A stretch of DNA of 64,000 nucleotides from assembly GCF_016735685.1 (NCBI RefSeq), contig NZ_JAERRA010000001.1:1674001-1738000 (forward strand). Reading direction: 5' to 3'. Below are positions 1-64,000 of this stretch, piece by piece. The translations under genes were made by a program, and so were the position numbers. The stretch's first letter is position 1. Every line of letters starts with the position of its first letter. The stretch comes from Piscinibacter lacus (GTDB lineage: Bacteria > Pseudomonadota > Gammaproteobacteria > Burkholderiales > Burkholderiaceae_C). Under the pieces are notes generated by a model. The model was given only the letters and a program-made list of their open reading frames with translations, made no database searches and was not told the DNA's origin.

Positions 1-1
1 C

Positions 2-388
2 GCGGCGGCCGGTACGACTCCGGCGGCGCCGGCAGCGCAGGCGGCACTCAACGCGGCCTGGCAGGCCGTTGTCGAGCAGGCGTTGGAAGCGCTTGCGCCG
101 GGGCTCAAGCAACTGGCCCAGTCCGGCGCATCGCTGCCCGAAGTGGGCCTGGAGCTGGTAGACGCCAAGGGGCGCGTCTCGGCGGATTGCGAGCTGGCAT
201 GGGTGCAGGAGAAGGTCGTCGTCCTGCGCTCCGACCAGGCCGACCTCGTCGAGCTGTGGGGCGCGGAGAACTGGAAGGTCGTGCTACTGGACGAGGCCAT
301 GAACCTTGTCGTGGGCGCACCGTGGTCTGTGGCCGCTGCTGCGAGCCTCGGTCTGGAACTCAATGTGAATGAAGGAGGGGCAGCGTGA
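2..388 (+). CDS. C-terminal end of a protein cut by the window edge (possible helicase/nuclease tail)
   Basis: The frame is open from base 2 without a stop, so this is the tail (about 128 residues) of a longer protein that begins outside the window; an internal TTG at 83 is unlikely to be the true start. An Ala/Pro-rich linker is followed by a compact alpha/beta segment containing the phrases VGLELVD, CELAWVQEKVVVL and ENWKVV. The ELAW...KVVVL...W.V pattern recalls the small PD-(D/E)XK-like tails found on large DEAD/DUF1998 helicases of defence islands, but that is a memory-based inference. The stop TGA (386-388) overlaps the GTG start of the next gene, so the two are translationally coupled. 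Function unproven. Confidence 0.5.
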   Translation, partial: AAAGTTPAAPAAQAALNAAWQAVVEQALEALAPGLKQLAQSGASLPEVGLELVDAKGRVSADCELAWVQEKVVVLRSDQADLVELWGAENWKVVLLDEAMNLVVGAPWSVAAAASLGLELNVNEGGAA

Positions 389-2490
389 GCCTCAAACCCA
401 AAGTGGCTTTGTCGCAGGACTTCCTGCTGCAACTCTCGAAGCTCCCATCCAGCGTTCACTCCAAGGTGATGAAGTGGGCCATCCAGTTCCAGTCGGACCC
501 GACCAGCCCCGGCATCAACTACGAGTACATCAACGGTGCCCGTGACCCGAACCTGAAGTCGGTGCGCCTCGACCGCGACTGGCGCGGCATCGTGTTCAAG
601 CCCAACAGCGGGGACGTCTACGTGCTGCTGTACGTGGACCATCACGACGATGCCTACCGTTGGGCCGAGAACCGCAAGCTGGCCATCAACCCGGTGACGG
701 GAGCGATGCAGATGGTCATCATCGAAAGCGTCGCTGCAGTCGAGGCAGCTCCCGCACAACCAACACCGGCGGCAAAGGCGGTCCAAGCGCAGACGGCTGA
801 GGCGCAATTGCCGCTGTTTGGCGGACTTGAGGACCGCGAATTGCTGAGCCTGGGCGTGCCAGAGGAGATGTTGGCCGAGGTGCGGCACCTTACGTCAGAA
901 CCTGAATTGGACGCGCTGCAGGGCCGCCTGCCGGTGGAAGGCTACGAAGGGCTGTTCCTTGTCGCAGCGGGCGACACCGTCAGTCAGGTGCTGAATGCGC
1001 GCGAGACCCGGGTGGACCGTAAGGTCGACACGTCCGACTTCGCGGCGGCCCTGGCGACCCCGGAATCACAGTCACGCTTTGTCATCGTCGACGACGACGA
1101 GGCCATGCTGGCCATCATGAACGCGCCGCTGGCCCAGTGGCGCGTGTTTCTGCACCCGACCCAGCACAAGCTGGCCTCCGGCGACCGCAGTGGCCCGGTG
1201 CGGGTGCTGGGCGGTGCCGGCACAGGCAAGACGGTCCTTGCCATGCACCGTGCGCGATGGCTGGCCGACAACCGCACGCTGGATGGCAAGAAGGTGCTGT
1301 TCACGACCTTCACCAAGAACCTGGCGAGCGACATCGAGCAGAACCTGCGCACGCTGTGCGGCAGCGCCACCCTCGCCAAGCTGGAGGTGCGCAACCTGGA
1401 CGCCTGGGTGCACGGCTTCATGCGCAGCCGCAAGCTGGAGCACCGCATCGTCTACGACCGCAAGCAGGACGCCGCCCTGCAGGCCTGGCAGGCCGCCATG
1501 GCGGTGCGCGACACCACGCTGGACCTGCCGGACAACTTCTATGAGTTGGAGCTTGAGCAGGTCGTGTTGGCCCAGGGCATCACGACACGCGACCAGTATC
1601 GAACGGCGCGCCGCACTGGCCGTGAGAGCGTGCTGAGCCGCACCAAGCGCGATGCCGTGTGGCCGGTATTCGAGGAGTACCGCGGCCAGCTTAGCTCACG
1701 AAAGCTCAAGGAGGTCGACGACGCCTATCGAGAGATTGCTGAACTGCTGCTTGCCGAGGACAGCCATGCCTCGGCGTACAGCGCCATCGTCATCGACGAG
1801 ACGCAAGACCTGGGACCGCAGGCATTGAAGCTGCTTCGCGCCATGATTCCCGCAGGCGCCAACGACCTGTTCTTCGTCGGCGATGGTCACCAACGCATCT
1901 ACAGCCGGCACCGCGCCGCGATGAGCAAGTGCGGCATCGACATCCGGGGACGAGCCCGCAAGCTTTACCTGAACTACCGGACAACCGACGAAATTCGCCG
2001 GCAGGCAGTGGCCCTGCTCGAGGGTTGCGAGGTTGACGACCTCGACGATGGCCACGACGAGACGCGGCGCTACAAATCGCTGTCGCATGGCCCGGCACCG
2101 AGTGTTGTCACAGCTGACGGCCTTGAGGCCGCCGCGGTTCAGGTCGTCGCCTTCATCAAGGCGTTTCGGGCAGCAAAAGGCGATGCCGACGCACCGTCAG
2201 TGTGCGTCATCGCTTCAAGCGAGAAGAACCGCGAGGCATTGGCCAAGCAGGTCCAGAGTGCCGGCCTCACGTGCCTGACCATCACGGCGCAGGCCAATCA
2301 CTCGGACAGCCGCAACGTGGTGCACTTTGCGACCATGCATAGGGCTAAAGGGTTGGAATTCGATGCGGTCGTCGTTGTCGCCCCGGAGTCGTACTTCGGA
2401 ACGCCTGACCAGACCAGTAGCCAGCGAAAGTTGCTGTACGTGGCTTTGACGCGAGCCAAGCGAAGCGCAGCATTGATTCGGTTGAACTGA
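385..2490 (+). CDS. RelE-like domain fused to UvrD/Rep-type DNA helicase
   Basis: A 701-residue superfamily 1A helicase that should unwind DNA with ATP. GTG start at 385, with an AGGAGGGG ribosome site just upstream and overlap with the previous stop. Residues 1-105 resemble the RelE/ParE toxin fold (basic, with VRLDRDWRGIV and LLYVDHHDDAYRWA); residues about 110-255 are a linker and small domain; the helicase fills the rest. Visible motifs are Walker A GGAGTGKT (276-283, K282), Walker B IDETQD (D471, E472), NYRTT near 530, the motif V region FATMHRAKGLEFD near 650, and motif VI YVALTRAKR near the C-terminus. Related RelE-UvrD fusions occur in defence islands. Whether the N-terminal part cuts RNA, acts as a sensor or only binds is unknown. 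Helicase call firm; toxin-like domain fairly likely. Confidence 0.85.
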   Translation: MSLKPKVALSQDFLLQLSKLPSSVHSKVMKWAIQFQSDPTSPGINYEYINGARDPNLKSVRLDRDWRGIVFKPNSGDVYVLLYVDHHDDAYRWAENRKLAINPVTGAMQMVIIESVAAVEAAPAQPTPAAKAVQAQTAEAQLPLFGGLEDRELLSLGVPEEMLAEVRHLTSEPELDALQGRLPVEGYEGLFLVAAGDTVSQVLNARETRVDRKVDTSDFAAALATPESQSRFVIVDDDEAMLAIMNAPLAQWRVFLHPTQHKLASGDRSGPVRVLGGAGTGKTVLAMHRARWLADNRTLDGKKVLFTTFTKNLASDIEQNLRTLCGSATLAKLEVRNLDAWVHGFMRSRKLEHRIVYDRKQDAALQAWQAAMAVRDTTLDLPDNFYELELEQVVLAQGITTRDQYRTARRTGRESVLSRTKRDAVWPVFEEYRGQLSSRKLKEVDDAYREIAELLLAEDSHASAYSAIVIDETQDLGPQALKLLRAMIPAGANDLFFVGDGHQRIYSRHRAAMSKCGIDIRGRARKLYLNYRTTDEIRRQAVALLEGCEVDDLDDGHDETRRYKSLSHGPAPSVVTADGLEAAAVQVVAFIKAFRAAKGDADAPSVCVIASSEKNREALAKQVQSAGLTCLTITAQANHSDSRNVVHFATMHRAKGLEFDAVVVVAPESYFGTPDQTSSQRKLLYVALTRAKRSAALIRLN

Positions 2491-2858
2491 TTGGTTGAGT
2501 CAGAAGCGCTGGCGTCGTGCCGCAACAATGGGCACGCGTTGTGATGGCGTTCAGACGAAGGGACACGACGCCTGTCCGAGCTGAATGGTCAACTCTTGCA
2601 TCGGTGCCGTCGAGGTGGCGGACATGTCGTGGTCCAGGGCTGCCGCGAAGTGGTCTCCTGTAGTTCTAGCTACCTAAGGGGGCTGCTGCCGCCAGGGCAC
2701 TAGCGCCGACACAAGGGGCAAGCAGCAGGCGCAGCAGATTGCGCTGAAGAACCAGGATGAGGTGAGGCAATTCCTGGCCGCCGTAGGTGCGGCGTAGGCC
2801 AACAACGAGTCTAGTCGCGGGCGTGCCGCGCGGTGGCGACTGAAGGGGGAGCAAAGGC
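2491..2858 (+). other. 368-bp gap with a short protein-like remnant
   Basis: No full gene is visible between the helicase and the nuclease gene. A frame from 2678 to the TAG at 2795-2797 encodes about 39 residues, ending in a plausible amphipathic helix (KQQAQQIALKNQDEVRQFL), with no start codon or ribosome site. It could be the tail of a deleted gene. The last 20 bases carry the GGGGGAG ribosome site of the next gene. The gap breaks what would otherwise be a tight operon. Confidence 0.3.
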
Positions 2859-4151
2859 GTGTTGAAGTTCATCCATGCGGCGGACATCCATCTGGACAGC
2901 CCGCTCAACGGCCTAGCTGCCTACCCGGACGCCCCGGCCGCGCAATTGCGCAGTGCCACGCGCGATGCGCTGACGGCCCTGGTCGACAAGGCCCTGGAAG
3001 AGGAGGTCGACTTCCTCGTCATCGCCGGCGACCTCTATGACGGCACCTGGCGGGACTACAACACCGGCATCTTCTTCTGCAAGGAGATGGGGCGCCTCAG
3101 GCGCGCGGGCATCCCGGCCTACGTGCTGTTCGGCAATCACGACGCCGAAAGCGAGATGACGCGCAAGTTGGCGCTGCCGGACAACGTCAAGACCTTCGGC
3201 GCCAACATGCCGCAGACCTTCGACGTGCCCGAGTTGGGCGTGGCCTTGCACGGGCACAGCTTCAAGCACAAGGAGACCACTGACAACCTGGCGGTGCACT
3301 ATCCCGCGCCCGTGGCCGGACGCTTCAACATCGGGGTGCTGCACACCGCGCTGGAAGGCAACGCCGCCCATGCGACCTATGCCCCGTGCCGCATCGATGA
3401 GCTGCATGCGCGCGGCTATCAGTACTGGGCGCTGGGCCATGTGCACGAGTTTGCGCAGTGGACGGGCGCCACGACCATCGTGTTTCCCGGCAACCTGCAG
3501 GGCCGCAATGTGCGTGAGTGCGGCCGGCGAGGCGCCGTGCTGGTGACCGTCGACGACGAAGGCCATCCGGAGGTCGAACGCATCTTCATCGACATCCTGC
3601 GCTGGGAGCACCTGGAGGTGGATGCCAGCGACTGCCGCTCGATGGCCGAGGTGTCGCTGCACATCGGCCGGGCCTTCGAAACCGTGCTGGCCACCGACCC
3701 CCACGTGCCGCGCGCCGTGCGCGTGACGGTCACGGGAAAGACCGACGCCCATGGCCAGCTGTTCGGCCTCGAGCAGCAACTGCGCAGCCAGGCATTGGCC
3801 CACATTGCCAGCCTGGGCAATGAGCGCCTGTGGCTGGAGAAGGTCTGCCTTCGAACGTCGCCACACCTGGACACCAGCGCTATCCACCAGCGCATGGACG
3901 CGTTCTCGGACCTGCAAGCCATCGTCGGCGCGGCCATCACCGACCCGGATTTCAACCAGAGCCTGCAGACCGAGCTGATGTCCTTCATCAACAAGGTGCC
4001 GGCCGAGGTGCAGGCGCACCTGCCGGTGCTCGAGCAGGTTCGTCAGGGCGACCTTGCGAGCCTGATGGATGAGGTGGCGCCTGGCCTGCTGGCGCACTTG
4101 GCGCATCAGGCAAATCACGCACACCAGGCGAATCAGGGGCAGGGGGAGTAA
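2859..4151 (+). CDS. SbcD/YhaO-like metallophosphoesterase exonuclease
   Basis: A 430-residue calcineurin-like phosphoesterase of the SbcD/Mre11 family, expected to be the Mn-dependent nuclease partner of the SbcC-like ATPase encoded 3 bases downstream. The metal-binding motifs are present in order: AADIH (D9, H11), GDLYDG (D58), GNHD (N93, H94), H162 in GVLHT, and GHVH (H194, H196). The C-terminal 200 residues form the capping/partner-binding part. GTG start at 2859, with GGGGGAG upstream; TTG at 2862 is an alternative. The opening resembles the YhaO subgroup rather than housekeeping SbcD. Family knowledge: such pairs process DNA ends and hairpins. In this setting a role in attacking foreign DNA is inferred. 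Confidence 0.88.
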   Translation: MLKFIHAADIHLDSPLNGLAAYPDAPAAQLRSATRDALTALVDKALEEEVDFLVIAGDLYDGTWRDYNTGIFFCKEMGRLRRAGIPAYVLFGNHDAESEMTRKLALPDNVKTFGANMPQTFDVPELGVALHGHSFKHKETTDNLAVHYPAPVAGRFNIGVLHTALEGNAAHATYAPCRIDELHARGYQYWALGHVHEFAQWTGATTIVFPGNLQGRNVRECGRRGAVLVTVDDEGHPEVERIFIDILRWEHLEVDASDCRSMAEVSLHIGRAFETVLATDPHVPRAVRVTVTGKTDAHGQLFGLEQQLRSQALAHIASLGNERLWLEKVCLRTSPHLDTSAIHQRMDAFSDLQAIVGAAITDPDFNQSLQTELMSFINKVPAEVQAHLPVLEQVRQGDLASLMDEVAPGLLAHLAHQANHAHQANQGQGE

Positions 4152-4154
4152 GCG

Positions 4155-7100
4155 ATGCGCCTGCGACGACTCCAGCTCCTGCGCTACGGCAAGTTCACCG
4201 ACACCGAGGTCGACCTGCCGCGCGCGGAACACGACTTCCACTTCATCGTCGGCCCCAACGAGGCCGGCAAGTCCACGCTGCGCGGCGCCATTGGCGACCT
4301 GCTCTTTGGGCTGCCGCTTCGCTCGGGGCCCATGGCGTTCCTGCATCCGCAACCGGACCTGCGTCTGGGGGCGACAGTCGAGCACGGGCAGCAGGCGTTG
4401 GACTTCTTCCGCATCAAGGCCAACAAGGCAACCTTGCGCGACGCCGCAGATGCCCCACTGGCCGACGACGCGTTGTCGCCGTTCATGGACGCGGCCGACC
4501 GCGACTTCTTCGAGCAGATGTTCGGGCTCGACCATGGCCAGTTGGTCAAGGGGGGCGAGAGCATCCTGGATGCGTCCGAGGAAGTCAGCCAGGTGCTGTT
4601 CCAGTCCGCCGCGGGCATCGACAGCCTGGGCAAGGTGCGCGACGCACTGACCGCCGAGGCCGACAAACTCTGGGCGCCGCGGGCGGCGGCCTCTCGCACG
4701 TATTACGCCGCCAGCAGCCGCTGGGAGGATGCCAGCCGCAACGTCAAGCAGCTGGCCGTCAGAACCAAGGTCTGGACCGAGGCGCGCGCCGCGCTAACGG
4801 ATGTCGAGTCCCGCATCGAGGCCGCCAACGCGCGGCGCACAGACCTGCAGGCCGTTCGCGGCCGGCTGGAGCGGATTCGTCGACTGGCGCCTAGCGTTCA
4901 CGCGCTCAACGAGACCACGGCCGCGCTGGCGCAACTCGGCGATGTGTTGGAGCTGCCCGCCGATGCCGGCAAGCAGTTGAGCGAGGGCATGGCGGCGCTG
5001 TCACGCGCGGAGACGGTGGCCGAGCAGCGTGCCAGCGATGTGACGCGATTGGCGGCCCAGTGCGAGGGCCTGGTCTTTGACGGCGGATTGCTGGCGCACA
5101 AGGAAGGCATCGAAGTACTGCAGGCGTTCTCTCAACGCGTGCAGGACCACTACGACGACCTCGATGTGCAGCAGCGGGCCCACGACCAGCTCCTGGCGTT
5201 GGCCCAGGCGGATGCCGCTGAGCTGGGATGGCCCGCCGACGAGACGGCCTTGCGCGCCACGCTGCCGCACCCGCTGGTGGTTCGCGAGGTGCAGCGGCTG
5301 GTGACGGCGCACGGCGAGTGCGTGCAGTCGCTGCGCAGCGCGCAGCAGGCGGTCAAGGACAAACGCGCCGAGAGGGCCGACGCGGAGGCAGAGCTCCAGC
5401 GGCTTGCACCGGACGAAGTGTCGCCCGCGCTGCGCGCAGCGCTGTCAGCCGCGCAGGCCTCCCGGAATACGGCCGCGACGCAATCTCGTCTTGACCTGGG
5501 GGTGGCCGCTGCCGAGCGCGCACTGGACGCCGCCTTGGCGGCTCTGGGTCCGCGTGCCGGCGATGTCGCCTCGTTGCAGCGGATGGCAGCGCCGGCGGCT
5601 GCACGCCTGTCCGGCCTGGTGGCCGAGCGGCAGCGATTGGTGTCGGCGCGCGATGCCGCCGCCGAGCGAGAGGCCGAAGCGAAGGCTGCGCTCGACACCG
5701 CGCAATTGGCTGTGGGGCAGTTTGAGGCGGCGGGGCATGTCGTGACCGGGACAGAGGTCCGTGACGCGCGTGTGGACCGCGACAAGGCCTGGTCGTCCAT
5801 CAGGGATGGCGCCGTGGCGCTGGCCCTCGGCGCGCCAGCCCTTGACGCCGCCATGGCCCTGGCAGATGAACTGGTCGACACCCAGCTGGGCTCGGTCAAC
5901 GAGGCTGCGCGGCTTCAAAGCCTGCGTCAGCAGGCGGAACGTCTGGGGCTGGCGCTGGCACAAAGCCAGTCGTCCTTGGCACGCAAGGCGCAGGAGCTCG
6001 GGCAGTTCGACCAGCAGTGGGCCGATGAGGTGGACGCACTGGGGCTGGCAGGCCTGGCCCCGGGCGCGGCACAAGATTGGTTCGCCAAGCGGGAGACAGC
6101 CCTGTCCGCCGCCTCATCGCTGGACGACAAGCGCGCCGAACGCGACCAGGAGAAGCGGGCTTCTGACGCTGTCGGCAGTGCCTTGAGGACGGCCTTGGCG
6201 TCGGCAGGCGTGAGCCTGGCCGATGGCGCGTCGCTGTTGGCCTTGGTGGAGCAGGCGGAAGCGCATGTCGCCAGGATGGATGCAGCCGTCACGCGCCGGG
6301 AGCTTCTGGCGCAGCGGCTTCAGGCCGCCGCCAGCGTGGTGCGGGACCTGGAGGCCGCGGCTGCAGACGCTGAAGCAGCGCACACGACATGGCAGACATC
6401 CTGGGCCACCGCGCTGGCGGCGGCAGGCCTGACGGCCTACGTGAAGTCTGTCGACGATGCCGAGCAGGCCCAGCTGTTGGTGGAGCGGGTGCGAGCCAAC
6501 CTGACGCAATCTGCCGCCACCAAGCGGGACCGCATCGACACCATGCGCGCGGACCTGGCCAGGTTCGAGGCCATGGCGCAGGCGCTGGTGACGCGACTTG
6601 GCCAGGGCGAGCTGGCCAGCGCGACGGCGCGGGACGTGGTGCGGGCGCTGGTTCCGTCACTGCGCGAGGCCGAAGCCGCCCAGCAACGCCGCGCGGCGGC
6701 ACAGGACGCGTTGCAGGCGGCACGTGAGAACCTGCTTCAGGCACAGCAAGAAGTGCAACGCGTGCATGCGAGCGTCGGGCCGCTGCTGGCCGCTGCCGGT
6801 GTCGAGACATTGGCGGCGGCGATACCGCTGGTCGAGTGCTCCGACCGACGCCGTCAACTCTTGGCCGAGGCGCACAACACACGGACCAACCTGGCCAAGG
6901 ACGCCGAAGGTTTGACGCTGGATGCCGTGCTGGCGGAGGTCCAAAGCTGCGACCTGGCTAAGTTGCCGGTGGACCTGGCGGGCGCCAACGAATCACTGGA
7001 GACCCTGCAGGCCGAGCATGTCCGGTTGGCGGAAGAGCGCCTCGCCGCGCAGCAGGCACTGGATGCCATCGACGGGCGCACCGACGCGGCATCCGCGGAA

Positions 7101-7625
7101 TCGCAGCGGCAAGAGGCCTTGGCCGACATGGTGGAGGCGTCGGAGCGCTACCTGAAGGTCGCCACAGCCGTGCGGCTGCTGGGATGGGCCATCGACCGTT
7201 ACCGGGACGAGAAGCAAGGCCCGATGCTCGCGCGTGCTGGCAGCATCTTCAGGCAACTGACCCTCGGCCGGTACACCAAGCTGTTCGTCGACTACGACAA
7301 GACGCCGGTGAGCCTGTCAGCGCATCATGCCGATGGGCGGCAGGTCGAGGTGTCCGGGTTGAGCGAAGGCACCCGCGACCAGCTCTACCTCGCCCTCCGG
7401 TTGGCGGCACTTGAGTTGCACCTGCAGAAGGCCAAACCGCTGCCGTTCATCGCCGATGACCTGTTCATCAACTTCGACGACGAGCGGTCCACCGCGGGGC
7501 TGGAGGCCTTGCGCGAGCTGTCCACGCGTACCCAGGTGCTTTTCCTGAGCCATCACGACCACCTCTTGCCGCGGGTGAAGTCGGTCTTCGGCGATGGTGT
7601 CAATGTCGTGAAGCTGCAGCGATGA
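4155..7625 (+). CDS. SbcC/YhaN-like SMC-type ATPase
   Basis: An 1156-residue ABC/SMC-type ATPase with the split nucleotide-binding fold of SbcC/Rad50. The Walker A GPNEAGKS is at 33-40 (K39); the middle 800 residues are Ala/Glu/Gln/Arg-rich with coiled-coil character; the C-terminal lobe has the signature SGLSEGTRDQLY (1067-1078), Walker B FIADD (D1101, D1102) and an H-loop LSHHDH near 1131. The SEGTRDQLY form and ending are typical of YhaN-like proteins. No zinc-hook CxxC was noticed at the coiled-coil tip, also typical of YhaN rather than SbcC. It starts 3 bases after the nuclease stop, so the pair is surely co-expressed and probably forms one complex. No further gene is fused or broken here. 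Confidence 0.88.
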   Translation: MRLRRLQLLRYGKFTDTEVDLPRAEHDFHFIVGPNEAGKSTLRGAIGDLLFGLPLRSGPMAFLHPQPDLRLGATVEHGQQALDFFRIKANKATLRDAADAPLADDALSPFMDAADRDFFEQMFGLDHGQLVKGGESILDASEEVSQVLFQSAAGIDSLGKVRDALTAEADKLWAPRAAASRTYYAASSRWEDASRNVKQLAVRTKVWTEARAALTDVESRIEAANARRTDLQAVRGRLERIRRLAPSVHALNETTAALAQLGDVLELPADAGKQLSEGMAALSRAETVAEQRASDVTRLAAQCEGLVFDGGLLAHKEGIEVLQAFSQRVQDHYDDLDVQQRAHDQLLALAQADAAELGWPADETALRATLPHPLVVREVQRLVTAHGECVQSLRSAQQAVKDKRAERADAEAELQRLAPDEVSPALRAALSAAQASRNTAATQSRLDLGVAAAERALDAALAALGPRAGDVASLQRMAAPAAARLSGLVAERQRLVSARDAAAEREAEAKAALDTAQLAVGQFEAAGHVVTGTEVRDARVDRDKAWSSIRDGAVALALGAPALDAAMALADELVDTQLGSVNEAARLQSLRQQAERLGLALAQSQSSLARKAQELGQFDQQWADEVDALGLAGLAPGAAQDWFAKRETALSAASSLDDKRAERDQEKRASDAVGSALRTALASAGVSLADGASLLALVEQAEAHVARMDAAVTRRELLAQRLQAAASVVRDLEAAAADAEAAHTTWQTSWATALAAAGLTAYVKSVDDAEQAQLLVERVRANLTQSAATKRDRIDTMRADLARFEAMAQALVTRLGQGELASATARDVVRALVPSLREAEAAQQRRAAAQDALQAARENLLQAQQEVQRVHASVGPLLAAAGVETLAAAIPLVECSDRRRQLLAEAHNTRTNLAKDAEGLTLDAVLAEVQSCDLAKLPVDLAGANESLETLQAEHVRLAEERLAAQQALDAIDGRTDAASAESQRQEALADMVEASERYLKVATAVRLLGWAIDRYRDEKQGPMLARAGSIFRQLTLGRYTKLFVDYDKTPVSLSAHHADGRQVEVSGLSEGTRDQLYLALRLAALELHLQKAKPLPFIADDLFINFDDERSTAGLEALRELSTRTQVLFLSHHDHLLPRVKSVFGDGVNVVKLQR

Positions 7626-7784
7626 CCACTGCGCGGCTCGGCAAGGGCGTGTGGGTCCTGCGGTCGGTCGTGGCTTGGGAGACGCGTGTTCCTGACCTGG
7701 CTGATGCCGGCTAGCTGTGATGGGCCGCTGGCCGACAAGTTCCTGGCGTGCCGCGTCAGTCAGCCCTCAAGCTGGCTTCACGAT

Positions 7785-7873
7785 TGCCGATATCGGCAGT
7801 TCACCGCGGCTGCGCGCAGCTGAGGTGACGGCATGAGGGTGATGCTTCCTGCTGCTGGACCTGAGCTCAGGTC
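7785..7873. promoter_or_regulatory. Cluster of three perfect palindromes upstream of 7913 gene
   Basis: The 287-bp gap after the ATPase gene holds three exact palindromes: TGCCGATATCGGCA (7785-7798), GCTGCGCGCAGC (7809-7820) and GACCTGAGCTCAGGTC (7858-7873). The last ends 39 bases before the ATG at 7913. They may be operators for a dimeric repressor. No T-run follows, so a terminator is unlikely. The gap contains no coding sequence I can support. Confidence 0.35.
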
Positions 7874-7912
7874 GTCCCGTCGCTTCCGTACACCTCAGAA
7901 AGAAGACCCGCC

Positions 7913-8350
7913 ATGATGTTCCTGTTCAACGGCATCCGCGCCGAAGTGGAGCCTGTTCCCAAGAAGAAGGGCTGGTACCAGCTCACTGGAAAGCACATCG
8001 AACGTTGGACGATGGACGTCAGCGACACCTTGGGCGACCTGCGCGGCTCAGGCATCAAGGTCGACTTCCAGGCGAAAGTCATGGGAATCCATGACCGGGA
8101 GCCCGAAATCGCACTGCACGACCCCCGGTTCAACGAGGAGAACAACCCGGAGCACGGCGCCACCTTCGGCGTCTATACCGCGGCCGGTCGCACATACATG
8201 CTGATGGCCGTCAATCAAGCCGAGTACGTCATCTTCCGCTTCTTGTGTCCTCACGAGGCCGGCGACGACGGAGAATTCGACCCCATCAGCGAATACCGCA
8301 TTGATGTGCCGGCCAGCAAGGCGAAGCGTCCCAAGAAGGTCGCAGCCTGA
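7913..8350 (+). CDS. Conserved-looking hypothetical protein, 145 aa
   Basis: I do not recognise the family. The ATG at 7913 (ATGATG) gives a soluble, charged protein with no signal peptide or membrane segment. It has a basic N-terminal stretch (PVPKKKGW), a middle beta-rich part and a Lys-rich tail (KAKRPKKVAA). Codon use looks normal for the element, so it is probably a real gene. It lies 287 bp after the SbcC-like gene and 76 bp before the HNH-like gene, all on the same strand, so it may belong to either unit. It could be an accessory or nucleic-acid-binding protein; function unknown. Confidence 0.6.
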   Translation: MMFLFNGIRAEVEPVPKKKGWYQLTGKHIERWTMDVSDTLGDLRGSGIKVDFQAKVMGIHDREPEIALHDPRFNEENNPEHGATFGVYTAAGRTYMLMAVNQAEYVIFRFLCPHEAGDDGEFDPISEYRIDVPASKAKRPKKVAA

Positions 8351-8426
8351 CCGGGCGGCGTGCCGCACTGCGAGCGCCGCGGCGGAAACCGCGCCGCGGG
8401 AAAATACGTCGACCGCAGAACCAGTC

Positions 8427-9362
8427 ATGAGCGAGCTGTCTCGGCACTACCAACTTGATGCCCTGGCCTCCGAATGCACGGCCATCGGACGTGAGTCGGC
8501 CGCGGCCGGGCTGCGCCTGGACCGCAAGCTCCCGGAGACCTATCGGGCTGCCTATGAGGCCTACGATGGTCCCAAGAAGCGGCTCGGATACTACGAAGGC
8601 AAGTGGCTCAGCCTTCGCCTCAGCGCCGTACGGCGCGGCATGATTGTCGACGCGACGGTCACGCCCGCGTTGCTAGAACGCATGACCGACGGGCGATGCC
8701 CAGTCACGCTGGAGCCGTTCAGGATGGGTGGCGGCCCATCGCCGCGAAACCCCTCCGTCGACCGGCTCGTCAACGAAGTCAGCTACCGTGCCGGGAACTT
8801 GTGCATGCTGTCCCAGCGGGCAAACCGTGCCAAAGCCGAGCTTTCCTTTGAGGAGGTGGCCCAAATCGCCCAAGCCGGCGACGCGTATGGCGAGCTCGCA
8901 TCCATCGAGTGGATGCGATTGGCCTCGTTGATGTACGGCGCCTGGGCGCGGGCCTACAAGCTGTCCGACCCTTACTTGCTGCCGCTGGCCGCCATCCCCG
9001 GCGCCGGAATGTTCATGAGCACATCGCAGGTGGTCCAGTTACTGCTGACCCGCCACTACGGCCCGGCCGGTTCATCCCCATCTGCCACAGGCCGCTGGAC
9101 GGAGATGACGCGGGACGCCGGCTGCGATGTCGCAAAGTTCACGACGCTGAGCACCCGACTCGCGGCCGCCCTGGCCAAGGAACCCAACGCCGGGAATGCC
9201 TGGCTCCATGGCGACGTGTTCGACGCATTCGTCGCCTGGTACCAATGCTGCCGACACGTGGTCGCCCCCTCCGTGGAGTTACTGTTGGAGAGGCGGCAGC
9301 TCAGCGCCGGCGACCCCGTTGCAGACTTGGCGTGGCCGACGACGTCGCGCTACAAGCACTGA
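8427..9362 (+). CDS. Putative HNH-like nuclease-family protein, 311 aa
   Basis: The ATG at 8427 is preferred because the longer frame from 8301 overlaps the previous gene and its extra residues look non-coding. Around residues 90-130 there is a pattern resembling a compact HNH/beta-beta-alpha nuclease: CPVTLEPF, then NPSVDRL, Y-RAGN, and R-N-AK. That layout (Cys pair region, DR, GN, N..K) matches atypical phage HNH proteins, although only one clear Cys is present and the canonical HNH triad is not complete, so activity is uncertain. The C-terminal half (about 170 residues) is alpha-helical and unrecognised. No signal peptide. It converges on the replication gene, with a terminator for the latter between them. 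Confidence 0.5.
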   Translation: MSELSRHYQLDALASECTAIGRESAAAGLRLDRKLPETYRAAYEAYDGPKKRLGYYEGKWLSLRLSAVRRGMIVDATVTPALLERMTDGRCPVTLEPFRMGGGPSPRNPSVDRLVNEVSYRAGNLCMLSQRANRAKAELSFEEVAQIAQAGDAYGELASIEWMRLASLMYGAWARAYKLSDPYLLPLAAIPGAGMFMSTSQVVQLLLTRHYGPAGSSPSATGRWTEMTRDAGCDVAKFTTLSTRLAAALAKEPNAGNAWLHGDVFDAFVAWYQCCRHVVAPSVELLLERRQLSAGDPVADLAWPTTSRYKH

Positions 9363-9415
9363 CCGCGTCTGTGCCGGCGACGGGGTAACGCAGGTAACCC
9401 GGGCAACGCGGATGC

Positions 9416-9453
9416 AAAAAAAAGAAGAGGGCGAACCCTTTCAGGTCCGCCCC
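9416..9453 (-). terminator. Rho-independent terminator of the replication ATPase gene
   Basis: Read on the minus strand, GGGCGGAC and GTTCGCCC form an 8-bp stem with one G-U pair around a CTGAAAGG loop, followed by TCTTCTTTTTTTT. It lies 15 bases beyond the stop of the 9469-11163 gene. Confidence 0.75.
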
Positions 9454-9468
9454 CCCTCAGCTGTCAGC

Positions 9469-11163
9469 TCATGCTGCCAGCAGCATGTCGTTCACATCGA
9501 CGCTCGGGAGCAGGTGCTCCGGGATGTCGATGACCGTGACCTTCGCGGCGCCAAGGCCAGCGCCAATGCGTTGGGTGCTCTCCTCACCACCCGGCAGCCG
9601 GCGGAGAACCACCGACCACCCACCCGCCGCCCATTTGGTCCCAGCAAACAGCTTGCGCAGTTCCTGGTGCATGGGCGAGTTCACCACGTAGAGCGACCAC
9701 CTGCCTTTCGCGAACGCCACGCGCAAACCCAGTTGGGCCATGCGCATCACGACTTCAGGCTGTTCGGTCGGGTCCTTGCAGACCGTCTCGATGGCCTGCG
9801 CAATCGACAGTTGACGGGTTACCAGCGCAGCGCCGTCCACCACCTTGAATGGCAGAACGCGGCTGGTCAACGCTTCCAGGCATTGGAGCTCGTCGCTGAC
9901 CTGATGGACCGCGATTCGCTCCTCGATTCCCAGCATGCTCACCAGGAACTTCGCGTCCTCATCCGTTGCCGGTGTGTCGGACACAAAAGCCCAGTAGCTC
10001 GCCAGCAGGGTGCCGACGGTGTCGGCCATGCGGCCGTCACCCCCCGAGGCCAGGATGCGTTGCCGCACCGCCGTCTCGGAATCCTGGAACACATTCCAAC
10101 GACTGAGATAGAGCCGTGCCAGCTTCGGCCCGATTTCCCGGGCCTCGGCTGCGGTCAGCCGTTCGCCCTTGGGCGTGCCCTTGGCTTCGAGAATGACCCA
10201 GCGGGTGAGGTCCGCTGGCTCCATCTTGCCCGGACTGATGCCCGCCGCGATGAACGGCGAGTAGAACCGGTAGCTCTTGGACTTGCCGGTCACCGTGCCT
10301 CGGACGATGCCTTCATCACCTTCCTGCAGGCTGTAGGACATGCGGGCCACGTCGAAGGTGTCCTTGCATGCCATGCGGCCGGGGTCGGCCTCGAACTCGT
10401 CGTTGACGACGACTTTCGAGGTGCCTGCCAGGCTTTGATAGTAGGCCGCCATGGTTTGCGGCCCCGTGCAACCGAACGCCAGCGGCCCCAGCAACCAGCG
10501 CACGTACTCCAGCACCGTGGACTTGCCACAGGCTGCCGGGCCCGTCATTAGCACGTGAGGCCGACGGCGCAAGGCCGTCGACACCAGGCTCATGCCGAAG
10601 AAGCCCAGCACGATTTCCCCCGCCATGGAATGAATCCACTGCGGGGAGTTGAAGGCGGCCAAGACCTTGTTGACATCATCTGCGGTGGCCTCCGGGGTCG
10701 ACAGGTCAAAGCCGACATCACCGCCGACCGGATAGACCCGGTCCTCGTGGATGCCGTGCTCCAGCACCGTGCCGTCAGCGCGCCACAGCTGACGACCATT
10801 GACCACCAGTTGCCCGTCATTCATCTTCCAGACGCCGACCCGCCGCTCGGCAGTTTCCGAGTACGGGCCGACCGCCTGACAGGCCGACAGGATGTCCGTG
10901 GCGAGGCGCTTGTGGTTGAACACAAACACCTCTTTCTTGGCGTCGAACTCGGTGTAGTACTGCTCGCACCAGTTCGCGCCGAACTGCGCCTTGAGGTTCA
11001 TCTCCTTGAGGTCCGAAGCCCCCAGCGAGGTCACCCGCATGTTCAGCAGCGAGAAGGCGGCAACCTTGTTGCCAAGCATGCCCAGCGGCACGTAGCCCCC
11101 GGAGGTGCTGCCGCTTTGCTGGGTCATGGGAGTGCCGGTGGTGCTCAGAATGGTCTTGTTCAT
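9469..11163 (-). CDS. Replication-type ATPase/helicase of a mobile element (D5/SF3-like)
   Basis: A 564-residue P-loop ATPase. The first 180 residues look like the non-catalytic N-terminal part of primase-helicase proteins. The ATPase core has Walker A GPAACGKST (208-216), Walker B VVVNDEFEAD (D255, E256), and the later segment RFYSPFIAAGISPG followed by DLTRWVILEA, which carries the arginine expected in SF3/D5 or DUF927-type helicases. ATG at 11163 has an AAGGA ribosome site upstream. Together with the AlpA-like regulator and integrase further along the strand, it most likely serves replication or maintenance of the excised element. No primase DxD motif was seen, so primase activity cannot be claimed. 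Confidence 0.65.
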   Translation of the reverse strand: MNKTILSTTGTPMTQQSGSTSGGYVPLGMLGNKVAAFSLLNMRVTSLGASDLKEMNLKAQFGANWCEQYYTEFDAKKEVFVFNHKRLATDILSACQAVGPYSETAERRVGVWKMNDGQLVVNGRQLWRADGTVLEHGIHEDRVYPVGGDVGFDLSTPEATADDVNKVLAAFNSPQWIHSMAGEIVLGFFGMSLVSTALRRRPHVLMTGPAACGKSTVLEYVRWLLGPLAFGCTGPQTMAAYYQSLAGTSKVVVNDEFEADPGRMACKDTFDVARMSYSLQEGDEGIVRGTVTGKSKSYRFYSPFIAAGISPGKMEPADLTRWVILEAKGTPKGERLTAAEAREIGPKLARLYLSRWNVFQDSETAVRQRILASGGDGRMADTVGTLLASYWAFVSDTPATDEDAKFLVSMLGIEERIAVHQVSDELQCLEALTSRVLPFKVVDGAALVTRQLSIAQAIETVCKDPTEQPEVVMRMAQLGLRVAFAKGRWSLYVVNSPMHQELRKLFAGTKWAAGGWSVVLRRLPGGEESTQRIGAGLGAAKVTVIDIPEHLLPSVDVNDMLLAA

Positions 11164-11525
11164 TTCAATGTCCTTTTTCGAGACCCGCGTCCGTTGGACG
11201 GGGCTGAGTTAATGGGGATGGACACCCCTTGCGGGGCGGACCCTCCACGGGTCGGCCGCCTTGCGACGGCACGAAGCACTAACGGGACGCACCCGACCCG
11301 CCTGTTGCCAGGCCGGTCGTTGGCACTCCGACGAGTTCGACTCGTTGGAATGTTTGAAGGTCAGGTTGTGAAAGAACGGCAGCGGCCATCCCGGCGACGG
11401 GACGACCACTGCCTGTTGTCGGCACGAACACTGCCAGCTTTAGCGAAATCTTCGGGCGCCGGGCCGCCCACCGGAAGGTGCACGACCGGCAGGCTGGTCG
11501 CCGGCACCGGACTGGCTGAGGCGAC
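11164..11525. other. 362-bp intergenic region, leader of the replication gene
   Basis: No convincing gene. Small open frames on both strands lack ribosome sites and look like chance. A short dyad, CGAGT-TCG-ACTCG, lies near 11331-11343. The region probably holds the promoter of the replication ATPase gene (minus strand), but no clear -35/-10 pair could be picked. Confidence 0.3.
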
Positions 11526-11909
11526 TCAGGCCCGACCGGCCTCCAGCTCTTGCTTGGAGAAGAACGACCTCGAGGTCAGGTGGCTCGGCCGCGGCTTGGC
11601 CCGGCTCTTCCGAGGGCCTTCCTGAGCCGTGTCGGCCTTGGGTTTGGGGTCCAGGGCCGGGGTGGGGGCGGGCTGAGCGGCGGCGGTCGAGCCGGCGTCC
11701 GCCTGGGTCGAGGCCAGCCATTGCTGCTGCTGGGCGCGTTGGCGCTGCAGCCAATCGTGGACCACCGACTGGAACCACAGCGACTCCTTGCCGAACCTGA
11801 CGGACGGCGGGAAGTCCCCGGCGCGCACGCGCCGCTCCAGGGTGCGTTCGCAGCAACGCATCAGGTCGGCGACGTCGGTCTTGGTCATCAGGGGGTCGTT
11901 GAAGCTCAC
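11526..11909 (-). CDS. AlpA-like helix-turn-helix regulator/excisionase
   Basis: A 127-residue small DNA-binding protein. The N-terminal half matches the AlpA/MerR-like winged helix seen in excisionases and phage-type regulators: MTKTDVADLMRCCERTLER, then VRAGDFPPSVRFGKESLWF and a helix that closes the fold (VVHDWLQRQRAQ). The rest is a Gln/Ala/Pro-rich, basic tail. Start GTG at 11909; an in-frame ATG at 11888, right at the domain border, is equally possible. It sits between the replication ATPase and the integrase on the same strand, the usual place for a factor that controls excision or integrase expression. Confidence 0.75.
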   Translation of the reverse strand: MSFNDPLMTKTDVADLMRCCERTLERRVRAGDFPPSVRFGKESLWFQSVVHDWLQRQRAQQQQWLASTQADAGSTAAAQPAPTPALDPKPKADTAQEGPRKSRAKPRPSHLTSRSFFSKQELEAGRA

Positions 11910-12016
11910 GGCTTGAATCGGCGAGGTGGCGATTCAACGTGTAGCCCGAAGGCTTATATTTCTCGGCAGCCAAGCTCAGGCAAGAGACAGGCCGTGGCCC
12001 GCATCGACCGAGAAGG

Positions 12017-12050
12017 CTCGAGCCCTGGCGGGTCAGGTCCAGGGCTCGAG
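12017..12050. repeat. Perfect 12-bp inverted repeat after the integrase gene
   Basis: CTCGAGCCCTGG (12017-12028) and its exact complement CCAGGGCTCGAG (12039-12050) are separated by 10 bases. It lies 80 bases beyond the integrase stop. No T-run follows on either side, so it is either a Rho-type stabilising hairpin or a protein-binding site. Confidence 0.5.
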
Positions 12051-12129
12051 GAGATGCGGTGGCGTCAGCTGGACGGGTGGCCCCCTGACCACCCGCGTCG
12101 GCTCGGTGGGCCGAGCAGCCGCCGCAGCA

Positions 12130-13485
12130 TCAGGCGCGTCGTTCCAGGGCGTCGTCGGCGTCCGTGGCGGCGCTGGCCACCTTCGATGCCGACCCCTGGC
12201 TCCCCACGCGCTTGGCCACGAGTCTTTCCCCGTCCTTGACGAGATGGAACACGTTAGCGCCCGCAGCGGGCTTGCGCGCGCGGGCATGCTTTTGCTTGCC
12301 GTGCGGGTGCACGGTGGCCGGCATCGGCGTCAGCTCGCGCAGCTTCTCGTCGAGCACGTTCAGCGCCTTGACGATGTCGGAGTTGGCCAGATTCACGTAG
12401 ACCTCCGCCATGCGGGTCGTCGTGTGCAGCAGCAGTTCCTTCAACGCGTGCGCGCCGATGCCGGCCTTGGCATAGGCGGTGGCGCCCACGTGACGGAGGT
12501 CGGCGAATCGGAGCTGGGGCAGCCCGGCTTTCTGGCGGACACCGTCCCACGCCATGTCGATGGCGTTCTCGGTCATGGTGAAGACGTTGTCCGAGGTACC
12601 GCGCGGCAGGGATTGCAGGATGGCCACGGCGCGCGGCGGCAGCTGCGCATCCATCCACTTGCCCTTGGCCCAGACCCGGGCCCGGCAGGTTTCCAGGTCG
12701 GTCTGGCTCCAGCGCAGTGACAGCAGCGAGTGCAGCCGCAGCGTGCTGTGAATCGCCATGTCCACCAGCGGCCAGAACTGCGGGTTGTCGCACTGCGAGA
12801 GCGCCTCGACGATGCGATTCATCTGCGCGTCGGTGACGACGATGAAGCGCTTGTTCGACTTGCCCAGCTTGATGCCCACGCAGGGGTTCACGAAGCCTGT
12901 CCAGCGCCACTCCCGGATGGCGCTGTTGAAGGCGGTCTTGAGCAGCGCGACTTCCTTCTGGATGGTGCTGTCGCCCCACCCCTCGGTGGTGCCCGTGGTG
13001 ACGAGTCCGCGGATGTCTTCGGTGCCGACCTTCGACACTGGCTTGTTGGCCAGCTTGCGGATGAGCTCGTAGGTCTTGGCACGCTTGGCCATGCGCGCGT
13101 CCATGTGTCTGCGAAACGCCTTGGGCACGGACTTGGCGGCCGGCACCGTGACCAGACTGCGGTTGCCGTTGTCCTCGATGACGACCGCCAGGCGCGGCAG
13201 TCCGACCGCTGTCACGTAGTGGTTGATGCGGTCGATTTCGGACTTGTAGCCGTCCTTGGCAATCGAGTAGCGCGCGGCGTACTCACCCAGGAACCGACCG
13301 AGGGTCATGCGCGAGGGCCCGCCGAACAGCGGGCCTTGCTCGGCTTCATCGAGCTTCTTCTGCTCCTTGAGCCACGCCACGACCTCGTCTTCGGTCGGGA
13401 AGGTCTCGCGGCGCACGCTGCCGTCGGCGAACTTGTATTCGCCCTTCCAGCCCTTGCGGCCGGCGATTTGGAACGGGCGCCTCAC
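12130..13485 (-). CDS. int: Tyrosine integrase of the element
   Basis: A 451-residue phage-type site-specific recombinase. It has an N-terminal arm-binding region, a core-binding domain (about 140-200) and a catalytic domain with R250 (STLRLHSLLSLRW), R331 in ADLRH, H354 in LLLHTTTR and the nucleophile Y363 in AEVYV. The first histidine of the usual HxxR box is replaced by alanine (A328), a variant seen in some active integrases. The last 60 residues form a basic extension. The GTG start at 13485 has GAGGTGA upstream. The gene lies about 330 bp from the 3' end of tRNA-Asn, pointing away from it, as expected for an element integrated at that tRNA. Confidence 0.9.
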   Translation of the reverse strand: MRRPFQIAGRKGWKGEYKFADGSVRRETFPTEDEVVAWLKEQKKLDEAEQGPLFGGPSRMTLGRFLGEYAARYSIAKDGYKSEIDRINHYVTAVGLPRLAVVIEDNGNRSLVTVPAAKSVPKAFRRHMDARMAKRAKTYELIRKLANKPVSKVGTEDIRGLVTTGTTEGWGDSTIQKEVALLKTAFNSAIREWRWTGFVNPCVGIKLGKSNKRFIVVTDAQMNRIVEALSQCDNPQFWPLVDMAIHSTLRLHSLLSLRWSQTDLETCRARVWAKGKWMDAQLPPRAVAILQSLPRGTSDNVFTMTENAIDMAWDGVRQKAGLPQLRFADLRHVGATAYAKAGIGAHALKELLLHTTTRMAEVYVNLANSDIVKALNVLDEKLRELTPMPATVHPHGKQKHARARKPAAGANVFHLVKDGERLVAKRVGSQGSASKVASAATDADDALERRA

Positions 13486-13710
13486 AGCTCACCTCGCGCG
13501 AGGTGGTGGTGGGCTTGGGGATGGGCCGGCTGTGCTGCCGACGCGATGAGTTGATGGAAAGGGAACACGACGAGCTCCAAATGGAAGGCTCGCGTATCGC
13601 CACCAGTTTTATCCGGCCAGCATGGTTGCCGCGACGTGGGCCGGCTTCAGCGTGACCGTGCGCGACATGGCGCGACACGGTGCGGCTTGGCACGACCCCG
13701 TGCGGGTCCC

Positions 13711-13734
13711 GTTTTACTGACAGTTTTACTGACA
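13711..13734 (+). repeat. Two tandem copies of a 12-bp motif between int and tRNA-Asn
   Basis: GTTTTACTGACA occurs twice back to back (13711-13722 and 13723-13734), between the integrase start and the tRNA. Tandem AT-rich repeats here are typical of integrase arm-binding sites or iterons; this role is inferred. Confidence 0.5.
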
Positions 13735-13762
13735 CCTGGGCTTTTTGGACCCTGGAACAACA

Positions 13763-13801
13763 AAGGCCTCAGCGACTTGCATCGCTAAGGCCTTGTTTTT
13801 T
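13763..13801 (-). terminator. Terminator of the tRNA-Asn transcript
   Basis: AAGGCCTCAGCGA (13763-13775) pairs with TCGCTAAGGCCTT (13782-13794) with one mismatch and a 6-base loop. T-rich sequence follows in both directions, so it could act both ways. It lies just 3' of tRNA-Asn, close to where the element boundary should be. Confidence 0.7.
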
Positions 13802-13813
13802 CACGCTTTTCGG

Positions 13814-13889
13814 TGGCTCCCCGACCTGGGCTCGAACCAGGGACCTACGGATTAACAGTCCGGCGCTCTACCGACTGAGCTATCGGGGA
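13814..13889 (-). tRNA. tRNA-Asn (anticodon GTT)
   Basis: A complete 76-nt cloverleaf on the minus strand, starting TCCCCGATAGCTCAG and ending GGGGAGCCA with the CCA encoded. The anticodon loop CTGTTAATC gives GTT. A TATAGT promoter element lies upstream and a hairpin terminator downstream. Its 3' end faces the integrase and is the likely attachment site of the element. Confidence 0.97.
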
Positions 13890-13899
13890 ACAGCCTCAC

Positions 13900-13929
13900 A
13901 CTATAGCAGGCTCTCGGAGCGGTTCACAA
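13900..13929 (-). promoter_or_regulatory. Sigma-70-type promoter of tRNA-Asn
   Basis: On the minus strand TTGTGA (13929-13924) and TATAGT (13905-13900) are separated by 18 bases, with the tRNA starting 10 bases later. The -35 element overlaps the stop of the receptor gene. Confidence 0.6.
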
Positions 13930-16107
13930 GTCCAGCTGCAGTGATGCACGCACGCTACGGGCGGGCAGGGGGTAGAGGTAGACGTGGCCGAACTGGTAGG
14001 GGCCTTCCTGCCAGGCGCGGCGGTTGGCGAGGTTGTCGATGCCGGCACGCCAGATCAGGCGCTGGCCGCCGGGCAGCCGTTGCTCGTAGCTGGCGCCGAG
14101 GTCGAGGCGCGCCCAGCCGGGGATGCGCAGCTTGTCGTCGCCGGGGATGAGCACGCGATCGCTGTCCGCGCTGAGCAGGCCGTAGGCGCGCAGGCCGGGC
14201 AGGCTGCTGAAGCGGTACTGCAGGTCGGCGCGCAGGCTGCGGGCGGGCACGTTGACGGGGCGGCTGCCGTTCAGGCCGGCCTGGGCGCTGCCTTCGCGGC
14301 GGGCGTGGATCCAGGTGGCAGCCAGGCCCAGGGTCCAGGGGCCGAGCCGGGTGTCGAGGCTGGCTTCCACGCCTTGGTGCACGGCTTCGCCGTCGGCCTG
14401 GCGGCTGCAACTTCCGGGGCTGCTGTCCTCGCAGGGGCCGAGGTCGGCGAAGACGGGCCGGTCGATGCGGAAGAGGGCCAGGCCGCCCTGCAGCGCATCG
14501 CGGCCGCCACGCCAGCCGATCTCGGTCTGGCGGCTTTCCAGCGGGCCGACGGCTTCGCCGCGGCGCTGGTAGCGCGGGCGGTTGGGGGTGACGTCGGATT
14601 CGACGCCGCGACCCCAGCTTGCATAGAGGCTGTGGCCGGGGGCCGGGGTCCAGCTCGCAGCGATCCAGGGCGTGGTGAAGTCGTCTTCGTAGGCTGTGGC
14701 GCGGGTGCCGGAGGTGCTGATGCTTTCGCGTTCCAGCCGGGTGTGGCGCAGGCCCAGCCAGAGCTGGAAGCCGGGTGCGAGCTGGATCTGGTCGCGCAGG
14801 TAGAACTCGCGGCTCCGTTCGCGTCGATTGGTGTTGTCGTCGGTCAGGGTGGGGTCGGCTGGGACCTCGGTCTGGCCATTAATCGTGCCGATGCCGACGT
14901 AGTTGAAGGCCTGGCCTTCGAAGTCGGCCCGGCTGCGGTTGAACAGCAAGCCGGCGGACAGGCGGTGGCTGATGGGGCCGGTTTGCAGGCTGCCGTGCAG
15001 GCCCAGGTCCAGGGCGTGCTGGCGGCGACGCTCGTTCTCGCTGCGGAAGTCGTAGTAGTCGAAGCTGCCGTCGCTGCAATAGCGGTCGAAATTGCCTTCG
15101 GCGCCGCAGCCGTAAGGGAAGGCGGTGTAGTCGTCGGTCTTCAGGCGCTGGCTGCCGCCGTGGGCGACGAAGCGCCAGCCGCCGGCCAGGGCCTGGGTCC
15201 AGCGCAGGCTGCCCGTGAGGCCCTCGAAGTCGATGGGGCGCACCCAGGCCTGGTTGTTCAGGTTGATCGTCGGGTCGATGTCGCGCGCATCGGGCACCCG
15301 GTCGCCCAGCAGGCTGAAGCCGGGCTGGCTGGGCTGGCGCTGCTGGCTCAGCTCGAATTCGGCTTCCAGCAGGCTGCCGGGTGCGATGCGCCAGTCGCCG
15401 GCCAGGGCCAGCAGGCGGCGCTGGCCTTCGGCATCGTCCAGCCGCGGGCGCAGGCGTTCCGCCGCCACGTTCAGGCGCAGGCCGAAGGCCCGGTCTTCGC
15501 CGAAGCGGCTCGAAAGGTCGACGGCGGCCAGCAGGTTGCCGTCGCCCTTGATCTCGACCAGGGCGCTGCGCAGCTCGGTGTCTGGCCGCTTGACGATGAA
15601 ATTGACCAAGCCGCCCGGCGCGCTGACGCCGGCCTGGATGCCGCTGGCGCCCTTGAGCAGTTCAAGCCGGGCCTTGTTGTCCAGCGGCAGCGCGGTCTCG
15701 CCGCTGATGGGCAAGCCGTCGCGGCGCAGGTTGCTGCGCAGGTCCAGGCTGAAGCCGCGCACGGTGAGGTTGCTCCAGTAGCCGGTGGCGTTGTAGGCGC
15801 CGCCGACGCTGGCATCGAGCCGCGCGAAGTCGGCCAGGCTGACGCCGCCGATGTCCAGGCGCTGGCCTTCACCGAGGACGGTCGTCTGCATGGGCAGCTC
15901 GCGGGCCAGCGTGCCGGCGAAGCCGCCGATCTCGACCTGGGCGGCATCGGCCCGGCCTTGGACCCGGACGGTGTCGAGCGAGGCCGCTTGATCGGCCGAC
16001 CAGACGGGCAGGGCCGCGCACAGCGGCCACAGTCCGGCAAGGATCAGGCGCCAGTGCGGCGCCCGCGCCGGGGCGGCGGTGGAAGGGTGTATCAGGTGAT
16101 GAGCCAT
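13924..16107 (-). CDS. TonB-dependent outer-membrane receptor, predicted thiamin-related
   Basis: A 727-residue receptor: a signal peptide (hydrophobic LILAGLWPLCAALPVWSA), an N-terminal plug with the usual LKGASGIQAG...GGLVNFIVKRP motif, then a 22-strand barrel ending in a C-terminal aromatic/hydrophobic strand (SVRASLQLDL). By sequence it belongs to the siderophore-receptor-like branch. However, a TPP riboswitch sits about 70 bases upstream on the same strand, which points to uptake of thiamin or a precursor across the outer membrane. Start taken at the ATG at 16107; a TTG at 16146 in frame is possible but would lengthen the signal peptide. No inner-membrane transporter adjoins it. It depends on TonB-ExbBD encoded elsewhere. 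Confidence 0.85.
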   Translation of the reverse strand: MAHHLIHPSTAAPARAPHWRLILAGLWPLCAALPVWSADQAASLDTVRVQGRADAAQVEIGGFAGTLARELPMQTTVLGEGQRLDIGGVSLADFARLDASVGGAYNATGYWSNLTVRGFSLDLRSNLRRDGLPISGETALPLDNKARLELLKGASGIQAGVSAPGGLVNFIVKRPDTELRSALVEIKGDGNLLAAVDLSSRFGEDRAFGLRLNVAAERLRPRLDDAEGQRRLLALAGDWRIAPGSLLEAEFELSQQRQPSQPGFSLLGDRVPDARDIDPTINLNNQAWVRPIDFEGLTGSLRWTQALAGGWRFVAHGGSQRLKTDDYTAFPYGCGAEGNFDRYCSDGSFDYYDFRSENERRRQHALDLGLHGSLQTGPISHRLSAGLLFNRSRADFEGQAFNYVGIGTINGQTEVPADPTLTDDNTNRRERSREFYLRDQIQLAPGFQLWLGLRHTRLERESISTSGTRATAYEDDFTTPWIAASWTPAPGHSLYASWGRGVESDVTPNRPRYQRRGEAVGPLESRQTEIGWRGGRDALQGGLALFRIDRPVFADLGPCEDSSPGSCSRQADGEAVHQGVEASLDTRLGPWTLGLAATWIHARREGSAQAGLNGSRPVNVPARSLRADLQYRFSSLPGLRAYGLLSADSDRVLIPGDDKLRIPGWARLDLGASYEQRLPGGQRLIWRAGIDNLANRRAWQEGPYQFGHVYLYPLPARSVRASLQLDL

Positions 16108-16179
16108 CGGTGCTTGCGTTGCGATGGCAGGTGGGCGCTGCAGCAACGCGGTCGCGCCCGTAGGCCGACCCCGAGGACT

Positions 16180-16272
16180 GGACGCTTCCCTGCGCGAGGA
16201 TTACCTCAATCAGGTTCAAAGGGACTTTCTCAGTCGGCCCACGCCATGCGTGACCAACACCCCCAGCGGCAC
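16180..16272 (-). promoter_or_regulatory. TPP (thiamin) riboswitch
   Basis: The minus strand carries the hallmark THI-box elements in order: GCTGGGGGTG, CTGAGAAA, CCTTTGAACCTGAT, GGTAAT, and GCAGGGAAGC. The core follows the consensus closely. It precedes the TonB-dependent receptor, so high thiamin pyrophosphate should switch that gene off. No other gene lies on that strand downstream within reach. Confidence 0.92.
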
Positions 16273-16425
16273 GACGCGCCTTGCGGCCTCGTCGCGTGAC
16301 CGAATTATGCGGCCCGCGCGCAGGGTTCGCCCGGATGGGGCCGGGGGCGCAGCCTCGGCAAGCTCGGGTCCTTCGCCTCCGGCGCCGCCGGTTGCGTGCC
16401 TTCCGTCCCTGAACCGGAGATCCCG

Positions 16426-16791
16426 ATGAGCCAGCCCGACACCTGCTGCACCCTCGTGCCCTACTTCAAGGCCAAGCCCGGCCAGCTCGCCGCCTTCCAG
16501 GCGCTGATGCCGCGTTTCACCGACCTGACCCGCAACGAGCCGCGCTGCCTGCACTACGCCTTCAGCGTCGACGGCGACAACATCCACTGCCGCGAGGGCT
16601 ATGCCGATGCCGCCGGTGTGCTGGCCCATCTCGACAACGTCGGCGCGGTGCTCGGCGAGGCTTTGCAGCTTGCCGACATCACCCGCCTGGAAGTGCACGG
16701 CCCCGAGGCCGAGCTGGACAAGCTGCGCGAGCCGCTGGCCGGCTTGAACCCGGCCTTCTACGTGCTGCAACCGGGCGGCTTCCGGCGCTGA
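16426..16791 (+). CDS. ABM-domain (YgiN-like) putative quinol monooxygenase
   Basis: A 121-residue single-domain protein of the antibiotic biosynthesis monooxygenase fold. The ferredoxin-like beta-alpha-beta pattern is visible: LVPYFKAKPGQLAAFQALM, then EPRCLHYAFSVDGDNIHCREGYADAAGVLAHLDNVG. The family includes quinol oxidases and heme-degrading enzymes; no cofactor motif picks one here. ATG at 16426 follows GGAGATCCC. It is divergent from the receptor and sits alone, with a strong palindromic terminator after it. Confidence 0.7.
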   Translation: MSQPDTCCTLVPYFKAKPGQLAAFQALMPRFTDLTRNEPRCLHYAFSVDGDNIHCREGYADAAGVLAHLDNVGAVLGEALQLADITRLEVHGPEAELDKLREPLAGLNPAFYVLQPGGFRR

Positions 16792-16824
16792 ATGCAGCGC
16801 TCGGCGCAGAGCGTGCCGCACAGC

Positions 16825-16850
16825 ACAAGGGCCCCCGCGGGGGCCCTTGT
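16825..16850. terminator. Perfect 26-bp palindrome, bidirectional terminator
   Basis: ACAAGGGCCCCCG and its exact complement are directly joined (16825-16850), between the convergent monooxygenase and phoH-like genes. There is little T-tract, so strength depends on the very stable stem. Confidence 0.7.
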
Positions 16851-16880
16851 CGTGTCAGAGGCGGCCGGGGGCCGCGGGCT

Positions 16881-18680
16881 TCAGAGCACGTCCGAAGCGT
16901 AGTCCGCCAGCCGCGAGCGCTCGCCGCGCGCCAGCGTCACATGGCCGCTGTGCGGCCAGCCCTTGAAGCGGTCGACGACATAAGTCAGGCCCGAGCTGCC
17001 CTCGGTCAGGTAGGGCGTGTCAATCTGCGCCAGATTGCCGAGGCAGACGATCTTGGTGCCGGGTCCCGCCCGGGTGATCAGGGCCTTCATCTGCTTGGGC
17101 GTGAGGTTCTGCGCCTCGTCGATCAGCAGGAACTTGTTCATGAAGGTGCGACCGCGCATGAAGTTCAGGCTCTTGACCTTGATCTTGCTGCGCACCAGGT
17201 CGTTGGTGGCGGCGCGGCCCCATTCGCCGGCCCCGCTGTCGTTGCGGGCCAGGAACTCCAGGTTGTCGTCCAGCGCGCCCATCCAGGGGCCCATCTTCTC
17301 TTCCTCGGTGCCGGGCAGGAAGCCGATGTCCTCGCCCAGCGGCACAGTCACGCGGGTGACGATGATCTCGCTGTAGCGCCGCTCGTCGAGCACCTGCGAC
17401 AGGCCGGCGGCCAGCGTCATCAGCGTCTTGCCGGTGCCCGCCGTGCCGGCCAGGGTGATGAAGTCGCAGTCCGGATCCATCAGCAGGTTCAGGGCGAAGT
17501 TCTGCTCGCGGTTGCGCGCGGTCACGCCCCAGACCGAGTTCTTGCCGTGCGTGTAGTCCTTCAACGTGCGCAGCACGGCCGTCTTGCCGGTGATCTCGGT
17601 GACCTTGGCATACAGCGGCGCGGCCCCCGGCGTCTCCAGGTAGACGAACTGGTTGACCAGCAGCACCGGCACCATGGGCCCGGCGATGCGGTAGTAGGTG
17701 GCGCCGCCTTGCTGCCAGCTCTCCATCGTCTTGCCGTGGCGGTCCCAGAAGTCCGTCGGCAGGGCGAGCACGCCGGTGTAGAGCAGGTCACCGTCTTCCA
17801 GCGTCTTGTCGTTGGCGTAGTCCTCGGCGGCCAGGCCCAGCGCGCGGGCCTTGACCCGCATGTTGATGTCCTTGGAGACCAGCACCACCTCGCGCGCCGG
17901 GTGGGCCTCGACCAGGTGCTGCACCACGCCCAGGATCTGGTTGTCCGCCTTGCCCTGCGGCAGGCCCTGGGGCAGCTTGATCTCGAGCAGCTTGGTCTGG
18001 AAGAAGAGCTTGCCGCCGGCCTCGCGATGACCCGTCTTGGCCAGCGGGATGCCTGCGGCGGAGTCGAAGGCGCCATGGCCCATGGCCGCGACCAGGGCAT
18101 CCAGCTCGCGGCTGACCTGGCGGACATTGCGCGAGACCTCGCTCATGCCCTTCTTGTGCCCGTCGAGTTCCTCCAGCGTGATCATCGGCAGGAGGATGTC
18201 GTGCTCCTCGAAGCGGAACAGGCTGGTCGGGTCATGCATCAGCACATTGGTGTCGAGCACGAAGAGCTTGGCCGGCCCGCCGGCCAGGCGCCGCGGGCGG
18301 GCGCGGGCCGGCTCGGCTGCGGCACGGGCCTCGCGTGCAGGCGAGGGCGCGGGTGCGGGCGCGCGCTGGGGCGTGTCTAGGGCCGGGCTGCGGGCGCTGA
18401 CCGGCGCTGCCTCGGCCGGCTGCCGGCTTGCGGCAGCCGGCCGTTCCGGCGGCTCGGGCACGGTGTCCGCGCTGCGGCTGCTGCGGGTGGGGCTGCGCCG
18501 GCTGCGATTGCCCAGATCGGCATCGGCCGCCAGAGGCGCCGGATCCAGCAGGGCGGGTGGGGCGCTGGCTTCGTCGTCCGTTGCCGTGCCGCGCTTGAGC
18601 GCGCGCGGCGCGGCCTGGGCCTCGAAGTCACGCGGGCCGAGCAGGGAAGCTTTCTGGGTCGGGGGCTTGGGCAGGGGCAT
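16881..18680 (-). CDS. PIN-PhoH fusion ATPase (YlaK-like)
   Basis: A 599-residue protein. A 130-residue Pro/Ala/Arg-rich, probably disordered N-terminus precedes a PIN ribonuclease domain (D143 in FVLDTNVL, E170/E171, D173) and a C-terminal PhoH ATPase with Walker A GTAGTGKT (412-419) and Walker B LLIDEAQ (521-524). Family knowledge: PIN-PhoH proteins are RNA helicase/nucleases of stress or toxin-antitoxin type; the role here is unproven. Start set at the ATG at 18680, because the upstream GTG (18722) lies inside the terminator hairpin of the preceding bcp gene. The disordered tail is longer than in many homologues. Confidence 0.88.
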   Translation of the reverse strand: MPLPKPPTQKASLLGPRDFEAQAAPRALKRGTATDDEASAPPALLDPAPLAADADLGNRSRRSPTRSSRSADTVPEPPERPAAASRQPAEAAPVSARSPALDTPQRAPAPAPSPAREARAAAEPARARPRRLAGGPAKLFVLDTNVLMHDPTSLFRFEEHDILLPMITLEELDGHKKGMSEVSRNVRQVSRELDALVAAMGHGAFDSAAGIPLAKTGHREAGGKLFFQTKLLEIKLPQGLPQGKADNQILGVVQHLVEAHPAREVVLVSKDINMRVKARALGLAAEDYANDKTLEDGDLLYTGVLALPTDFWDRHGKTMESWQQGGATYYRIAGPMVPVLLVNQFVYLETPGAAPLYAKVTEITGKTAVLRTLKDYTHGKNSVWGVTARNREQNFALNLLMDPDCDFITLAGTAGTGKTLMTLAAGLSQVLDERRYSEIIVTRVTVPLGEDIGFLPGTEEEKMGPWMGALDDNLEFLARNDSGAGEWGRAATNDLVRSKIKVKSLNFMRGRTFMNKFLLIDEAQNLTPKQMKALITRAGPGTKIVCLGNLAQIDTPYLTEGSSGLTYVVDRFKGWPHSGHVTLARGERSRLADYASDVL

Positions 18681-18703
18681 GGTCGGGGCTGAACGCGGAG
18701 CCG

Positions 18704-18740
18704 AAAAAAGAAAAAGCCGCACAGCAAGCTGTGCGGCTTT
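18704..18740 (-). terminator. Rho-independent terminator after bcp
   Basis: On the minus strand AAAGCCGCACAGC pairs with GCTGTGCGGCTTT across a tiny loop (18713-18740), followed by TTCTTTTTT. It separates bcp from the phoH-like gene. Confidence 0.88.
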
Positions 18741-18812
18741 GTGGGGATGCGGGGCTTCGTCCCTCAGGCATGCGACCGATTATGCATGCCGGGCCTCACC
18801 CGGCGCCCGGGC

Positions 18813-19289
18813 TCAGGCGGCTTCGCGCAGGCCCTGGACCGACTGCAAGACTTCGTCCACATGACCGGCCACCTTGATGCCGCGCCACTCGGCGATCAGC
18901 ACGCCTTGCGGGTCGATCAGGAAGGTCGAGCGCTCGATGCCCTTGACCTTCTTGCCGTACATGATCTTGTTCTTGACCACGCCGAACATGTGGCAGAGCT
19001 TTTCCTCGGTGTCGGCGATCAGCTCGAAGGGCAGTTCCAGGCTCTGCTTGAACTTGTCGTGCGAGACCAGGTTGTCGCGCGAGACGCCGAAGACGACGGC
19101 GCCCGAGGCCAGGAAGTCGGCATGGCGGTCACGGAACTGCATGGCTTCCGTGGTGCAGCCCGGGGTGTTGTCCTTCGGGTAGAAATACAGGACGATGGAG
19201 CGACCCCGGAATGCCTGCGGCGTGAAGGTCACGCCGCCAGTGGCCTGCGCATCGAAATCCGGAAGGGGTTTGTTCAGGGCAGGCGTCAT
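18813..19289 (-). CDS. bcp: Bcp-type peroxiredoxin
   Basis: A 158-residue thiol peroxidase that reduces hydroperoxides with thioredoxin-type electrons. The peroxidatic cysteine is C45 in NTPGCTTEA; the usual second cysteine four residues later (TxExxxFRD region) is absent, as in 1-Cys forms. ATG at 19289. A compact cytosolic enzyme with no signal peptide. It has its own terminator and is not linked to neighbours by overlap. Confidence 0.92.
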   Translation of the reverse strand: MTPALNKPLPDFDAQATGGVTFTPQAFRGRSIVLYFYPKDNTPGCTTEAMQFRDRHADFLASGAVVFGVSRDNLVSHDKFKQSLELPFELIADTEEKLCHMFGVVKNKIMYGKKVKGIERSTFLIDPQGVLIAEWRGIKVAGHVDEVLQSVQGLREAA

Positions 19290-19371
19290 GGCAGGTGGGC
19301 AGGGCTTGAACAGCCGCCGATTATAGAAGGCGCGCCGAAGCCGCCCCCGGGCGCCACCCGGCCGACACCGA

Positions 19372-19746
19372 TCAGGCGTCGAGCAGCAGGGCCGCGACGA
19401 CCGCGCGATCCTCCGACAGCAGCACGTTGTAGGTGCGGCAGGCGGCGGCGGTGTTCATGGTCTCGATGCCGATGCGGCGCTCGATGAGCGGCCGCAGCAG
19501 GGCCGGCTTCGGGAAGCGCTGGCGGCTGCCGGTGCCCAGCAGCACCAGCTCGGGCTGGAGTGCGGCGATGGCCTCGAAGTCCTCGACGCGCAGGCCGTCA
19601 AAACCCGCCTGGGCCCAGGCCCGCGCCTCGCCCTGCCAGGGCAGCAGCAGGCTTTCGCGCCAGATCACGCTTCCCACGCCGATGCGATCGGCATGCACCG
19701 CGGAGACCACGTTGGGACGGCTGGGCGGGTCGGCTTGGAACTTCAT
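19372..19746 (-). CDS. Mth938/DUF498-like protein
   Basis: A 124-residue small domain of the Mth938/NDUFAF3-like family, as seen in VEDFEAI, PELVLLGTGSRQRFP, LIERRIGIETMNTAAACRTYNVLLSEDR. The family has an unknown biochemical role in bacteria; the mitochondrial homologue assists complex I assembly. ATG at 19746 chosen; the long upstream extension on this frame is Arg/Pro-rich and unlike the family. It is divergent from the alaA-like gene. Confidence 0.82.
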   Translation of the reverse strand: MKFQADPPSRPNVVSAVHADRIGVGSVIWRESLLLPWQGEARAWAQAGFDGLRVEDFEAIAALQPELVLLGTGSRQRFPKPALLRPLIERRIGIETMNTAAACRTYNVLLSEDRAVVAALLLDA

Positions 19747-19906
19747 GGGGCGTGGCTTCCGGCGCGGGGGCGCGGGCCTGCACGGGGCCATCCACCGTGT
19801 GGGAGCCAGGATCCACCCCTCGATTAAAATTCTAGCTTTCGCCTTGCGCAAGCGGCCCCGCCAGGGGGCATGCGCCGGGCCGACGCTGACCCACTGCGGA
19901 GCCCCC

Positions 19907-21136
19907 GTGAGCAAACCCATCCACAAGTCGAGCAAGCTGGCGAATGTCTGTTATGACATCCGCGGTCCGGTGCTCGACAAGGCCCGTCAGATGGAAGAGG
20001 ACGGCCACAAGATCATCAAGCTGAACATCGGCAACCTGGCGGTCTTCGGCTTCGATGCGCCCGACGAGATCGTGCAGGACATGATCCGCAACCTGCCTTC
20101 GGCCGCCGGCTACACCGACAGCAAGGGCCTGTTCGCGCCGCGCCGCGCCGTCGTGCACTACACGCAGGAGAAGGGCATCACCGGCGTGACGGTGGACGAC
20201 GTCTACCTCGGCAACGGCGCATCCGAGCTGATCGCGATGAGCATGAATGCGCTGCTCGACGCCGGCGACGAGGTGCTGGTGCCCGCGCCCGACTACCCCT
20301 TGTGGACGGCCTCGGTCTCACTGTCCGGCGGCACGCCGGTGCACTACCTGTGCGACGAGGGCGCCGAGTGGTACCCCGACCTCGACGACATCCGCCGCAA
20401 GATCACGCCGGCCACCCGTGCGATCGTCATCATCAATCCGAACAACCCGACCGGCGCGCTCTACCCCGAGCCGCTGCTGCGGGAGCTGGTCGAGATCGCG
20501 CGCCAGCACAAGCTGATCGTCTTCGCCGACGAGATCTACGACAAGACGCTCTACGACGGCAATGTCCACACCAGCATCGCCTCGCTGGCCGACGATGTCT
20601 TCTTCGTCACCTTCAACGGCCTGAGCAAGAACTACCGCGCCTGCGGCTACCGCGCCGGCTGGATGGTCGTCTCGGGCAACAAGCGCCAGGGCCGGGACTA
20701 CATCGAGGGCCTGAACATGCTGGCCTCGATGCGGCTGTGCGCCAACACGCCCGGCCAGCTCGCGGTGCAGACGGCGCTCGGGGGCTATCAGAGCATCAAG
20801 GACCTCGTCGCGCCCCAGGGCCGCCTGACCCGCCAGCGCGACCTGGCCTACGAGCGCATGTCGGCCATCCCGGGCGTCAGCGTGGTCAAGCCCAAGGCGG
20901 CGCTCTACATGTTCCCGCGCCTCGATCCCAAGGTCTACCCGATCCAGGACGACCAGCAGTTCGCCTACGAGCTGCTGGCCGAGGAGAAGGTGCTGATCGT
21001 GCAGGGCACCGGCTTCAACTGGACGCAGCCCGACCACTTCCGCCTCGTCTTCCTGCCCAACACCGACGACCTCGGCCAGGCACTGGATCGCATCGAGCGC
21101 TTCCTCGCCGGCTACCGCAAGCGCCACAGCGTCTGA
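19907..21136 (+). CDS. alaA: PLP aminotransferase, AlaA-like (glutamate-pyruvate type)
   Basis: A 409-residue fold-type I aminotransferase that makes alanine from pyruvate and glutamate in the E. coli AlaA family. Visible: NPNNPTG (177-183), FADEIY with the pyridine-binding D208, and the PLP lysine K241 in FNGLSKNYRACGYRAGW. The GTG at 19907 (SKPIHKSSKL...) is the natural start; the longer upstream frame is not coding-like. It heads a run with hom and thrC on the same strand, as in many Burkholderiales, which links alanine and threonine synthesis. Exact substrate inferred from the family. Confidence 0.88.
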   Translation: MSKPIHKSSKLANVCYDIRGPVLDKARQMEEDGHKIIKLNIGNLAVFGFDAPDEIVQDMIRNLPSAAGYTDSKGLFAPRRAVVHYTQEKGITGVTVDDVYLGNGASELIAMSMNALLDAGDEVLVPAPDYPLWTASVSLSGGTPVHYLCDEGAEWYPDLDDIRRKITPATRAIVIINPNNPTGALYPEPLLRELVEIARQHKLIVFADEIYDKTLYDGNVHTSIASLADDVFFVTFNGLSKNYRACGYRAGWMVVSGNKRQGRDYIEGLNMLASMRLCANTPGQLAVQTALGGYQSIKDLVAPQGRLTRQRDLAYERMSAIPGVSVVKPKAALYMFPRLDPKVYPIQDDQQFAYELLAEEKVLIVQGTGFNWTQPDHFRLVFLPNTDDLGQALDRIERFLAGYRKRHSV

Positions 21137-21211
21137 GGCCTGCCCACTCCGTCCGACGCAGCCGGCCACGAGCCGGCCGCGTGCCCCTTGATCCTCTCGC
21201 GTCCTGATCCC

Positions 21212-22543
21212 ATGAAAGCTCTCCAGCTCGGCCTGCTCGGCATCGGCACCGTCGGCAGCGGCACCTTCGCGGTCCTGCAGCGCAACCAGGCGGAGATCAT
21301 CCGTCGCGCCGGCCGCGGCATCGTGATCAAGACCGTGGCCGACCTCGACACCGCCCGCGCCAAGGCCGTCGTCGGCGATGCGGCCGAGGTCGTTGCCGAT
21401 GCCCGCGCCGTGATCGCCGATCCGGCCATCGACGTCGTCGTCGAGCTGATCGGCGGCTATGGCATCGCCCGCACCCTGGTGCTGGAGGCCATCGCCGCCG
21501 GCAAGCATGTGGTCACGGCCAACAAGGCCCTGCTGGCCGTGCATGGCAGCGAGATCTTCGCGGCCGCGCGGGCCCAGGGCGTGATCGTCGCCTTCGAGGC
21601 TGCGGTTGCCGGCGGCATCCCCATCATCAAGGCCCTGCGCGAGGGCCTGACCGCCAACCAGATCCAGTGGGTGGCCGGCATCATCAACGGCACGACGAAC
21701 TTCATCCTGTCCGAGATGCGCGACAAGGGCTTGGACTTCGACGTGGTGCTCAAGCAGGCCCAGGCCCTGGGCTATGCCGAGGCCGATCCGACCTTCGACA
21801 TCGAAGGCATCGATGCCGCCCACAAGGCCACGCTGATGAGCGCCATCGCCTTCGGCATCCCGGTGCAGTTCGACAAGGCCCATGTGGAAGGCATCACCCG
21901 CCTGGCCGCGGCCGACATCCGCTATGCCGAGCAGCTCGGCTACCGCATCAAGCTGCTGGGCATCGCGCGCCGCCAGGCCGAGGGCATCGAGCTGCGCGTG
22001 CACCCGACCCTGGTGCCGGCCAAGCGCCTGATCGCCAACGTCGAAGGCGCGATGAATGCGGTGATGGTGCAGGGCGATGCCGTGGGCACCACCCTCTATT
22101 ACGGCAAGGGCGCGGGCAGCGAGCCGACCGCCTCGGCCGTGATTGCCGACCTGGTCGACATCGCCCGTCTCGCCGAGGCTGGCGAGGGCGCCCGCGTGCC
22201 GGCCCTGGGCTTCCAGCCTGAGGCCCTGGCCCAGGCCGATGCCCTGCCCATCCTGCCGATCGAGCAGGTGCTGACGTCTTTCTACCTGCGCCTGCGCGTG
22301 GCCGACGAGGCCGGCGTGCTGGCCCGCCTCACCGGCATCCTGGCCGGCCGTGGCATTTCCATCGATGCCGTGCTGCAGCGCCCGGGCGAGGCCGTGGCCG
22401 CCGGCCAGCCCGCCGCCACCGACCTGATCATGCTGAGCCACATCACCCGCGAAGGCGCGATGCGCGCTGCGCTGGCCGAGATGCAGGCCCTGCCCAGCGT
22501 GCTGGCGCCCATCGTCAGCCTGCGCAAGGAAGAGCTCGCCTGA
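21212..22543 (+). CDS. hom: Homoserine dehydrogenase
   Basis: A 443-residue enzyme that reduces aspartate semialdehyde to homoserine with NAD(P)H, the branch-point step of threonine and methionine synthesis. The N-terminal Rossmann motif is GIGTVGSG; the catalytic domain includes NGTTNFIL and GYAEADPTFDIEG, a hallmark of homoserine dehydrogenase; the C-terminal 90 residues form an ACT regulatory domain (YLRLRVADEAGVLARLTGILA...GISI), suggesting threonine feedback. ATG at 21212. It lies 75 bp after the alaA-like gene and 35 bp before thrC. Confidence 0.96.
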   Translation: MKALQLGLLGIGTVGSGTFAVLQRNQAEIIRRAGRGIVIKTVADLDTARAKAVVGDAAEVVADARAVIADPAIDVVVELIGGYGIARTLVLEAIAAGKHVVTANKALLAVHGSEIFAAARAQGVIVAFEAAVAGGIPIIKALREGLTANQIQWVAGIINGTTNFILSEMRDKGLDFDVVLKQAQALGYAEADPTFDIEGIDAAHKATLMSAIAFGIPVQFDKAHVEGITRLAAADIRYAEQLGYRIKLLGIARRQAEGIELRVHPTLVPAKRLIANVEGAMNAVMVQGDAVGTTLYYGKGAGSEPTASAVIADLVDIARLAEAGEGARVPALGFQPEALAQADALPILPIEQVLTSFYLRLRVADEAGVLARLTGILAGRGISIDAVLQRPGEAVAAGQPAATDLIMLSHITREGAMRAALAEMQALPSVLAPIVSLRKEELA

Positions 22544-22578
22544 GCCAGGCCCGGGGCCTTCCCGAACTGAATGCAACG

Positions 22579-24003
22579 ATGAAGTACATCAGCACCCGCG
22601 GCGACCGCACCGAGCGGCGCTTCTGCGAGATCCTGCTCGAAGGCCTGGCCCCCGATGGCGGCCTCTACCTGCCGACCCACTACCCCAAGGTCGATGGCGC
22701 CACGCTCACGCGCTGGCGCGGCCTGGGCTATGCCGAGCTGGCCTTCGAGATCCTGTCGCGCTACATCGACGACATCCCGCCGGCCGATCTCAAGGCCCTG
22801 GTCGACAAGACCTACACCGTCGCCGCCTTCGGCGACCCGGCCATCGTCCCGCTCAAGCCGGTCCGCCCGGCCGGCGAGGGGCACGGTGCCTTGATGCTTG
22901 AAGCCCTGTCCAACGGCCCCACGCTGGCCTTCAAGGACATGGCCATGCAGTTGCTGGGCAACCTCTTCGAGTACGAACTGGCCCGGCGCGGCGAGACGCT
23001 CAACATCCTGGGTGCCACCAGCGGCGACACCGGCAGCGCGGCCGAATACGCCATGCGTGGCAAGCGCGGCATCGCCGTGTTCATGCTCAGCCCGCTCGGC
23101 CGCATGAGCCCCTTCCAGCAGGCGCAGATGTTCAGCCTGCAGGACGCCAACATCCACAACCTGGCGGTCGAGGGCGTGTTCGACGACTGCCAGGACATCG
23201 TCAAGGCCGTCAGCGCCGACCTGGACTTCAAGCGCCGCCACAAGATCGGCACCGTCAACTCGATCAACTGGGCGCGGCTGCTGGCCCAGGTCGTCTACTA
23301 CTTCGCCGGCTACTTCCAGGCCACGAAGACCAATGACGAGCGGGTGAGCTTCACCGTGCCCAGCGGCAACTTCGGCAATGTCTGCGCCGGCCATGTGGCG
23401 CGCATGATGGGCCTGCCGATCGAGCGCCTGATCGTCGCGACCAACGAGAACGATGTGCTCGACGAGTTCTTCCGCACCGGCGCCTACCGCGTGCGCGGCA
23501 GTGCCGACACGCACGAGACCTCCAGCCCCTCGATGGACATCTCCAAGGCCAGCAATTTCGAGCGTTTCGTCTTCGACCTGCTCGGCCGCGACACGGCCCG
23601 CACCGCCGATCTCTTCGGCACGCAGGTGGGGCAGGGCGGCTTCACGCTGGACGCGGCCAGCTTCGCGCGGGTGGCCGGCTACGGCTTCCGCTCGGGCCGC
23701 AGCAGCCATGCCGACCGCCTGGCCACCATCCGCCGCGTGGCGGCGGAAAGCGGCCTGATCGTCGACCCGCACACGGCCGACGGCCTCAAGGTGGCTTCCG
23801 AGCAGCCCGGCCCCGAGACCATGATCGTGCTGGAGACCGCGCTGCCGGCCAAGTTCGCCTCGACCCTGGTCGAGGCCCTGGGCCAGGAGCCGCCGCGGCC
23901 CGCCGGCCTGGAGGGCATCGAGGCCCTGCCCAAGCGCGTGCAGACCGTGCCGGCCTCGGTCCAGGTCGTCAAGGACTACGTGGCGGCCCACGCCCCCGCA
24001 TGA
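22579..24003 (+). CDS. thrC: Threonine synthase
   Basis: A 474-residue PLP enzyme that converts O-phosphohomoserine to threonine. The PLP lysine is K119 in GPTLAFKDMAMQ; the SGDTGSAAEYAM, SINWARLLAQVVYY and SGNFGNVCAGHVARMMGLP segments are typical of the short fungal/proteobacterial type. ATG at 22579, 35 bp after hom. The stop TGA (24001-24003) overlaps the mobB start ATG (24000), so translation continues into the cofactor genes. Confidence 0.96.
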   Translation: MKYISTRGDRTERRFCEILLEGLAPDGGLYLPTHYPKVDGATLTRWRGLGYAELAFEILSRYIDDIPPADLKALVDKTYTVAAFGDPAIVPLKPVRPAGEGHGALMLEALSNGPTLAFKDMAMQLLGNLFEYELARRGETLNILGATSGDTGSAAEYAMRGKRGIAVFMLSPLGRMSPFQQAQMFSLQDANIHNLAVEGVFDDCQDIVKAVSADLDFKRRHKIGTVNSINWARLLAQVVYYFAGYFQATKTNDERVSFTVPSGNFGNVCAGHVARMMGLPIERLIVATNENDVLDEFFRTGAYRVRGSADTHETSSPSMDISKASNFERFVFDLLGRDTARTADLFGTQVGQGGFTLDAASFARVAGYGFRSGRSSHADRLATIRRVAAESGLIVDPHTADGLKVASEQPGPETMIVLETALPAKFASTLVEALGQEPPRPAGLEGIEALPKRVQTVPASVQVVKDYVAAHAPA

Positions 24004-24572
24004 GCAGCGATCCGCCGACCCGCCCCGCCCTGAAGGCCGTGGGCTTCTGCGGCTACTCCGGCTCGGGCAAGACCACGCTGGTCGAGCAGATGGTCGGCGG
24101 CCTGCGCGCGCGCGGCCTGCGCGTTTCGGTGGTCAAGCATGCCCACCACGGCTTCGACATCGACCAGCCCGGCAAGGACTCCTGGCGCCACCGCGAGGCC
24201 GGGGCCTACGAGGTCGTCGTCTCCTCCAGCCGCCGCCTGGCCAAGGTGCGCAGCCTGGACGGCGAGCGTGAGCCCACCGCGCATGAGCTGCTGGCCGAGC
24301 TGGGGCCCTGCGACTGGGCCCTGGTCGAAGGCTTCAAGCATGCCGACCTGCCCAAGATCGAGGTCTGGCGTGCCAGCACCGGCCGGCCGGTGCAGTACCC
24401 GGCCGATCCGCACATCCGCGCGATCGCGACCGACAGCCGCGCCGCGCTGCCACAGCCGACCGAGCTGCCGCTGCTGGACCTGAACGACCCCGAGGCCGTC
24501 ATCGCCTTCCTGATCGGGCAGGCTGCGCATTTCCACTACACGCCCCGCGCGCTGCCCCGGCTCGGCTTCTGA
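24000..24572 (+). CDS. mobB: MobB, molybdopterin-guanine dinucleotide synthesis adaptor
   Basis: A 190-residue P-loop GTP-binding protein with GYSGSGKT (18-25), then VVKHAHHGFDIDQPGKDSWRHREAGA and LVEGFK, all standard for MobB. It helps MobA attach GMP to molybdopterin for DMSO-reductase-family enzymes. The start overlaps the thrC stop by an ATGA. MobA is not in the window. It begins a molybdenum-cofactor block with moeA, moaD and moaE. Confidence 0.93.
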   Translation: MSSDPPTRPALKAVGFCGYSGSGKTTLVEQMVGGLRARGLRVSVVKHAHHGFDIDQPGKDSWRHREAGAYEVVVSSSRRLAKVRSLDGEREPTAHELLAELGPCDWALVEGFKHADLPKIEVWRASTGRPVQYPADPHIRAIATDSRAALPQPTELPLLDLNDPEAVIAFLIGQAAHFHYTPRALPRLGF

Positions 24573-24599
24573 GCCTGCATCGCCCCTGCGCCTGCCCGC

Positions 24600-25889
24600 A
24601 TGAACCGACCTGCCCCCAAGCCGCTGATCAGCCTGGACGAGGCCCTGGCCCGCCTGCTGGCGCAGACCCCGCGCCTGGCGGATGTCGAGACGATCGATAG
24701 CTTCGAGGCCCTGGGCCGCGTTCTGGCCGAGGATCTCGTCGCCCCGCTCGACGTGCCCGGCATGGACAACAGCGCGATGGATGGCTACGCCCTGCGCCGT
24801 GCCGACCTGCTCGGTCCCGAAGGCCTGGCCCGCGTGCTGCCGGTCGGCCAGCGGGTGGCGGCCGGCCATCCCTGCAGCCCGCTGGCCGAGGGCACGGCGG
24901 CACGGCTCTTCACCGGCGCCGAGATCCCGCCCGGCGCGGATGCCGTCGTGCCGCAGGAGCAGGCCGAGGCGCTCACCCTGCCGGATGGCCGCGCTGCCGT
25001 GCGCATCACCGCGATGCCCGAGGTCGAGGCCTGGATCCGCCGCCGCGGCGACGACGTGCGCCACGGCGCCACCGTGCTCGCCACCGGCACCCGGCTCAGC
25101 GCCCAGGCCCTGGGCCTGGCGGCCTCGCTGGGCCGGGCGACGGTTCAGGTGCGCCGTCGCCCGCGGGTGGCCCTGTTCTCCACCGGCGACGAGCTGGTGA
25201 TGCCGGGCAGCCTGCCGCCCGATCAACTGCCGCGCGGCGCCATCTACAACTCCAACCGCCACACCCTGCGCGGCCTGCTGCAAGCGGCCGGTGCCGTGGT
25301 CACCGACCTCGGCATCGTGCCCGACCGCCGCGAGGCCACCCGCGAGGCCCTGCGCGCGGCGGCCGAGGCGCATGACCTGATCCTCACCTCCGGCGGCGTG
25401 TCGGTCGGCGAGGAAGACCATCTCAAGCCCGCCGTCGAGGCCGAAGGCCGGCTGGACCTGTGGCAGGTGGCGATGAAGCCCGGCAAGCCCCTGGCCTTCG
25501 GGGCGGTGCGCCGGCCCGGCGCCCCCGTCGAAGCCCAGGGCGCGGCGGCCGAGGCCCTGTTCATGGGCCTGCCCGGCAATCCGGTGTCGAGCTTCGTCAC
25601 GTTCCTGCTGGCCGTGCGGCCGGTGCTGCGCGCGCTGGAGGGCGAGCCGGTGCGCGCGCCGCGCCCGCTGCAGGTGCCGGCCGCCTTCGACTGGCCGCAC
25701 CCCGACCGCCGCCGCGAGTTCCTGCGCGCGCGGCTGGACGCCGCCGGCCAGGCCCATCTCTTCCCCAGCCAGTCCTCGGCCGTGCTGACCTCGGCGGTCT
25801 GGGCCGAGGGCCTGGTCGATGTGGCCGCCGGCCAGGTCATCCGCGCCGGCGATCCGGTGCCCTACCTGCCCTATGCCGCGCTGCTGTGA
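24600..25889 (+). CDS. moeA: MoeA, molybdopterin molybdenumtransferase
   Basis: A 429-residue enzyme that inserts molybdate into adenylated molybdopterin. The order is domain I (DVPGMDNSAMDGYALR), the MPT-binding domain III (FSTGDELVMPG, NSNRHTLRGLL, TSGGVSVGEEDHLKPAVEAEG, MKPGKPLAFG, GLPGNPVSSFVTFLL) and the C-terminal beta domain. ATG at 24600, 27 bp after mobB. Length and motifs are normal. Co-transcribed with mobB and moaDE. Confidence 0.95.
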   Translation: MNRPAPKPLISLDEALARLLAQTPRLADVETIDSFEALGRVLAEDLVAPLDVPGMDNSAMDGYALRRADLLGPEGLARVLPVGQRVAAGHPCSPLAEGTAARLFTGAEIPPGADAVVPQEQAEALTLPDGRAAVRITAMPEVEAWIRRRGDDVRHGATVLATGTRLSAQALGLAASLGRATVQVRRRPRVALFSTGDELVMPGSLPPDQLPRGAIYNSNRHTLRGLLQAAGAVVTDLGIVPDRREATREALRAAAEAHDLILTSGGVSVGEEDHLKPAVEAEGRLDLWQVAMKPGKPLAFGAVRRPGAPVEAQGAAAEALFMGLPGNPVSSFVTFLLAVRPVLRALEGEPVRAPRPLQVPAAFDWPHPDRRREFLRARLDAAGQAHLFPSQSSAVLTSAVWAEGLVDVAAGQVIRAGDPVPYLPYAALL

Positions 25890-25933
25890 GCCGCAGCGCC
25901 CGGCCTGATGCCCTTCCGCCTGAGCCTGCCCCG

Positions 25934-26188
25934 ATGAGCACCGTCCACGTCCGCTACTTCGCCGCCCTGCGCGAGGCCCTGGGCCCCGGCGAGACCGTGG
26001 CGCGGCCCGAGCCCGCCACCGTGGCCGCCCTGCGCGACGCCCTGATCGCCCGCGGCGGCGCCCATGCCGAGCGCCTGGCCCGCGGCCGCGCCGTGCGCAT
26101 GGCCGTCGACCAGCAGATGGCCGACGAGGCCACGCCGCTGCGCGAGGGCGCGGAGGTCGCTTTCTTCCCTCCGGTGACCGGGGGATGA
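25934..26188 (+). CDS. moaD: MoaD, molybdopterin synthase small subunit
   Basis: An 84-residue ubiquitin-like protein ending in GG (FFPPVTGG), the site that carries the thiocarboxylate sulfur used by MoaE. The start MSTVHVRYFAALREALG at 25934 is typical. The stop overlaps the moaE ATG at 26185 by four bases, ensuring equal synthesis of the two subunits. Confidence 0.94.
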   Translation: MSTVHVRYFAALREALGPGETVARPEPATVAALRDALIARGGAHAERLARGRAVRMAVDQQMADEATPLREGAEVAFFPPVTGG

Positions 26189-26673
26189 GCATGAGCAGCC
26201 CGCGCGACACCGTCACCATCCAGACCGCCGACTTCGACCTCGGCGCCGAAGTGGCCCGCCTGCGCGAGGGCGATGGCGGCGTCGGTGCCGTCGCCGCCTT
26301 CATCGGCACCGTGCGCGACCGCAGCGAGGGCGCCAGCGTGTCCGCCATGGAGCTGGAGCACTACCCCGGCATGACCGAGCGGGCGATCGAAGCCATGATC
26401 GAGGAGGCCCGGCGCCGCTTCGCGCTGCGCGGCGTGCGGGTGATCCACCGCGTCGGCCTGCTTGAGCTGGGCGATCAGATCGTGCTGGTCGCCGTCAGCT
26501 CGGCCCACCGCGGCGAGGCCTTCCAGGCCTGCGAATTCCTGATGGACTACCTCAAGACCCAGGCGCCGTTCTGGAAGAAGGAAACCACGCCCGAGGGCGC
26601 GCGCTGGGTCGATGCCCGCGTGGCCGACGACGCCGCCCTGGCCCGCTGGGGCATCGAGGCGCGCAATGCCTGA
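26185..26673 (+). CDS. moaE: MoaE, molybdopterin synthase large subunit
   Basis: A 162-residue catalytic subunit that adds the dithiolene sulfurs to precursor Z. Motifs: FIGTVRDRSEG, MELEHYPGMTERAI, VIHRVGLLELGDQIVLVAVSSAHRGEAF and the catalytic lysine region FWKKETTPEGARWVDA. ATG at 26185 overlaps moaD; a second ATG (26191) is close. Last gene of the cofactor run. Confidence 0.95.
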   Translation: MSMSSPRDTVTIQTADFDLGAEVARLREGDGGVGAVAAFIGTVRDRSEGASVSAMELEHYPGMTERAIEAMIEEARRRFALRGVRVIHRVGLLELGDQIVLVAVSSAHRGEAFQACEFLMDYLKTQAPFWKKETTPEGARWVDARVADDAALARWGIEARNA

Positions 26674-26712
26674 GGCCGATCAAGCGGGCGGCGCCGGGCC
26701 GGCCGATCTTCG

Positions 26713-27114
26713 ATGAGCGGCGCCGGCCCCGCCCTCTGGCTGCAAGCCGCGGCCGTGGCCTGTGGCGCCGCCGCGGGCGGCCTGCTGCGCTGGGGCCTGG
26801 GCCTGCTGCTGAATCCGCTGTGGGCCGGCTTTCCGCTCGGCACCCTCTTCGTCAACACGGTCGGCGGCCTGCTGATCGGCGGCCTCGGCGCCTGGTTCGC
26901 CCAGCAGCCGCAGGAGCTGCTGCGCCTGCTGCTGGTGACCGGCCTGCTCGGCGGGCTGACCACCTTCTCGGCCTTCTCGGCCGAATCCCTGGCCCTGCTG
27001 CAGCGCGGCGCCCCCGGCCTGGCCCTGCTGCACACGGCGGCCCACCTGCTGGGCGCGCTGGCCTGCGCGGCGGCGGGCTGGGCCTTGGTGCACGCCCTGC
27101 TGGCGCGCGGCTGA
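26713..27114 (+). CDS. crcB: Fluoride channel/exporter CrcB (Fluc)
   Basis: A 133-residue inner-membrane protein with four membrane segments. Fluc motifs [10 protein letters not shown] and [15 protein letters not shown] line the pore; a dual-topology dimer exports fluoride. ATG at 26713, 39 bp after moaE. No fluoride riboswitch was seen in the short gap. It converges on the DUF808 gene. Confidence 0.93.
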
Positions 27115-27148
27115 AGCGCCGGCCGGCAAGGGCGGATGCGCCGTCGCC

Positions 27149-28045
<897 letters not shown>

Positions 28046-28167
28046 GGGGGGTGTCTCCGGGAAGGGGCCGTGAGGAGGGGGCGGTATCCGGCCGACGAGG
28101 GCCGTGCTGCGGCGCATGCTAAGGCGTTCGCAGCCCCCCGCAGCCCCCCGCAGCCCGGGCGCCCCAC

Positions 28168-28195
28168 CTTGAATCGGCGGGGTGGGGCCCCACAT
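28168..28195 (+). promoter_or_regulatory. Sigma-32 (RpoH) heat-shock promoter of clpB
   Basis: CTTGAAT (28168-28174) and CCCCACAT (28188-28195) are 13 bases apart, matching the RpoH consensus CTTGAAA / CCCCATNT. The ATG of clpB follows 42 bases later. Confidence 0.85.
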
Positions 28196-28237
28196 GGAAA
28201 GCAGGCGGTGCACGGTCACCGCAACAAGGATGGACCC

Positions 28238-30841
<2,604 letters not shown>

Positions 30842-30902
30842 GCCTGCGCGGACATCCCGGGCCGCACAGCAGCCCGGAAGGGCCGGCGCCTAGAATTTCA
30901 CG

Positions 30903-32573
30903 ATGAATGACAAGCAGGTGACGGGGGCTGCCGCAGCCCAGCCGGTGGTGATCGTGGGGGCCGGCCTGGCGGGCCTGACCACCGCCTTGCAACTGGCCGG
31001 GCAGCGGCCGGTGGTCGTGCTGGCCAAGCGCAGCCTGGGCGAGGGCGCGACGGCCTGGGCGCAGGGCGGCATCGTCGGCGTGCTCGGCCAGGACGACAGC
31101 GTCGAGAGCCATGTGCAGGATACGCTGGACGCCGGTGCCGGCCTGGTCGACAAGGACAGCGCCCGCTTCGTCGCCGAGCGCAGCGCCGATGCGGTGGCCT
31201 GGCTGGTCGAGCACGGCGTGCCCTTTTCGCCCGACCCGCAAGGGCCCCTGGGCCTGCACCTGACGCGCGAGGGCGGCCATGCGGTGCGCCGCATCGCCCA
31301 TGCGGCCGATGCCACCGGACGCGCCATCCACGAGGCCCTGCTGGCCCGCGCCCGTGCGCATCCCAACATCACGCTGCGCGAGCGCTGGATGGCGGTGGAC
31401 CTGATCACCACCCGCCATCTCGCGATGCGCACGCCGCGCCAGGGCGATGCGGCTGCGCCGCGCTGCTATGGCGTCTATGCGCTGGACATGGACCGCAAGC
31501 GGGTCGAGACCGTCGCGGCCAGCGCAGTCATCCTCGCCACCGGCGGCCTCGGCAAGGTCTACCGCTACACCAGCAACCCCGACACCGCCACGGGCGACGG
31601 CGTGGCCATGGCCTGGCGGGCGGGTTGCCGCGTCGCGAACATGGAGTTCGTGCAGTTCCACCCGACCTGCCTCTACCACCCGCAGGAGCGCAGCTTCCTG
31701 ATCACCGAGGCCCTGCGTGGCGAGGGCGCCGTGCTGCGCCTGCCCGGCGTGCCGGGCGAGGACGGCCAGGCCGCGCGCTTCATGCCCCTGCACGATGCCC
31801 GGGCCGAGTTGGCGCCGCGCGACATCGTCGCCCGCGCGATCGACTTCGAGATGAAGAAGCATGGCCTCGACCATGTCTGGCTCGACGCCACCGGCCTGGG
31901 CGAGGACCGGCTCAAGAGCCATTTCCCGACCATCCATGCACGCTGCCTGGCGCTCGGCATCGACATCGCGCGCCAGCCCATCCCGGTGGTGCCGGCCGCG
32001 CACTACAGTTGCGGCGGCGTGGTGAGCGACCTTCAGGGCCGCACCGACCTGCCCGGCCTCTATGCCGTGGGCGAGACCGGCTGCACCGGCCTGCACGGCG
32101 CCAACCGCCTGGCCAGCAACTCGCTGCTGGAATGCGTGGTGCTCGGCCGAAGCTGCGCCGAACACTTGCTGGCCCAGCCCGCCGCGCCCGCGCCGGACCT
32201 GCCTGCCTGGGACGAAAGCCAGGTCGAGAATGCCGACGAACAGGTCGTCATCAGCCACAACTGGGACGAGCTGCGGCTGCTGATGTGGAACTACGTCGGC
32301 ATCGTCCGCACGACCAAGCGGCTGGAGCGTGCCCTGCACCGCATCAAGCTGCTGCGCGGCGAGATTGAGGACTACTACGGCAGCTTCCGCGTCACCCGCG
32401 ACCTGCTGGAGCTGCGCAACCTCGTCGATGCGGCCGAACTGATCGTGCGCTCCGCGCTGAGCCGCCACGAGAGCCGCGGCCTGCACTACAGCCGCGATTA
32501 CCCGGGCAGCCTGCCGGTCAGCTTCCCGACCGTGCTGGTGCGCAAGCGGCGCCGCCGCGAGCACGAGGATTGA
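30903..32573 (+). CDS. nadB: L-aspartate oxidase
   Basis: A 556-residue FAD enzyme that oxidises aspartate to iminoaspartate, the first step of de novo NAD synthesis. The N-terminal FAD motif IVGAGLAGLTTALQLAG, the active-site stretches EGGHAVRRIAHAADATG and HPTCLYHP, and the GAN-RLASNSLLECVVLGR segment are typical of NadB within the succinate dehydrogenase flavoprotein family. ATG at 30903. Its partners nadC and nadA lie 3-5 kb further on the opposite strand, split off by the DUF1501/DUF1800 pair. A hairpin lies after its stop. Confidence 0.96.
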   Translation: MNDKQVTGAAAAQPVVIVGAGLAGLTTALQLAGQRPVVVLAKRSLGEGATAWAQGGIVGVLGQDDSVESHVQDTLDAGAGLVDKDSARFVAERSADAVAWLVEHGVPFSPDPQGPLGLHLTREGGHAVRRIAHAADATGRAIHEALLARARAHPNITLRERWMAVDLITTRHLAMRTPRQGDAAAPRCYGVYALDMDRKRVETVAASAVILATGGLGKVYRYTSNPDTATGDGVAMAWRAGCRVANMEFVQFHPTCLYHPQERSFLITEALRGEGAVLRLPGVPGEDGQAARFMPLHDARAELAPRDIVARAIDFEMKKHGLDHVWLDATGLGEDRLKSHFPTIHARCLALGIDIARQPIPVVPAAHYSCGGVVSDLQGRTDLPGLYAVGETGCTGLHGANRLASNSLLECVVLGRSCAEHLLAQPAAPAPDLPAWDESQVENADEQVVISHNWDELRLLMWNYVGIVRTTKRLERALHRIKLLRGEIEDYYGSFRVTRDLLELRNLVDAAELIVRSALSRHESRGLHYSRDYPGSLPVSFPTVLVRKRRRREHED

Positions 32574-32581
32574 GCGGGCCG

Positions 32582-32602
32582 GGCGAGCCGCGAGGGCTCG
32601 CC
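32582..32602. terminator. Hairpin between nadB and the DUF1501 gene
   Basis: GGCGAGCC (32582-32589) pairs exactly with GGCTCGCC (32595-32602) around a 5-base loop. There is no clear T-run, so it is only a probable bidirectional terminator between these convergent genes. Confidence 0.5.
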
Positions 32603-32614
32603 ATCGCTTCGGGC

Positions 32615-33852
32615 TTAGCTGTAGAGCTTGAGCGACGACTGTGGCTTGCCACCCAGCAGTCCGCCCAGGCCGCTGCTGATCGGGAATGCATTCAGGTTTG
32701 GGAAGACCTTGGTCATGGACGATGTCGGCACGCCCATCCAGCGCGCCACTTCGACCAGCAGATGCTCGGTAGGCGTGCTCGGCAGCATGAGGCCCCGTGA
32801 CTCGACCATGTCGGGACCTGTCAAGCGAAGGTCAGGTGCCTTGCCGTGCAGCCCTCCAAGCACCGGGCCAATCAACAGCGCATGACCGCCCCAGCCGTGG
32901 TCGGTACCGCTGTTGTTGGGGACCAAGCTGCGACCAAACTCGGAGTAGATCAGCATGGACACCTCATCCTGGATACCGAGGGCGCGGGCTGAGCGCCAGA
33001 AGGCGCCAATGCCCGCGTCAAGCTCGGCAAGCTTGAGGGCAAGGATCTCGTTCTGGTTCGAATGGCTGTCGTAGCCGCCCTGCACGGCGAAGTGCACGGC
33101 GCGACTCCTACCGCTCACTGCATCGGACTTGAACAGCCGGGCGACTGTCTTGAGCTCTGGAAGGCTGGTGTAGGGGGTGTCGTCGGTCACGGTCTCCAAT
33201 GCCGCTTCCACGACCACCGAGTTGTCAGCAGATCGCTGCTGCGCCTCGCCAAACGCTCGCGCCAAGGGATGGGTCAAGCTGCCACTGCGCCGCATGACCC
33301 CTTCCATCATCTGAACGACGTCTGATGCGATGTAGCTGGCGTGGCGAGGCGTCACGCCCTCCGGCCCGAGACCAAGCGCCCGAAGGCCAGGCGCCACCAA
33401 GGCAGGCTGGGGACCCGCGGTGCTCGTCATTGGAGAGAAGCTGCCTCCGCGCAGACTTTCGGGCAGTGCTGCCATCATGCGCCCGACCCAACCGCTGTCC
33501 CCGGTGGTGTCGCTTGCGTCACCGATCTGCCACGTGCGGTTTTGGTCGCTGTGACTGCTGAGCGCCTGCGGTAGCGGTACCGAGCGTTTCTCGTACTGCG
33601 CCCGTGTGGTCGGAACGACCAAGGGCCCTGTATTCATGACCACGGCCACCCGACCCTGACGGTAGAGCGCCGTAAGTTCGCTCATCGCCGGATGCCAATG
33701 CCAGTCGGCATTCAGCGCGTAGGCGGGTTGATCGGCTTGGGCCAGGCTGCCACGTGCTGCGAGGTAGGCCGAGCGGTTGGTGCCGCGCCGAGGAGTCATC
33801 AGGGCGTGAGCGTCAACCCCACCCCCGAGATAGACGATCAACAACTTACGGC

Positions 33853-33856
<4 letters not shown>
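32615..33856 (-). CDS. DUF1501 protein without its own export signal
   Basis: A 413-residue protein of the DUF1501 family (alkaline-phosphatase-like/sulfatase-like fold). Visible landmarks: LGGGVDAHALMTP near the start, YEKRSVPLPQALSSHSDQNRTWQ, GGYDSHSNQ, YSEFGRSLVPNNSGTDHGWGGHALLIG, which are family signatures with conserved His and Asp. Function unknown; DUF1501 and DUF1800 genes travel together in many bacteria. It begins directly with the mature-like sequence MSRKLLIVYLGG and lacks the TAT signal common in the family, while the upstream partner has one. The start overlaps the DUF1800 stop by ATGA. Confidence 0.85.
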
Positions 33857-35544
<1,688 letters not shown>

Positions 35545-35934
35545 GACGACTTGAAATCCAGGAAAAAGGAGAGCCGCGGTCTGGGACCGCGTGTGCTCCG
35601 CTTCAGTAGCGCACCAGACGTGGAAGCCGACCGCTTTGTACGCGACCGAGCGAAGACTCCAGTGTCAAAACAGAACAGGCCAGATACGGAACACCGAGCA
35701 GTCATGCGGTGCTTTGGGTACCGATCGGCGTGCGGGTCGAGGCAGCTTCACCCTCTGGAGCCGGGCTGCGGCGCGTTGCTTCATCTGCTGAAGTCCCTCA
35801 CCACCTAATGGCATTAGACCTGAGCCCGCGTCGTTTTTCGGCCGTCCTGTTGGGCTGTCAGCGAACATCCAGAAACACGTTCCCCGCCTTCGGGGTGGTC
35901 ATCCGTCAAGGAGGGAATCAGCTACGCGTCGGGC
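35545..35934 (-). other. 390-bp intergenic region, nadC 3' side and DUF1800 leader
   Basis: No gene can be supported. It is less GC-rich than its surroundings. Near the nadC end there is a small hairpin, CCCC-GAAGGC-GGGG on the minus strand, that may end nadC. The promoter of the DUF1800/DUF1501 operon should lie here; a ribosome site AAAAAGGAGAG is seen a few bases ahead of its ATG on the plus-strand listing but its orientation does not serve that gene, so no clean site is claimed. Confidence 0.3.
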
Positions 35935-36819
35935 TCAATCCGAATCCATCACCCGCATCGAGTAGTCGACCGCCTCGATGTCCTTGGTCAGCGTGCCCAG
36001 CGAGATGCGGTCCACGCCTGTCTCGGCAATGCCACGCAGTTGGGCCAGGGTCACCCCGCCCGACACCTCCAGCACCGCCCGGCCGGCATTGAGCGCGACC
36101 GCCTTGCGCATCTTGTCGAGGCTGAAGTTGTCCAGCAGCACGCTGGTCGCGCCGGCCTCCAGGGCCTGGATCAGCTCGGCGACCGATTCCACCTCGATCT
36201 GGATGCTGATGTTCGGCGCCTCGCTGGCCTTCAGCGCCTGGGCGGCGGCCAGGGCCTGGGCCACGCCGCCGGCGGCGGCGATGTGGTTTTCCTTGATCAG
36301 CACGCCGTCGTAGAGCGCCAGGCGCTGGTTCCTGCCGCCGCCCATGCGCACCGCGTACTTCTGCGCCAGGCGCAGGCCGGGCAGGGTCTTGCGGGTGTCG
36401 AGCACGGCGCAGCCGCGCGGATTGGGCGAGGCATCCGCCACGGCATCGACATGGCGCTTGGTGACCGTGGCCACGCCCGAAAGCATCTGCAGGAAGTTCA
36501 GCGCCGGCCGCTCGGCCGCCAGCAAGGCGCGGGCTTCGGCGTGCACGGTGCACACCACCTGGTTGCGCTGCAGCGCCTCGCCGTCGGCCGCGCGCCATTC
36601 GACTTGCGCCTGCGGGTCCAGCGCGAGGAAGCAACCGTCGAACCAGTCCCGGCCGCAGAGCACCGCATCCTCGCGGACGATCACCCGGGCGACCACGCGG
36701 CGCCCGGCCGGCACCAGGCGGCCGGTCCAGTCGGCCTGGCCGATGTCCTCGGCCAGGGCCTCGCGGATGTTGCGGGCGCGGGCCTCGGCCAGGGTTTCGT
36801 TGCGTTCGATGTTCAGCAT
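35935..36819 (-). CDS. nadC: Nicotinate-nucleotide pyrophosphorylase (quinolinate PRTase)
   Basis: A 294-residue enzyme that makes nicotinate mononucleotide from quinolinate and PRPP. Typical sequences: EDIGQADWTG, RPALNFLQMLSGVAT, DTRKTLPGLRLAQKYAV, GGGRNQRLALYDGVLIKENHI, EVESVAEL, LLDNFSLDKMRKAV and EVSGGVTL. ATG at 36819, 8 bp after nadA, so the two form an operon. Second-to-last step of de novo NAD synthesis. Confidence 0.96.
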   Translation of the reverse strand: MLNIERNETLAEARARNIREALAEDIGQADWTGRLVPAGRRVVARVIVREDAVLCGRDWFDGCFLALDPQAQVEWRAADGEALQRNQVVCTVHAEARALLAAERPALNFLQMLSGVATVTKRHVDAVADASPNPRGCAVLDTRKTLPGLRLAQKYAVRMGGGRNQRLALYDGVLIKENHIAAAGGVAQALAAAQALKASEAPNISIQIEVESVAELIQALEAGATSVLLDNFSLDKMRKAVALNAGRAVLEVSGGVTLAQLRGIAETGVDRISLGTLTKDIEAVDYSMRVMDSD

Positions 36820-36827
36820 GGGGGCAA

Positions 36828-37955
36828 TCAGGCGGCGCCGAGTCCGCTGACGAGATGGGGGGTGGCGCGGGTGGCCGGCGTGGCCAGCACCTGGGGATGC
36901 GCGGCGACGAAGGCCAGCATGCGCTCGATGCAGCCCAGGGCCTGGCCGCGCACCGGCTCGGGCACCTGGATTTCGCCGGTCTGGCGCTCCAGGCAGTCGA
37001 CCAGGGCCTGCAAGCCGTTCATCGCCATCCAGGGGCAGTGCGCGCAGCTCTTGCACGTGGCGCCGTTGCCGGCAGTCGGCGCTTCCATCAGCACGGCCTG
37101 CGGGGCGAGCTGGCGCATGCGGTGCAGCAGGCCGTTGTCGGTGGCGACGATGAAGGTGCCGGTCGGCTCGTCGGTCACGGCCTTGAGCAGTTGCGAGGTC
37201 GAGCCCACCACGTCGGCCAGGGCCACCACCGCCGACGGCGATTCGGGATGCACCAGCACCCGGGCCTGCGGATGCTCGGCCTTGAGCAGCTCCAGCTCCA
37301 GGCCCTTGAACTCGTCGTGGACGATGCACTCGCCCTGCCACAGCAGCATGTCGGCGCCGGTGGTTTGCTGGATGTAGCGGCCCAGGTGGCGGTCCGGCGC
37401 CCAGAGGATCTTCCGGCCCTGCGCCTTCAGGTGCTCGACGATGCCCAGGGCGCAGGAGCTGGTCACCATCCAGTCGGCCCGGGCCTTCACCGCGGCGCTG
37501 GTGTTGGCATAGACGACCACCGTGCGGTCCGGGTGGGCATCGCAGAAAGCGGCGAAATCGTCCGGCGGGCAGGCCAGGTCCAGCGAGCAGGTGGCTTCCA
37601 GCTCGGGCATGCGCACGGTCTTGTGCGGCGACAGGATCTTGGCGCTCTCGCCCATGAAGCGCACGCCGGCCACGACCAGCTCCTGCGCGGCATGGTCCCG
37701 CCCGAAGCGGGCCATCTCCAGCGAGTCGGCGACGATGCCGCCGGTGGCCAGGGCCAGGTCCTGCAGCTCGGGTTCGACGTAGTAGTGCGCGACCAGCACC
37801 GCGCCGCGGGCGGCCAGCAGGGCCTTGGCGCGGGCGCCCAGGGCGGCACGGGCGGCCGGGTCCAGGGCCTCGGGCGCGCGGGCCCAGGCGTGGGCGGTGG
37901 AGGCCCGGCCCAGGGCGTCCTGCCGCGTGAAGTCGAAGCGGATCGGGGTGCTCAT
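36828..37955 (-). CDS. nadA: Quinolinate synthase A
   Basis: A 375-residue iron-sulfur enzyme that condenses iminoaspartate with DHAP to quinolinate. Motifs: [80 protein letters not shown] and [14 protein letters not shown]; the cysteines ligate a 4Fe-4S cluster. ATG at 37955. First gene of nadA-nadC. nadB, the third member of the pathway, is across the DUF1800/DUF1501 insertion. Confidence 0.96.
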
Positions 37956-38051
37956 CGGATGGCGCTTTGCGTCGGGCGGGGGCGGGATCGTAGCAAGCGG
38001 GCCGGGGTTTCCCCGGAGCGGTTCGCCGGCCGGGCTGCGCCCCCAGCCGCT

Positions 38052-38924
38052 TTAGGCCGCGGCAAACACCCGGCTCGGCGGTGCGCCCAGGCTGCGCCGC
38101 ACCATGGCGCTGAAGGCGCTGGGGCTGGCATAGCCCAGCGCAGCGGCAATCTCGCCCATCGGCCGCCCATGGGCGGCCAGGGTCAGCGCACGGGCCAGCA
38201 GCACTTGCTGGCGCCACTGGCCGAAGCTGGTGCCCAGCTCCTGGCGGAAGAGCCGCGCGACGGTGCGCTCGCTCGCGCCGATGTCGCGCACCCAGCCGGC
38301 CAGCGTGGCATGGCGCTGCGGCGCATCCAGCATGGCTTCGCAGAGGGTGCGCAGGCGCTTGTCCTCCGGCAGGGCGATGCCCAGGGGCAGCGGCGCGGCA
38401 CCGGCCAGTTCGGCGCGCAGCAGCGGGGCGATCAGGGTCTCGCGCGCGGCCTGGTCCGGCGACAGCGGGGTGCTGCCATCGGGCTGGGCGTCGAGGGCCA
38501 GGATCAGGGCGCGCAGCAGGTCCGAGACCTCCAGCACCCGGCAGTGCCGCCAGGGCGTGTCGGCCTCGGCGGGCGCTTCGGGCCCCTCGGCCCGGGCGGC
38601 GGCCGGCCCGCAGCGGCCGGCGGCCTGGTAGAGGTAGAGCGTGCGCAGCTCGGCCGTCTCGACCACGGTCACCGTGTGCTCGACGGCCGGCGGGATCCAG
38701 ACCGCCCGCGAGGGCGGGACCAGATAGGTGCCGCGCTCGGCCGTGATCCGCATCACCCCGGTCGCCGACCAGGCCAGTTGAGCCCAGGGATGGTGGTGCG
38801 GCTCGACCCGCGTGTCGGCCGCCAGCACGCTGAACTTGGCCCGCAGCGGGCGGGCCGGTGTCGGCCTGTAGAGCTGGGGGGCTTGGCGGCCACGCAGCGG
38901 GCCATCGCTCGGCAGGGCAGGCAT
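38052..38924 (-). CDS. AraC-family regulator with N-terminal cupin
   Basis: A 290-residue transcription factor. The N-terminal cupin has EPHHHPWAQLAWSATGVM and a WIPPAVEHTV strand; the C-terminal 100 residues form the double helix-turn-helix (LAGWVRDIGASERTVARLFRQELGTSFGQWRQQ, then MGEIAAALGYASPSAFSAMVRRSLGAPP). It is divergent from the MFS exporter gene with 70 bp between, so it probably regulates that gene. The inducer is unknown. Confidence 0.9.
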   Translation of the reverse strand: MPALPSDGPLRGRQAPQLYRPTPARPLRAKFSVLAADTRVEPHHHPWAQLAWSATGVMRITAERGTYLVPPSRAVWIPPAVEHTVTVVETAELRTLYLYQAAGRCGPAAARAEGPEAPAEADTPWRHCRVLEVSDLLRALILALDAQPDGSTPLSPDQAARETLIAPLLRAELAGAAPLPLGIALPEDKRLRTLCEAMLDAPQRHATLAGWVRDIGASERTVARLFRQELGTSFGQWRQQVLLARALTLAAHGRPMGEIAAALGYASPSAFSAMVRRSLGAPPSRVFAAA

Positions 38925-38994
38925 TGGCGTGATCTCGACAAAGGATGTCGTTCTATCGTAAGCGCGACGGGCCCGGCCTGCCTACGATGCCGGC

Positions 38995-40260
38995 ATGGCC
39001 CTCTTCCGCATTCCGACCGACCCCGCCCTGCGGGCCGACCTGCGCACCACCAGCCTGGTCGGCCTGGCGCATGGCAGCTCGCACTTCTTCCATCTGCTGC
39101 TGCCGCCGATGTTCCCGGTCTTCATCCGCGAGTTCGGCCTGAGCTACACCGAGCTGGGCCTGCTGGTCACGCTCTTCTTCGTCGTCTCGGGCCTGGGCCA
39201 GGCCCTGTCGGGCTTCCTGGTCGACCGGGTCGGCGCGCGGCCGGTGCTGTTTGCCGCCTTCCTCAGCTTCATCGCCGCGGCCCTGATCGCGGCCAGCGCG
39301 CAGGGGCCGGGCGCGCTGGCGGTCGCGGCGCTGCTGGCTGGGCTGGGCAATGCGCCCTTCCACCCGGCGGACTTCACCATCCTGAACCAGCGCATCGCGC
39401 CGCAGCGCCTGGGCCATGCTTACTCGGCCCACGGCATCTTCGGCAACCTGGGCTGGGCTCTGGCGCCGGTCTTCCTGGTCGGCCTGACCGGTCTGTTCGA
39501 TTCCTGGCGCCTGGCCTACCTGGCCTCGGCCCTGTTCGCCGCGGTGGTGCTCCTGGTCCTCTACAGCCAGCGCGAGGCGCTGGACGACCATCACCGCGCC
39601 CGCCGCCAGGCCCGCGCCGCCCGCATGCCGCAGCAGGGCGAGCGGCTGGAGCACCCGATGGCCTTCCTGCGCCTGCCCTCGGTCTGGCTGTGCTTCTCCT
39701 TCTTCTTCTGGAGCACCGCCGCGATGGCCGCCATCCAGGGCTTTGCCAGCCCGGCCCTGCAGCAGATGCACGGCCTGCCGCTCTCGCTGACTGCCTTCGT
39801 CGTGACCGGCTTCATGCTCTGCGGCGCGGCTGGCATGGTGGTGGGCGGCTTCCTGGTCGCACGCGGCCTGCCGCTGGAGCGCGTCATCAGCCTGGCCATT
39901 GGCACGGGCGCGGTGGTGCTGGTGGCCGTGGGCCTGGGCTTGATCCCGGGGGCCGCGGCGGTGGCGGCGGTCGCGCTTTCGGGCGTGGCCATCGGCCTGG
40001 CCGGGCCCTCGCGCGACATGCTGATCAAGCGCGCCGCGCCGCCCGGCGCCACCGGCCGGGTCTACGGCACGGTCTATTCGGGCCTGGACATCGGCTTCGC
40101 GCTCGGCGCGCCGGTCTTCGGCCGCATCCTCGATGCCGGTTGGCCCGGCGGGGTCTTCCTGGCCGCGGCCCTGGCCCTGGCGGCCGGCATCGTCTCGGCC
40201 GGCCTGGTGGGCCGCGCCGGCCAGCCGGCCCGGGCGGCCGAGCCCAGGCTCAGCCCCTGA
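38995..40260 (+). CDS. MFS exporter, fosmidomycin-resistance (Fsr)-like
   Basis: A 421-residue major facilitator protein with about 12 hydrophobic helices. The first loop has SGFLVDRVGARP, the MFS signature; GLGNAPFHPADFTIL and AHGIFGNLGWALAP resemble Fsr. Such exporters expel drugs or metabolites from the cytoplasm; the substrate here is not known. ATG at 38995. It faces the AraC-type regulator, which likely controls it. Confidence 0.85.
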   Translation: MALFRIPTDPALRADLRTTSLVGLAHGSSHFFHLLLPPMFPVFIREFGLSYTELGLLVTLFFVVSGLGQALSGFLVDRVGARPVLFAAFLSFIAAALIAASAQGPGALAVAALLAGLGNAPFHPADFTILNQRIAPQRLGHAYSAHGIFGNLGWALAPVFLVGLTGLFDSWRLAYLASALFAAVVLLVLYSQREALDDHHRARRQARAARMPQQGERLEHPMAFLRLPSVWLCFSFFFWSTAAMAAIQGFASPALQQMHGLPLSLTAFVVTGFMLCGAAGMVVGGFLVARGLPLERVISLAIGTGAVVLVAVGLGLIPGAAAVAAVALSGVAIGLAGPSRDMLIKRAAPPGATGRVYGTVYSGLDIGFALGAPVFGRILDAGWPGGVFLAAALALAAGIVSAGLVGRAGQPARAAEPRLSP

Positions 40261-40302
40261 GCCTGAACCGGCCCGAGCCGCCCCGCATCGTCGTCGGCGG
40301 GC

Positions 40303-41517
40303 TCAGGCCTCGTGGTGCTGGTGCACCAGCTCGCGCACCCGCGGGTAGATCTGCTGCTGCCAGCGCCGGCCGCTGAACACGCCGTAGTGGCCGACGCCGG
40401 TCTGGATGTGGTGGGTCTTCAGGTGCGCCCGCAGGCTGCTGCACAGATCGTGGGCGGCCACGGTCTGGCCCAGGGCGCAGATGTCGTCGCGCTCGCCTTC
40501 CACGGTGAAGAGCGCGGTGCGGCGGATCGCCGCGGGCTGCACGGTCCGGCCGGCCACCTGCATCACGCCGCGGGCGAGATCGCAGGTCTGGAAGACGCGC
40601 TCGACGGTCTCGAGGTAGAACTCGGCCGGCAGGTCGTTGACGGCGAAGTACTCCTCGTAGAAGTTGCGGGTGGCCTCGGCCTTGTCCATCTCGCCGGCCA
40701 CCAGGGCCTCGTACAGGCCCTGGAAGGCCTGGCTGTGGCGCTCGGGGTTCATGCTCATGAAGGCGGTGAGCTGCAGGAAGCCGGGGTAGACCCGCCGCAT
40801 ACCACCGGGGTAGCGCAGCGGCACGCGGCAGATCAGCTTCTCCTCGAACCAGGCCATGGGCTTGCTGTTGGCCAGCTTGTTGACCTCGGTCGGGTTGATG
40901 CGGGTGTCGACCGGGCCGGCCATCAGCGTCATGGTGCGCGGCTGGGCCGGGTCGCCGTCCTCGGCCATCAGGGCGACGGCGGCCAGCAGCGGCACACAGG
41001 GCTGGCAGACCGCCATGGCATGGCCGCCCGGCCCCATGACCCGCAGGAAGCGGACCAGGTGCTGCACATAGTCGTCGAGCCCGAAGGGCCCGTCGGCCAG
41101 GCGCACGTCGCGGGCGTTGTGCCAGTCGGTTACCCAGACCTCATGGTCCTGCAGCAGGGTGCGCAGCGTGTCGCGCAGCAGGGTCGCGAAGTGGCCGGAC
41201 AAGGGCGCGGCCACCAGCATGCGCGGCTGCCCCTCCGGCGCGCCCGGCTTGCGAAAGCGCAGCAGGGTGGCGAAGGGCGTGCGGTCCATGACCTCCTCCT
41301 CGACCGCCCAGGCCTCGTGGCCGATGCGGTCCAGGCCGAAGGGCGGTCGCTCGTGGCTGAGGCGCAGTTGCGCGAAGACCTCGGCCGCTGCGGCCAGGCG
41401 GCGCAGGCCGCCGGGTTCCTTCAGGCCGAGAAAGCGCCAGGCCCGGGCGAACTGCCTTGCGGCTTCCTGCCAGGGGGCCATGACATCGCATTGGGACTGG
41501 TACGCCTGGTACAGCAT
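40303..41517 (-). CDS. phaZ: Intracellular PHB depolymerase
   Basis: A 404-residue alpha/beta hydrolase that mobilises stored polyhydroxybutyrate. In place of the serine lipase box it has AVCQPCVP, with a cysteine nucleophile (C171 or C174), as in the Ralstonia-type PhaZa1 family; the acid and base are probably in VEGERDDI and GVGHYGVFSGRRW. MLYQAYQSQCD at 41517 is the expected start. The longer upstream frame is Arg/Ala-rich and not coding-like. Shows that the organism stores PHB. Confidence 0.93.
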   Translation of the reverse strand: MLYQAYQSQCDVMAPWQEAARQFARAWRFLGLKEPGGLRRLAAAAEVFAQLRLSHERPPFGLDRIGHEAWAVEEEVMDRTPFATLLRFRKPGAPEGQPRMLVAAPLSGHFATLLRDTLRTLLQDHEVWVTDWHNARDVRLADGPFGLDDYVQHLVRFLRVMGPGGHAMAVCQPCVPLLAAVALMAEDGDPAQPRTMTLMAGPVDTRINPTEVNKLANSKPMAWFEEKLICRVPLRYPGGMRRVYPGFLQLTAFMSMNPERHSQAFQGLYEALVAGEMDKAEATRNFYEEYFAVNDLPAEFYLETVERVFQTCDLARGVMQVAGRTVQPAAIRRTALFTVEGERDDICALGQTVAAHDLCSSLRAHLKTHHIQTGVGHYGVFSGRRWQQQIYPRVRELVHQHHEA

Positions 41518-41707
41518 GCGGGGCTCCGGATCGACAGGGCGGGGCAGGGGACTCGTCCGACAACAGGCAAGTTGCAGGCCATCGCCCGCAGCGCCGGCGC
41601 TGCGCCAAACGATGGCACAGCGCTTGCGGGCTGCGAGCTGCCGGCCCCGTCGCGGGGCATCGGCACCGGCTTCGCCCCCTCTGCCCGCCACCGCAGGACC
41701 CGCCGCC

Positions 41708-42529
41708 ATGGTCACCCGCCGCCGCCCCGCCGCCCCGCCCGCCGACGCCCCGGAGGCGCCGCGCCCCAAGCGTGTCAGCCGCCGCGCGCCTGCGGCCGGC
41801 CCCAGTCTGGCGCTGCTTCCGGCCGAGCCGGCTGGCCGGGCGATTGCGACGCCCGCCGCACGCAGCGCCACGCTGACGCTGAGCAGCAAGAACTACTCGT
41901 CCTGGTCGCTGCGCGGCTGGCTGCTGGCGCGCTTCGCGGGCCTGGACTTCGAGGAGGAGATGCTCTCCACCGACAACGCCGACGTGCGCGCCGAGATCCT
42001 GCTGCTCGCGCCCTCCATGCTGGTGCCCTGCCTGCACCACGGCAGCGGCCCCGCCGAGGTGCGGGTCTGGGACACGCTGGCCATTGGCGAGTACCTGCAC
42101 GAACTTTTCCCTGAAGCCGGCCTGCTGCCCACCGCCCGCGCCGCCCGGGCCCACTGCCGCGCCATCTGCGGCGAGATGCATTCCGGCTTCAGCGCCCTGC
42201 GCTCGGCCCTGCCCATGAACCTGAAGGCCCGCTTTCCGGGCTTCAAGGTCTGGTCGCGTGCGCAGGCCGACATCGACCGCATCGTGCAGATCTGGACCGA
42301 ATGCTTCGATGCCTACGGCGGCCCCTGGCTGTTCGGCGCGCATCGCTGCATGGCCGATGCCATGTACGCCCCGGTCGTCACCCGGCTGCACACCTATGAC
42401 GTGCGCCTGTCCGACCGGCGGCTGATCGAGTATTGCCAGCGCGTGCTGGCCATGCCCGAGATGCAGGCATGGATCGCCGACGCCCGGCTTGAACCCGAGG
42501 ACATCGACGAGCTGGAAGCCGAGTTCTGA
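41708..42529 (+). CDS. Glutathione S-transferase family protein
   Basis: A 273-residue GST. After a 50-residue Arg/Pro/Ala-rich extension, the thioredoxin-like domain runs from TLTLSSKNYSSWSLRGWLLARFAGLDFEEEML (S near the glutathione site); the helical C-terminal domain follows. The plus-strand ATG at 41708 is divergent from phaZ. The basic N-terminal extension is unusual, and a later start in the gene is possible, but no in-frame ATG is close. Substrate unknown. Confidence 0.85.
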   Translation: MVTRRRPAAPPADAPEAPRPKRVSRRAPAAGPSLALLPAEPAGRAIATPAARSATLTLSSKNYSSWSLRGWLLARFAGLDFEEEMLSTDNADVRAEILLLAPSMLVPCLHHGSGPAEVRVWDTLAIGEYLHELFPEAGLLPTARAARAHCRAICGEMHSGFSALRSALPMNLKARFPGFKVWSRAQADIDRIVQIWTECFDAYGGPWLFGAHRCMADAMYAPVVTRLHTYDVRLSDRRLIEYCQRVLAMPEMQAWIADARLEPEDIDELEAEF

Positions 42530-42530
42530 A

Positions 42531-42561
42531 CCCGGCCGGCGGCAGCATGCCGCCGGCCGGG
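42531..42561. terminator. Bidirectional terminator between GST and cupin genes
   Basis: CCCGGCCGGCGGCA (42531-42544) and its exact complement (42548-42561) with a GCA loop: a 14-bp perfect stem directly after the GST stop, and just beyond the cupin stop on the other strand. Confidence 0.8.
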
Positions 42562-42567
42562 CGCCGC

Positions 42568-42996
42568 TCAGGCCCAGGGCTTCGGCTTGGGCACTTCGGC
42601 GGCGGGCTCGACGTCGATCGTCTTGAAGTCCGCCGGGCTGACGATCTCCAGGTACTCCATGTCCGGCGAGTAGTCGAAGAGGTAGTGGCGGATGCCCGGG
42701 CGCTGGTGCACGCAGTCGCCGGCCGAGACCAGGGTCTCCTGGTCCTCGTACATGAAGCGGGCCCAGCCCTTGAGCATGATGACGATCTGGAAATCCGCCT
42801 CGTGGCGGTGCCAGCCCGTGCCCTCGGCCGGCGGGTTCTGGGCCTTGACCAGATGGGCAATCACCTTGCCCCGGGTGGCCTCGGCGACGCCGAGGTCGCG
42901 GTAGGCGAAGAAGTCGCGCAGGCCACCCTCGCCACGCCAGGGCGTGTCCTCGGGTTTCACATGCGAGAAAACGGTCGGGGTGCTGCGGTCGAGCAT
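42568..42996 (-). CDS. Cupin-domain protein
   Basis: A 142-residue single beta-barrel. The metal-binding motif is [23 protein letters not shown] (H-x-H, E), followed by the second half [29 protein letters not shown] at 42996 with GAGGAGG upstream; the frame extends further, but the ribosome site fixes this start. Function unknown; probably a small-molecule-binding or dioxygenase-like protein. Confidence 0.83.
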
Positions 42997-43148
42997 GGCG
43001 GTCCTCCTCGTGCGGAGCGGTGGCTGGGGTGGCCTGGGCAATGCAACAAGCGTTCCGCGCCGCGGCGGTGCGCGCGGTGGCGGGCGGACTGCTGCGTGCT
43101 AGGCTTTTTGCACGTTTCCCGACCATCCCCCGCCCCTGGAGTGAACCG

Positions 43149-43649
43149 ATGACGAGCGCCGACTTCGCGACCTGCGACCTCTGCGATGCCCACAAGAACG
43201 ACGGCAGCGGTGCCTTCCGCGTGCTGCCGCCGGTCTTCCGCGATTTCGGCGCGCACAAGCGTTTCGCCGGACCGGTCTTCACCGTCAAGTGCTTCGAGGA
43301 CAACAGCCTGGTGAAGGCCGCCGTCGACAGCCCGGGCGAAGGCCGCGTGCTCGTCGTCGACGGCGGCGGCTCGCTGCGCCGCGCGCTGGTGGGCGGCAAC
43401 CTGGGCGCGGCCGCGGCCCGCAATGGCTGGGCCGGCGTGGTGGTGGACGGCTGCGTGCGCGACGTGGTCGAACTCGCCGCCTGCGCCACCGGCATCCGCG
43501 CGCTGGCCGCCATGCCCCTGCCCACCGAGAAGCGCAATGAAGGCCAGCGCGAGCTGGCCGTGCAGATCCAGGGCGTCTGGGTGCGGCCGGGCGACTGGCT
43601 CTATGCCGACGAGGACGGCATCGTCGTCAGCGCGACCCGGCTGGCCTGA
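43149..43649 (+). CDS. rraA: RraA-family protein
   Basis: A 166-residue protein of the RraA family, including the E. coli inhibitor of RNase E, and 4-hydroxy-4-methyl-2-oxoglutarate/oxaloacetate aldolases of the same fold. Motifs: [49 protein letters not shown]. Which of the two activities it has is not decided by the sequence. ATG at 43149. Convergent with serB. Confidence 0.9.
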
Positions 43650-43731
43650 GCCCGTCCGGGCGCCGTTCAGGCGCCGAGAAGCCCGCAGCCGGCCGGCGAC
43701 AGCGTTCAGGCCCTGGCCGCAGCGCGCGGCC

Positions 43732-44511
43732 TCAGCGCGGCCCGGGGCCGAACAGCGCCAGCAAGGTGTCCAGGCGCTCGACCTCCAGCGCCACATCGGC
43801 CTGGGCGCGCACCGCGGGCTTGGCCCGGTAGGCCACCGACAGGCCGGCCACCGACATCATCGGCAGGTCGTTGGCGCCGTCGCCCACGGCGATCACCTGC
43901 GCGCCGGTGCCGCCCAGCGCGGCCACGGTCTCCAGCACAGTGCGGCGCTTCTCCTCGCCGTCGACGATGTCGCCCCAGGGCTGGTCGAGCATGCGGCCGG
44001 TCAGGGCCGGCTCGGCATCGGCGCGGCCGGTCTGCGCCGGGTCGGTGGAGAGCTCCAGCACATTGCTGCGGGTGGCATCCAGGCCCAGCGCCTCGCGCAC
44101 GCGGTCGCTGAAGTAGGTGAAGCCGCCGGAGACCAGCAGGGTCTTGAGGCCGGCCGCCTGGCAGGCGCGCACCAGGGCCAGCGCGCCCTCGTGCAGGCGC
44201 AGACGCTCCTCGGCCACCTGGCGCAGCGCGCTCAGCGGCACGCCGCGCAGCAGGGCCACGCGCTGGCGCAGGCTGGCCTTGTAGTCGGCGATCTCGCCGC
44301 GCATCGCGGCTTCGGTGATCGCCGCCACCTCGGCCTTGCGGCCGGCGGCGTCGGCGATCTCGTCCACGCACTCGATGCTGATCAGCGTCGAGTCCATGTC
44401 GAAGGCGATCAGCTTGAAGTCGCTCAGGCGCAATGGCAGGCGCACGCCGCGGGCGAGCAGGCGGCTGGCGTCGAGGCCGGCGGGCAGGGAAGGGGCGGTG
44501 GAGGTCGACAT
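43732..44511 (-). CDS. serB: Phosphoserine phosphatase
   Basis: A 259-residue HAD-type phosphatase, the last step of serine synthesis. The nucleophile is D38 in FDMDSTLI (D38, D40), then VSGGFTYFSD, and GDGANDLPMM with the final aspartates. ATG at 44511. The 35-residue N-terminal leader is short and has no ACT domain, unlike longer forms. A terminator for the upstream fcc pair lies immediately ahead of it. Confidence 0.95.
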   Translation of the reverse strand: MSTSTAPSLPAGLDASRLLARGVRLPLRLSDFKLIAFDMDSTLISIECVDEIADAAGRKAEVAAITEAAMRGEIADYKASLRQRVALLRGVPLSALRQVAEERLRLHEGALALVRACQAAGLKTLLVSGGFTYFSDRVREALGLDATRSNVLELSTDPAQTGRADAEPALTGRMLDQPWGDIVDGEEKRRTVLETVAALGGTGAQVIAVGDGANDLPMMSVAGLSVAYRAKPAVRAQADVALEVERLDTLLALFGPGPR

Positions 44512-44513
44512 CG

Positions 44514-44540
44514 CAAATCAAAACAGGCCGCCGGCCTGTT
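44514..44540 (-). terminator. Terminator of the flavocytochrome c operon
   Basis: On the minus strand AACAGGCC and GGCCTGTT form an 8-bp stem with a 3-base loop (44522-44540), followed by TTTGATTT. It sits between fccB and serB. Confidence 0.75.
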
Positions 44541-44614
44541 GCCGACGCGGCCGGGGCCGGGGCGGCATGGTAGCGAAGGACTGTCCGGCGCCCGGTCCGG
44601 GGCCGGGCGCGGCC

Positions 44615-45985
44615 TCAACTGAAGGTGTCGGCCATCAGCGCCTTGAACCAGGTGTCCATGCGCTTGAAGTTCTTGTTGCTGATGTTGGCAGCCTCGGTCG
44701 GCATGGCGCCGGCCGTCACGCCATTGTTCGCCGCGACCTTCATCGTGCGGCTCGCCGGGTCGTACTGGTAGACCGCAGTCAGCCAGGAGGCGGTGGTCGC
44801 GGTGATCGGCGAGTAGCAGGCCGAGTTCAGCACCGGCGCCGGGTCGGGGCTGCCGCCGGCCAGCAGGCGCAGCACCGCATCGGCGCAGGTCTTGCCCTCC
44901 TGATTGGCCACATGGCCGGCCTTGGGCAGGCCGGTCTGCGCGGCGTCGCCGATCACGTGCACGCCCGGCAGGGCGGTGGATTCATAGCTCAGCAGATCGA
45001 CCACGGCCCAGCGGCCGTCGGCGCTGTTGGCCAGGCCGGCCTGCTGCAGCCAGTCGCCGCTGCGGCTGCCGCGGGCCCGCTGCGGCGGGATCGGGTTGAC
45101 GGCCTGGGCCATCACGCTGCGCGGCGTGCCGATGGCATCGGTCCAGCTCACCTGGCCGGTGTAGGCATTGATGTGCAGGTTCTGCACGCCGGGCTGGTAG
45201 TCGATCACGCCGGCATGGATCACGTTGAAGGCGTGGGTGAAGTTCTCGCGCTCGGCGGTGATGGCCAGGTTCTCGTCGAGCACCAGCACCTTCACATTGC
45301 CGTTGCGGCGCTTCTTCAGGAAGTCGGCCACCACGCAGGCCCGCTCGTAGGGGCCGGGCGGGCAGCGGTAGGGCGCCTTCGGGATGGTCATCACGAACAC
45401 GCCGCCGGCGGGCACCGCAGCCACCTTCTGGCGCAGCAGCTCTGTCTGCGGGCCGGCAGACCATGCGTGCGGCGTGCGCAGCGCGTAGTCCTCGGCCGTC
45501 AGGCCGTAGGCCGGGTCGAAGTCGATGCCGGGGGCGACGATCAGCCGGTCGTAGGCCAGCGTGCCGCCGTCGGACAGGCGCAGCACGCGCTGGATGGGCT
45601 CCAGCGACTGCACCGCCGCCTTGCGGATCACGACGCCATGCTGCTTGCGCAGGCCGTCGCGGCTGAAGTTCAGCGAGCTGAGCTTGCGGCTGCCGTTGAG
45701 CACCAGGTTGCTCATGATGTGCGAGGTGTAGGCCGCGGTCGGGTCGACCAGGGTCACCTGCACGCCGCTGCCACCCCAGTAGCGCAGGTACTTGGCGGCG
45801 CTTGCGCCGGCCATGCCGCCGCCGACGACCACCACGCGGCCCGCCGGAGCCGTCGCGGCCCGGGCGCCGCCCGGGCGCGGCAGCAGGCTGATGCCGGCGC
45901 CGACGGCCAGGGCCTGCAGCAGGGTGCGGCGCGAGAGCAGGGACGGCGCCAAGCCCGGAAAGTGTTCGGGGGTGCTCATGCTCAT
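44615..45985 (-). CDS. fccB: Flavocytochrome c sulfide dehydrogenase, flavoprotein subunit
   Basis: A 456-residue FAD protein, related to sulfide:quinone reductase, that oxidises sulfide in the periplasm and passes electrons to cytochrome c. A twin-arginine signal (SRRTLLQALAVGAG) is followed by the FAD fold GGGMAGASAAKYLR, then IVAPGIDFDPAYG, PKAPYRCPPGPYERACVVAD, and VHVIGDAAQ. Cysteines of the family are present. The ATG at 45985 overlaps the cytochrome stop (ATGA); another ATG lies at 45979. With the upstream c-type cytochrome it forms a two-gene operon. Substrate inferred from the family. Confidence 0.88.
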   Translation of the reverse strand: MSMSTPEHFPGLAPSLLSRRTLLQALAVGAGISLLPRPGGARAATAPAGRVVVVGGGMAGASAAKYLRYWGGSGVQVTLVDPTAAYTSHIMSNLVLNGSRKLSSLNFSRDGLRKQHGVVIRKAAVQSLEPIQRVLRLSDGGTLAYDRLIVAPGIDFDPAYGLTAEDYALRTPHAWSAGPQTELLRQKVAAVPAGGVFVMTIPKAPYRCPPGPYERACVVADFLKKRRNGNVKVLVLDENLAITAERENFTHAFNVIHAGVIDYQPGVQNLHINAYTGQVSWTDAIGTPRSVMAQAVNPIPPQRARGSRSGDWLQQAGLANSADGRWAVVDLLSYESTALPGVHVIGDAAQTGLPKAGHVANQEGKTCADAVLRLLAGGSPDPAPVLNSACYSPITATTASWLTAVYQYDPASRTMKVAANNGVTAGAMPTEAANISNKNFKRMDTWFKALMADTFS

Positions 45986-46380
45986 TTCGCCTTCAGGTTC
46001 TGGAGGATCAGCGCGATCTGCGCGTCGGTGTAGCCCTGGGCGTGGGCGGCCATGATGTCCTGGCGGGCCGGCTCGCGGGCCAGGTCGCGGTACTCGCGCA
46101 CCTCCTCGGCCTCGCCGCCGCGGATGTTGTCGAAGCCGCCGGTGCCGCCGGTGCCGTGGCACTGGAAGCAGTTCGAGGCCAGCAGGCGGCCCGGGCTGTC
46201 GATGGCGCGCGGATTGACCGTGACGGCCGAAGTTGTCGTCTTCTTCTTCGACGAGCTTCCGGCGTGCACCGCGTTCGGCGCCAGCGCCGCCAGGCTGAGG
46301 GTCAGGCTGGCCCAGACCAGCCCACGGGCCCGGCGCGCTGCCCGAAGGCTGGCCGGAAACATCAGTGCATGCGAATTCAT
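45982..46380 (-). CDS. fccA: Small c-type cytochrome, FccA-like
   Basis: A 132-residue periplasmic protein: signal peptide (LVWASLTLSLAALAPNAVHA), a Lys/Thr-rich linker, and one heme site CFQCH followed by GTGGTGGFDNIRGG. The axial methionine should be in the region DIMAAHAQGYTDAQI. Expected partner of the flavoprotein encoded next, with which it overlaps. Smaller than the two-heme FccA of purple sulfur bacteria. Confidence 0.85.
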   Translation of the reverse strand: MNSHALMFPASLRAARRARGLVWASLTLSLAALAPNAVHAGSSSKKKTTTSAVTVNPRAIDSPGRLLASNCFQCHGTGGTGGFDNIRGGEAEEVREYRDLAREPARQDIMAAHAQGYTDAQIALILQNLKAK

Positions 46381-46440
46381 GGAGGCGATCGTCCGCCTCC
46401 TGGCTGAAGCTCCGATGAAGATGCGGCGGCCGCCGCCGGC

Positions 46441-49400
46441 TCAGGCCGTGCCGGATGGCACGGTCGGCTGCCCCAGCGCCTTCAGCACCTCGCGCACGGT
46501 CTGGGCGCGGTCCTTGGGGTCGGCCTGGGCGCGGTCGATGCGCAGCTTCTCGTTGCCGGCCAGCTTCACATGGCGCTGGCGCTGCACGAGGTCGATGATG
46601 CGCATGGGCTCGATCGGCGGGTTGGGCCGGAAGTGGATGTTCATCACCGCCGGGCCGGCGTCGATCTTGATCACGCCATAGGGCCGCGCCTGCACGCGCA
46701 GGCGGTGCACGTCGAACAGGGTCTGGGCCTGGGCGGGCAGCTTGCCGAAGCGGTCGACGATCTCCTCCAGCAGCAGGTCGAGCTGGTCCAGGCGCTCGGC
46801 CGAGGCCAGGCGCTTGTAGAGCGAGAGCCGCAGTTGCACATCGCCGCAGTAGGCATCGGGCAGCAGGGCCGGCGCATGCAGGTTGACCTCGGTCGCGGTG
46901 TTCACCGGGTTCAGCAGGTCGGGCTCGCGGCCGGCCTTCAGGTCGCGCACCGCCTGGCTCAGCATGTCGTTGTAGAGCTGGAAGCCGACTTCCATCATGT
47001 TGCCGCTCTGGTGCTCGCCCAGCACCTCGCCGGCGCCGCGGATCTCCAGGTCGTGCATGGCCAGGTAGAAGCCGCTGCCCAGCTCCTCCATGTCCTGGAT
47101 GGCCTGCAGGCGCTGCGCGGCCTGCTTGCTCAGGCCTTCCACATCGGGCACCAGCAGGTAGGCATAGGCCTGGTGGTGGCTGCGGCCCACGCGGCCGCGA
47201 AGCTGATGCAACTGGGCCAGGCCGAACTTGTCGGCGCGGCTCATCACGATGGTGTTGGCGCTCGGCACGTCGATGCCGGTCTCGATGATGGTCGAGCACA
47301 GCAGCAGGTTGTGGCGACCCTGCACGAACTCGCGCATCACGCGCTCCAGCTCGCGCTCGGGCATCTGGCCGTGGGCCACGGCGATGCGCGCCTCGGGCAC
47401 CAGCTCTTCGAGCTTCTGCTTGCGGTTCTGGATGGTCTCGACCTCGTTGTGCAGGAAGTAGACCTGGCCGCCGCGCTTGAGCTCGCGCAGCACCGCCTCG
47501 CGGATCACGCTGCTGCCTTCGCTGCGCACGAAGGTCTTGATGGCCAGGCGGCGCTGCGGCGCGGTGGCGATCACGCTCAGCTCGCGCAGGCCCTCCAGCG
47601 CCATGCCCAGGGTGCGCGGGATGGGGGTGGCGGTGAGCGTCAGCACATCCACCTCGGCCCGCATGGCCTTCATGGCCTCCTTGTGGCGCACGCCGAAGCG
47701 GTGCTCCTCGTCGATGATCAGCAGGCCTAGGCGCTTGAACTTCGTCTCCTGGCTCAGCAGCTTGTGCGTGCCCACGACGATGTCGATGGTGCCGTCGGCC
47801 AGGCCTTCCATCGCGGCCTTGATCTCCTTGGTCGAGCGGAAGCGCGACATCTCCGCCACCCGCACCGGCCATTGGCCGAAGCGGTCGGCGATGTTCTGGT
47901 AGTGCTGCTCGGCCAGCAGGGTGGTGGGGGCCAGCAGGGCGACCTGCTTGCCGCCGGTCACCGCCACGAAGGCCGCGCGCAGCGCCACCTCGGTCTTGCC
48001 GAAGCCCACGTCGCCGCAGACCAGCCGGTCCATGGGCTTGGGGCTGATCATGTCCTGGATGACGGCATGGATGGCGGCGCGCTGGTCGGCCGTTTCCTCG
48101 AAGCCGAAGCTGGCCGCGAAGGCCTCGTAGTCCTGCGGGCTGAAGCGGAAGGCATGGCCCTCGCGCGCGGCGCGGCGGGCGTAGAGGTTGAGCAGCTCGG
48201 CGGCGGTGTCACGCACCTGCTCGGCGGCCTTGCGCTTGGCTTTCTCCCACTGGCCGCTGCCGAGCTTGTGCAGCGGCGCCTCCTCGGCGCTGACGCCGGT
48301 GTAGCGGCTGATCAGGTGCAGTTGCGCAACCGGCACGTAGAGCGTGGCCTTCTCGGCGTACTGCAAGTGCAGGAACTCGGTCGAGCCTTCGCCGAGGTCG
48401 ATGTGGACCAGGCCGACATAGCGGCCGATGCCGTGCTGGCTGTGCACCACCGGGTCGCCGGGACGCAGCTCGGACAGGTCCTTGATCAGCGCATCGACAT
48501 CGCTGACCTGCTCCTGCTTGCGGCGGCGGCGCTGGGTGGGGGCAGCCTCGAAAAGCTCGGTCTCGGTGACGAGTTGCAGGTTCAGCGGCGCGCCGCTTGC
48601 AGCCTCCTCGGCCTCGATCCAGTGGAAGCCCGCGGCCAGCGGGCCGACGCTGATGGCCGCGACATGGTCGCTGGCCAGGAAGGCCGGCAGGTCGGCCACG
48701 CTCGGCAGCTCCAGCTTGTGCTCGCGCAGCAGCTCCAGCAGGCTTTCGCGCCGGCCTTCGCTCTCGGCCAGCAGCAGCAGGCGGCCGGCTTTCTCGCGCC
48801 GGCTCAGGATCTGGGCGGCCAGCTTGCGCAGCGGCTCGACGGCGCCGCGGTCCAGCGCCAGGTCGGGCAAGGGGCGGGCCCAGGGCGTGGTGGCGGGCGG
48901 CGCGGCGTCGGCCGCGTCAACGGCGGCGTCGGCCGGCGCGGTCTCGTCCGCCGCAGCCGCCCGCGGCGGACGCAGCGAGAGCGTGGGCTGCGCGCGGCAG
49001 CGGCCGAAGAAGTCCTCGGCCGTCAGGTAGACGGCCTCGGGCGGCAGCAGCGGGCGCTCGGCATCGTGCTGCAGGAAGCGGTGGCGTTCGCGGATCTCGC
49101 CCCAGAAGGCGGCCAGGGCCTCGTCGACCGCGCCGTGCAGCACCACGGCGGCCTGCGCGCCGAAGTAGTCGAAGACGGTGGCGGTCTCGTCGAAGAAGAG
49201 CGGCAGGCAGAACTCGATGCCCGGCCCGGCGAGGCCGCTGCCCATGTCCTTGTAGAGCCGGGCGCGGCTGGGGTCGCCGTCCATCTTCTCGCGCCAGCGG
49301 GCGCGGAAGGCGGTGCGCGCGGCCTCGTCCATCGGGAACTCGCGGCCGGGCAGCAGGCGCACCTCGGGCACAGGATAGAGGCTGCGCTGGCTGTCCGGGT

Positions 49401-50013
49401 CGAAGGTGCGGATGGAATCGATCTCGTTGTCGAAGAGGTCGATGCGGAAGGGCACCGGCGAGCCCATCGGGAACAGGTCGATCAGCCCGCCGCGCACCGC
49501 GTATTCGCCGGGCGAGACGACCTGGCTCACATGCTGATACCCGGCCAGGGTGAGCTGCGACTTCAGCGCCGCCTCGTCCAGCTTCTGCTTCTGGCGGAAC
49601 TGGAAGGTGGTGGCCGCCAGGAAGCTGGGCGGCGCCAGCCGCACCAGGGCGGTGGTGGCGGGCAGCAGCACCACGTCCAGCGCGGCATCCGGCCCCTCGG
49701 CAGGTGCCGCGCCGCGCTGGCCCTGGAGCAGGCGCCACAGGGTGGCGAGGCGCTCGGAGATCAGGTCCTGGTGCGGCGAGAAGCTGTCATAGGGCAGGGT
49801 CTCCCAGTCCGGGAAGACGGCCACTCGCAGGCCGGGCGCGAAGAAGCCCAGCTCGGCTTCCAGGCGCTGCGCATCGGCCGGGTCGGCGCAGACGATGGCG
49901 GTGAGCTGGCCGGCCCGGCTGCGGGCCAGGCGGGCCAGCAGCAGGGCATCGGCCGAGCCCGGCGGCCGGGGCAGGGTGGGGCGTTGACCGGGGGCGAGAC
50001 GGGGCAGCAGCAT
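46441..50013 (-). CDS. mfd: Transcription-repair coupling factor
   Basis: A 1190-residue DNA translocase that removes stalled RNA polymerase and recruits UvrA. N-terminal UvrB-like part, the RNA-polymerase-interacting domain (PGDPVVHSQHGIGRYVGL), the helicase domain with CGDVGFGKTEVALRAAF and DEEHRFGVRHKEAMK, the TRG motif and the D7 C-terminal domain. ATG at 50013 chosen; a GTG at 50061 would add 16 residues. Full length and intact. Confidence 0.96.
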   Translation of the reverse strand: MLLPRLAPGQRPTLPRPPGSADALLLARLARSRAGQLTAIVCADPADAQRLEAELGFFAPGLRVAVFPDWETLPYDSFSPHQDLISERLATLWRLLQGQRGAAPAEGPDAALDVVLLPATTALVRLAPPSFLAATTFQFRQKQKLDEAALKSQLTLAGYQHVSQVVSPGEYAVRGGLIDLFPMGSPVPFRIDLFDNEIDSIRTFDPDSQRSLYPVPEVRLLPGREFPMDEAARTAFRARWREKMDGDPSRARLYKDMGSGLAGPGIEFCLPLFFDETATVFDYFGAQAAVVLHGAVDEALAAFWGEIRERHRFLQHDAERPLLPPEAVYLTAEDFFGRCRAQPTLSLRPPRAAAADETAPADAAVDAADAAPPATTPWARPLPDLALDRGAVEPLRKLAAQILSRREKAGRLLLLAESEGRRESLLELLREHKLELPSVADLPAFLASDHVAAISVGPLAAGFHWIEAEEAASGAPLNLQLVTETELFEAAPTQRRRRKQEQVSDVDALIKDLSELRPGDPVVHSQHGIGRYVGLVHIDLGEGSTEFLHLQYAEKATLYVPVAQLHLISRYTGVSAEEAPLHKLGSGQWEKAKRKAAEQVRDTAAELLNLYARRAAREGHAFRFSPQDYEAFAASFGFEETADQRAAIHAVIQDMISPKPMDRLVCGDVGFGKTEVALRAAFVAVTGGKQVALLAPTTLLAEQHYQNIADRFGQWPVRVAEMSRFRSTKEIKAAMEGLADGTIDIVVGTHKLLSQETKFKRLGLLIIDEEHRFGVRHKEAMKAMRAEVDVLTLTATPIPRTLGMALEGLRELSVIATAPQRRLAIKTFVRSEGSSVIREAVLRELKRGGQVYFLHNEVETIQNRKQKLEELVPEARIAVAHGQMPERELERVMREFVQGRHNLLLCSTIIETGIDVPSANTIVMSRADKFGLAQLHQLRGRVGRSHHQAYAYLLVPDVEGLSKQAAQRLQAIQDMEELGSGFYLAMHDLEIRGAGEVLGEHQSGNMMEVGFQLYNDMLSQAVRDLKAGREPDLLNPVNTATEVNLHAPALLPDAYCGDVQLRLSLYKRLASAERLDQLDLLLEEIVDRFGKLPAQAQTLFDVHRLRVQARPYGVIKIDAGPAVMNIHFRPNPPIEPMRIIDLVQRQRHVKLAGNEKLRIDRAQADPKDRAQTVREVLKALGQPTVPSGTA

Positions 50014-50237
50014 GCGAAGGGCGGGCCGGCCGGCAGGCCGAGCGTTCTGGACGGGCACCAAAACACGAATACCCGCCGCGCCCCTTGGCGGGGGCAGGGC
50101 GGGGCGAAAGGGATCCGCGCGTCACACAGCCGACGGGCCCTCCCGCGGCGCGAGGGCGGGGGGCAGGAGGCCCGGCCGCAAGGGCCGGACCGGGGCTGCG
50201 GGCAGCGCGCGGGGCGGCGAATCTTAAGATCGCCGCC

Positions 50238-51011
50238 ATGACCTCTGCCCCGCCTGCGGCAAGCCCGGCCCGGCCCATGCCGCCCGCGGATGCCGGCCCT
50301 GCCGCCCGCGCCCCCCGCCTTCACCTGCTGCTGCCCTGCGCCGGCATCGGCGAGCGCGCCGCAGCCGGCGGCCCCAAGCAGTACGCGCCGCTGGCCGGCC
50401 GGCCGCTGGTCGCCCACACCCTGGACGCGCTGGGCCGCGTGCCCGGCGTGGATCGCCTGCTGCTGGTGCTGGCCCCCGGCGACCGGCGCTTTGCCGAGCT
50501 GCTGCCGGGCTGGGCCGGCCCCGGCCGCGAGACCGCCGCCGTCGGCGGCGCCAGCCGCGCCGAGACCGTGCGCCAGGGCCTGCACGCCCTGCGCACCGCC
50601 GGCGCGGTCGAGGACGACTGGGTGCTGGTGCACGATGCCGCCCGCTGCCTGGTCGAGCCCGCCTGGGTACAGCGCCTGATCGAGGCCTGCCGCGACGACC
50701 CGGTCGGCGGCCTGCTGGCCCTGCCCCTGGCCGACACCCTGAAGGCCGCCGACCCCGAAGGCCGCGTCGAGCAGACCCTGGACCGCCGCGGCAAATGGGC
50801 CGCCCAGACGCCGCAGATGTTCCGCCTGGGCCTGCTGGCCCGCGCGCTGGAGGCTGCCGGCCCCGGCGTGACGGACGAGGCCAGCGCCATCGAGGCCTTG
50901 GGCCTGCGCCCGCGCCTGGTGCCCGGCCACCTGCTGAACCTGAAAGTCACCTGGCCCGAGGATTTCGCCACCGCCGAGGCCCTGCTGCGCCTGCGTGCGG
51001 CGGCGCCCTGA
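50238..51011 (+). CDS. ispD: 2-C-methyl-D-erythritol 4-phosphate cytidylyltransferase
   Basis: A 257-residue enzyme of the MEP pathway to isoprenoids: activates methylerythritol phosphate with CTP. Motifs: PCAGIGERAAAGGPKQYAPLAG, VGGASRAETVRQGL, VHDAARCLV, KWAAQTPQMFR and VTDEASAIEALG. The usual GAG-R motif is present with a small insert. ATG at 50238. Downstream ispF is separated by 177 bp with a tandem repeat. Confidence 0.94.
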   Translation: MTSAPPAASPARPMPPADAGPAARAPRLHLLLPCAGIGERAAAGGPKQYAPLAGRPLVAHTLDALGRVPGVDRLLLVLAPGDRRFAELLPGWAGPGRETAAVGGASRAETVRQGLHALRTAGAVEDDWVLVHDAARCLVEPAWVQRLIEACRDDPVGGLLALPLADTLKAADPEGRVEQTLDRRGKWAAQTPQMFRLGLLARALEAAGPGVTDEASAIEALGLRPRLVPGHLLNLKVTWPEDFATAEALLRLRAAAP

Positions 51012-51036
51012 GGGCGGCCGGGTCGCCCGTCCGCCG

Positions 51037-51100
51037 CACCGCTGCACCGCTGCACCGCCGCACCGCCGCACCGCCGCACCGCCGCACCGCCGCACTGCCG
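51037..51100 (+). repeat. 8-bp tandem repeat (CACCGCYG), eight copies
   Basis: CACCGCTG twice, CACCGCCG five times and CACTGCCG once, back to back (51037-51100), in the ispD-ispF gap. A short simple-sequence array of this sort can vary in copy number; its effect on ispF expression is unknown. Confidence 0.85.
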
Positions 51101-51188
51101 CGCGCCCCCGACCCACGCCCGGCCCCTCGGATCGGCCCCTCAGCCCCGCCCCCGCGCCTTCGGACGCCCCACCCCCAGCCTTCTGCCC

Positions 51189-51713
51189 ATGACCGCCACC
51201 CCACCGCCCGCCGCCGACCTGCCGCCCCTGCCCTTCCGCATCGGCGAAGGCTGGGATTGCCACCGCCTCGTCACCGGCCGGCCGCTGATCCTGGGGGGTG
51301 TGACGATCCCGCACAGCCACGGCTTGCTCGGTCACTCCGATGCCGATGCGCTGCTGCATGCCATCACCGATGCCCTGCTGGGCGGCGCCGGCCTGGGCGA
51401 CATCGGCCGGCACTTCCCGGACACCGACCCGGCCTTCGCCGGCGCCGATTCCAAGGTGCTGCTGGCCGAGGCCCTCAAGCGCGTACGCGCCGCCGGCTGG
51501 CAACCCGGCAATGTGGATGCCACCATCGTCGCCCAGGCCCCCAAGCTGGCCCCGCACATGCCGGCCCTGGTTGCTTCCGTGGCCGCCTGCCTGGGCCTGC
51601 CGCCGGAGCGGGTCAACCTCAAGGCCAAGACCGCCGAGAAGCTCGGGCCGGTGGGCGAGGGCCTGTCGATGGAAGCGCGGGCCGTCTGCCTGCTGCTGCC
51701 GGTGGTGGGCTGA
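51189..51713 (+). CDS. ispF: 2-C-methyl-D-erythritol 2,4-cyclodiphosphate synthase
   Basis: A 174-residue MEP-pathway enzyme that releases CMP to form the cyclic diphosphate. Zinc ligands: D and H in GWDCHRL, and H in [17 protein letters not shown]; also [11 protein letters not shown] and [17 protein letters not shown] at 51189. Second of three MEP genes here. Confidence 0.95.
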
Positions 51714-51762
51714 GCTGGCCTGGCCCGGCCGCCGGGGAGGCGCCGGCAAGCCGCCAGCCGCC

Positions 51763-52500
51763 TCAGGGCAGCAGGCCCAGGGCCCGGTAGGTCGCCCGCC
51801 CGGCCACGCCGTCGGGCTGCAGGCCCTCGGCGGCCTGGAAGGCGATGAGCGCGATCTCGGTGTCCTTGCCGAAGACGCCGTCCACCGCCAGGCCGAGGGC
51901 GGCTTGCAGCCGCTCGACCCAGACGCCGCGCGAGCCGCGCTTTGTGGTGGCGAAGTCGGTGGTCGGCACCACGTGGGCGGCCCGGTCGACGCCGGCCAGG
52001 GACAGGGCGGTCAGCCGGACCTCGGCCACCCGCCGGCCCCAGCCCTTGCCGAAATCCGCCCAGGTGCCGAGCCCGCGCAGGAAGCTCAGGCGGGCGTCGC
52101 AGGCACCGTCGATGGCCGGTTCCGGCGGCGTGGCGGCAGCCTTCTCCAGGGTGGTCGCGCCGATGCGGCCGTCCACGGCCGCGCCCACGGCACGTTGCAG
52201 CCAGCGCGCGCTGTGGCCGGGGCCCGAGTTGACGGCGGCGTCGAAGACGACGAAGTCCAGGCCGGCGGGCAGTTGGTCGCAGTGGCACAGGTCCCAGTAG
52301 CCGCTGCGGTAGATGGTTTCGAGCTGCTTGGGGGTGATGTTCCGCAGCTCCTCGGCGCTGCGTTGCTCGCCGAAGTGGCGGCGGAAGGTGCGCAGGGTCA
52401 CGCCCTTCATCGTCGCCCCGCCGGGGTCCCTGGGATGGTTGGCCCAGCCGCCTTCGTGCTGGAGGGTGTGTTGCAGGGCGGTGGAGAAGTTCTGCTTCAT
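51763..52500 (-). CDS. GH108 lysozyme (N-acetylmuramidase) with peptidoglycan-binding tail
   Basis: A 245-residue phage-endolysin-like enzyme. The catalytic glutamate is E16 in HEGGWANHPRDPGG, the GH108 signature; then YWDLCHCDQLPAGLDFVVFDAAVNSGP and the GH108-associated peptidoglycan-binding part; the last 70 residues form a PG_binding_1 domain (WVERLQAALGLAVDGVFGKDTEIALIAFQ). No signal peptide, so release needs a holin or similar. No other phage gene is nearby, so it is an orphan. ATG at 52500. Confidence 0.88.
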   Translation of the reverse strand: MKQNFSTALQHTLQHEGGWANHPRDPGGATMKGVTLRTFRRHFGEQRSAEELRNITPKQLETIYRSGYWDLCHCDQLPAGLDFVVFDAAVNSGPGHSARWLQRAVGAAVDGRIGATTLEKAAATPPEPAIDGACDARLSFLRGLGTWADFGKGWGRRVAEVRLTALSLAGVDRAAHVVPTTDFATTKRGSRGVWVERLQAALGLAVDGVFGKDTEIALIAFQAAEGLQPDGVAGRATYRALGLLP

Positions 52501-52606
52501 GCCTGGGCTCCGGGGGCGGGGGGAGGCTCAGGATGGCATGCCGAACGGGGCCGGCGCACCCGGGCTCATGCGGAGGGCCGCGCAGATTCGGCCGCGGGCC
52601 GCGTGC

Positions 52607-53557
52607 TCAGGGGCCGGGCTTGCGCTGGCTCCATCCCCACTGGTCCATCAGGCGCTGGTCCTGCGCGGCCTCGGCCTCGACTGAGTCCTGCGGCAATTGC
52701 TTGAGGCAATCGGCCAGGGCCTGGGGGTCGGGCGGCTCGACCGGCCGGACCGCTGCGCGCACCGGGGGGGACTGGCCGTCCCAGGCGAAGGGATTGCGGA
52801 AGACGGGGGGATCGGGCAAGCAGTCGTCCTTGTAGACCGGCGGGCCGTCCGTGGCATGGGGCGTGAAGGCGAGGGTCTTCTCGAACACCAGGGGCTGGCC
52901 CGCGGGCGGGGCCGGCCAGCCGGGCATGCGGGCGATGGCCTCGCGGGCCAGCCGCTCGGCGACCGGCGAGGTGGACCACAGGGTGTCCAGGCGCAGCAGG
53001 CGGCCGTCGGGCGCGATCTCGACCCGAAAGCGCACCATGCCTTGGTCGGGGCCTTCCACCGCGGTGCCCATCATGCTGCGCACCTGCTGACCCCAGCTAT
53101 GGCGGTAGGCCTTGCCGTTCCTGAGGGTGTAGCGGCTGGCGAAGGCCCATTCCTCGGCCGTCGGCGGCGGCGGGGCGGGCATGGAGGCCGCCTGGGCGGG
53201 GGGCTGGGGCGGCGCCAGCGGCCGGGGCGCCGCGGCGGCGTCCGCGATCGCAAGGACCGGCTCGGCGTCGATGGCGGCGGGCGCAGGCGCCTCGGCCGCG
53301 GGCTTGGCCTGGGCCTTGGCCTCGGCCTCGGGCTGCGGCGCTTCGGGCGCGTCTGGCACGTCCGGCGGGAGCAGGGCCAGTTCGATAACCCGGGCTGGCT
53401 CGGGCGGCCGATCCGGCGCGGGCGTGGCGGGCAGGCCGACCAGCCCGTAGACCAGCAGGGCATGCAGGCCCAGGGAGCCGGCCAGGCCCAGCCCGGCGGC
53501 CAGGCGCCCGTCAGCCTGGGTCGGGCGGCTGCCGGCGGGCGGCGGATCGATCGACAT
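52607..53557 (-). CDS. TonB-like protein with one N-terminal membrane anchor
   Basis: A 316-residue protein: short cytoplasmic start, a membrane helix (AAGLGLAGSLGLHALLVYGLVGL), a long Pro/Ala/Glu-rich rigid segment, and a C-terminal part with the TonB-like phrase MVRFRVEIAPDGRLLRLDTLWST. It resembles energy-transducer TonB proteins, but no ExbB/ExbD lies beside it. ATG at 53557 shares its A with the stop of the upstream ArsR-rhodanese gene (TGATG), so the two are co-expressed. It may energise a specific receptor. Confidence 0.75.
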   Translation of the reverse strand: MSIDPPPAGSRPTQADGRLAAGLGLAGSLGLHALLVYGLVGLPATPAPDRPPEPARVIELALLPPDVPDAPEAPQPEAEAKAQAKPAAEAPAPAAIDAEPVLAIADAAAAPRPLAPPQPPAQAASMPAPPPPTAEEWAFASRYTLRNGKAYRHSWGQQVRSMMGTAVEGPDQGMVRFRVEIAPDGRLLRLDTLWSTSPVAERLAREAIARMPGWPAPPAGQPLVFEKTLAFTPHATDGPPVYKDDCLPDPPVFRNPFAWDGQSPPVRAAVRPVEPPDPQALADCLKQLPQDSVEAEAAQDQRLMDQWGWSQRKPGP

Positions 53558-54219
53558 CACGGACGCTGGATCGGCAGGCCGGCGGCCTGCCATTCGGTCA
53601 CGCCTTCGGCCAGCTTGCGGGCGCGGTGGCCGCGGGCGCGCAGCAGCGCCACCGCCTCGTCGGCCATCAGGCAGAAGGGGCCGCGGCAGTAGGCGACGAT
53701 CTCCGCGGCCTGGGGCAGCTCGGCCAGGCGCTGCGCCAGTTCGGGCAACGGCAGCGATCGGGCATGGGGCAGGTGCGCGGTGTCGAACTCGGCGGCCGGA
53801 CGGACGTCGAGCACCACGATCTCCCCGCGCCGGGCCTGCGCCAGCAGCGCCTGGCGCCCCAGCAGGGTCAGCCGCTCGGGCTCGGCCATCAGGTCCCGCA
53901 GGGCCAGGCGCAGTTCGTCCAGATGGTCCTCGGCCACCCGGCGCAGGCTGAGGCCGAGCTGGGCGATGTCATCGCCCCGCAGGCGATAGATCATGCGCTG
54001 GCCCTCGCGCCGGACCTGCACCAGCCGCGCATCCTTCAGCGCCTTCAGGTGCGCGCTGGCCAGCTTGACATCGATGCCCGCCTCGCCGGCCAGGGCGTCG
54101 ACGGCCTTCTCGCCCTGGGCCAGCAGGTCCAGCAGCTCCAGCCGCTTGGGGCTGGCCAGGGCCTTGCCGACCCGGGCGACCTGCTCGTACAGAAGGTCCT
54201 TGAGCGCGCGCTTGTCCAT
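53557..54219 (-). CDS. ArsR-family regulator fused to rhodanese domain
   Basis: A 220-residue two-domain regulator. Residues 1-90 are a winged helix (DLLAQGEKAVDALAGEAGIDVKLASAHLKALKDARLVQVRREGQRMIYRL); residues 130-220 a rhodanese sulfurtransferase-like domain with the catalytic cysteine C178 in YCRGPFC. Such fusions sense sulfur or redox state. ATG at 54219 is preferred; ATGs at 54228 and 54252 are alternatives and lie over the palindromic operator. It shares a base with the TonB-like gene. Confidence 0.85.
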   Translation of the reverse strand: MDKRALKDLLYEQVARVGKALASPKRLELLDLLAQGEKAVDALAGEAGIDVKLASAHLKALKDARLVQVRREGQRMIYRLRGDDIAQLGLSLRRVAEDHLDELRLALRDLMAEPERLTLLGRQALLAQARRGEIVVLDVRPAAEFDTAHLPHARSLPLPELAQRLAELPQAAEIVAYCRGPFCLMADEAVALLRARGHRARKLAEGVTEWQAAGLPIQRP

Positions 54220-54223
54220 CCCT

Positions 54224-54237
54224 TTCATTCTAATGAA
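54224..54237. promoter_or_regulatory. Palindromic operator of the ArsR-rhodanese gene
   Basis: TTCATTCTAATGAA is a 6-2-6 perfect dyad just ahead of the chosen ATG (54219). The AT-rich dyad resembles ArsR/SmtB sites and suggests autoregulation. Confidence 0.5.
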
Positions 54238-54291
54238 CGTTAGGATAAGCATTGAGCGATATTTGGCGCCCCCCGGCGCCCGGCCCGCGCC

Positions 54292-54906
54292 TCAGCGCCC
54301 GCCCGGCTCGCCCTTGAGCAGCACCACCAGCGCCCCGTGCCCGCCCTCGGCCGCGCTGGCCTGGGCGAAGGCCATGACCTCCTGCTTCTGCACCAGCCAA
54401 CTGCGCACCTTGCCCTTGAGCACGGGTTCGCGGCCGGGCGAGCCATGGCCCTTGCCATGGATCACGCGCACGCAGCGCAGGCCGGCGCGGCGCGCGTCGC
54501 GCAGGAAGCCGGCCAGGCGCTCGCGGGCCGGGTCGCGTTGCAGGCCGTGCAGGTCGCACTGGGCCTGGATGGCCCAGTGGCCGCGCCGCAGCTTGTGCAC
54601 CACGTCCAGGCCGACCTCGGGGCGGCGGAAGAAGAGGCCGTCGTCGGTTTCCAGCAGGTTCTCGACATCGAAGTCGTCGGACAGGGCTTCCTGCATCACG
54701 CGCTTCTCGTCCGCCTCGCGCTGGCGCGGCAGGGGCTCGGGCCGCGGGCGTTTGGGGCGGGCCAGGTTGGGGTCGGGCAGGGGGGTGACGGGACCGACCG
54801 CCAGCTCGAAGGCGCGGCGTTCGCGGTCGGCGGCCTCGGCCCGGGCGCGGGCCTCGGCCTCGCGGCGTTCGGCCTCGGCGCGCAGCTCGGCGATGGCGCG
54901 CTGCAC
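54292..54906 (-). CDS. Smr-domain protein
   Basis: A 204-residue protein. The Smr nuclease-like domain occupies the C-terminal half (DLHGLQRDPARERLAGFL, then RVIHGKGHG and the ending), with the DLHG and GKG motifs. The N-terminal half is a charged coiled-coil-like stretch followed by a Pro-rich linker. GTG at 54906 is the only reasonable start; the open frame further upstream runs through radC in another frame. E. coli SmrB-like proteins cut mRNA of collided ribosomes. Confidence 0.85.
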   Translation of the reverse strand: MQRAIAELRAEAERREAEARARAEAADRERRAFELAVGPVTPLPDPNLARPKRPRPEPLPRQREADEKRVMQEALSDDFDVENLLETDDGLFFRRPEVGLDVVHKLRRGHWAIQAQCDLHGLQRDPARERLAGFLRDARRAGLRCVRVIHGKGHGSPGREPVLKGKVRSWLVQKQEVMAFAQASAAEGGHGALVVLLKGEPGGR

Positions 54907-54956
54907 GGCATGCAGCTCGTGCAGGCCGTTGACGCTCAGGCGGGTGGGCAGGCGGC

Positions 54957-55631
54957 TCAGAGCAGACCCCTTTCGGCAAAGGACACGCAGCCGCCGCGGC
55001 CGACGACGACATGGTCGAGCAGGCGCACATCGACCAGGGCCAGCGCGGTCTTGAGCGTCGCGGTCAGGGTCTCGTCGGCGCGCGAGGGCTCGGCCACGCC
55101 GCTGGGATGGTTGTGGGCGACGATGAGCGCGGCCGCATTGCGGGCCAGCGCGCGCTTGACCAGCTCGCGCGGGTGCACGCTGGTCTGGCCGATGCTGCCG
55201 TGAAAGAGCTCCTCGAAGCCCAGCAGGCGGTGCTGGCTGTCCAGGAAGAGGGCGGCGAAGACTTCCTGCTCGCGCGCGGCAAGTTGCAGGGCCAGGTAGT
55301 CCTTGACGGCCTGGGGGGCGGTGAAGACCGGCGCCTCCTTCAGGCCGGCGGCCAGGGCGCGGCGGGCCAGTTCGGCCACGGCCAGCAGTTCGGCACTTTT
55401 GGCCGGGCCCAGGCCCTTGATGCGGCCGAGCTGCGCGGCATCGGCATGCAGCAGGCCGGCCACGCCGCCGCAGGCATCCAGCAGGCGCTGCGCCAGTTGC
55501 AGCACGTCGCAGCCGCTGAGGCCGGTGCGCAGCAGCAGGGCCAGCAGCTCGGCGTCCGACAGGGCGGCGGGGCCGCGCTGCAGCAGTTTCTCGCGGGGGC
55601 GGGCGTCGGGCGGCAGGTGGTCGAGGGCCAT
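54957..55631 (-). CDS. radC: RadC-family JAB metalloprotein
   Basis: A 224-residue protein with two N-terminal helix-hairpin-helix segments ([31 protein letters not shown]) and a JAB/MPN zinc domain with HNHPSG followed by PS-x-x-D. Historically a DNA-repair gene; the biochemical role is unknown. ATG at 55631. It lies upstream of the Smr gene on the same strand, 50 bp apart. Confidence 0.92.
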
Positions 55632-55710
55632 GGCTCGGGCGTCGCGAAGGGGCGTGCGGGGCGGGCTTGGACCCCGTCCCTACAATCCGCCCCAGTCTAG
55701 CCAAGCAAGG

Positions 55711-56172
55711 ATGCCCCCCGTGGCCACGGTTCAGCCCGCTTCCTTCCTCACCCTGCACTACCGGCTTGCCGGCCCCGACGGCAAGGATGTCGTCAGCACC
55801 TTCGACGGGCCGCCGGCCACGCTCTCACTTGGCAGCGGCCAGCTCGCGCCCGCGATGGAGCAGTGCCTGCTGGGCCTGGCCGAGGGCGAACACAAGGCCT
55901 TCGAGCTGCCGCCCGGCACGGCCTTCGGCGAGCGCAATCCGGAGCTGGTCCAGCGGGTCAGCATGGCCGTGCTGCGCGAGTACGGTGACCCGGACGAGAC
56001 TTACCAGGTCGGCGATGTCGTGCACTTCCCGACGCCCGACGGGCAGGGCGCCTTTGCCGGCGTGCTGCGCGAGCTGGCGCCCGAGGGCGAGGACTGGGCC
56101 GTGTTCGACTTCAACCACCCGCTGGCCGGCCTGCCCGTGCGCTTCGAGGTGCAGATGATCGGTGTGCTTTGA
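55711..56172 (+). CDS. slpA: FKBP-type peptidyl-prolyl isomerase, SlpA-like
   Basis: A 153-residue protein. FKBP core: [54 protein letters not shown], then the IF-domain characteristic of SlpA ([15 protein letters not shown]). ATG at 55711; GTG at 55720 possible. The stop is 14 bp before ispH. The slpA-ispH pair is conserved, also in E. coli. Confidence 0.92.
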
Positions 56173-56186
56173 GCGAGGGCCAGGCC

Positions 56187-58596
<2,410 letters not shown>

Positions 58597-58615
58597 CGCG
58601 GCTGGCCCGCGAGGC

Positions 58616-58646
58616 TTGCCGGCCCCACCCGCGGATCGGCTATAGT
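58616..58646 (+). promoter_or_regulatory. Probable promoter of tRNA-Ser
   Basis: TTGCCG (58616-58621) and TATAGT (58641-58646) with a 19-base spacer; the tRNA starts 32 bases downstream. The same TATAGT sits ahead of tRNA-Asn. Confidence 0.45.
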
Positions 58647-58677
58647 CGAGGGCTTCGCAGACCCGCGCACCGAATCA

Positions 58678-58765
<88 letters not shown>

Positions 58766-58771
58766 AGAAGC

Positions 58772-58794
58772 CTTCTAAATCAATAGTTTAGAAG
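58772..58794 (+). repeat. AT-rich inverted repeat after tRNA-Ser
   Basis: CTTCTAAA (58772-58779) and TTTAGAAG (58787-58794) form an 8-bp stem, 6 bases past the tRNA. It may terminate the tRNA transcript or be part of an attachment site. Confidence 0.45.
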
Positions 58795-59278
58795 CGTTTC
58801 GGTTGGCCGCCCCCCAAAGAACCCCCCAAAAAAGATGCGCCAGCGAGCGAGGGGTTTTTGACGACCGCCCTCGGCGACGACGTTGCCCGCGTCACGCGGT
58901 CTTTGGCGCACCAACACTGCCGGCTGTACCGAGCGCAGCTTCCGTTGCCTTCCTGCTCAATCAGGCACGACCGGTTTACGCCCAAGCGTTCCTGGCCTTC
59001 ACACCCGGGCTCGACAGTCTCCTCACCGCAGCACGTCGCTGCGGACCCACTGAGCCTGAGACAGCTACCTGCGCGCGGGTGGCTTACAAAGCAAGGGCGA
59101 CATGCTGACCGATGTCGGCGTGCCCAGCGAAGCCCGCCAGGCCCCGGCGCAGTTCGCCGGTGCGGGTGCGCAAGGCCAGGAGCTCTCGGCCACGCAGACC
59201 CGCTGAATGCTCCGGGCCGGGGGAATCGCTCCACCCCGGCCGGGTCTCCTCGTCCCCTGTGTCCCCTCGGGGAACTTC
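58795..59278 (+). other. Decayed island DNA without an intact gene
   Basis: Nothing convincing is encoded. A protein-like open stretch from 59060 to the TGA at 59204-59206 ends in VPSEARQAPAQFAGAG...ELSATQTR; from an ATG at 59102 it would be 34 residues. It may be the tail of a lost gene, because a strong terminator follows it. The block between tRNA-Ser and umuD looks like an eroded mobile element. Confidence 0.35.
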
Positions 59279-59305
59279 GCCCAGCCGCTGTGCTGGGCTT
59301 TTTTT
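59279..59305 (+). terminator. Strong Rho-independent terminator
   Basis: GCCCAGC (59279-59285) pairs with GCTGGGC (59292-59298), followed by seven Ts. No intact gene precedes it, so it is left over from a lost transcript. Confidence 0.88.
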
Positions 59306-59409
59306 CGCCTGTTGACGACACACGTGGCGTGCAGTGGTGACACCCGTCACCTGCTTCGCGCGCGCGGATCGTTCCGCCCCCGGGCCCGAATCCGCCCCGC
59401 CTCCGTACA

Positions 59410-59425
59410 CTGGATAGGTGTACAG
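59410..59425 (+). promoter_or_regulatory. LexA box of umuDC
   Basis: CTGGATAGGTGTACAG fits the CTG-N10-CAG LexA consensus. It covers the putative GTG start of umuD (59418), so LexA would block transcription start or elongation right at the gene. Confidence 0.8.
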
Positions 59426-59891
59426 CCTACCGTACCCCCTTCATCCGCAGCCTTTGCAGCCAGACGCTGCATCCCGTCCGGTCTGGCAGCTTGACCAAAC
59501 CCTGCGGGCCGGCTTCCCCTCCCCAGCCCTGGATGAGGGTGCACGCCGCATCGACCTCAATGAAGTCCTCGTGCGGCACCCGGAAGCCACCTTTGTCATG
59601 CGGGTGGCCGGAGACTCCATGCGGGAGGCCGGCATCGACGAGGGCGACACCGTGGTCGTCGACCGGGCCATCCGCCCAGCCCACGGCATGGTGGTGGTGG
59701 CCGTCTTCGATGGGGAGTTCACCGTCAAGCGGCTGGAACTGCGCGCAGGCCGACCACGGCTTCTGGCGGCCAACCCCAGCTATCCCGCCATCGAGCCCCG
59801 CGAGGGGCAGACGCTGGAGATCTGGGGTGTGGTGGCGCACTGCATCAAGTCCTTTGTGCCGATGGAGGGCAAGTCAGGCCGGGCAGGCTGA
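59418..59891 (+). CDS. umuD: UmuD-like protein (LexA-type peptidase)
   Basis: A 157-residue subunit of DNA polymerase V that self-cleaves when RecA filaments form. Cleavage site A31-G32 (LRAGFPSP), catalytic S67 (GDSM) and K104 (TVKRL). Start: a stop codon (59415-59417) precedes the GTG at 59418, so GTG is the first possible start; TTG at 59454 would give a tail of E. coli length. No ribosome site can lie ahead of the GTG in a transcript starting within the LexA box. Forms an operon with umuC 63 bp downstream. Confidence 0.9.
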   Translation: MYSLPYPLHPQPLQPDAASRPVWQLDQTLRAGFPSPALDEGARRIDLNEVLVRHPEATFVMRVAGDSMREAGIDEGDTVVVDRAIRPAHGMVVVAVFDGEFTVKRLELRAGRPRLLAANPSYPAIEPREGQTLEIWGVVAHCIKSFVPMEGKSGRAG

Positions 59892-59954
59892 TCTGAGCAG
59901 GAGACGCTCTCACAGCCTCACCCCCTGAGCCCCACGGCGCGTCCAATCCGCGCC

Positions 59955-61373
59955 ATGCCTGCTCTCCTCGCTGCCCCTGGCGCCGCCCCTCGCCGCGCCC
60001 CCGTCTCCTCCATCGCCCTGGTCGACGGCAACAACTTCTACGTCTCCTGCGAACGGGTCTTCCGCCCGGCCCTTGCTGGCAAGCCGGTGATCGTGCTGTC
60101 GAACAACGATGGCTGTGCCATCTCCCGCTCGAACGAGGCCAAGGCCCTGGGCGTGCGCATGGGCCAGCCCTGGTTTCAGTGCCGGGCCTTGCAGGCTCGG
60201 GGCCTGGTGGCGCTGTCGGCCAACTTCGCGCTCTACGGCGATCTGTCCGACCGGATGATGTCGATTGCCGGTTCGTTTGCCCCGCGCCAGGAGGTCTACT
60301 CCATCGACGAGTGCTTCCTGGACTTCACCGGCGTGCCCGGTGATCACCGCGCCATCGGACGGGCCTTGCGTGCCCGGCTGCAACAGTGGCTGGGCCTGCC
60401 AAGCTGCGTGGGCTTGGGGCCCACCAAGACCCTGGCCAAGCTGGCCAACCATGTGGCCAAGTCCGCCGAGCGCAAGCCGGGCAGCTACCCGGCCGAGCTG
60501 GCTTCCGTCTGCGATCTGGGGCAGCTTGCGCCCGACGCACTCGATGCCCTGCTGGCGGCCACGCCGGTAGCTGAAGTCTGGGGGGTGGGTCGCCGGATCG
60601 AGGCGGCCCTGCAAGCGCAAGGCATCGCCACAGCGCTGGACTTGAAGCGGGCCGATCCTGCCGCCCTGCGGGCGCGCTTCTCGGTGGTGCTGGAGAAGAC
60701 CGCCCGAGAGCTTCGGGGCCTGCGATGCCTGGACCTGGACGATCAACCCGGACCGCGGCAGCAGATCCTGGTCTCACGCTCCTTTGGCGACCCCGTGACC
60801 CGGCTGGACGACCTGCAACAAGCCCTGAGCCGCTTTGCCAGCCGCGCGGCCGAGAAGCTGCGCCTGGACGGCCAGCTTGCCGGAGCGATGACGGTGTTCC
60901 TGCGCACCAGCCCCTTCCGGCCGCAAGATGCCCAGCACAGCGCCAGCATCACTCTGCCGCTGCCTGGACCGACGGCCGACACCCGCAAGCTGGCCGACAC
61001 CGCCGTGCGAGGCATCGCCCAGCTCTTCCGACCCGGTCATCGCTATGCCAAGGCGGGGGTGATGCTGCTGGGGCTGGAGGCTGCCGGTGCCCAAGGCGCG
61101 GCGCAAGCGGAACTGTCGCTGGAGCTGCCGGAGGACCACGCAGGTCATTCAAGGCCGACGCGAGATGCGGGCAGGCTGATGGCCTCGATGGATGCGCTCA
61201 ACCGACGCTTCGGGGCGGGCACGCTGCGGGTGGCGGCAGCAGGCGGGGGTGGGCATCCGCTGCGTGCGGGAGAAGCCGCCGAGGCCGGACGGGCGCGCTG
61301 GGGGATGCGGCGGGAGCGGCTGACGCCGCAGTACACGACGCGGTGGGGGGATCGGGTGGTGGTGAGGGGGTGA
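59955..61373 (+). CDS. umuC: UmuC, DNA polymerase V catalytic subunit
   Basis: A 472-residue Y-family polymerase for error-prone bypass of lesions. Catalytic metal ligands D24 (ALVDGNNFY) and D118/E119 (SIDECFLDF). Further landmarks: ISRSNEAKALGVRMGQPWF, PTKTLAKLANHVAK and the DUF4113 C-terminal domain. The region AELSLELPED may be a weak beta-clamp-binding motif. ATG at 59955. Intact; codon use is less GC-biased than in core genes. Confidence 0.95.
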   Translation: MPALLAAPGAAPRRAPVSSIALVDGNNFYVSCERVFRPALAGKPVIVLSNNDGCAISRSNEAKALGVRMGQPWFQCRALQARGLVALSANFALYGDLSDRMMSIAGSFAPRQEVYSIDECFLDFTGVPGDHRAIGRALRARLQQWLGLPSCVGLGPTKTLAKLANHVAKSAERKPGSYPAELASVCDLGQLAPDALDALLAATPVAEVWGVGRRIEAALQAQGIATALDLKRADPAALRARFSVVLEKTARELRGLRCLDLDDQPGPRQQILVSRSFGDPVTRLDDLQQALSRFASRAAEKLRLDGQLAGAMTVFLRTSPFRPQDAQHSASITLPLPGPTADTRKLADTAVRGIAQLFRPGHRYAKAGVMLLGLEAAGAQGAAQAELSLELPEDHAGHSRPTRDAGRLMASMDALNRRFGAGTLRVAAAGGGGHPLRAGEAAEAGRARWGMRRERLTPQYTTRWGDRVVVRG

Positions 61374-61441
61374 TAGATCGCCCCTGAACGGCTGCCTAAG
61401 CGTTTCCGCCTTTGCACCGCTCTGATAACCTGGCGCACGAC

Positions 61442-63433
61442 ATGGCACCCGCGAACCCGCTCCGGCTGATCCAACGTGCTTGGTACGCCGCATCGTTTGA
61501 TGACTTCAATGGCCATTCCGACGATGAGATCGTCGGCCAACTCATCCAGCAAAGCAACCACGCGGTTGAATTGGCACAGCGCGACGCGTGGCTGGCTGAG
61601 ATTGAACTGCTGCGGGGCTGGCTGAAAGGACGTAACGGGACGCTGCTGCTGGAGTTCAACATTCCGCGAATGGGCTTGCGGGCGGACGCTGTGCTGGTGA
61701 TCGCCGGATGCGTGGTGATACTGGAGTTCAAGGTGGGCGACTCCACCGTCGGCCAAAGTGCGCTGAACCAGGTGTGGCAATACGCGCTTGACACCAAGAA
61801 CTTTCATGAGACCAGCCACGGGCTGCCGATCGTTCCGGTTTTGGTTCCCACCGGGTTGGCGGCCGGCGAGCCAGCAGCACCAAGCTACGCCAGCGACTGG
61901 GTCAGGGATCCGATCGCGCTCGCGCCACAGCAGGTGCCCGAGCTGTTGAACGAACTCAGCCAGCGATTTGACAGCCCGATCGACCCGAAGGCTTGGCAGG
62001 CCGGTCGGTATCGCCCCACCCCCACCATCATCGAAGCGGCCCAGCACCTGTACGCACAGCACGAGGTCAGCGACATCGTGCGTACCGAGGCCGACGCTAC
62101 CAATCTCACCGACACCGCGCACAGGCTCGAGTCGCTGATTTTGCAAGCCCAGCAACTGGGCGAAAAGCTGATCTGCTTTGTGACTGGCGTACCGGGTGCG
62201 GGCAAAACCTTGGTCGGTCTGAACCTGGCCACCGCGCGGCGGGACATCGGCGACGCGCACGCAGTGTTCTTGTCCGGCAACGGGCCTCTGGTTTCAGTGC
62301 TGTGCGAAGCCCTCACGCGCGACGACGTGCGCCGACGCAGACAGGCGGGAGAATCGGTCACCAAGGCCAGCGCTTCCAAGCCCATCAAGGCCTTCATCCA
62401 AAACGTCCACCACTTTCGAGATGAAGCATTGCGCGCGGCGCAAGCACCGGTGGACCGCATCGTGATCTTTGACGAGGCCCAGCGTGCCTGGAACCTGCAG
62501 AAGACCACGCAGTTCATGCGTCAGAAGAAAAACCAGCCCGACTTCAACCGGTCGGAGCCAGAGTTCCTGATTGAAACCATGGACCGGCACACCGGCTGGG
62601 CCGTGATCGTGTGCCTGGTGGGCGGCGGACAGGAGATCCACACCGGCGAAGCCGGCATCGGCGCTTGGATCGATGCGTGCCGTGAGCGGTTTCCGCACTG
62701 GCGCCTGTGCCTGTCTGACCAACTGTTAGAGGCCGAGTACGGTGCAGGCGAACCACTCAAGCGCGCCCGTGCAGGCAACCGAACCGAGCTTTATCGAGAC
62801 CTGCATCTGTCGGTATCGATGCGCTCGTTTCGCGCCGACAGCGTGTCCGCCTTTGTGAAAGCGCTGCTCGATGAGGATGGCGATGCCGCGCGGAAAGCGC
62901 TGAGCCGCTTCAGCGACCGATACCCAATCGTCATTACCCGCGATCTGAATGCCGCCAAGCAGTGGGTGAAGCATCAGGCGAGGGCCAACGAACGCTACGG
63001 CCTGCTCGGGTCGTCCAAAGCCATGCGCCTGAGGCCTTACGCCGTGGATGTGAGGCTGGCGGCCGATCCCATCCACTACTTCCTAGCCGACGGTGACGAT
63101 GTGCGATCCAGCTTCTACCTGGAAGAGTGCGCCACGGAGTTCCAGGTTCAGGGATTGGAACTGGACTGGGCCTGTACAGCGTGGGATGCCGACTTGCGCA
63201 TGACTTCCGCTGGGTGGCGCCACTACGACTTTTCTGGGAGCCGGTGGAAGAACATCCACAGCGCCGAGAACCAGCGCAATCTGAAAAACGCATATCGAGT
63301 GCTGCTGACTCGTGCACGGCAGGGCATGGTGATCTTTGTGCCGGCTGGTGATGACCAAGATGCCACCCGAGTGCCTGGTTACTACTCCCAGACGTTTGAG
63401 TACCTCCGAGGACTTGGGCTGCCCGTGATATAG
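61442..63433 (+). CDS. DUF2075 helicase with N-terminal PD-(D/E)XK-like nuclease motif
   Basis: A 663-residue protein. Residues 50-120 carry a nuclease-like pattern: E55, RADAV (D82), VVILEFKVG (E95, K97) and Q110, i.e. PD-(D/E)XK with ExK. Residues 225 to the end match the DUF2075 (Schlafen-group-3-like) helicase: Walker A GVPGAGKT (249-256), Walker B FDEAQ (344-347), later FQVQGLELDWACTAWD and the motif VI LLTRARQGMVIFVP. ATG at 61442 chosen over TTG at 61412. Family members sit in defence islands and are suspected anti-phage proteins; this gene's role is inferred. Confidence 0.85.
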   Translation: MAPANPLRLIQRAWYAASFDDFNGHSDDEIVGQLIQQSNHAVELAQRDAWLAEIELLRGWLKGRNGTLLLEFNIPRMGLRADAVLVIAGCVVILEFKVGDSTVGQSALNQVWQYALDTKNFHETSHGLPIVPVLVPTGLAAGEPAAPSYASDWVRDPIALAPQQVPELLNELSQRFDSPIDPKAWQAGRYRPTPTIIEAAQHLYAQHEVSDIVRTEADATNLTDTAHRLESLILQAQQLGEKLICFVTGVPGAGKTLVGLNLATARRDIGDAHAVFLSGNGPLVSVLCEALTRDDVRRRRQAGESVTKASASKPIKAFIQNVHHFRDEALRAAQAPVDRIVIFDEAQRAWNLQKTTQFMRQKKNQPDFNRSEPEFLIETMDRHTGWAVIVCLVGGGQEIHTGEAGIGAWIDACRERFPHWRLCLSDQLLEAEYGAGEPLKRARAGNRTELYRDLHLSVSMRSFRADSVSAFVKALLDEDGDAARKALSRFSDRYPIVITRDLNAAKQWVKHQARANERYGLLGSSKAMRLRPYAVDVRLAADPIHYFLADGDDVRSSFYLEECATEFQVQGLELDWACTAWDADLRMTSAGWRHYDFSGSRWKNIHSAENQRNLKNAYRVLLTRARQGMVIFVPAGDDQDATRVPGYYSQTFEYLRGLGLPVI

Positions 63434-63550
63434 GTGGAGCTGATTGGCTCAGCCTGAGCTCGCCAGGCCGCCCGAAGGACGCTACTGATGCTGGCTGCAG
63501 TAATCAAAGTGCCACCAACCCTGTGTGCTTGGCTGTCGATGACTCTCAAT

Positions 63551-64000
63551 TCACCGGCTCGCTGGCCCGAGCGGCAGCGCATTCAGTTCAGACCTTGATT
63601 CCCGCCAGCGGGGCCAGTGCCTATCCAAGACCGCCACAAAGCGCTCGTTGTGCGTGGGCTCGACCAGATGCGCCAGTTCATGCACGACAACGTACTCCAG
63701 CAGATCCTTCGGCTTCTTCGCCAACTCGGTGTTGATGCGGATGGTGCCCAGCCGCGGATTGCAACTCCCCCACTTTGTCTTCATGCGCTGCAGGAAGTAA
63801 CCGGTTGCCTGCACGCCGAGCTTGGGCTGCCATGTGGCGATCAGTCCAGGCAATACAGCGTGCAACAGCGCTCGATGCCACCCGTGTATCACCTCCGCCC
63901 GCTGATCGGCCGTCGTCCCTGGACGAACCAGCAAGGTCAGGCGCCGGTGGCTGACCTTCACGGTCGGCTTGGCGTCCACTTCCTCGATCGACAGAAGGTA
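63551..64000 (-). CDS. YgjP-like (M48/DUF45) metallopeptidase, cut by window end
   Basis: The C-terminal 150 or so residues of a zinc metallopeptidase. The frame is open to base 64000 (YLLSIEEVDAKP...), so its start lies outside. The zinc motif HELAHL followed by H about 5 residues on (PTHNERF) and the MKTKWGSCNPRLGTIRINTELAKKP box are characteristic of YgjP/SprT-like proteins. Such genes are often neighbours of type I restriction genes (hsdR, hsdM), which may lie just beyond the window. Confidence 0.88.
   Translation of the reverse strand, partial: YLLSIEEVDAKPTVKVSHRRLTLLVRPGTTADQRAEVIHGWHRALLHAVLPGLIATWQPKLGVQATGYFLQRMKTKWGSCNPRLGTIRINTELAKKPKDLLEYVVVHELAHLVEPTHNERFVAVLDRHWPRWRESRSELNALPLGPASR

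Follow-up and report, generated by a model that had tools for sequence, protein, structure and literature searches.

Bell et al. (2025 preprint, PMC12458937) recently described the anti-phage system ARMADA type II. According to that report, it is composed of a BrxHII/SNF2 helicase, a PglX-like methyltransferase, a YprA helicase and a RelE-UvrD helicase, encoded in this order; residues 1-110 of ArmD are assigned to RelE, and a Vsr-type nuclease at the ArmC C-terminus is given as a feature of the system. PMC12458937 also reports that the system protects E. coli experimentally, that all four arm genes are required, and that the protection is direct, not abortive. The residues mutated in E. coli are ArmA K136 and D236, ArmB G605 and N971, ArmC K110 and D234, and ArmD K266 and D454 (PMC12458937). 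Class 1 DISARM has, like the locus described here, a SNF2 helicase, a PglX-like methyltransferase and a YprA-type helicase with DUF1998; it differs in having separate DrmA and DrmB where the present locus has one fusion, and the PLD nuclease DrmC where the present locus has RelE-UvrD.

The window (the whole stretch of DNA analysed, 64,000 nucleotides of Piscinibacter lacus) begins inside the third gene of such an operon. Its relevant features are as follows, negative positions lying left of window base 1.

1-388, plus strand: 3' end of armC, YprA/DruE-like DEAD helicase with DUF1998/MZB (open tail at 2-388)
-6034 to 388, plus strand: whole armC gene (L003:11966-18388), 2140 aa
385-2490, plus strand: armD (RelE-UvrD gene), 701 aa; UvrD-helicase, 5.7e-23 (Pfam)
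2859-4151, plus strand: yhaO/sbcD-like calcineurin-type nuclease gene, 430 aa; PF00149 (Metallophos), 6.1e-14
4155-7625, plus strand: yhaN/sbcC-like ATPase gene, 1156 aa; PF13514 (AAA_27, YhaN type), 5.9e-70
12130-13485, minus strand: tyrosine integrase of the element; PF00589, 2.9e-11
13814-13889, minus strand: tRNA-Asn, beside the integrase
13814-13858, no strand: right direct repeat (tRNA-Asn 3' end); left copy at -34859 to -34815, 45/45 identical

The initial annotation had described three long genes on one strand, overlapped by the tail of a fourth, within an integrase-bearing element. The reading frames and plus strand were confirmed, the Pfam matches listed above bear out the UvrD part of the RelE-UvrD gene as well as the SbcD-like and YhaN-like families, and the integrase indeed adjoins tRNA-Asn. 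The fourth protein had been called a truncated helicase; the helicase family is correct, but the truncation is only the window edge, ArmC being an intact protein with DEAD, Helicase_C and MZB/DUF1998 domains (Pfam) whose gene overlaps armD by 4 bp. The sequence left of base 1 supplied the full armC, armA (SNF2), armB (PglX-like methyltransferase) and cargo genes, so that the cluster turned out far larger than claimed: it comprises ten co-directional genes and extends from roughly -22.4 kb to 7.6 kb. With that sequence taken in, the locus does match a named system, ARMADA II, whereas the initial annotation had been unable to match the combination to one.

The gene order and families of ARMADA II are present here on one strand, the second and third genes being set apart by an insert. 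ArmA, ArmB, ArmC and ArmD are 50, 52, 38 and 44% identical to those of E. coli plasmid NZ_CP026578.2, respectively, and in alignment with that ARMADA locus, which served as the reference because the published residue numbering fits there, all eight mutated residues are conserved (8/8), including the Walker A lysine and Walker B aspartate of ArmC. A PD-(D/E)xK-like stretch at the ArmC C-terminus was seen by eye only. The RelE assignment of the ArmD N-terminus found no match in Pfam, in a PDB profile search or in hhalign comparison with two slot toxins, and the fold search gave no RelE support, its comparison covering mainly residues 234-701; by eye the order of strands and helices at the N-terminus of the ArmD model looks RelE-like, while a separate model of this region is poor (pLDDT 54.9). 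The operon, the cargo inserted in it and the SbcD/YhaN pair all lie inside a 48.7-kb tRNA-Asn element bounded by the perfect 45-bp direct repeat; Rfam detected only tRNA in window positions 1-16000. The locus thus resembles E. coli ARMADA II in its four genes, their order, families and catalytic residues and in its tRNA-gene element. It differs in that an SbcCD-like pair follows armD, and in that armB and armC, which touch in the two E. coli records read (not the tested strains), are here separated by 8.2 kb with four genes. Taken together, it is highly probable that the locus is an armA-armB-armC-armD ARMADA II operon on a 48.7-kb tRNA-Asn element, with a four-gene defence-type block at the armB/armC junction and an independent YhaO/YhaN pair after armD. 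As armC and armD, the helicase tail and the RelE-UvrD gene belong to a system tested in E. coli, and this membership lends good support to their putative anti-phage function, as proposed initially; a role of SbcD/YhaN in the same cassette has no such support. The boundary of the system is accordingly that of ARMADA II, not of a helicase-SbcCD cassette.

By this reading, ArmB would methylate host DNA as a self mark, and ArmA, a RapA/SNF2 translocase, would survey or remodel phage DNA. ArmC might load on 3' single-stranded phage DNA intermediates, by analogy with DruE, after which its predicted C-terminal nuclease would cut phage DNA, and ArmD could unwind or process the products.

The initial annotation proposed that the ArmC tail, RelE-UvrD, SbcD and YhaN act as one system degrading DNA ends. 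All these genes are co-directional, DNA-handling and carried by the same element, no consensus promoter or terminator was matched between armD and sbcD (a result of little weight), and in locus L033 another SbcD/YhaN pair lies directly upstream of armC. However, the pair adjoins armD in none of 33 relatives whose sequence continues for at least 4.8 kb past that gene (0/33). The gap from armD to sbcD is 368 bp, whereas armC and armD are never more than 23 bp apart in the loci compared. In the other records inspected, which include the neighbourhoods of 5 out of 19 plasmid matches (one of them, from Polaromonas, a fragment), SbcD-YhaN pairs stand by themselves or next to genes of BREX or of other kinds. 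We therefore rejected the four-gene system, which is very unlikely on these gene neighbourhoods; SbcD/YhaN is a unit separate from ARMADA II, as the 0/33 count shows. The pair shares a calcineurin-type nuclease and a long coiled-coil AAA_27 ATPase with the YhaO/YhaN and SbcCD nucleases, and its SbcD-like protein matches SbcD/Mre11 structures by sequence, but here the pair is island-borne. We know of no test of such a pair as an anti-phage unit, and a literature search listed none.

A plain DNA-repair locus would account for the repair roles of YprA (MrfA), UvrD and SbcCD relatives, and no SbcD/YhaN-type pair other than that at 2859-7625 was found in this genome. Such a reading is nevertheless barely conceivable for a locus that sits on a mobile element with direct repeats, encodes a methyltransferase, holds nested defence systems and has a homologue tested as anti-phage. 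Its distribution points the same way: ArmD relatives, found at 30 loci in a search of genome contigs, are scattered across several classes of proteobacteria and also occur in MAGs that carry labels of other phyla. A variant of class 1 DISARM or of Druantia also seems hardly probable, even though SNF2, methyltransferase and DUF1998 helicase are all present and PADLOC matches DrmD, DrmMI and DruE. DISARM was rejected because helicase and DUF1998 are fused in one 2140-aa protein instead of separate DrmA and DrmB, no PLD family occurs among the genes scanned with Pfam (ArmA was covered by PADLOC and NCBIfam only), and both SNF2 proteins, ArmA with 352 bits and the one in the insert with 434, fall below the NCBIfam DrmD cut-off of 610. 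DruE of Druantia III provides the best ArmC models among the PADLOC matches listed (339 bits), yet among those matches there is no DruH next to armC, whose neighbours are an actin-like protein and RelE-UvrD, and ArmA, ArmB and ArmD are present; Druantia III was rejected on the missing DruH. Gabija was likewise rejected, as ArmD matches GajB models but has no GajA neighbour, and YhaN matches GajA only with E = 0.007.

Comparison of ARMADA loci revealed that the armB/armC junction is the one that accommodates inserts. An insert of 728-8501 bp separates armB and armC in 19 of 34 loci, the remaining 15 being empty (at most 206 bp), whereas armA/armB gaps do not exceed 45 bp (n = 29) and armC/armD gaps 23 bp (n = 34), with no inserts at either (0/29 and 0/34; Fisher p about 5e-7 and 1e-7, loci being treated as independent although they are not). 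The relatives were chosen by ArmD similarity and form a non-random sample with many MAGs, whose two E. coli entries are closely related to each other. The counts leave out loci without armB on the contig, the partly seen slots of L028, L033, L036, L037 and L047 (armB not reached), as well as G129 and G299, for which little armC was fetched and which have inserts of 5.0 and 2.2 kb. A FastTree tree was built from the cores of 26 loci, omitting eight of the 34 (L043, L038 and G384 with broken frames, G1287, L025, L030, L034 and the second E. coli copy); it requires at least nine changes between occupied and empty slots. Core-gene distances correlate with r of 0.96-0.99 over these 26 loci and 0.72-0.90 within 16 close ones, the three loci with frame-broken genes (armC in L043 and L038, armD in G384) being left out. 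The cores of L023 and L027 are 96/90/92/94% identical, and blastp at 1e-10 found no cargo protein common to them; their cargo is not wholly unlike, since L023 encodes a 681-aa helicase with distant similarity to MkoA (159 bits). No slot of this kind was found described in the literature searched (most subscription journals and supplements lay outside the search), and the available portion of PMC12458937 makes no mention of armB/armC inserts.

The slot in P. lacus encodes NOV_C, a KAP NTPase, a DrmD-like SNF2 protein and an actin/Hsp70-like ATPase, the latter with one weak PADLOC match (PDC-M61B). Across relatives the cargo includes complete Qat (A+B+C+D), Mokosh A+B (MkoAB), GmrSD, AbiE, SIR2, HipA, RES-Xre, Fic and toxin-antitoxin genes, and modules recur between slots in new combinations; several cargo genes belong to no known family. 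Some small cargo genes were taken, from motifs read by eye, to be PIN, VapBC, Phd/ParE and YgiT. The small lipoprotein-like cargo ORFs of G468 do not look like defence genes.

On the main reading, genes entering the armB/armC junction in operon orientation would be transcribed with ARMADA and could be exchanged without harm to the core, so that slot genes, together with the SbcCD-like pair, might add further, independent lines of defence. A bolder reading, possible though somewhat short of an even chance, is that this junction is an evolved payload bay, in which exchangeable secondary defences are expressed with ARMADA. A phage that blocks or escapes ARMADA would then face another response, often of toxin type, governed either by the shared transcript or by what state ARMADA is in. 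That the inserts are instead neutral hitch-hikers at a merely tolerant junction functionally unlinked to ARMADA is a comparably plausible alternative, to which we also give rather less than half. Diverse cargo, partly of unknown family or non-defence look, and the empty slots agree with it; insertion at a junction inside a defence island could amount to no more than that, and the other two junctions overlap or nearly touch and may be intolerant, so the absence of inserts there alone does not prove the slot useful. Yet armB and armC touch in E. coli too, and only this junction has opened elsewhere. Hitch-hiking also sits poorly with the recurrence of whole known defence systems and with the orientation of the cargo, which follows that of the operon in 20 of the 21 slots that are occupied (by our reading of the ORFs; L031 deviates, and G468 and G691 are weak cases). 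Inspected by eye, the sequences flanking the slot in 22 loci of the close clade share no attachment-like sequence, which accords with hitch-hiking and led us to reject site-specific insertion; the one likeness seen was a short armC leader in L030, L034 and L044. The two E. coli loci whose layout was read have empty slots, so ARMADA can function without cargo.

PrrC presumably lies inside its type I restriction operon. Extra effectors within or beside a defence operon, as in ARMADA II, are described in the available portions of reports on BREX with auxiliary effectors (PMC12839542) and on type I restriction with PrrC/RloC (PMC2610378). In ARMADA II, unlike in these, complete multi-gene systems are stacked at one fixed junction, and cores that are nearly identical hold different ones. 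The comparison points to a reproducible site where complete defence systems nest inside another defence operon. If general, the slot could serve as a discovery tool, an unknown gene between armB and armC being a defence candidate; examples are an 1142-aa protein in L020 and, in P. lacus, the DrmD-like/actin-like pair. Functional coupling of co-carried defences becomes testable through slot swaps.

Three long ORFs and an open tail lie at the start of the window as the initial annotation described them, and Pfam agrees with the families it named, RelE excepted. The gene read as a RelE-UvrD fusion does belong to the UvrD helicase family, but its RelE part was confirmed by no profile here. The tail is located at the window start but is not a remnant of a truncated helicase: sequence left of base 1 reveals it as the C-terminus of an intact 2140-aa protein. 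The features of the locus are as follows (negative coordinates lie left of the window, position 0 being the base just ahead of window position 1; L003 and L006 are sequence records).

-22392 to -19441 (L006:608-3559), plus strand: armA, SNF2/RapA-like, 983 aa
-19438 to -14273 (L006:3562-8727), plus strand: armB, PglX/DrmMI-like methyltransferase, 1721 aa
-14167 to -13163, plus strand: slot cargo 1, NOV_C/DUF3883, 334 aa (PF13020, 3.5e-11)
-13115 to -10956, plus strand: slot cargo 2, KAP NTPase, 719 aa (PF07693, 3.1e-42)
-10818 to -7681, plus strand: slot cargo 3, DrmD-like SNF2, 1045 aa
-7684 to -6053, plus strand: slot cargo 4, putative actin/Hsp70-like ATPase (motifs by eye), 543 aa
-6034 to 388 (L003:11966-18388), plus strand: armC, DEAD + Helicase_C + MZB, 2140 aa
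385-2490, plus strand: armD, 701 aa
2859-4151, plus strand: SbcD-like, 430 aa
4155-7625, plus strand: YhaN-like, 1156 aa
13814-13889, minus strand: tRNA-Asn, ending in 45 bp that have a perfect second copy at -34859 to -34815

The 45-bp direct repeats and an integrase at 12130-13485 define an integrated element, about 48.7 kb long, two proteins of which (9469-11163, minus strand, 564 aa; 8301-9362, plus strand, 353 aa) had no Pfam, PADLOC or NCBIfam match.

The core operon is the type II ARMADA system that Bell et al. described (PMC12458937). Identity to the E. coli plasmid copy is 50.3% for ArmA (936 aligned residues), 52.2% for ArmB, 38.3% for ArmC and 43.7% for ArmD, and each of the eight residues that the preprint mutated is conserved; its authors show that protection is direct and requires all four genes. 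Relatives of armD were found at 30 genome_contigs loci, a few of them partial, labelled mostly beta- and some alpha- and gammaproteobacteria; among them are MAGs labelled Gemmatimonadetes, Chthoniobacter and Saccharibacteria, for which mis-binning is possible. Counting the own genome, they occur in 12 of 300 genomes of the same order at E 1e-60, armC adjoining armD in three (own, G129 and G299), and at E 1e-110 in 8/369 genomes of the class, 8/398 of the phylum and 6/299 of the family. Across extended loci the order SNF2, methyltransferase, DruE-like, UvrD is fixed. L011-L019 hold more distant ArmD relatives that align along most of the protein at 34-38% identity, and armC is absent from their fetched flanks (up to 1.5 kb; L018 has no upstream sequence); these perhaps represent a wider RelE-UvrD-like family outside ARMADA. 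Genome G442 has armD and no other arm gene within 40 kb. Broken frames or an insertion affect armC (L043, L038, G1287) or armD (G384) in otherwise complete loci, through either decay or sequencing error.

ORF-exact junction distances were measured in 34 loci (armA|armB in 29 of them). armA|armB spans -11 to 45 bp in 29/29 and armC|armD -14 to 23 bp in 34/34, whereas armB|armC spans -4 to 206 bp in 15 loci and 728 to 8501 bp in the other 19 (Fisher, p about 5e-7 and 1e-7 against the two other junctions, assuming independent loci, which these are not). With G129 and G299, which lie outside the filtered 34 and have slots of 5.0 and 2.2 kb, 21 of 36 slots are occupied. The occupied or empty state changed at least nine times on a FastTree phylogeny of the four concatenated proteins from 26 loci; the correlation between core-protein distances is r 0.96-0.99 in this full set and 0.72-0.90 among its 16 close loci. 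Loci L023 and L027 share 96/90/92/94% identity in ArmA-D, yet no cargo protein at blastp 1e-10: L023 encodes SF1 helicases of 979 and 681 aa, the shorter one distantly MkoA-like (159 bits), and L027 encodes Mokosh MkoA and MkoB. Cargo is co-directional with the operon in 20/21 slots (as read from the ORFs; G468 and G691 weak), a bias with p 2e-5 as computed on 19/20 slots, G691 then not counted as co-directional. Insertions may be confined to armB|armC because the slot divides two tightly spaced pairs, ArmA-ArmB, which has relatives in DISARM and BREX, and ArmC-ArmD.

The genes inside the slots include several known defence families. L042 encodes Mokosh MkoA (1722 bits) and MkoB (369 bits), 86% and 85% identical to the L027 copies; L032 encodes Qat, with A scoring 904 bits, C scoring 632 bits, B above its cut-off, and TatD. 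Other slots contain GmrSD split over two ORFs (L043), AbiEii with a KAP relative 61% identical to slot cargo 2 (G1287), SIR2 and Ham1 (G1076), HNH, Gp49 and HipA (G129), Schlafen AlbA_2 (G299), RES with a weak Xre match (L038), Fic on the strand opposite to the operon (L031) and a Sll1717-type ATPase (G569). The scanned cargo genes of L020 and G1293 were assigned to no family; the cargo of G468, G691, G772, L030 and parts of L022 and G1328 was defined by eye or through shared relatives. L042 combines the Mokosh block of L027 with a three-gene block of G1293, which has another cargo gene in common with L020; a cargo gene of L020 is found in L022 and L030, and L022 shares one gene with L038 and two with L047. 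Cargo modules are re-used among slots, and the cargo of the own locus divides likewise: NOV_C recurs in G1328 (37%) and KAP in G1287, and cargo 3 and 4 occur as a pair apart from ARMADA.

Slot cargo 3 scores 863 bits with PADLOC DrmD and 434 bits with NCBIfam DrmD, below its cut-off of 610; cargo 4 had no Pfam match. These two genes (L003:7182-11947; window -10818 to -6053) form a unit recurring in three records, Aminobacter pAA03, Leptolyngbya (order reversed) and G231, with no ARMADA genes in the stretch examined, and are a candidate defence pair of their own. Further candidate defence proteins are a 1142-aa cargo protein of L020 (L050:13416-16844), matched neither in Pfam nor in PADLOC, and the members of a small 276-aa family (YFDPDW...WEFFYGGD) that occurs in the L020, L022 and L030 slots.

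ARMADA II itself is known. No description of the intra-operon slot was found in the part consulted of its preprint (PMC12458937) or in the literature searched. Auxiliary effectors within or beside the defence operon are known for BREX (PMC12839542) and type I restriction systems (PMC2610378), so that the slot is a variation on an already known arrangement, unusual for its fixed position and whole-system exchange.

ArmC most closely resembles DruE, which a 2026 preprint (PMC13192584) describes as a helicase-nuclease that engages 3' single-stranded intermediates. ArmC would be the DNA-attacking component and ArmB the self-marking one, ArmA might survey or remodel DNA as a translocase, and ArmD could provide a second motor and possibly an RNase domain. 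The end of ArmC (~85 residues, about 2029-2113; window 2-388) is similar to the C-terminal part of ZorE2 in its PADLOC model, the Zorya II nuclease (E 2e-9 with the tail alone, 1.9e-7 with the whole protein), and is possibly a domain common to ARMADA and Zorya II, two systems co-resident in E. coli islands.

The initial annotation had joined SbcD/YhaN to the helicase genes as one DNA-degrading system. Among the 34 of 51 armD loci with at least 4.8 kb downstream, the pair is found there only at the window's own locus and in 0/33 relatives, so it is a unit separate from ARMADA II. It is the only such pair found in the own genome. A distant pair lies immediately 5' of armC in L033. YhaN has relatives in 19 plasmid records, and five of their neighbourhoods were examined, one a fragment only: the pair is preceded by BREX in Methylomonas koyamae and by helicase and ATPase genes in Methylotuvimicrobium, and in Paraburkholderia and Burkholderia it lies away from any evident defence operon. 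An Aminobacter island has another SbcD/YhaN pair, together with Hachiman and AbiE genes. On the Methylomonas koyamae plasmid (L072) the pair directly follows a BREX type 1 operon, in which a PDDEXK and a Shedu gene sit between pglX and pglZ, another example of defence genes nested within a defence operon.
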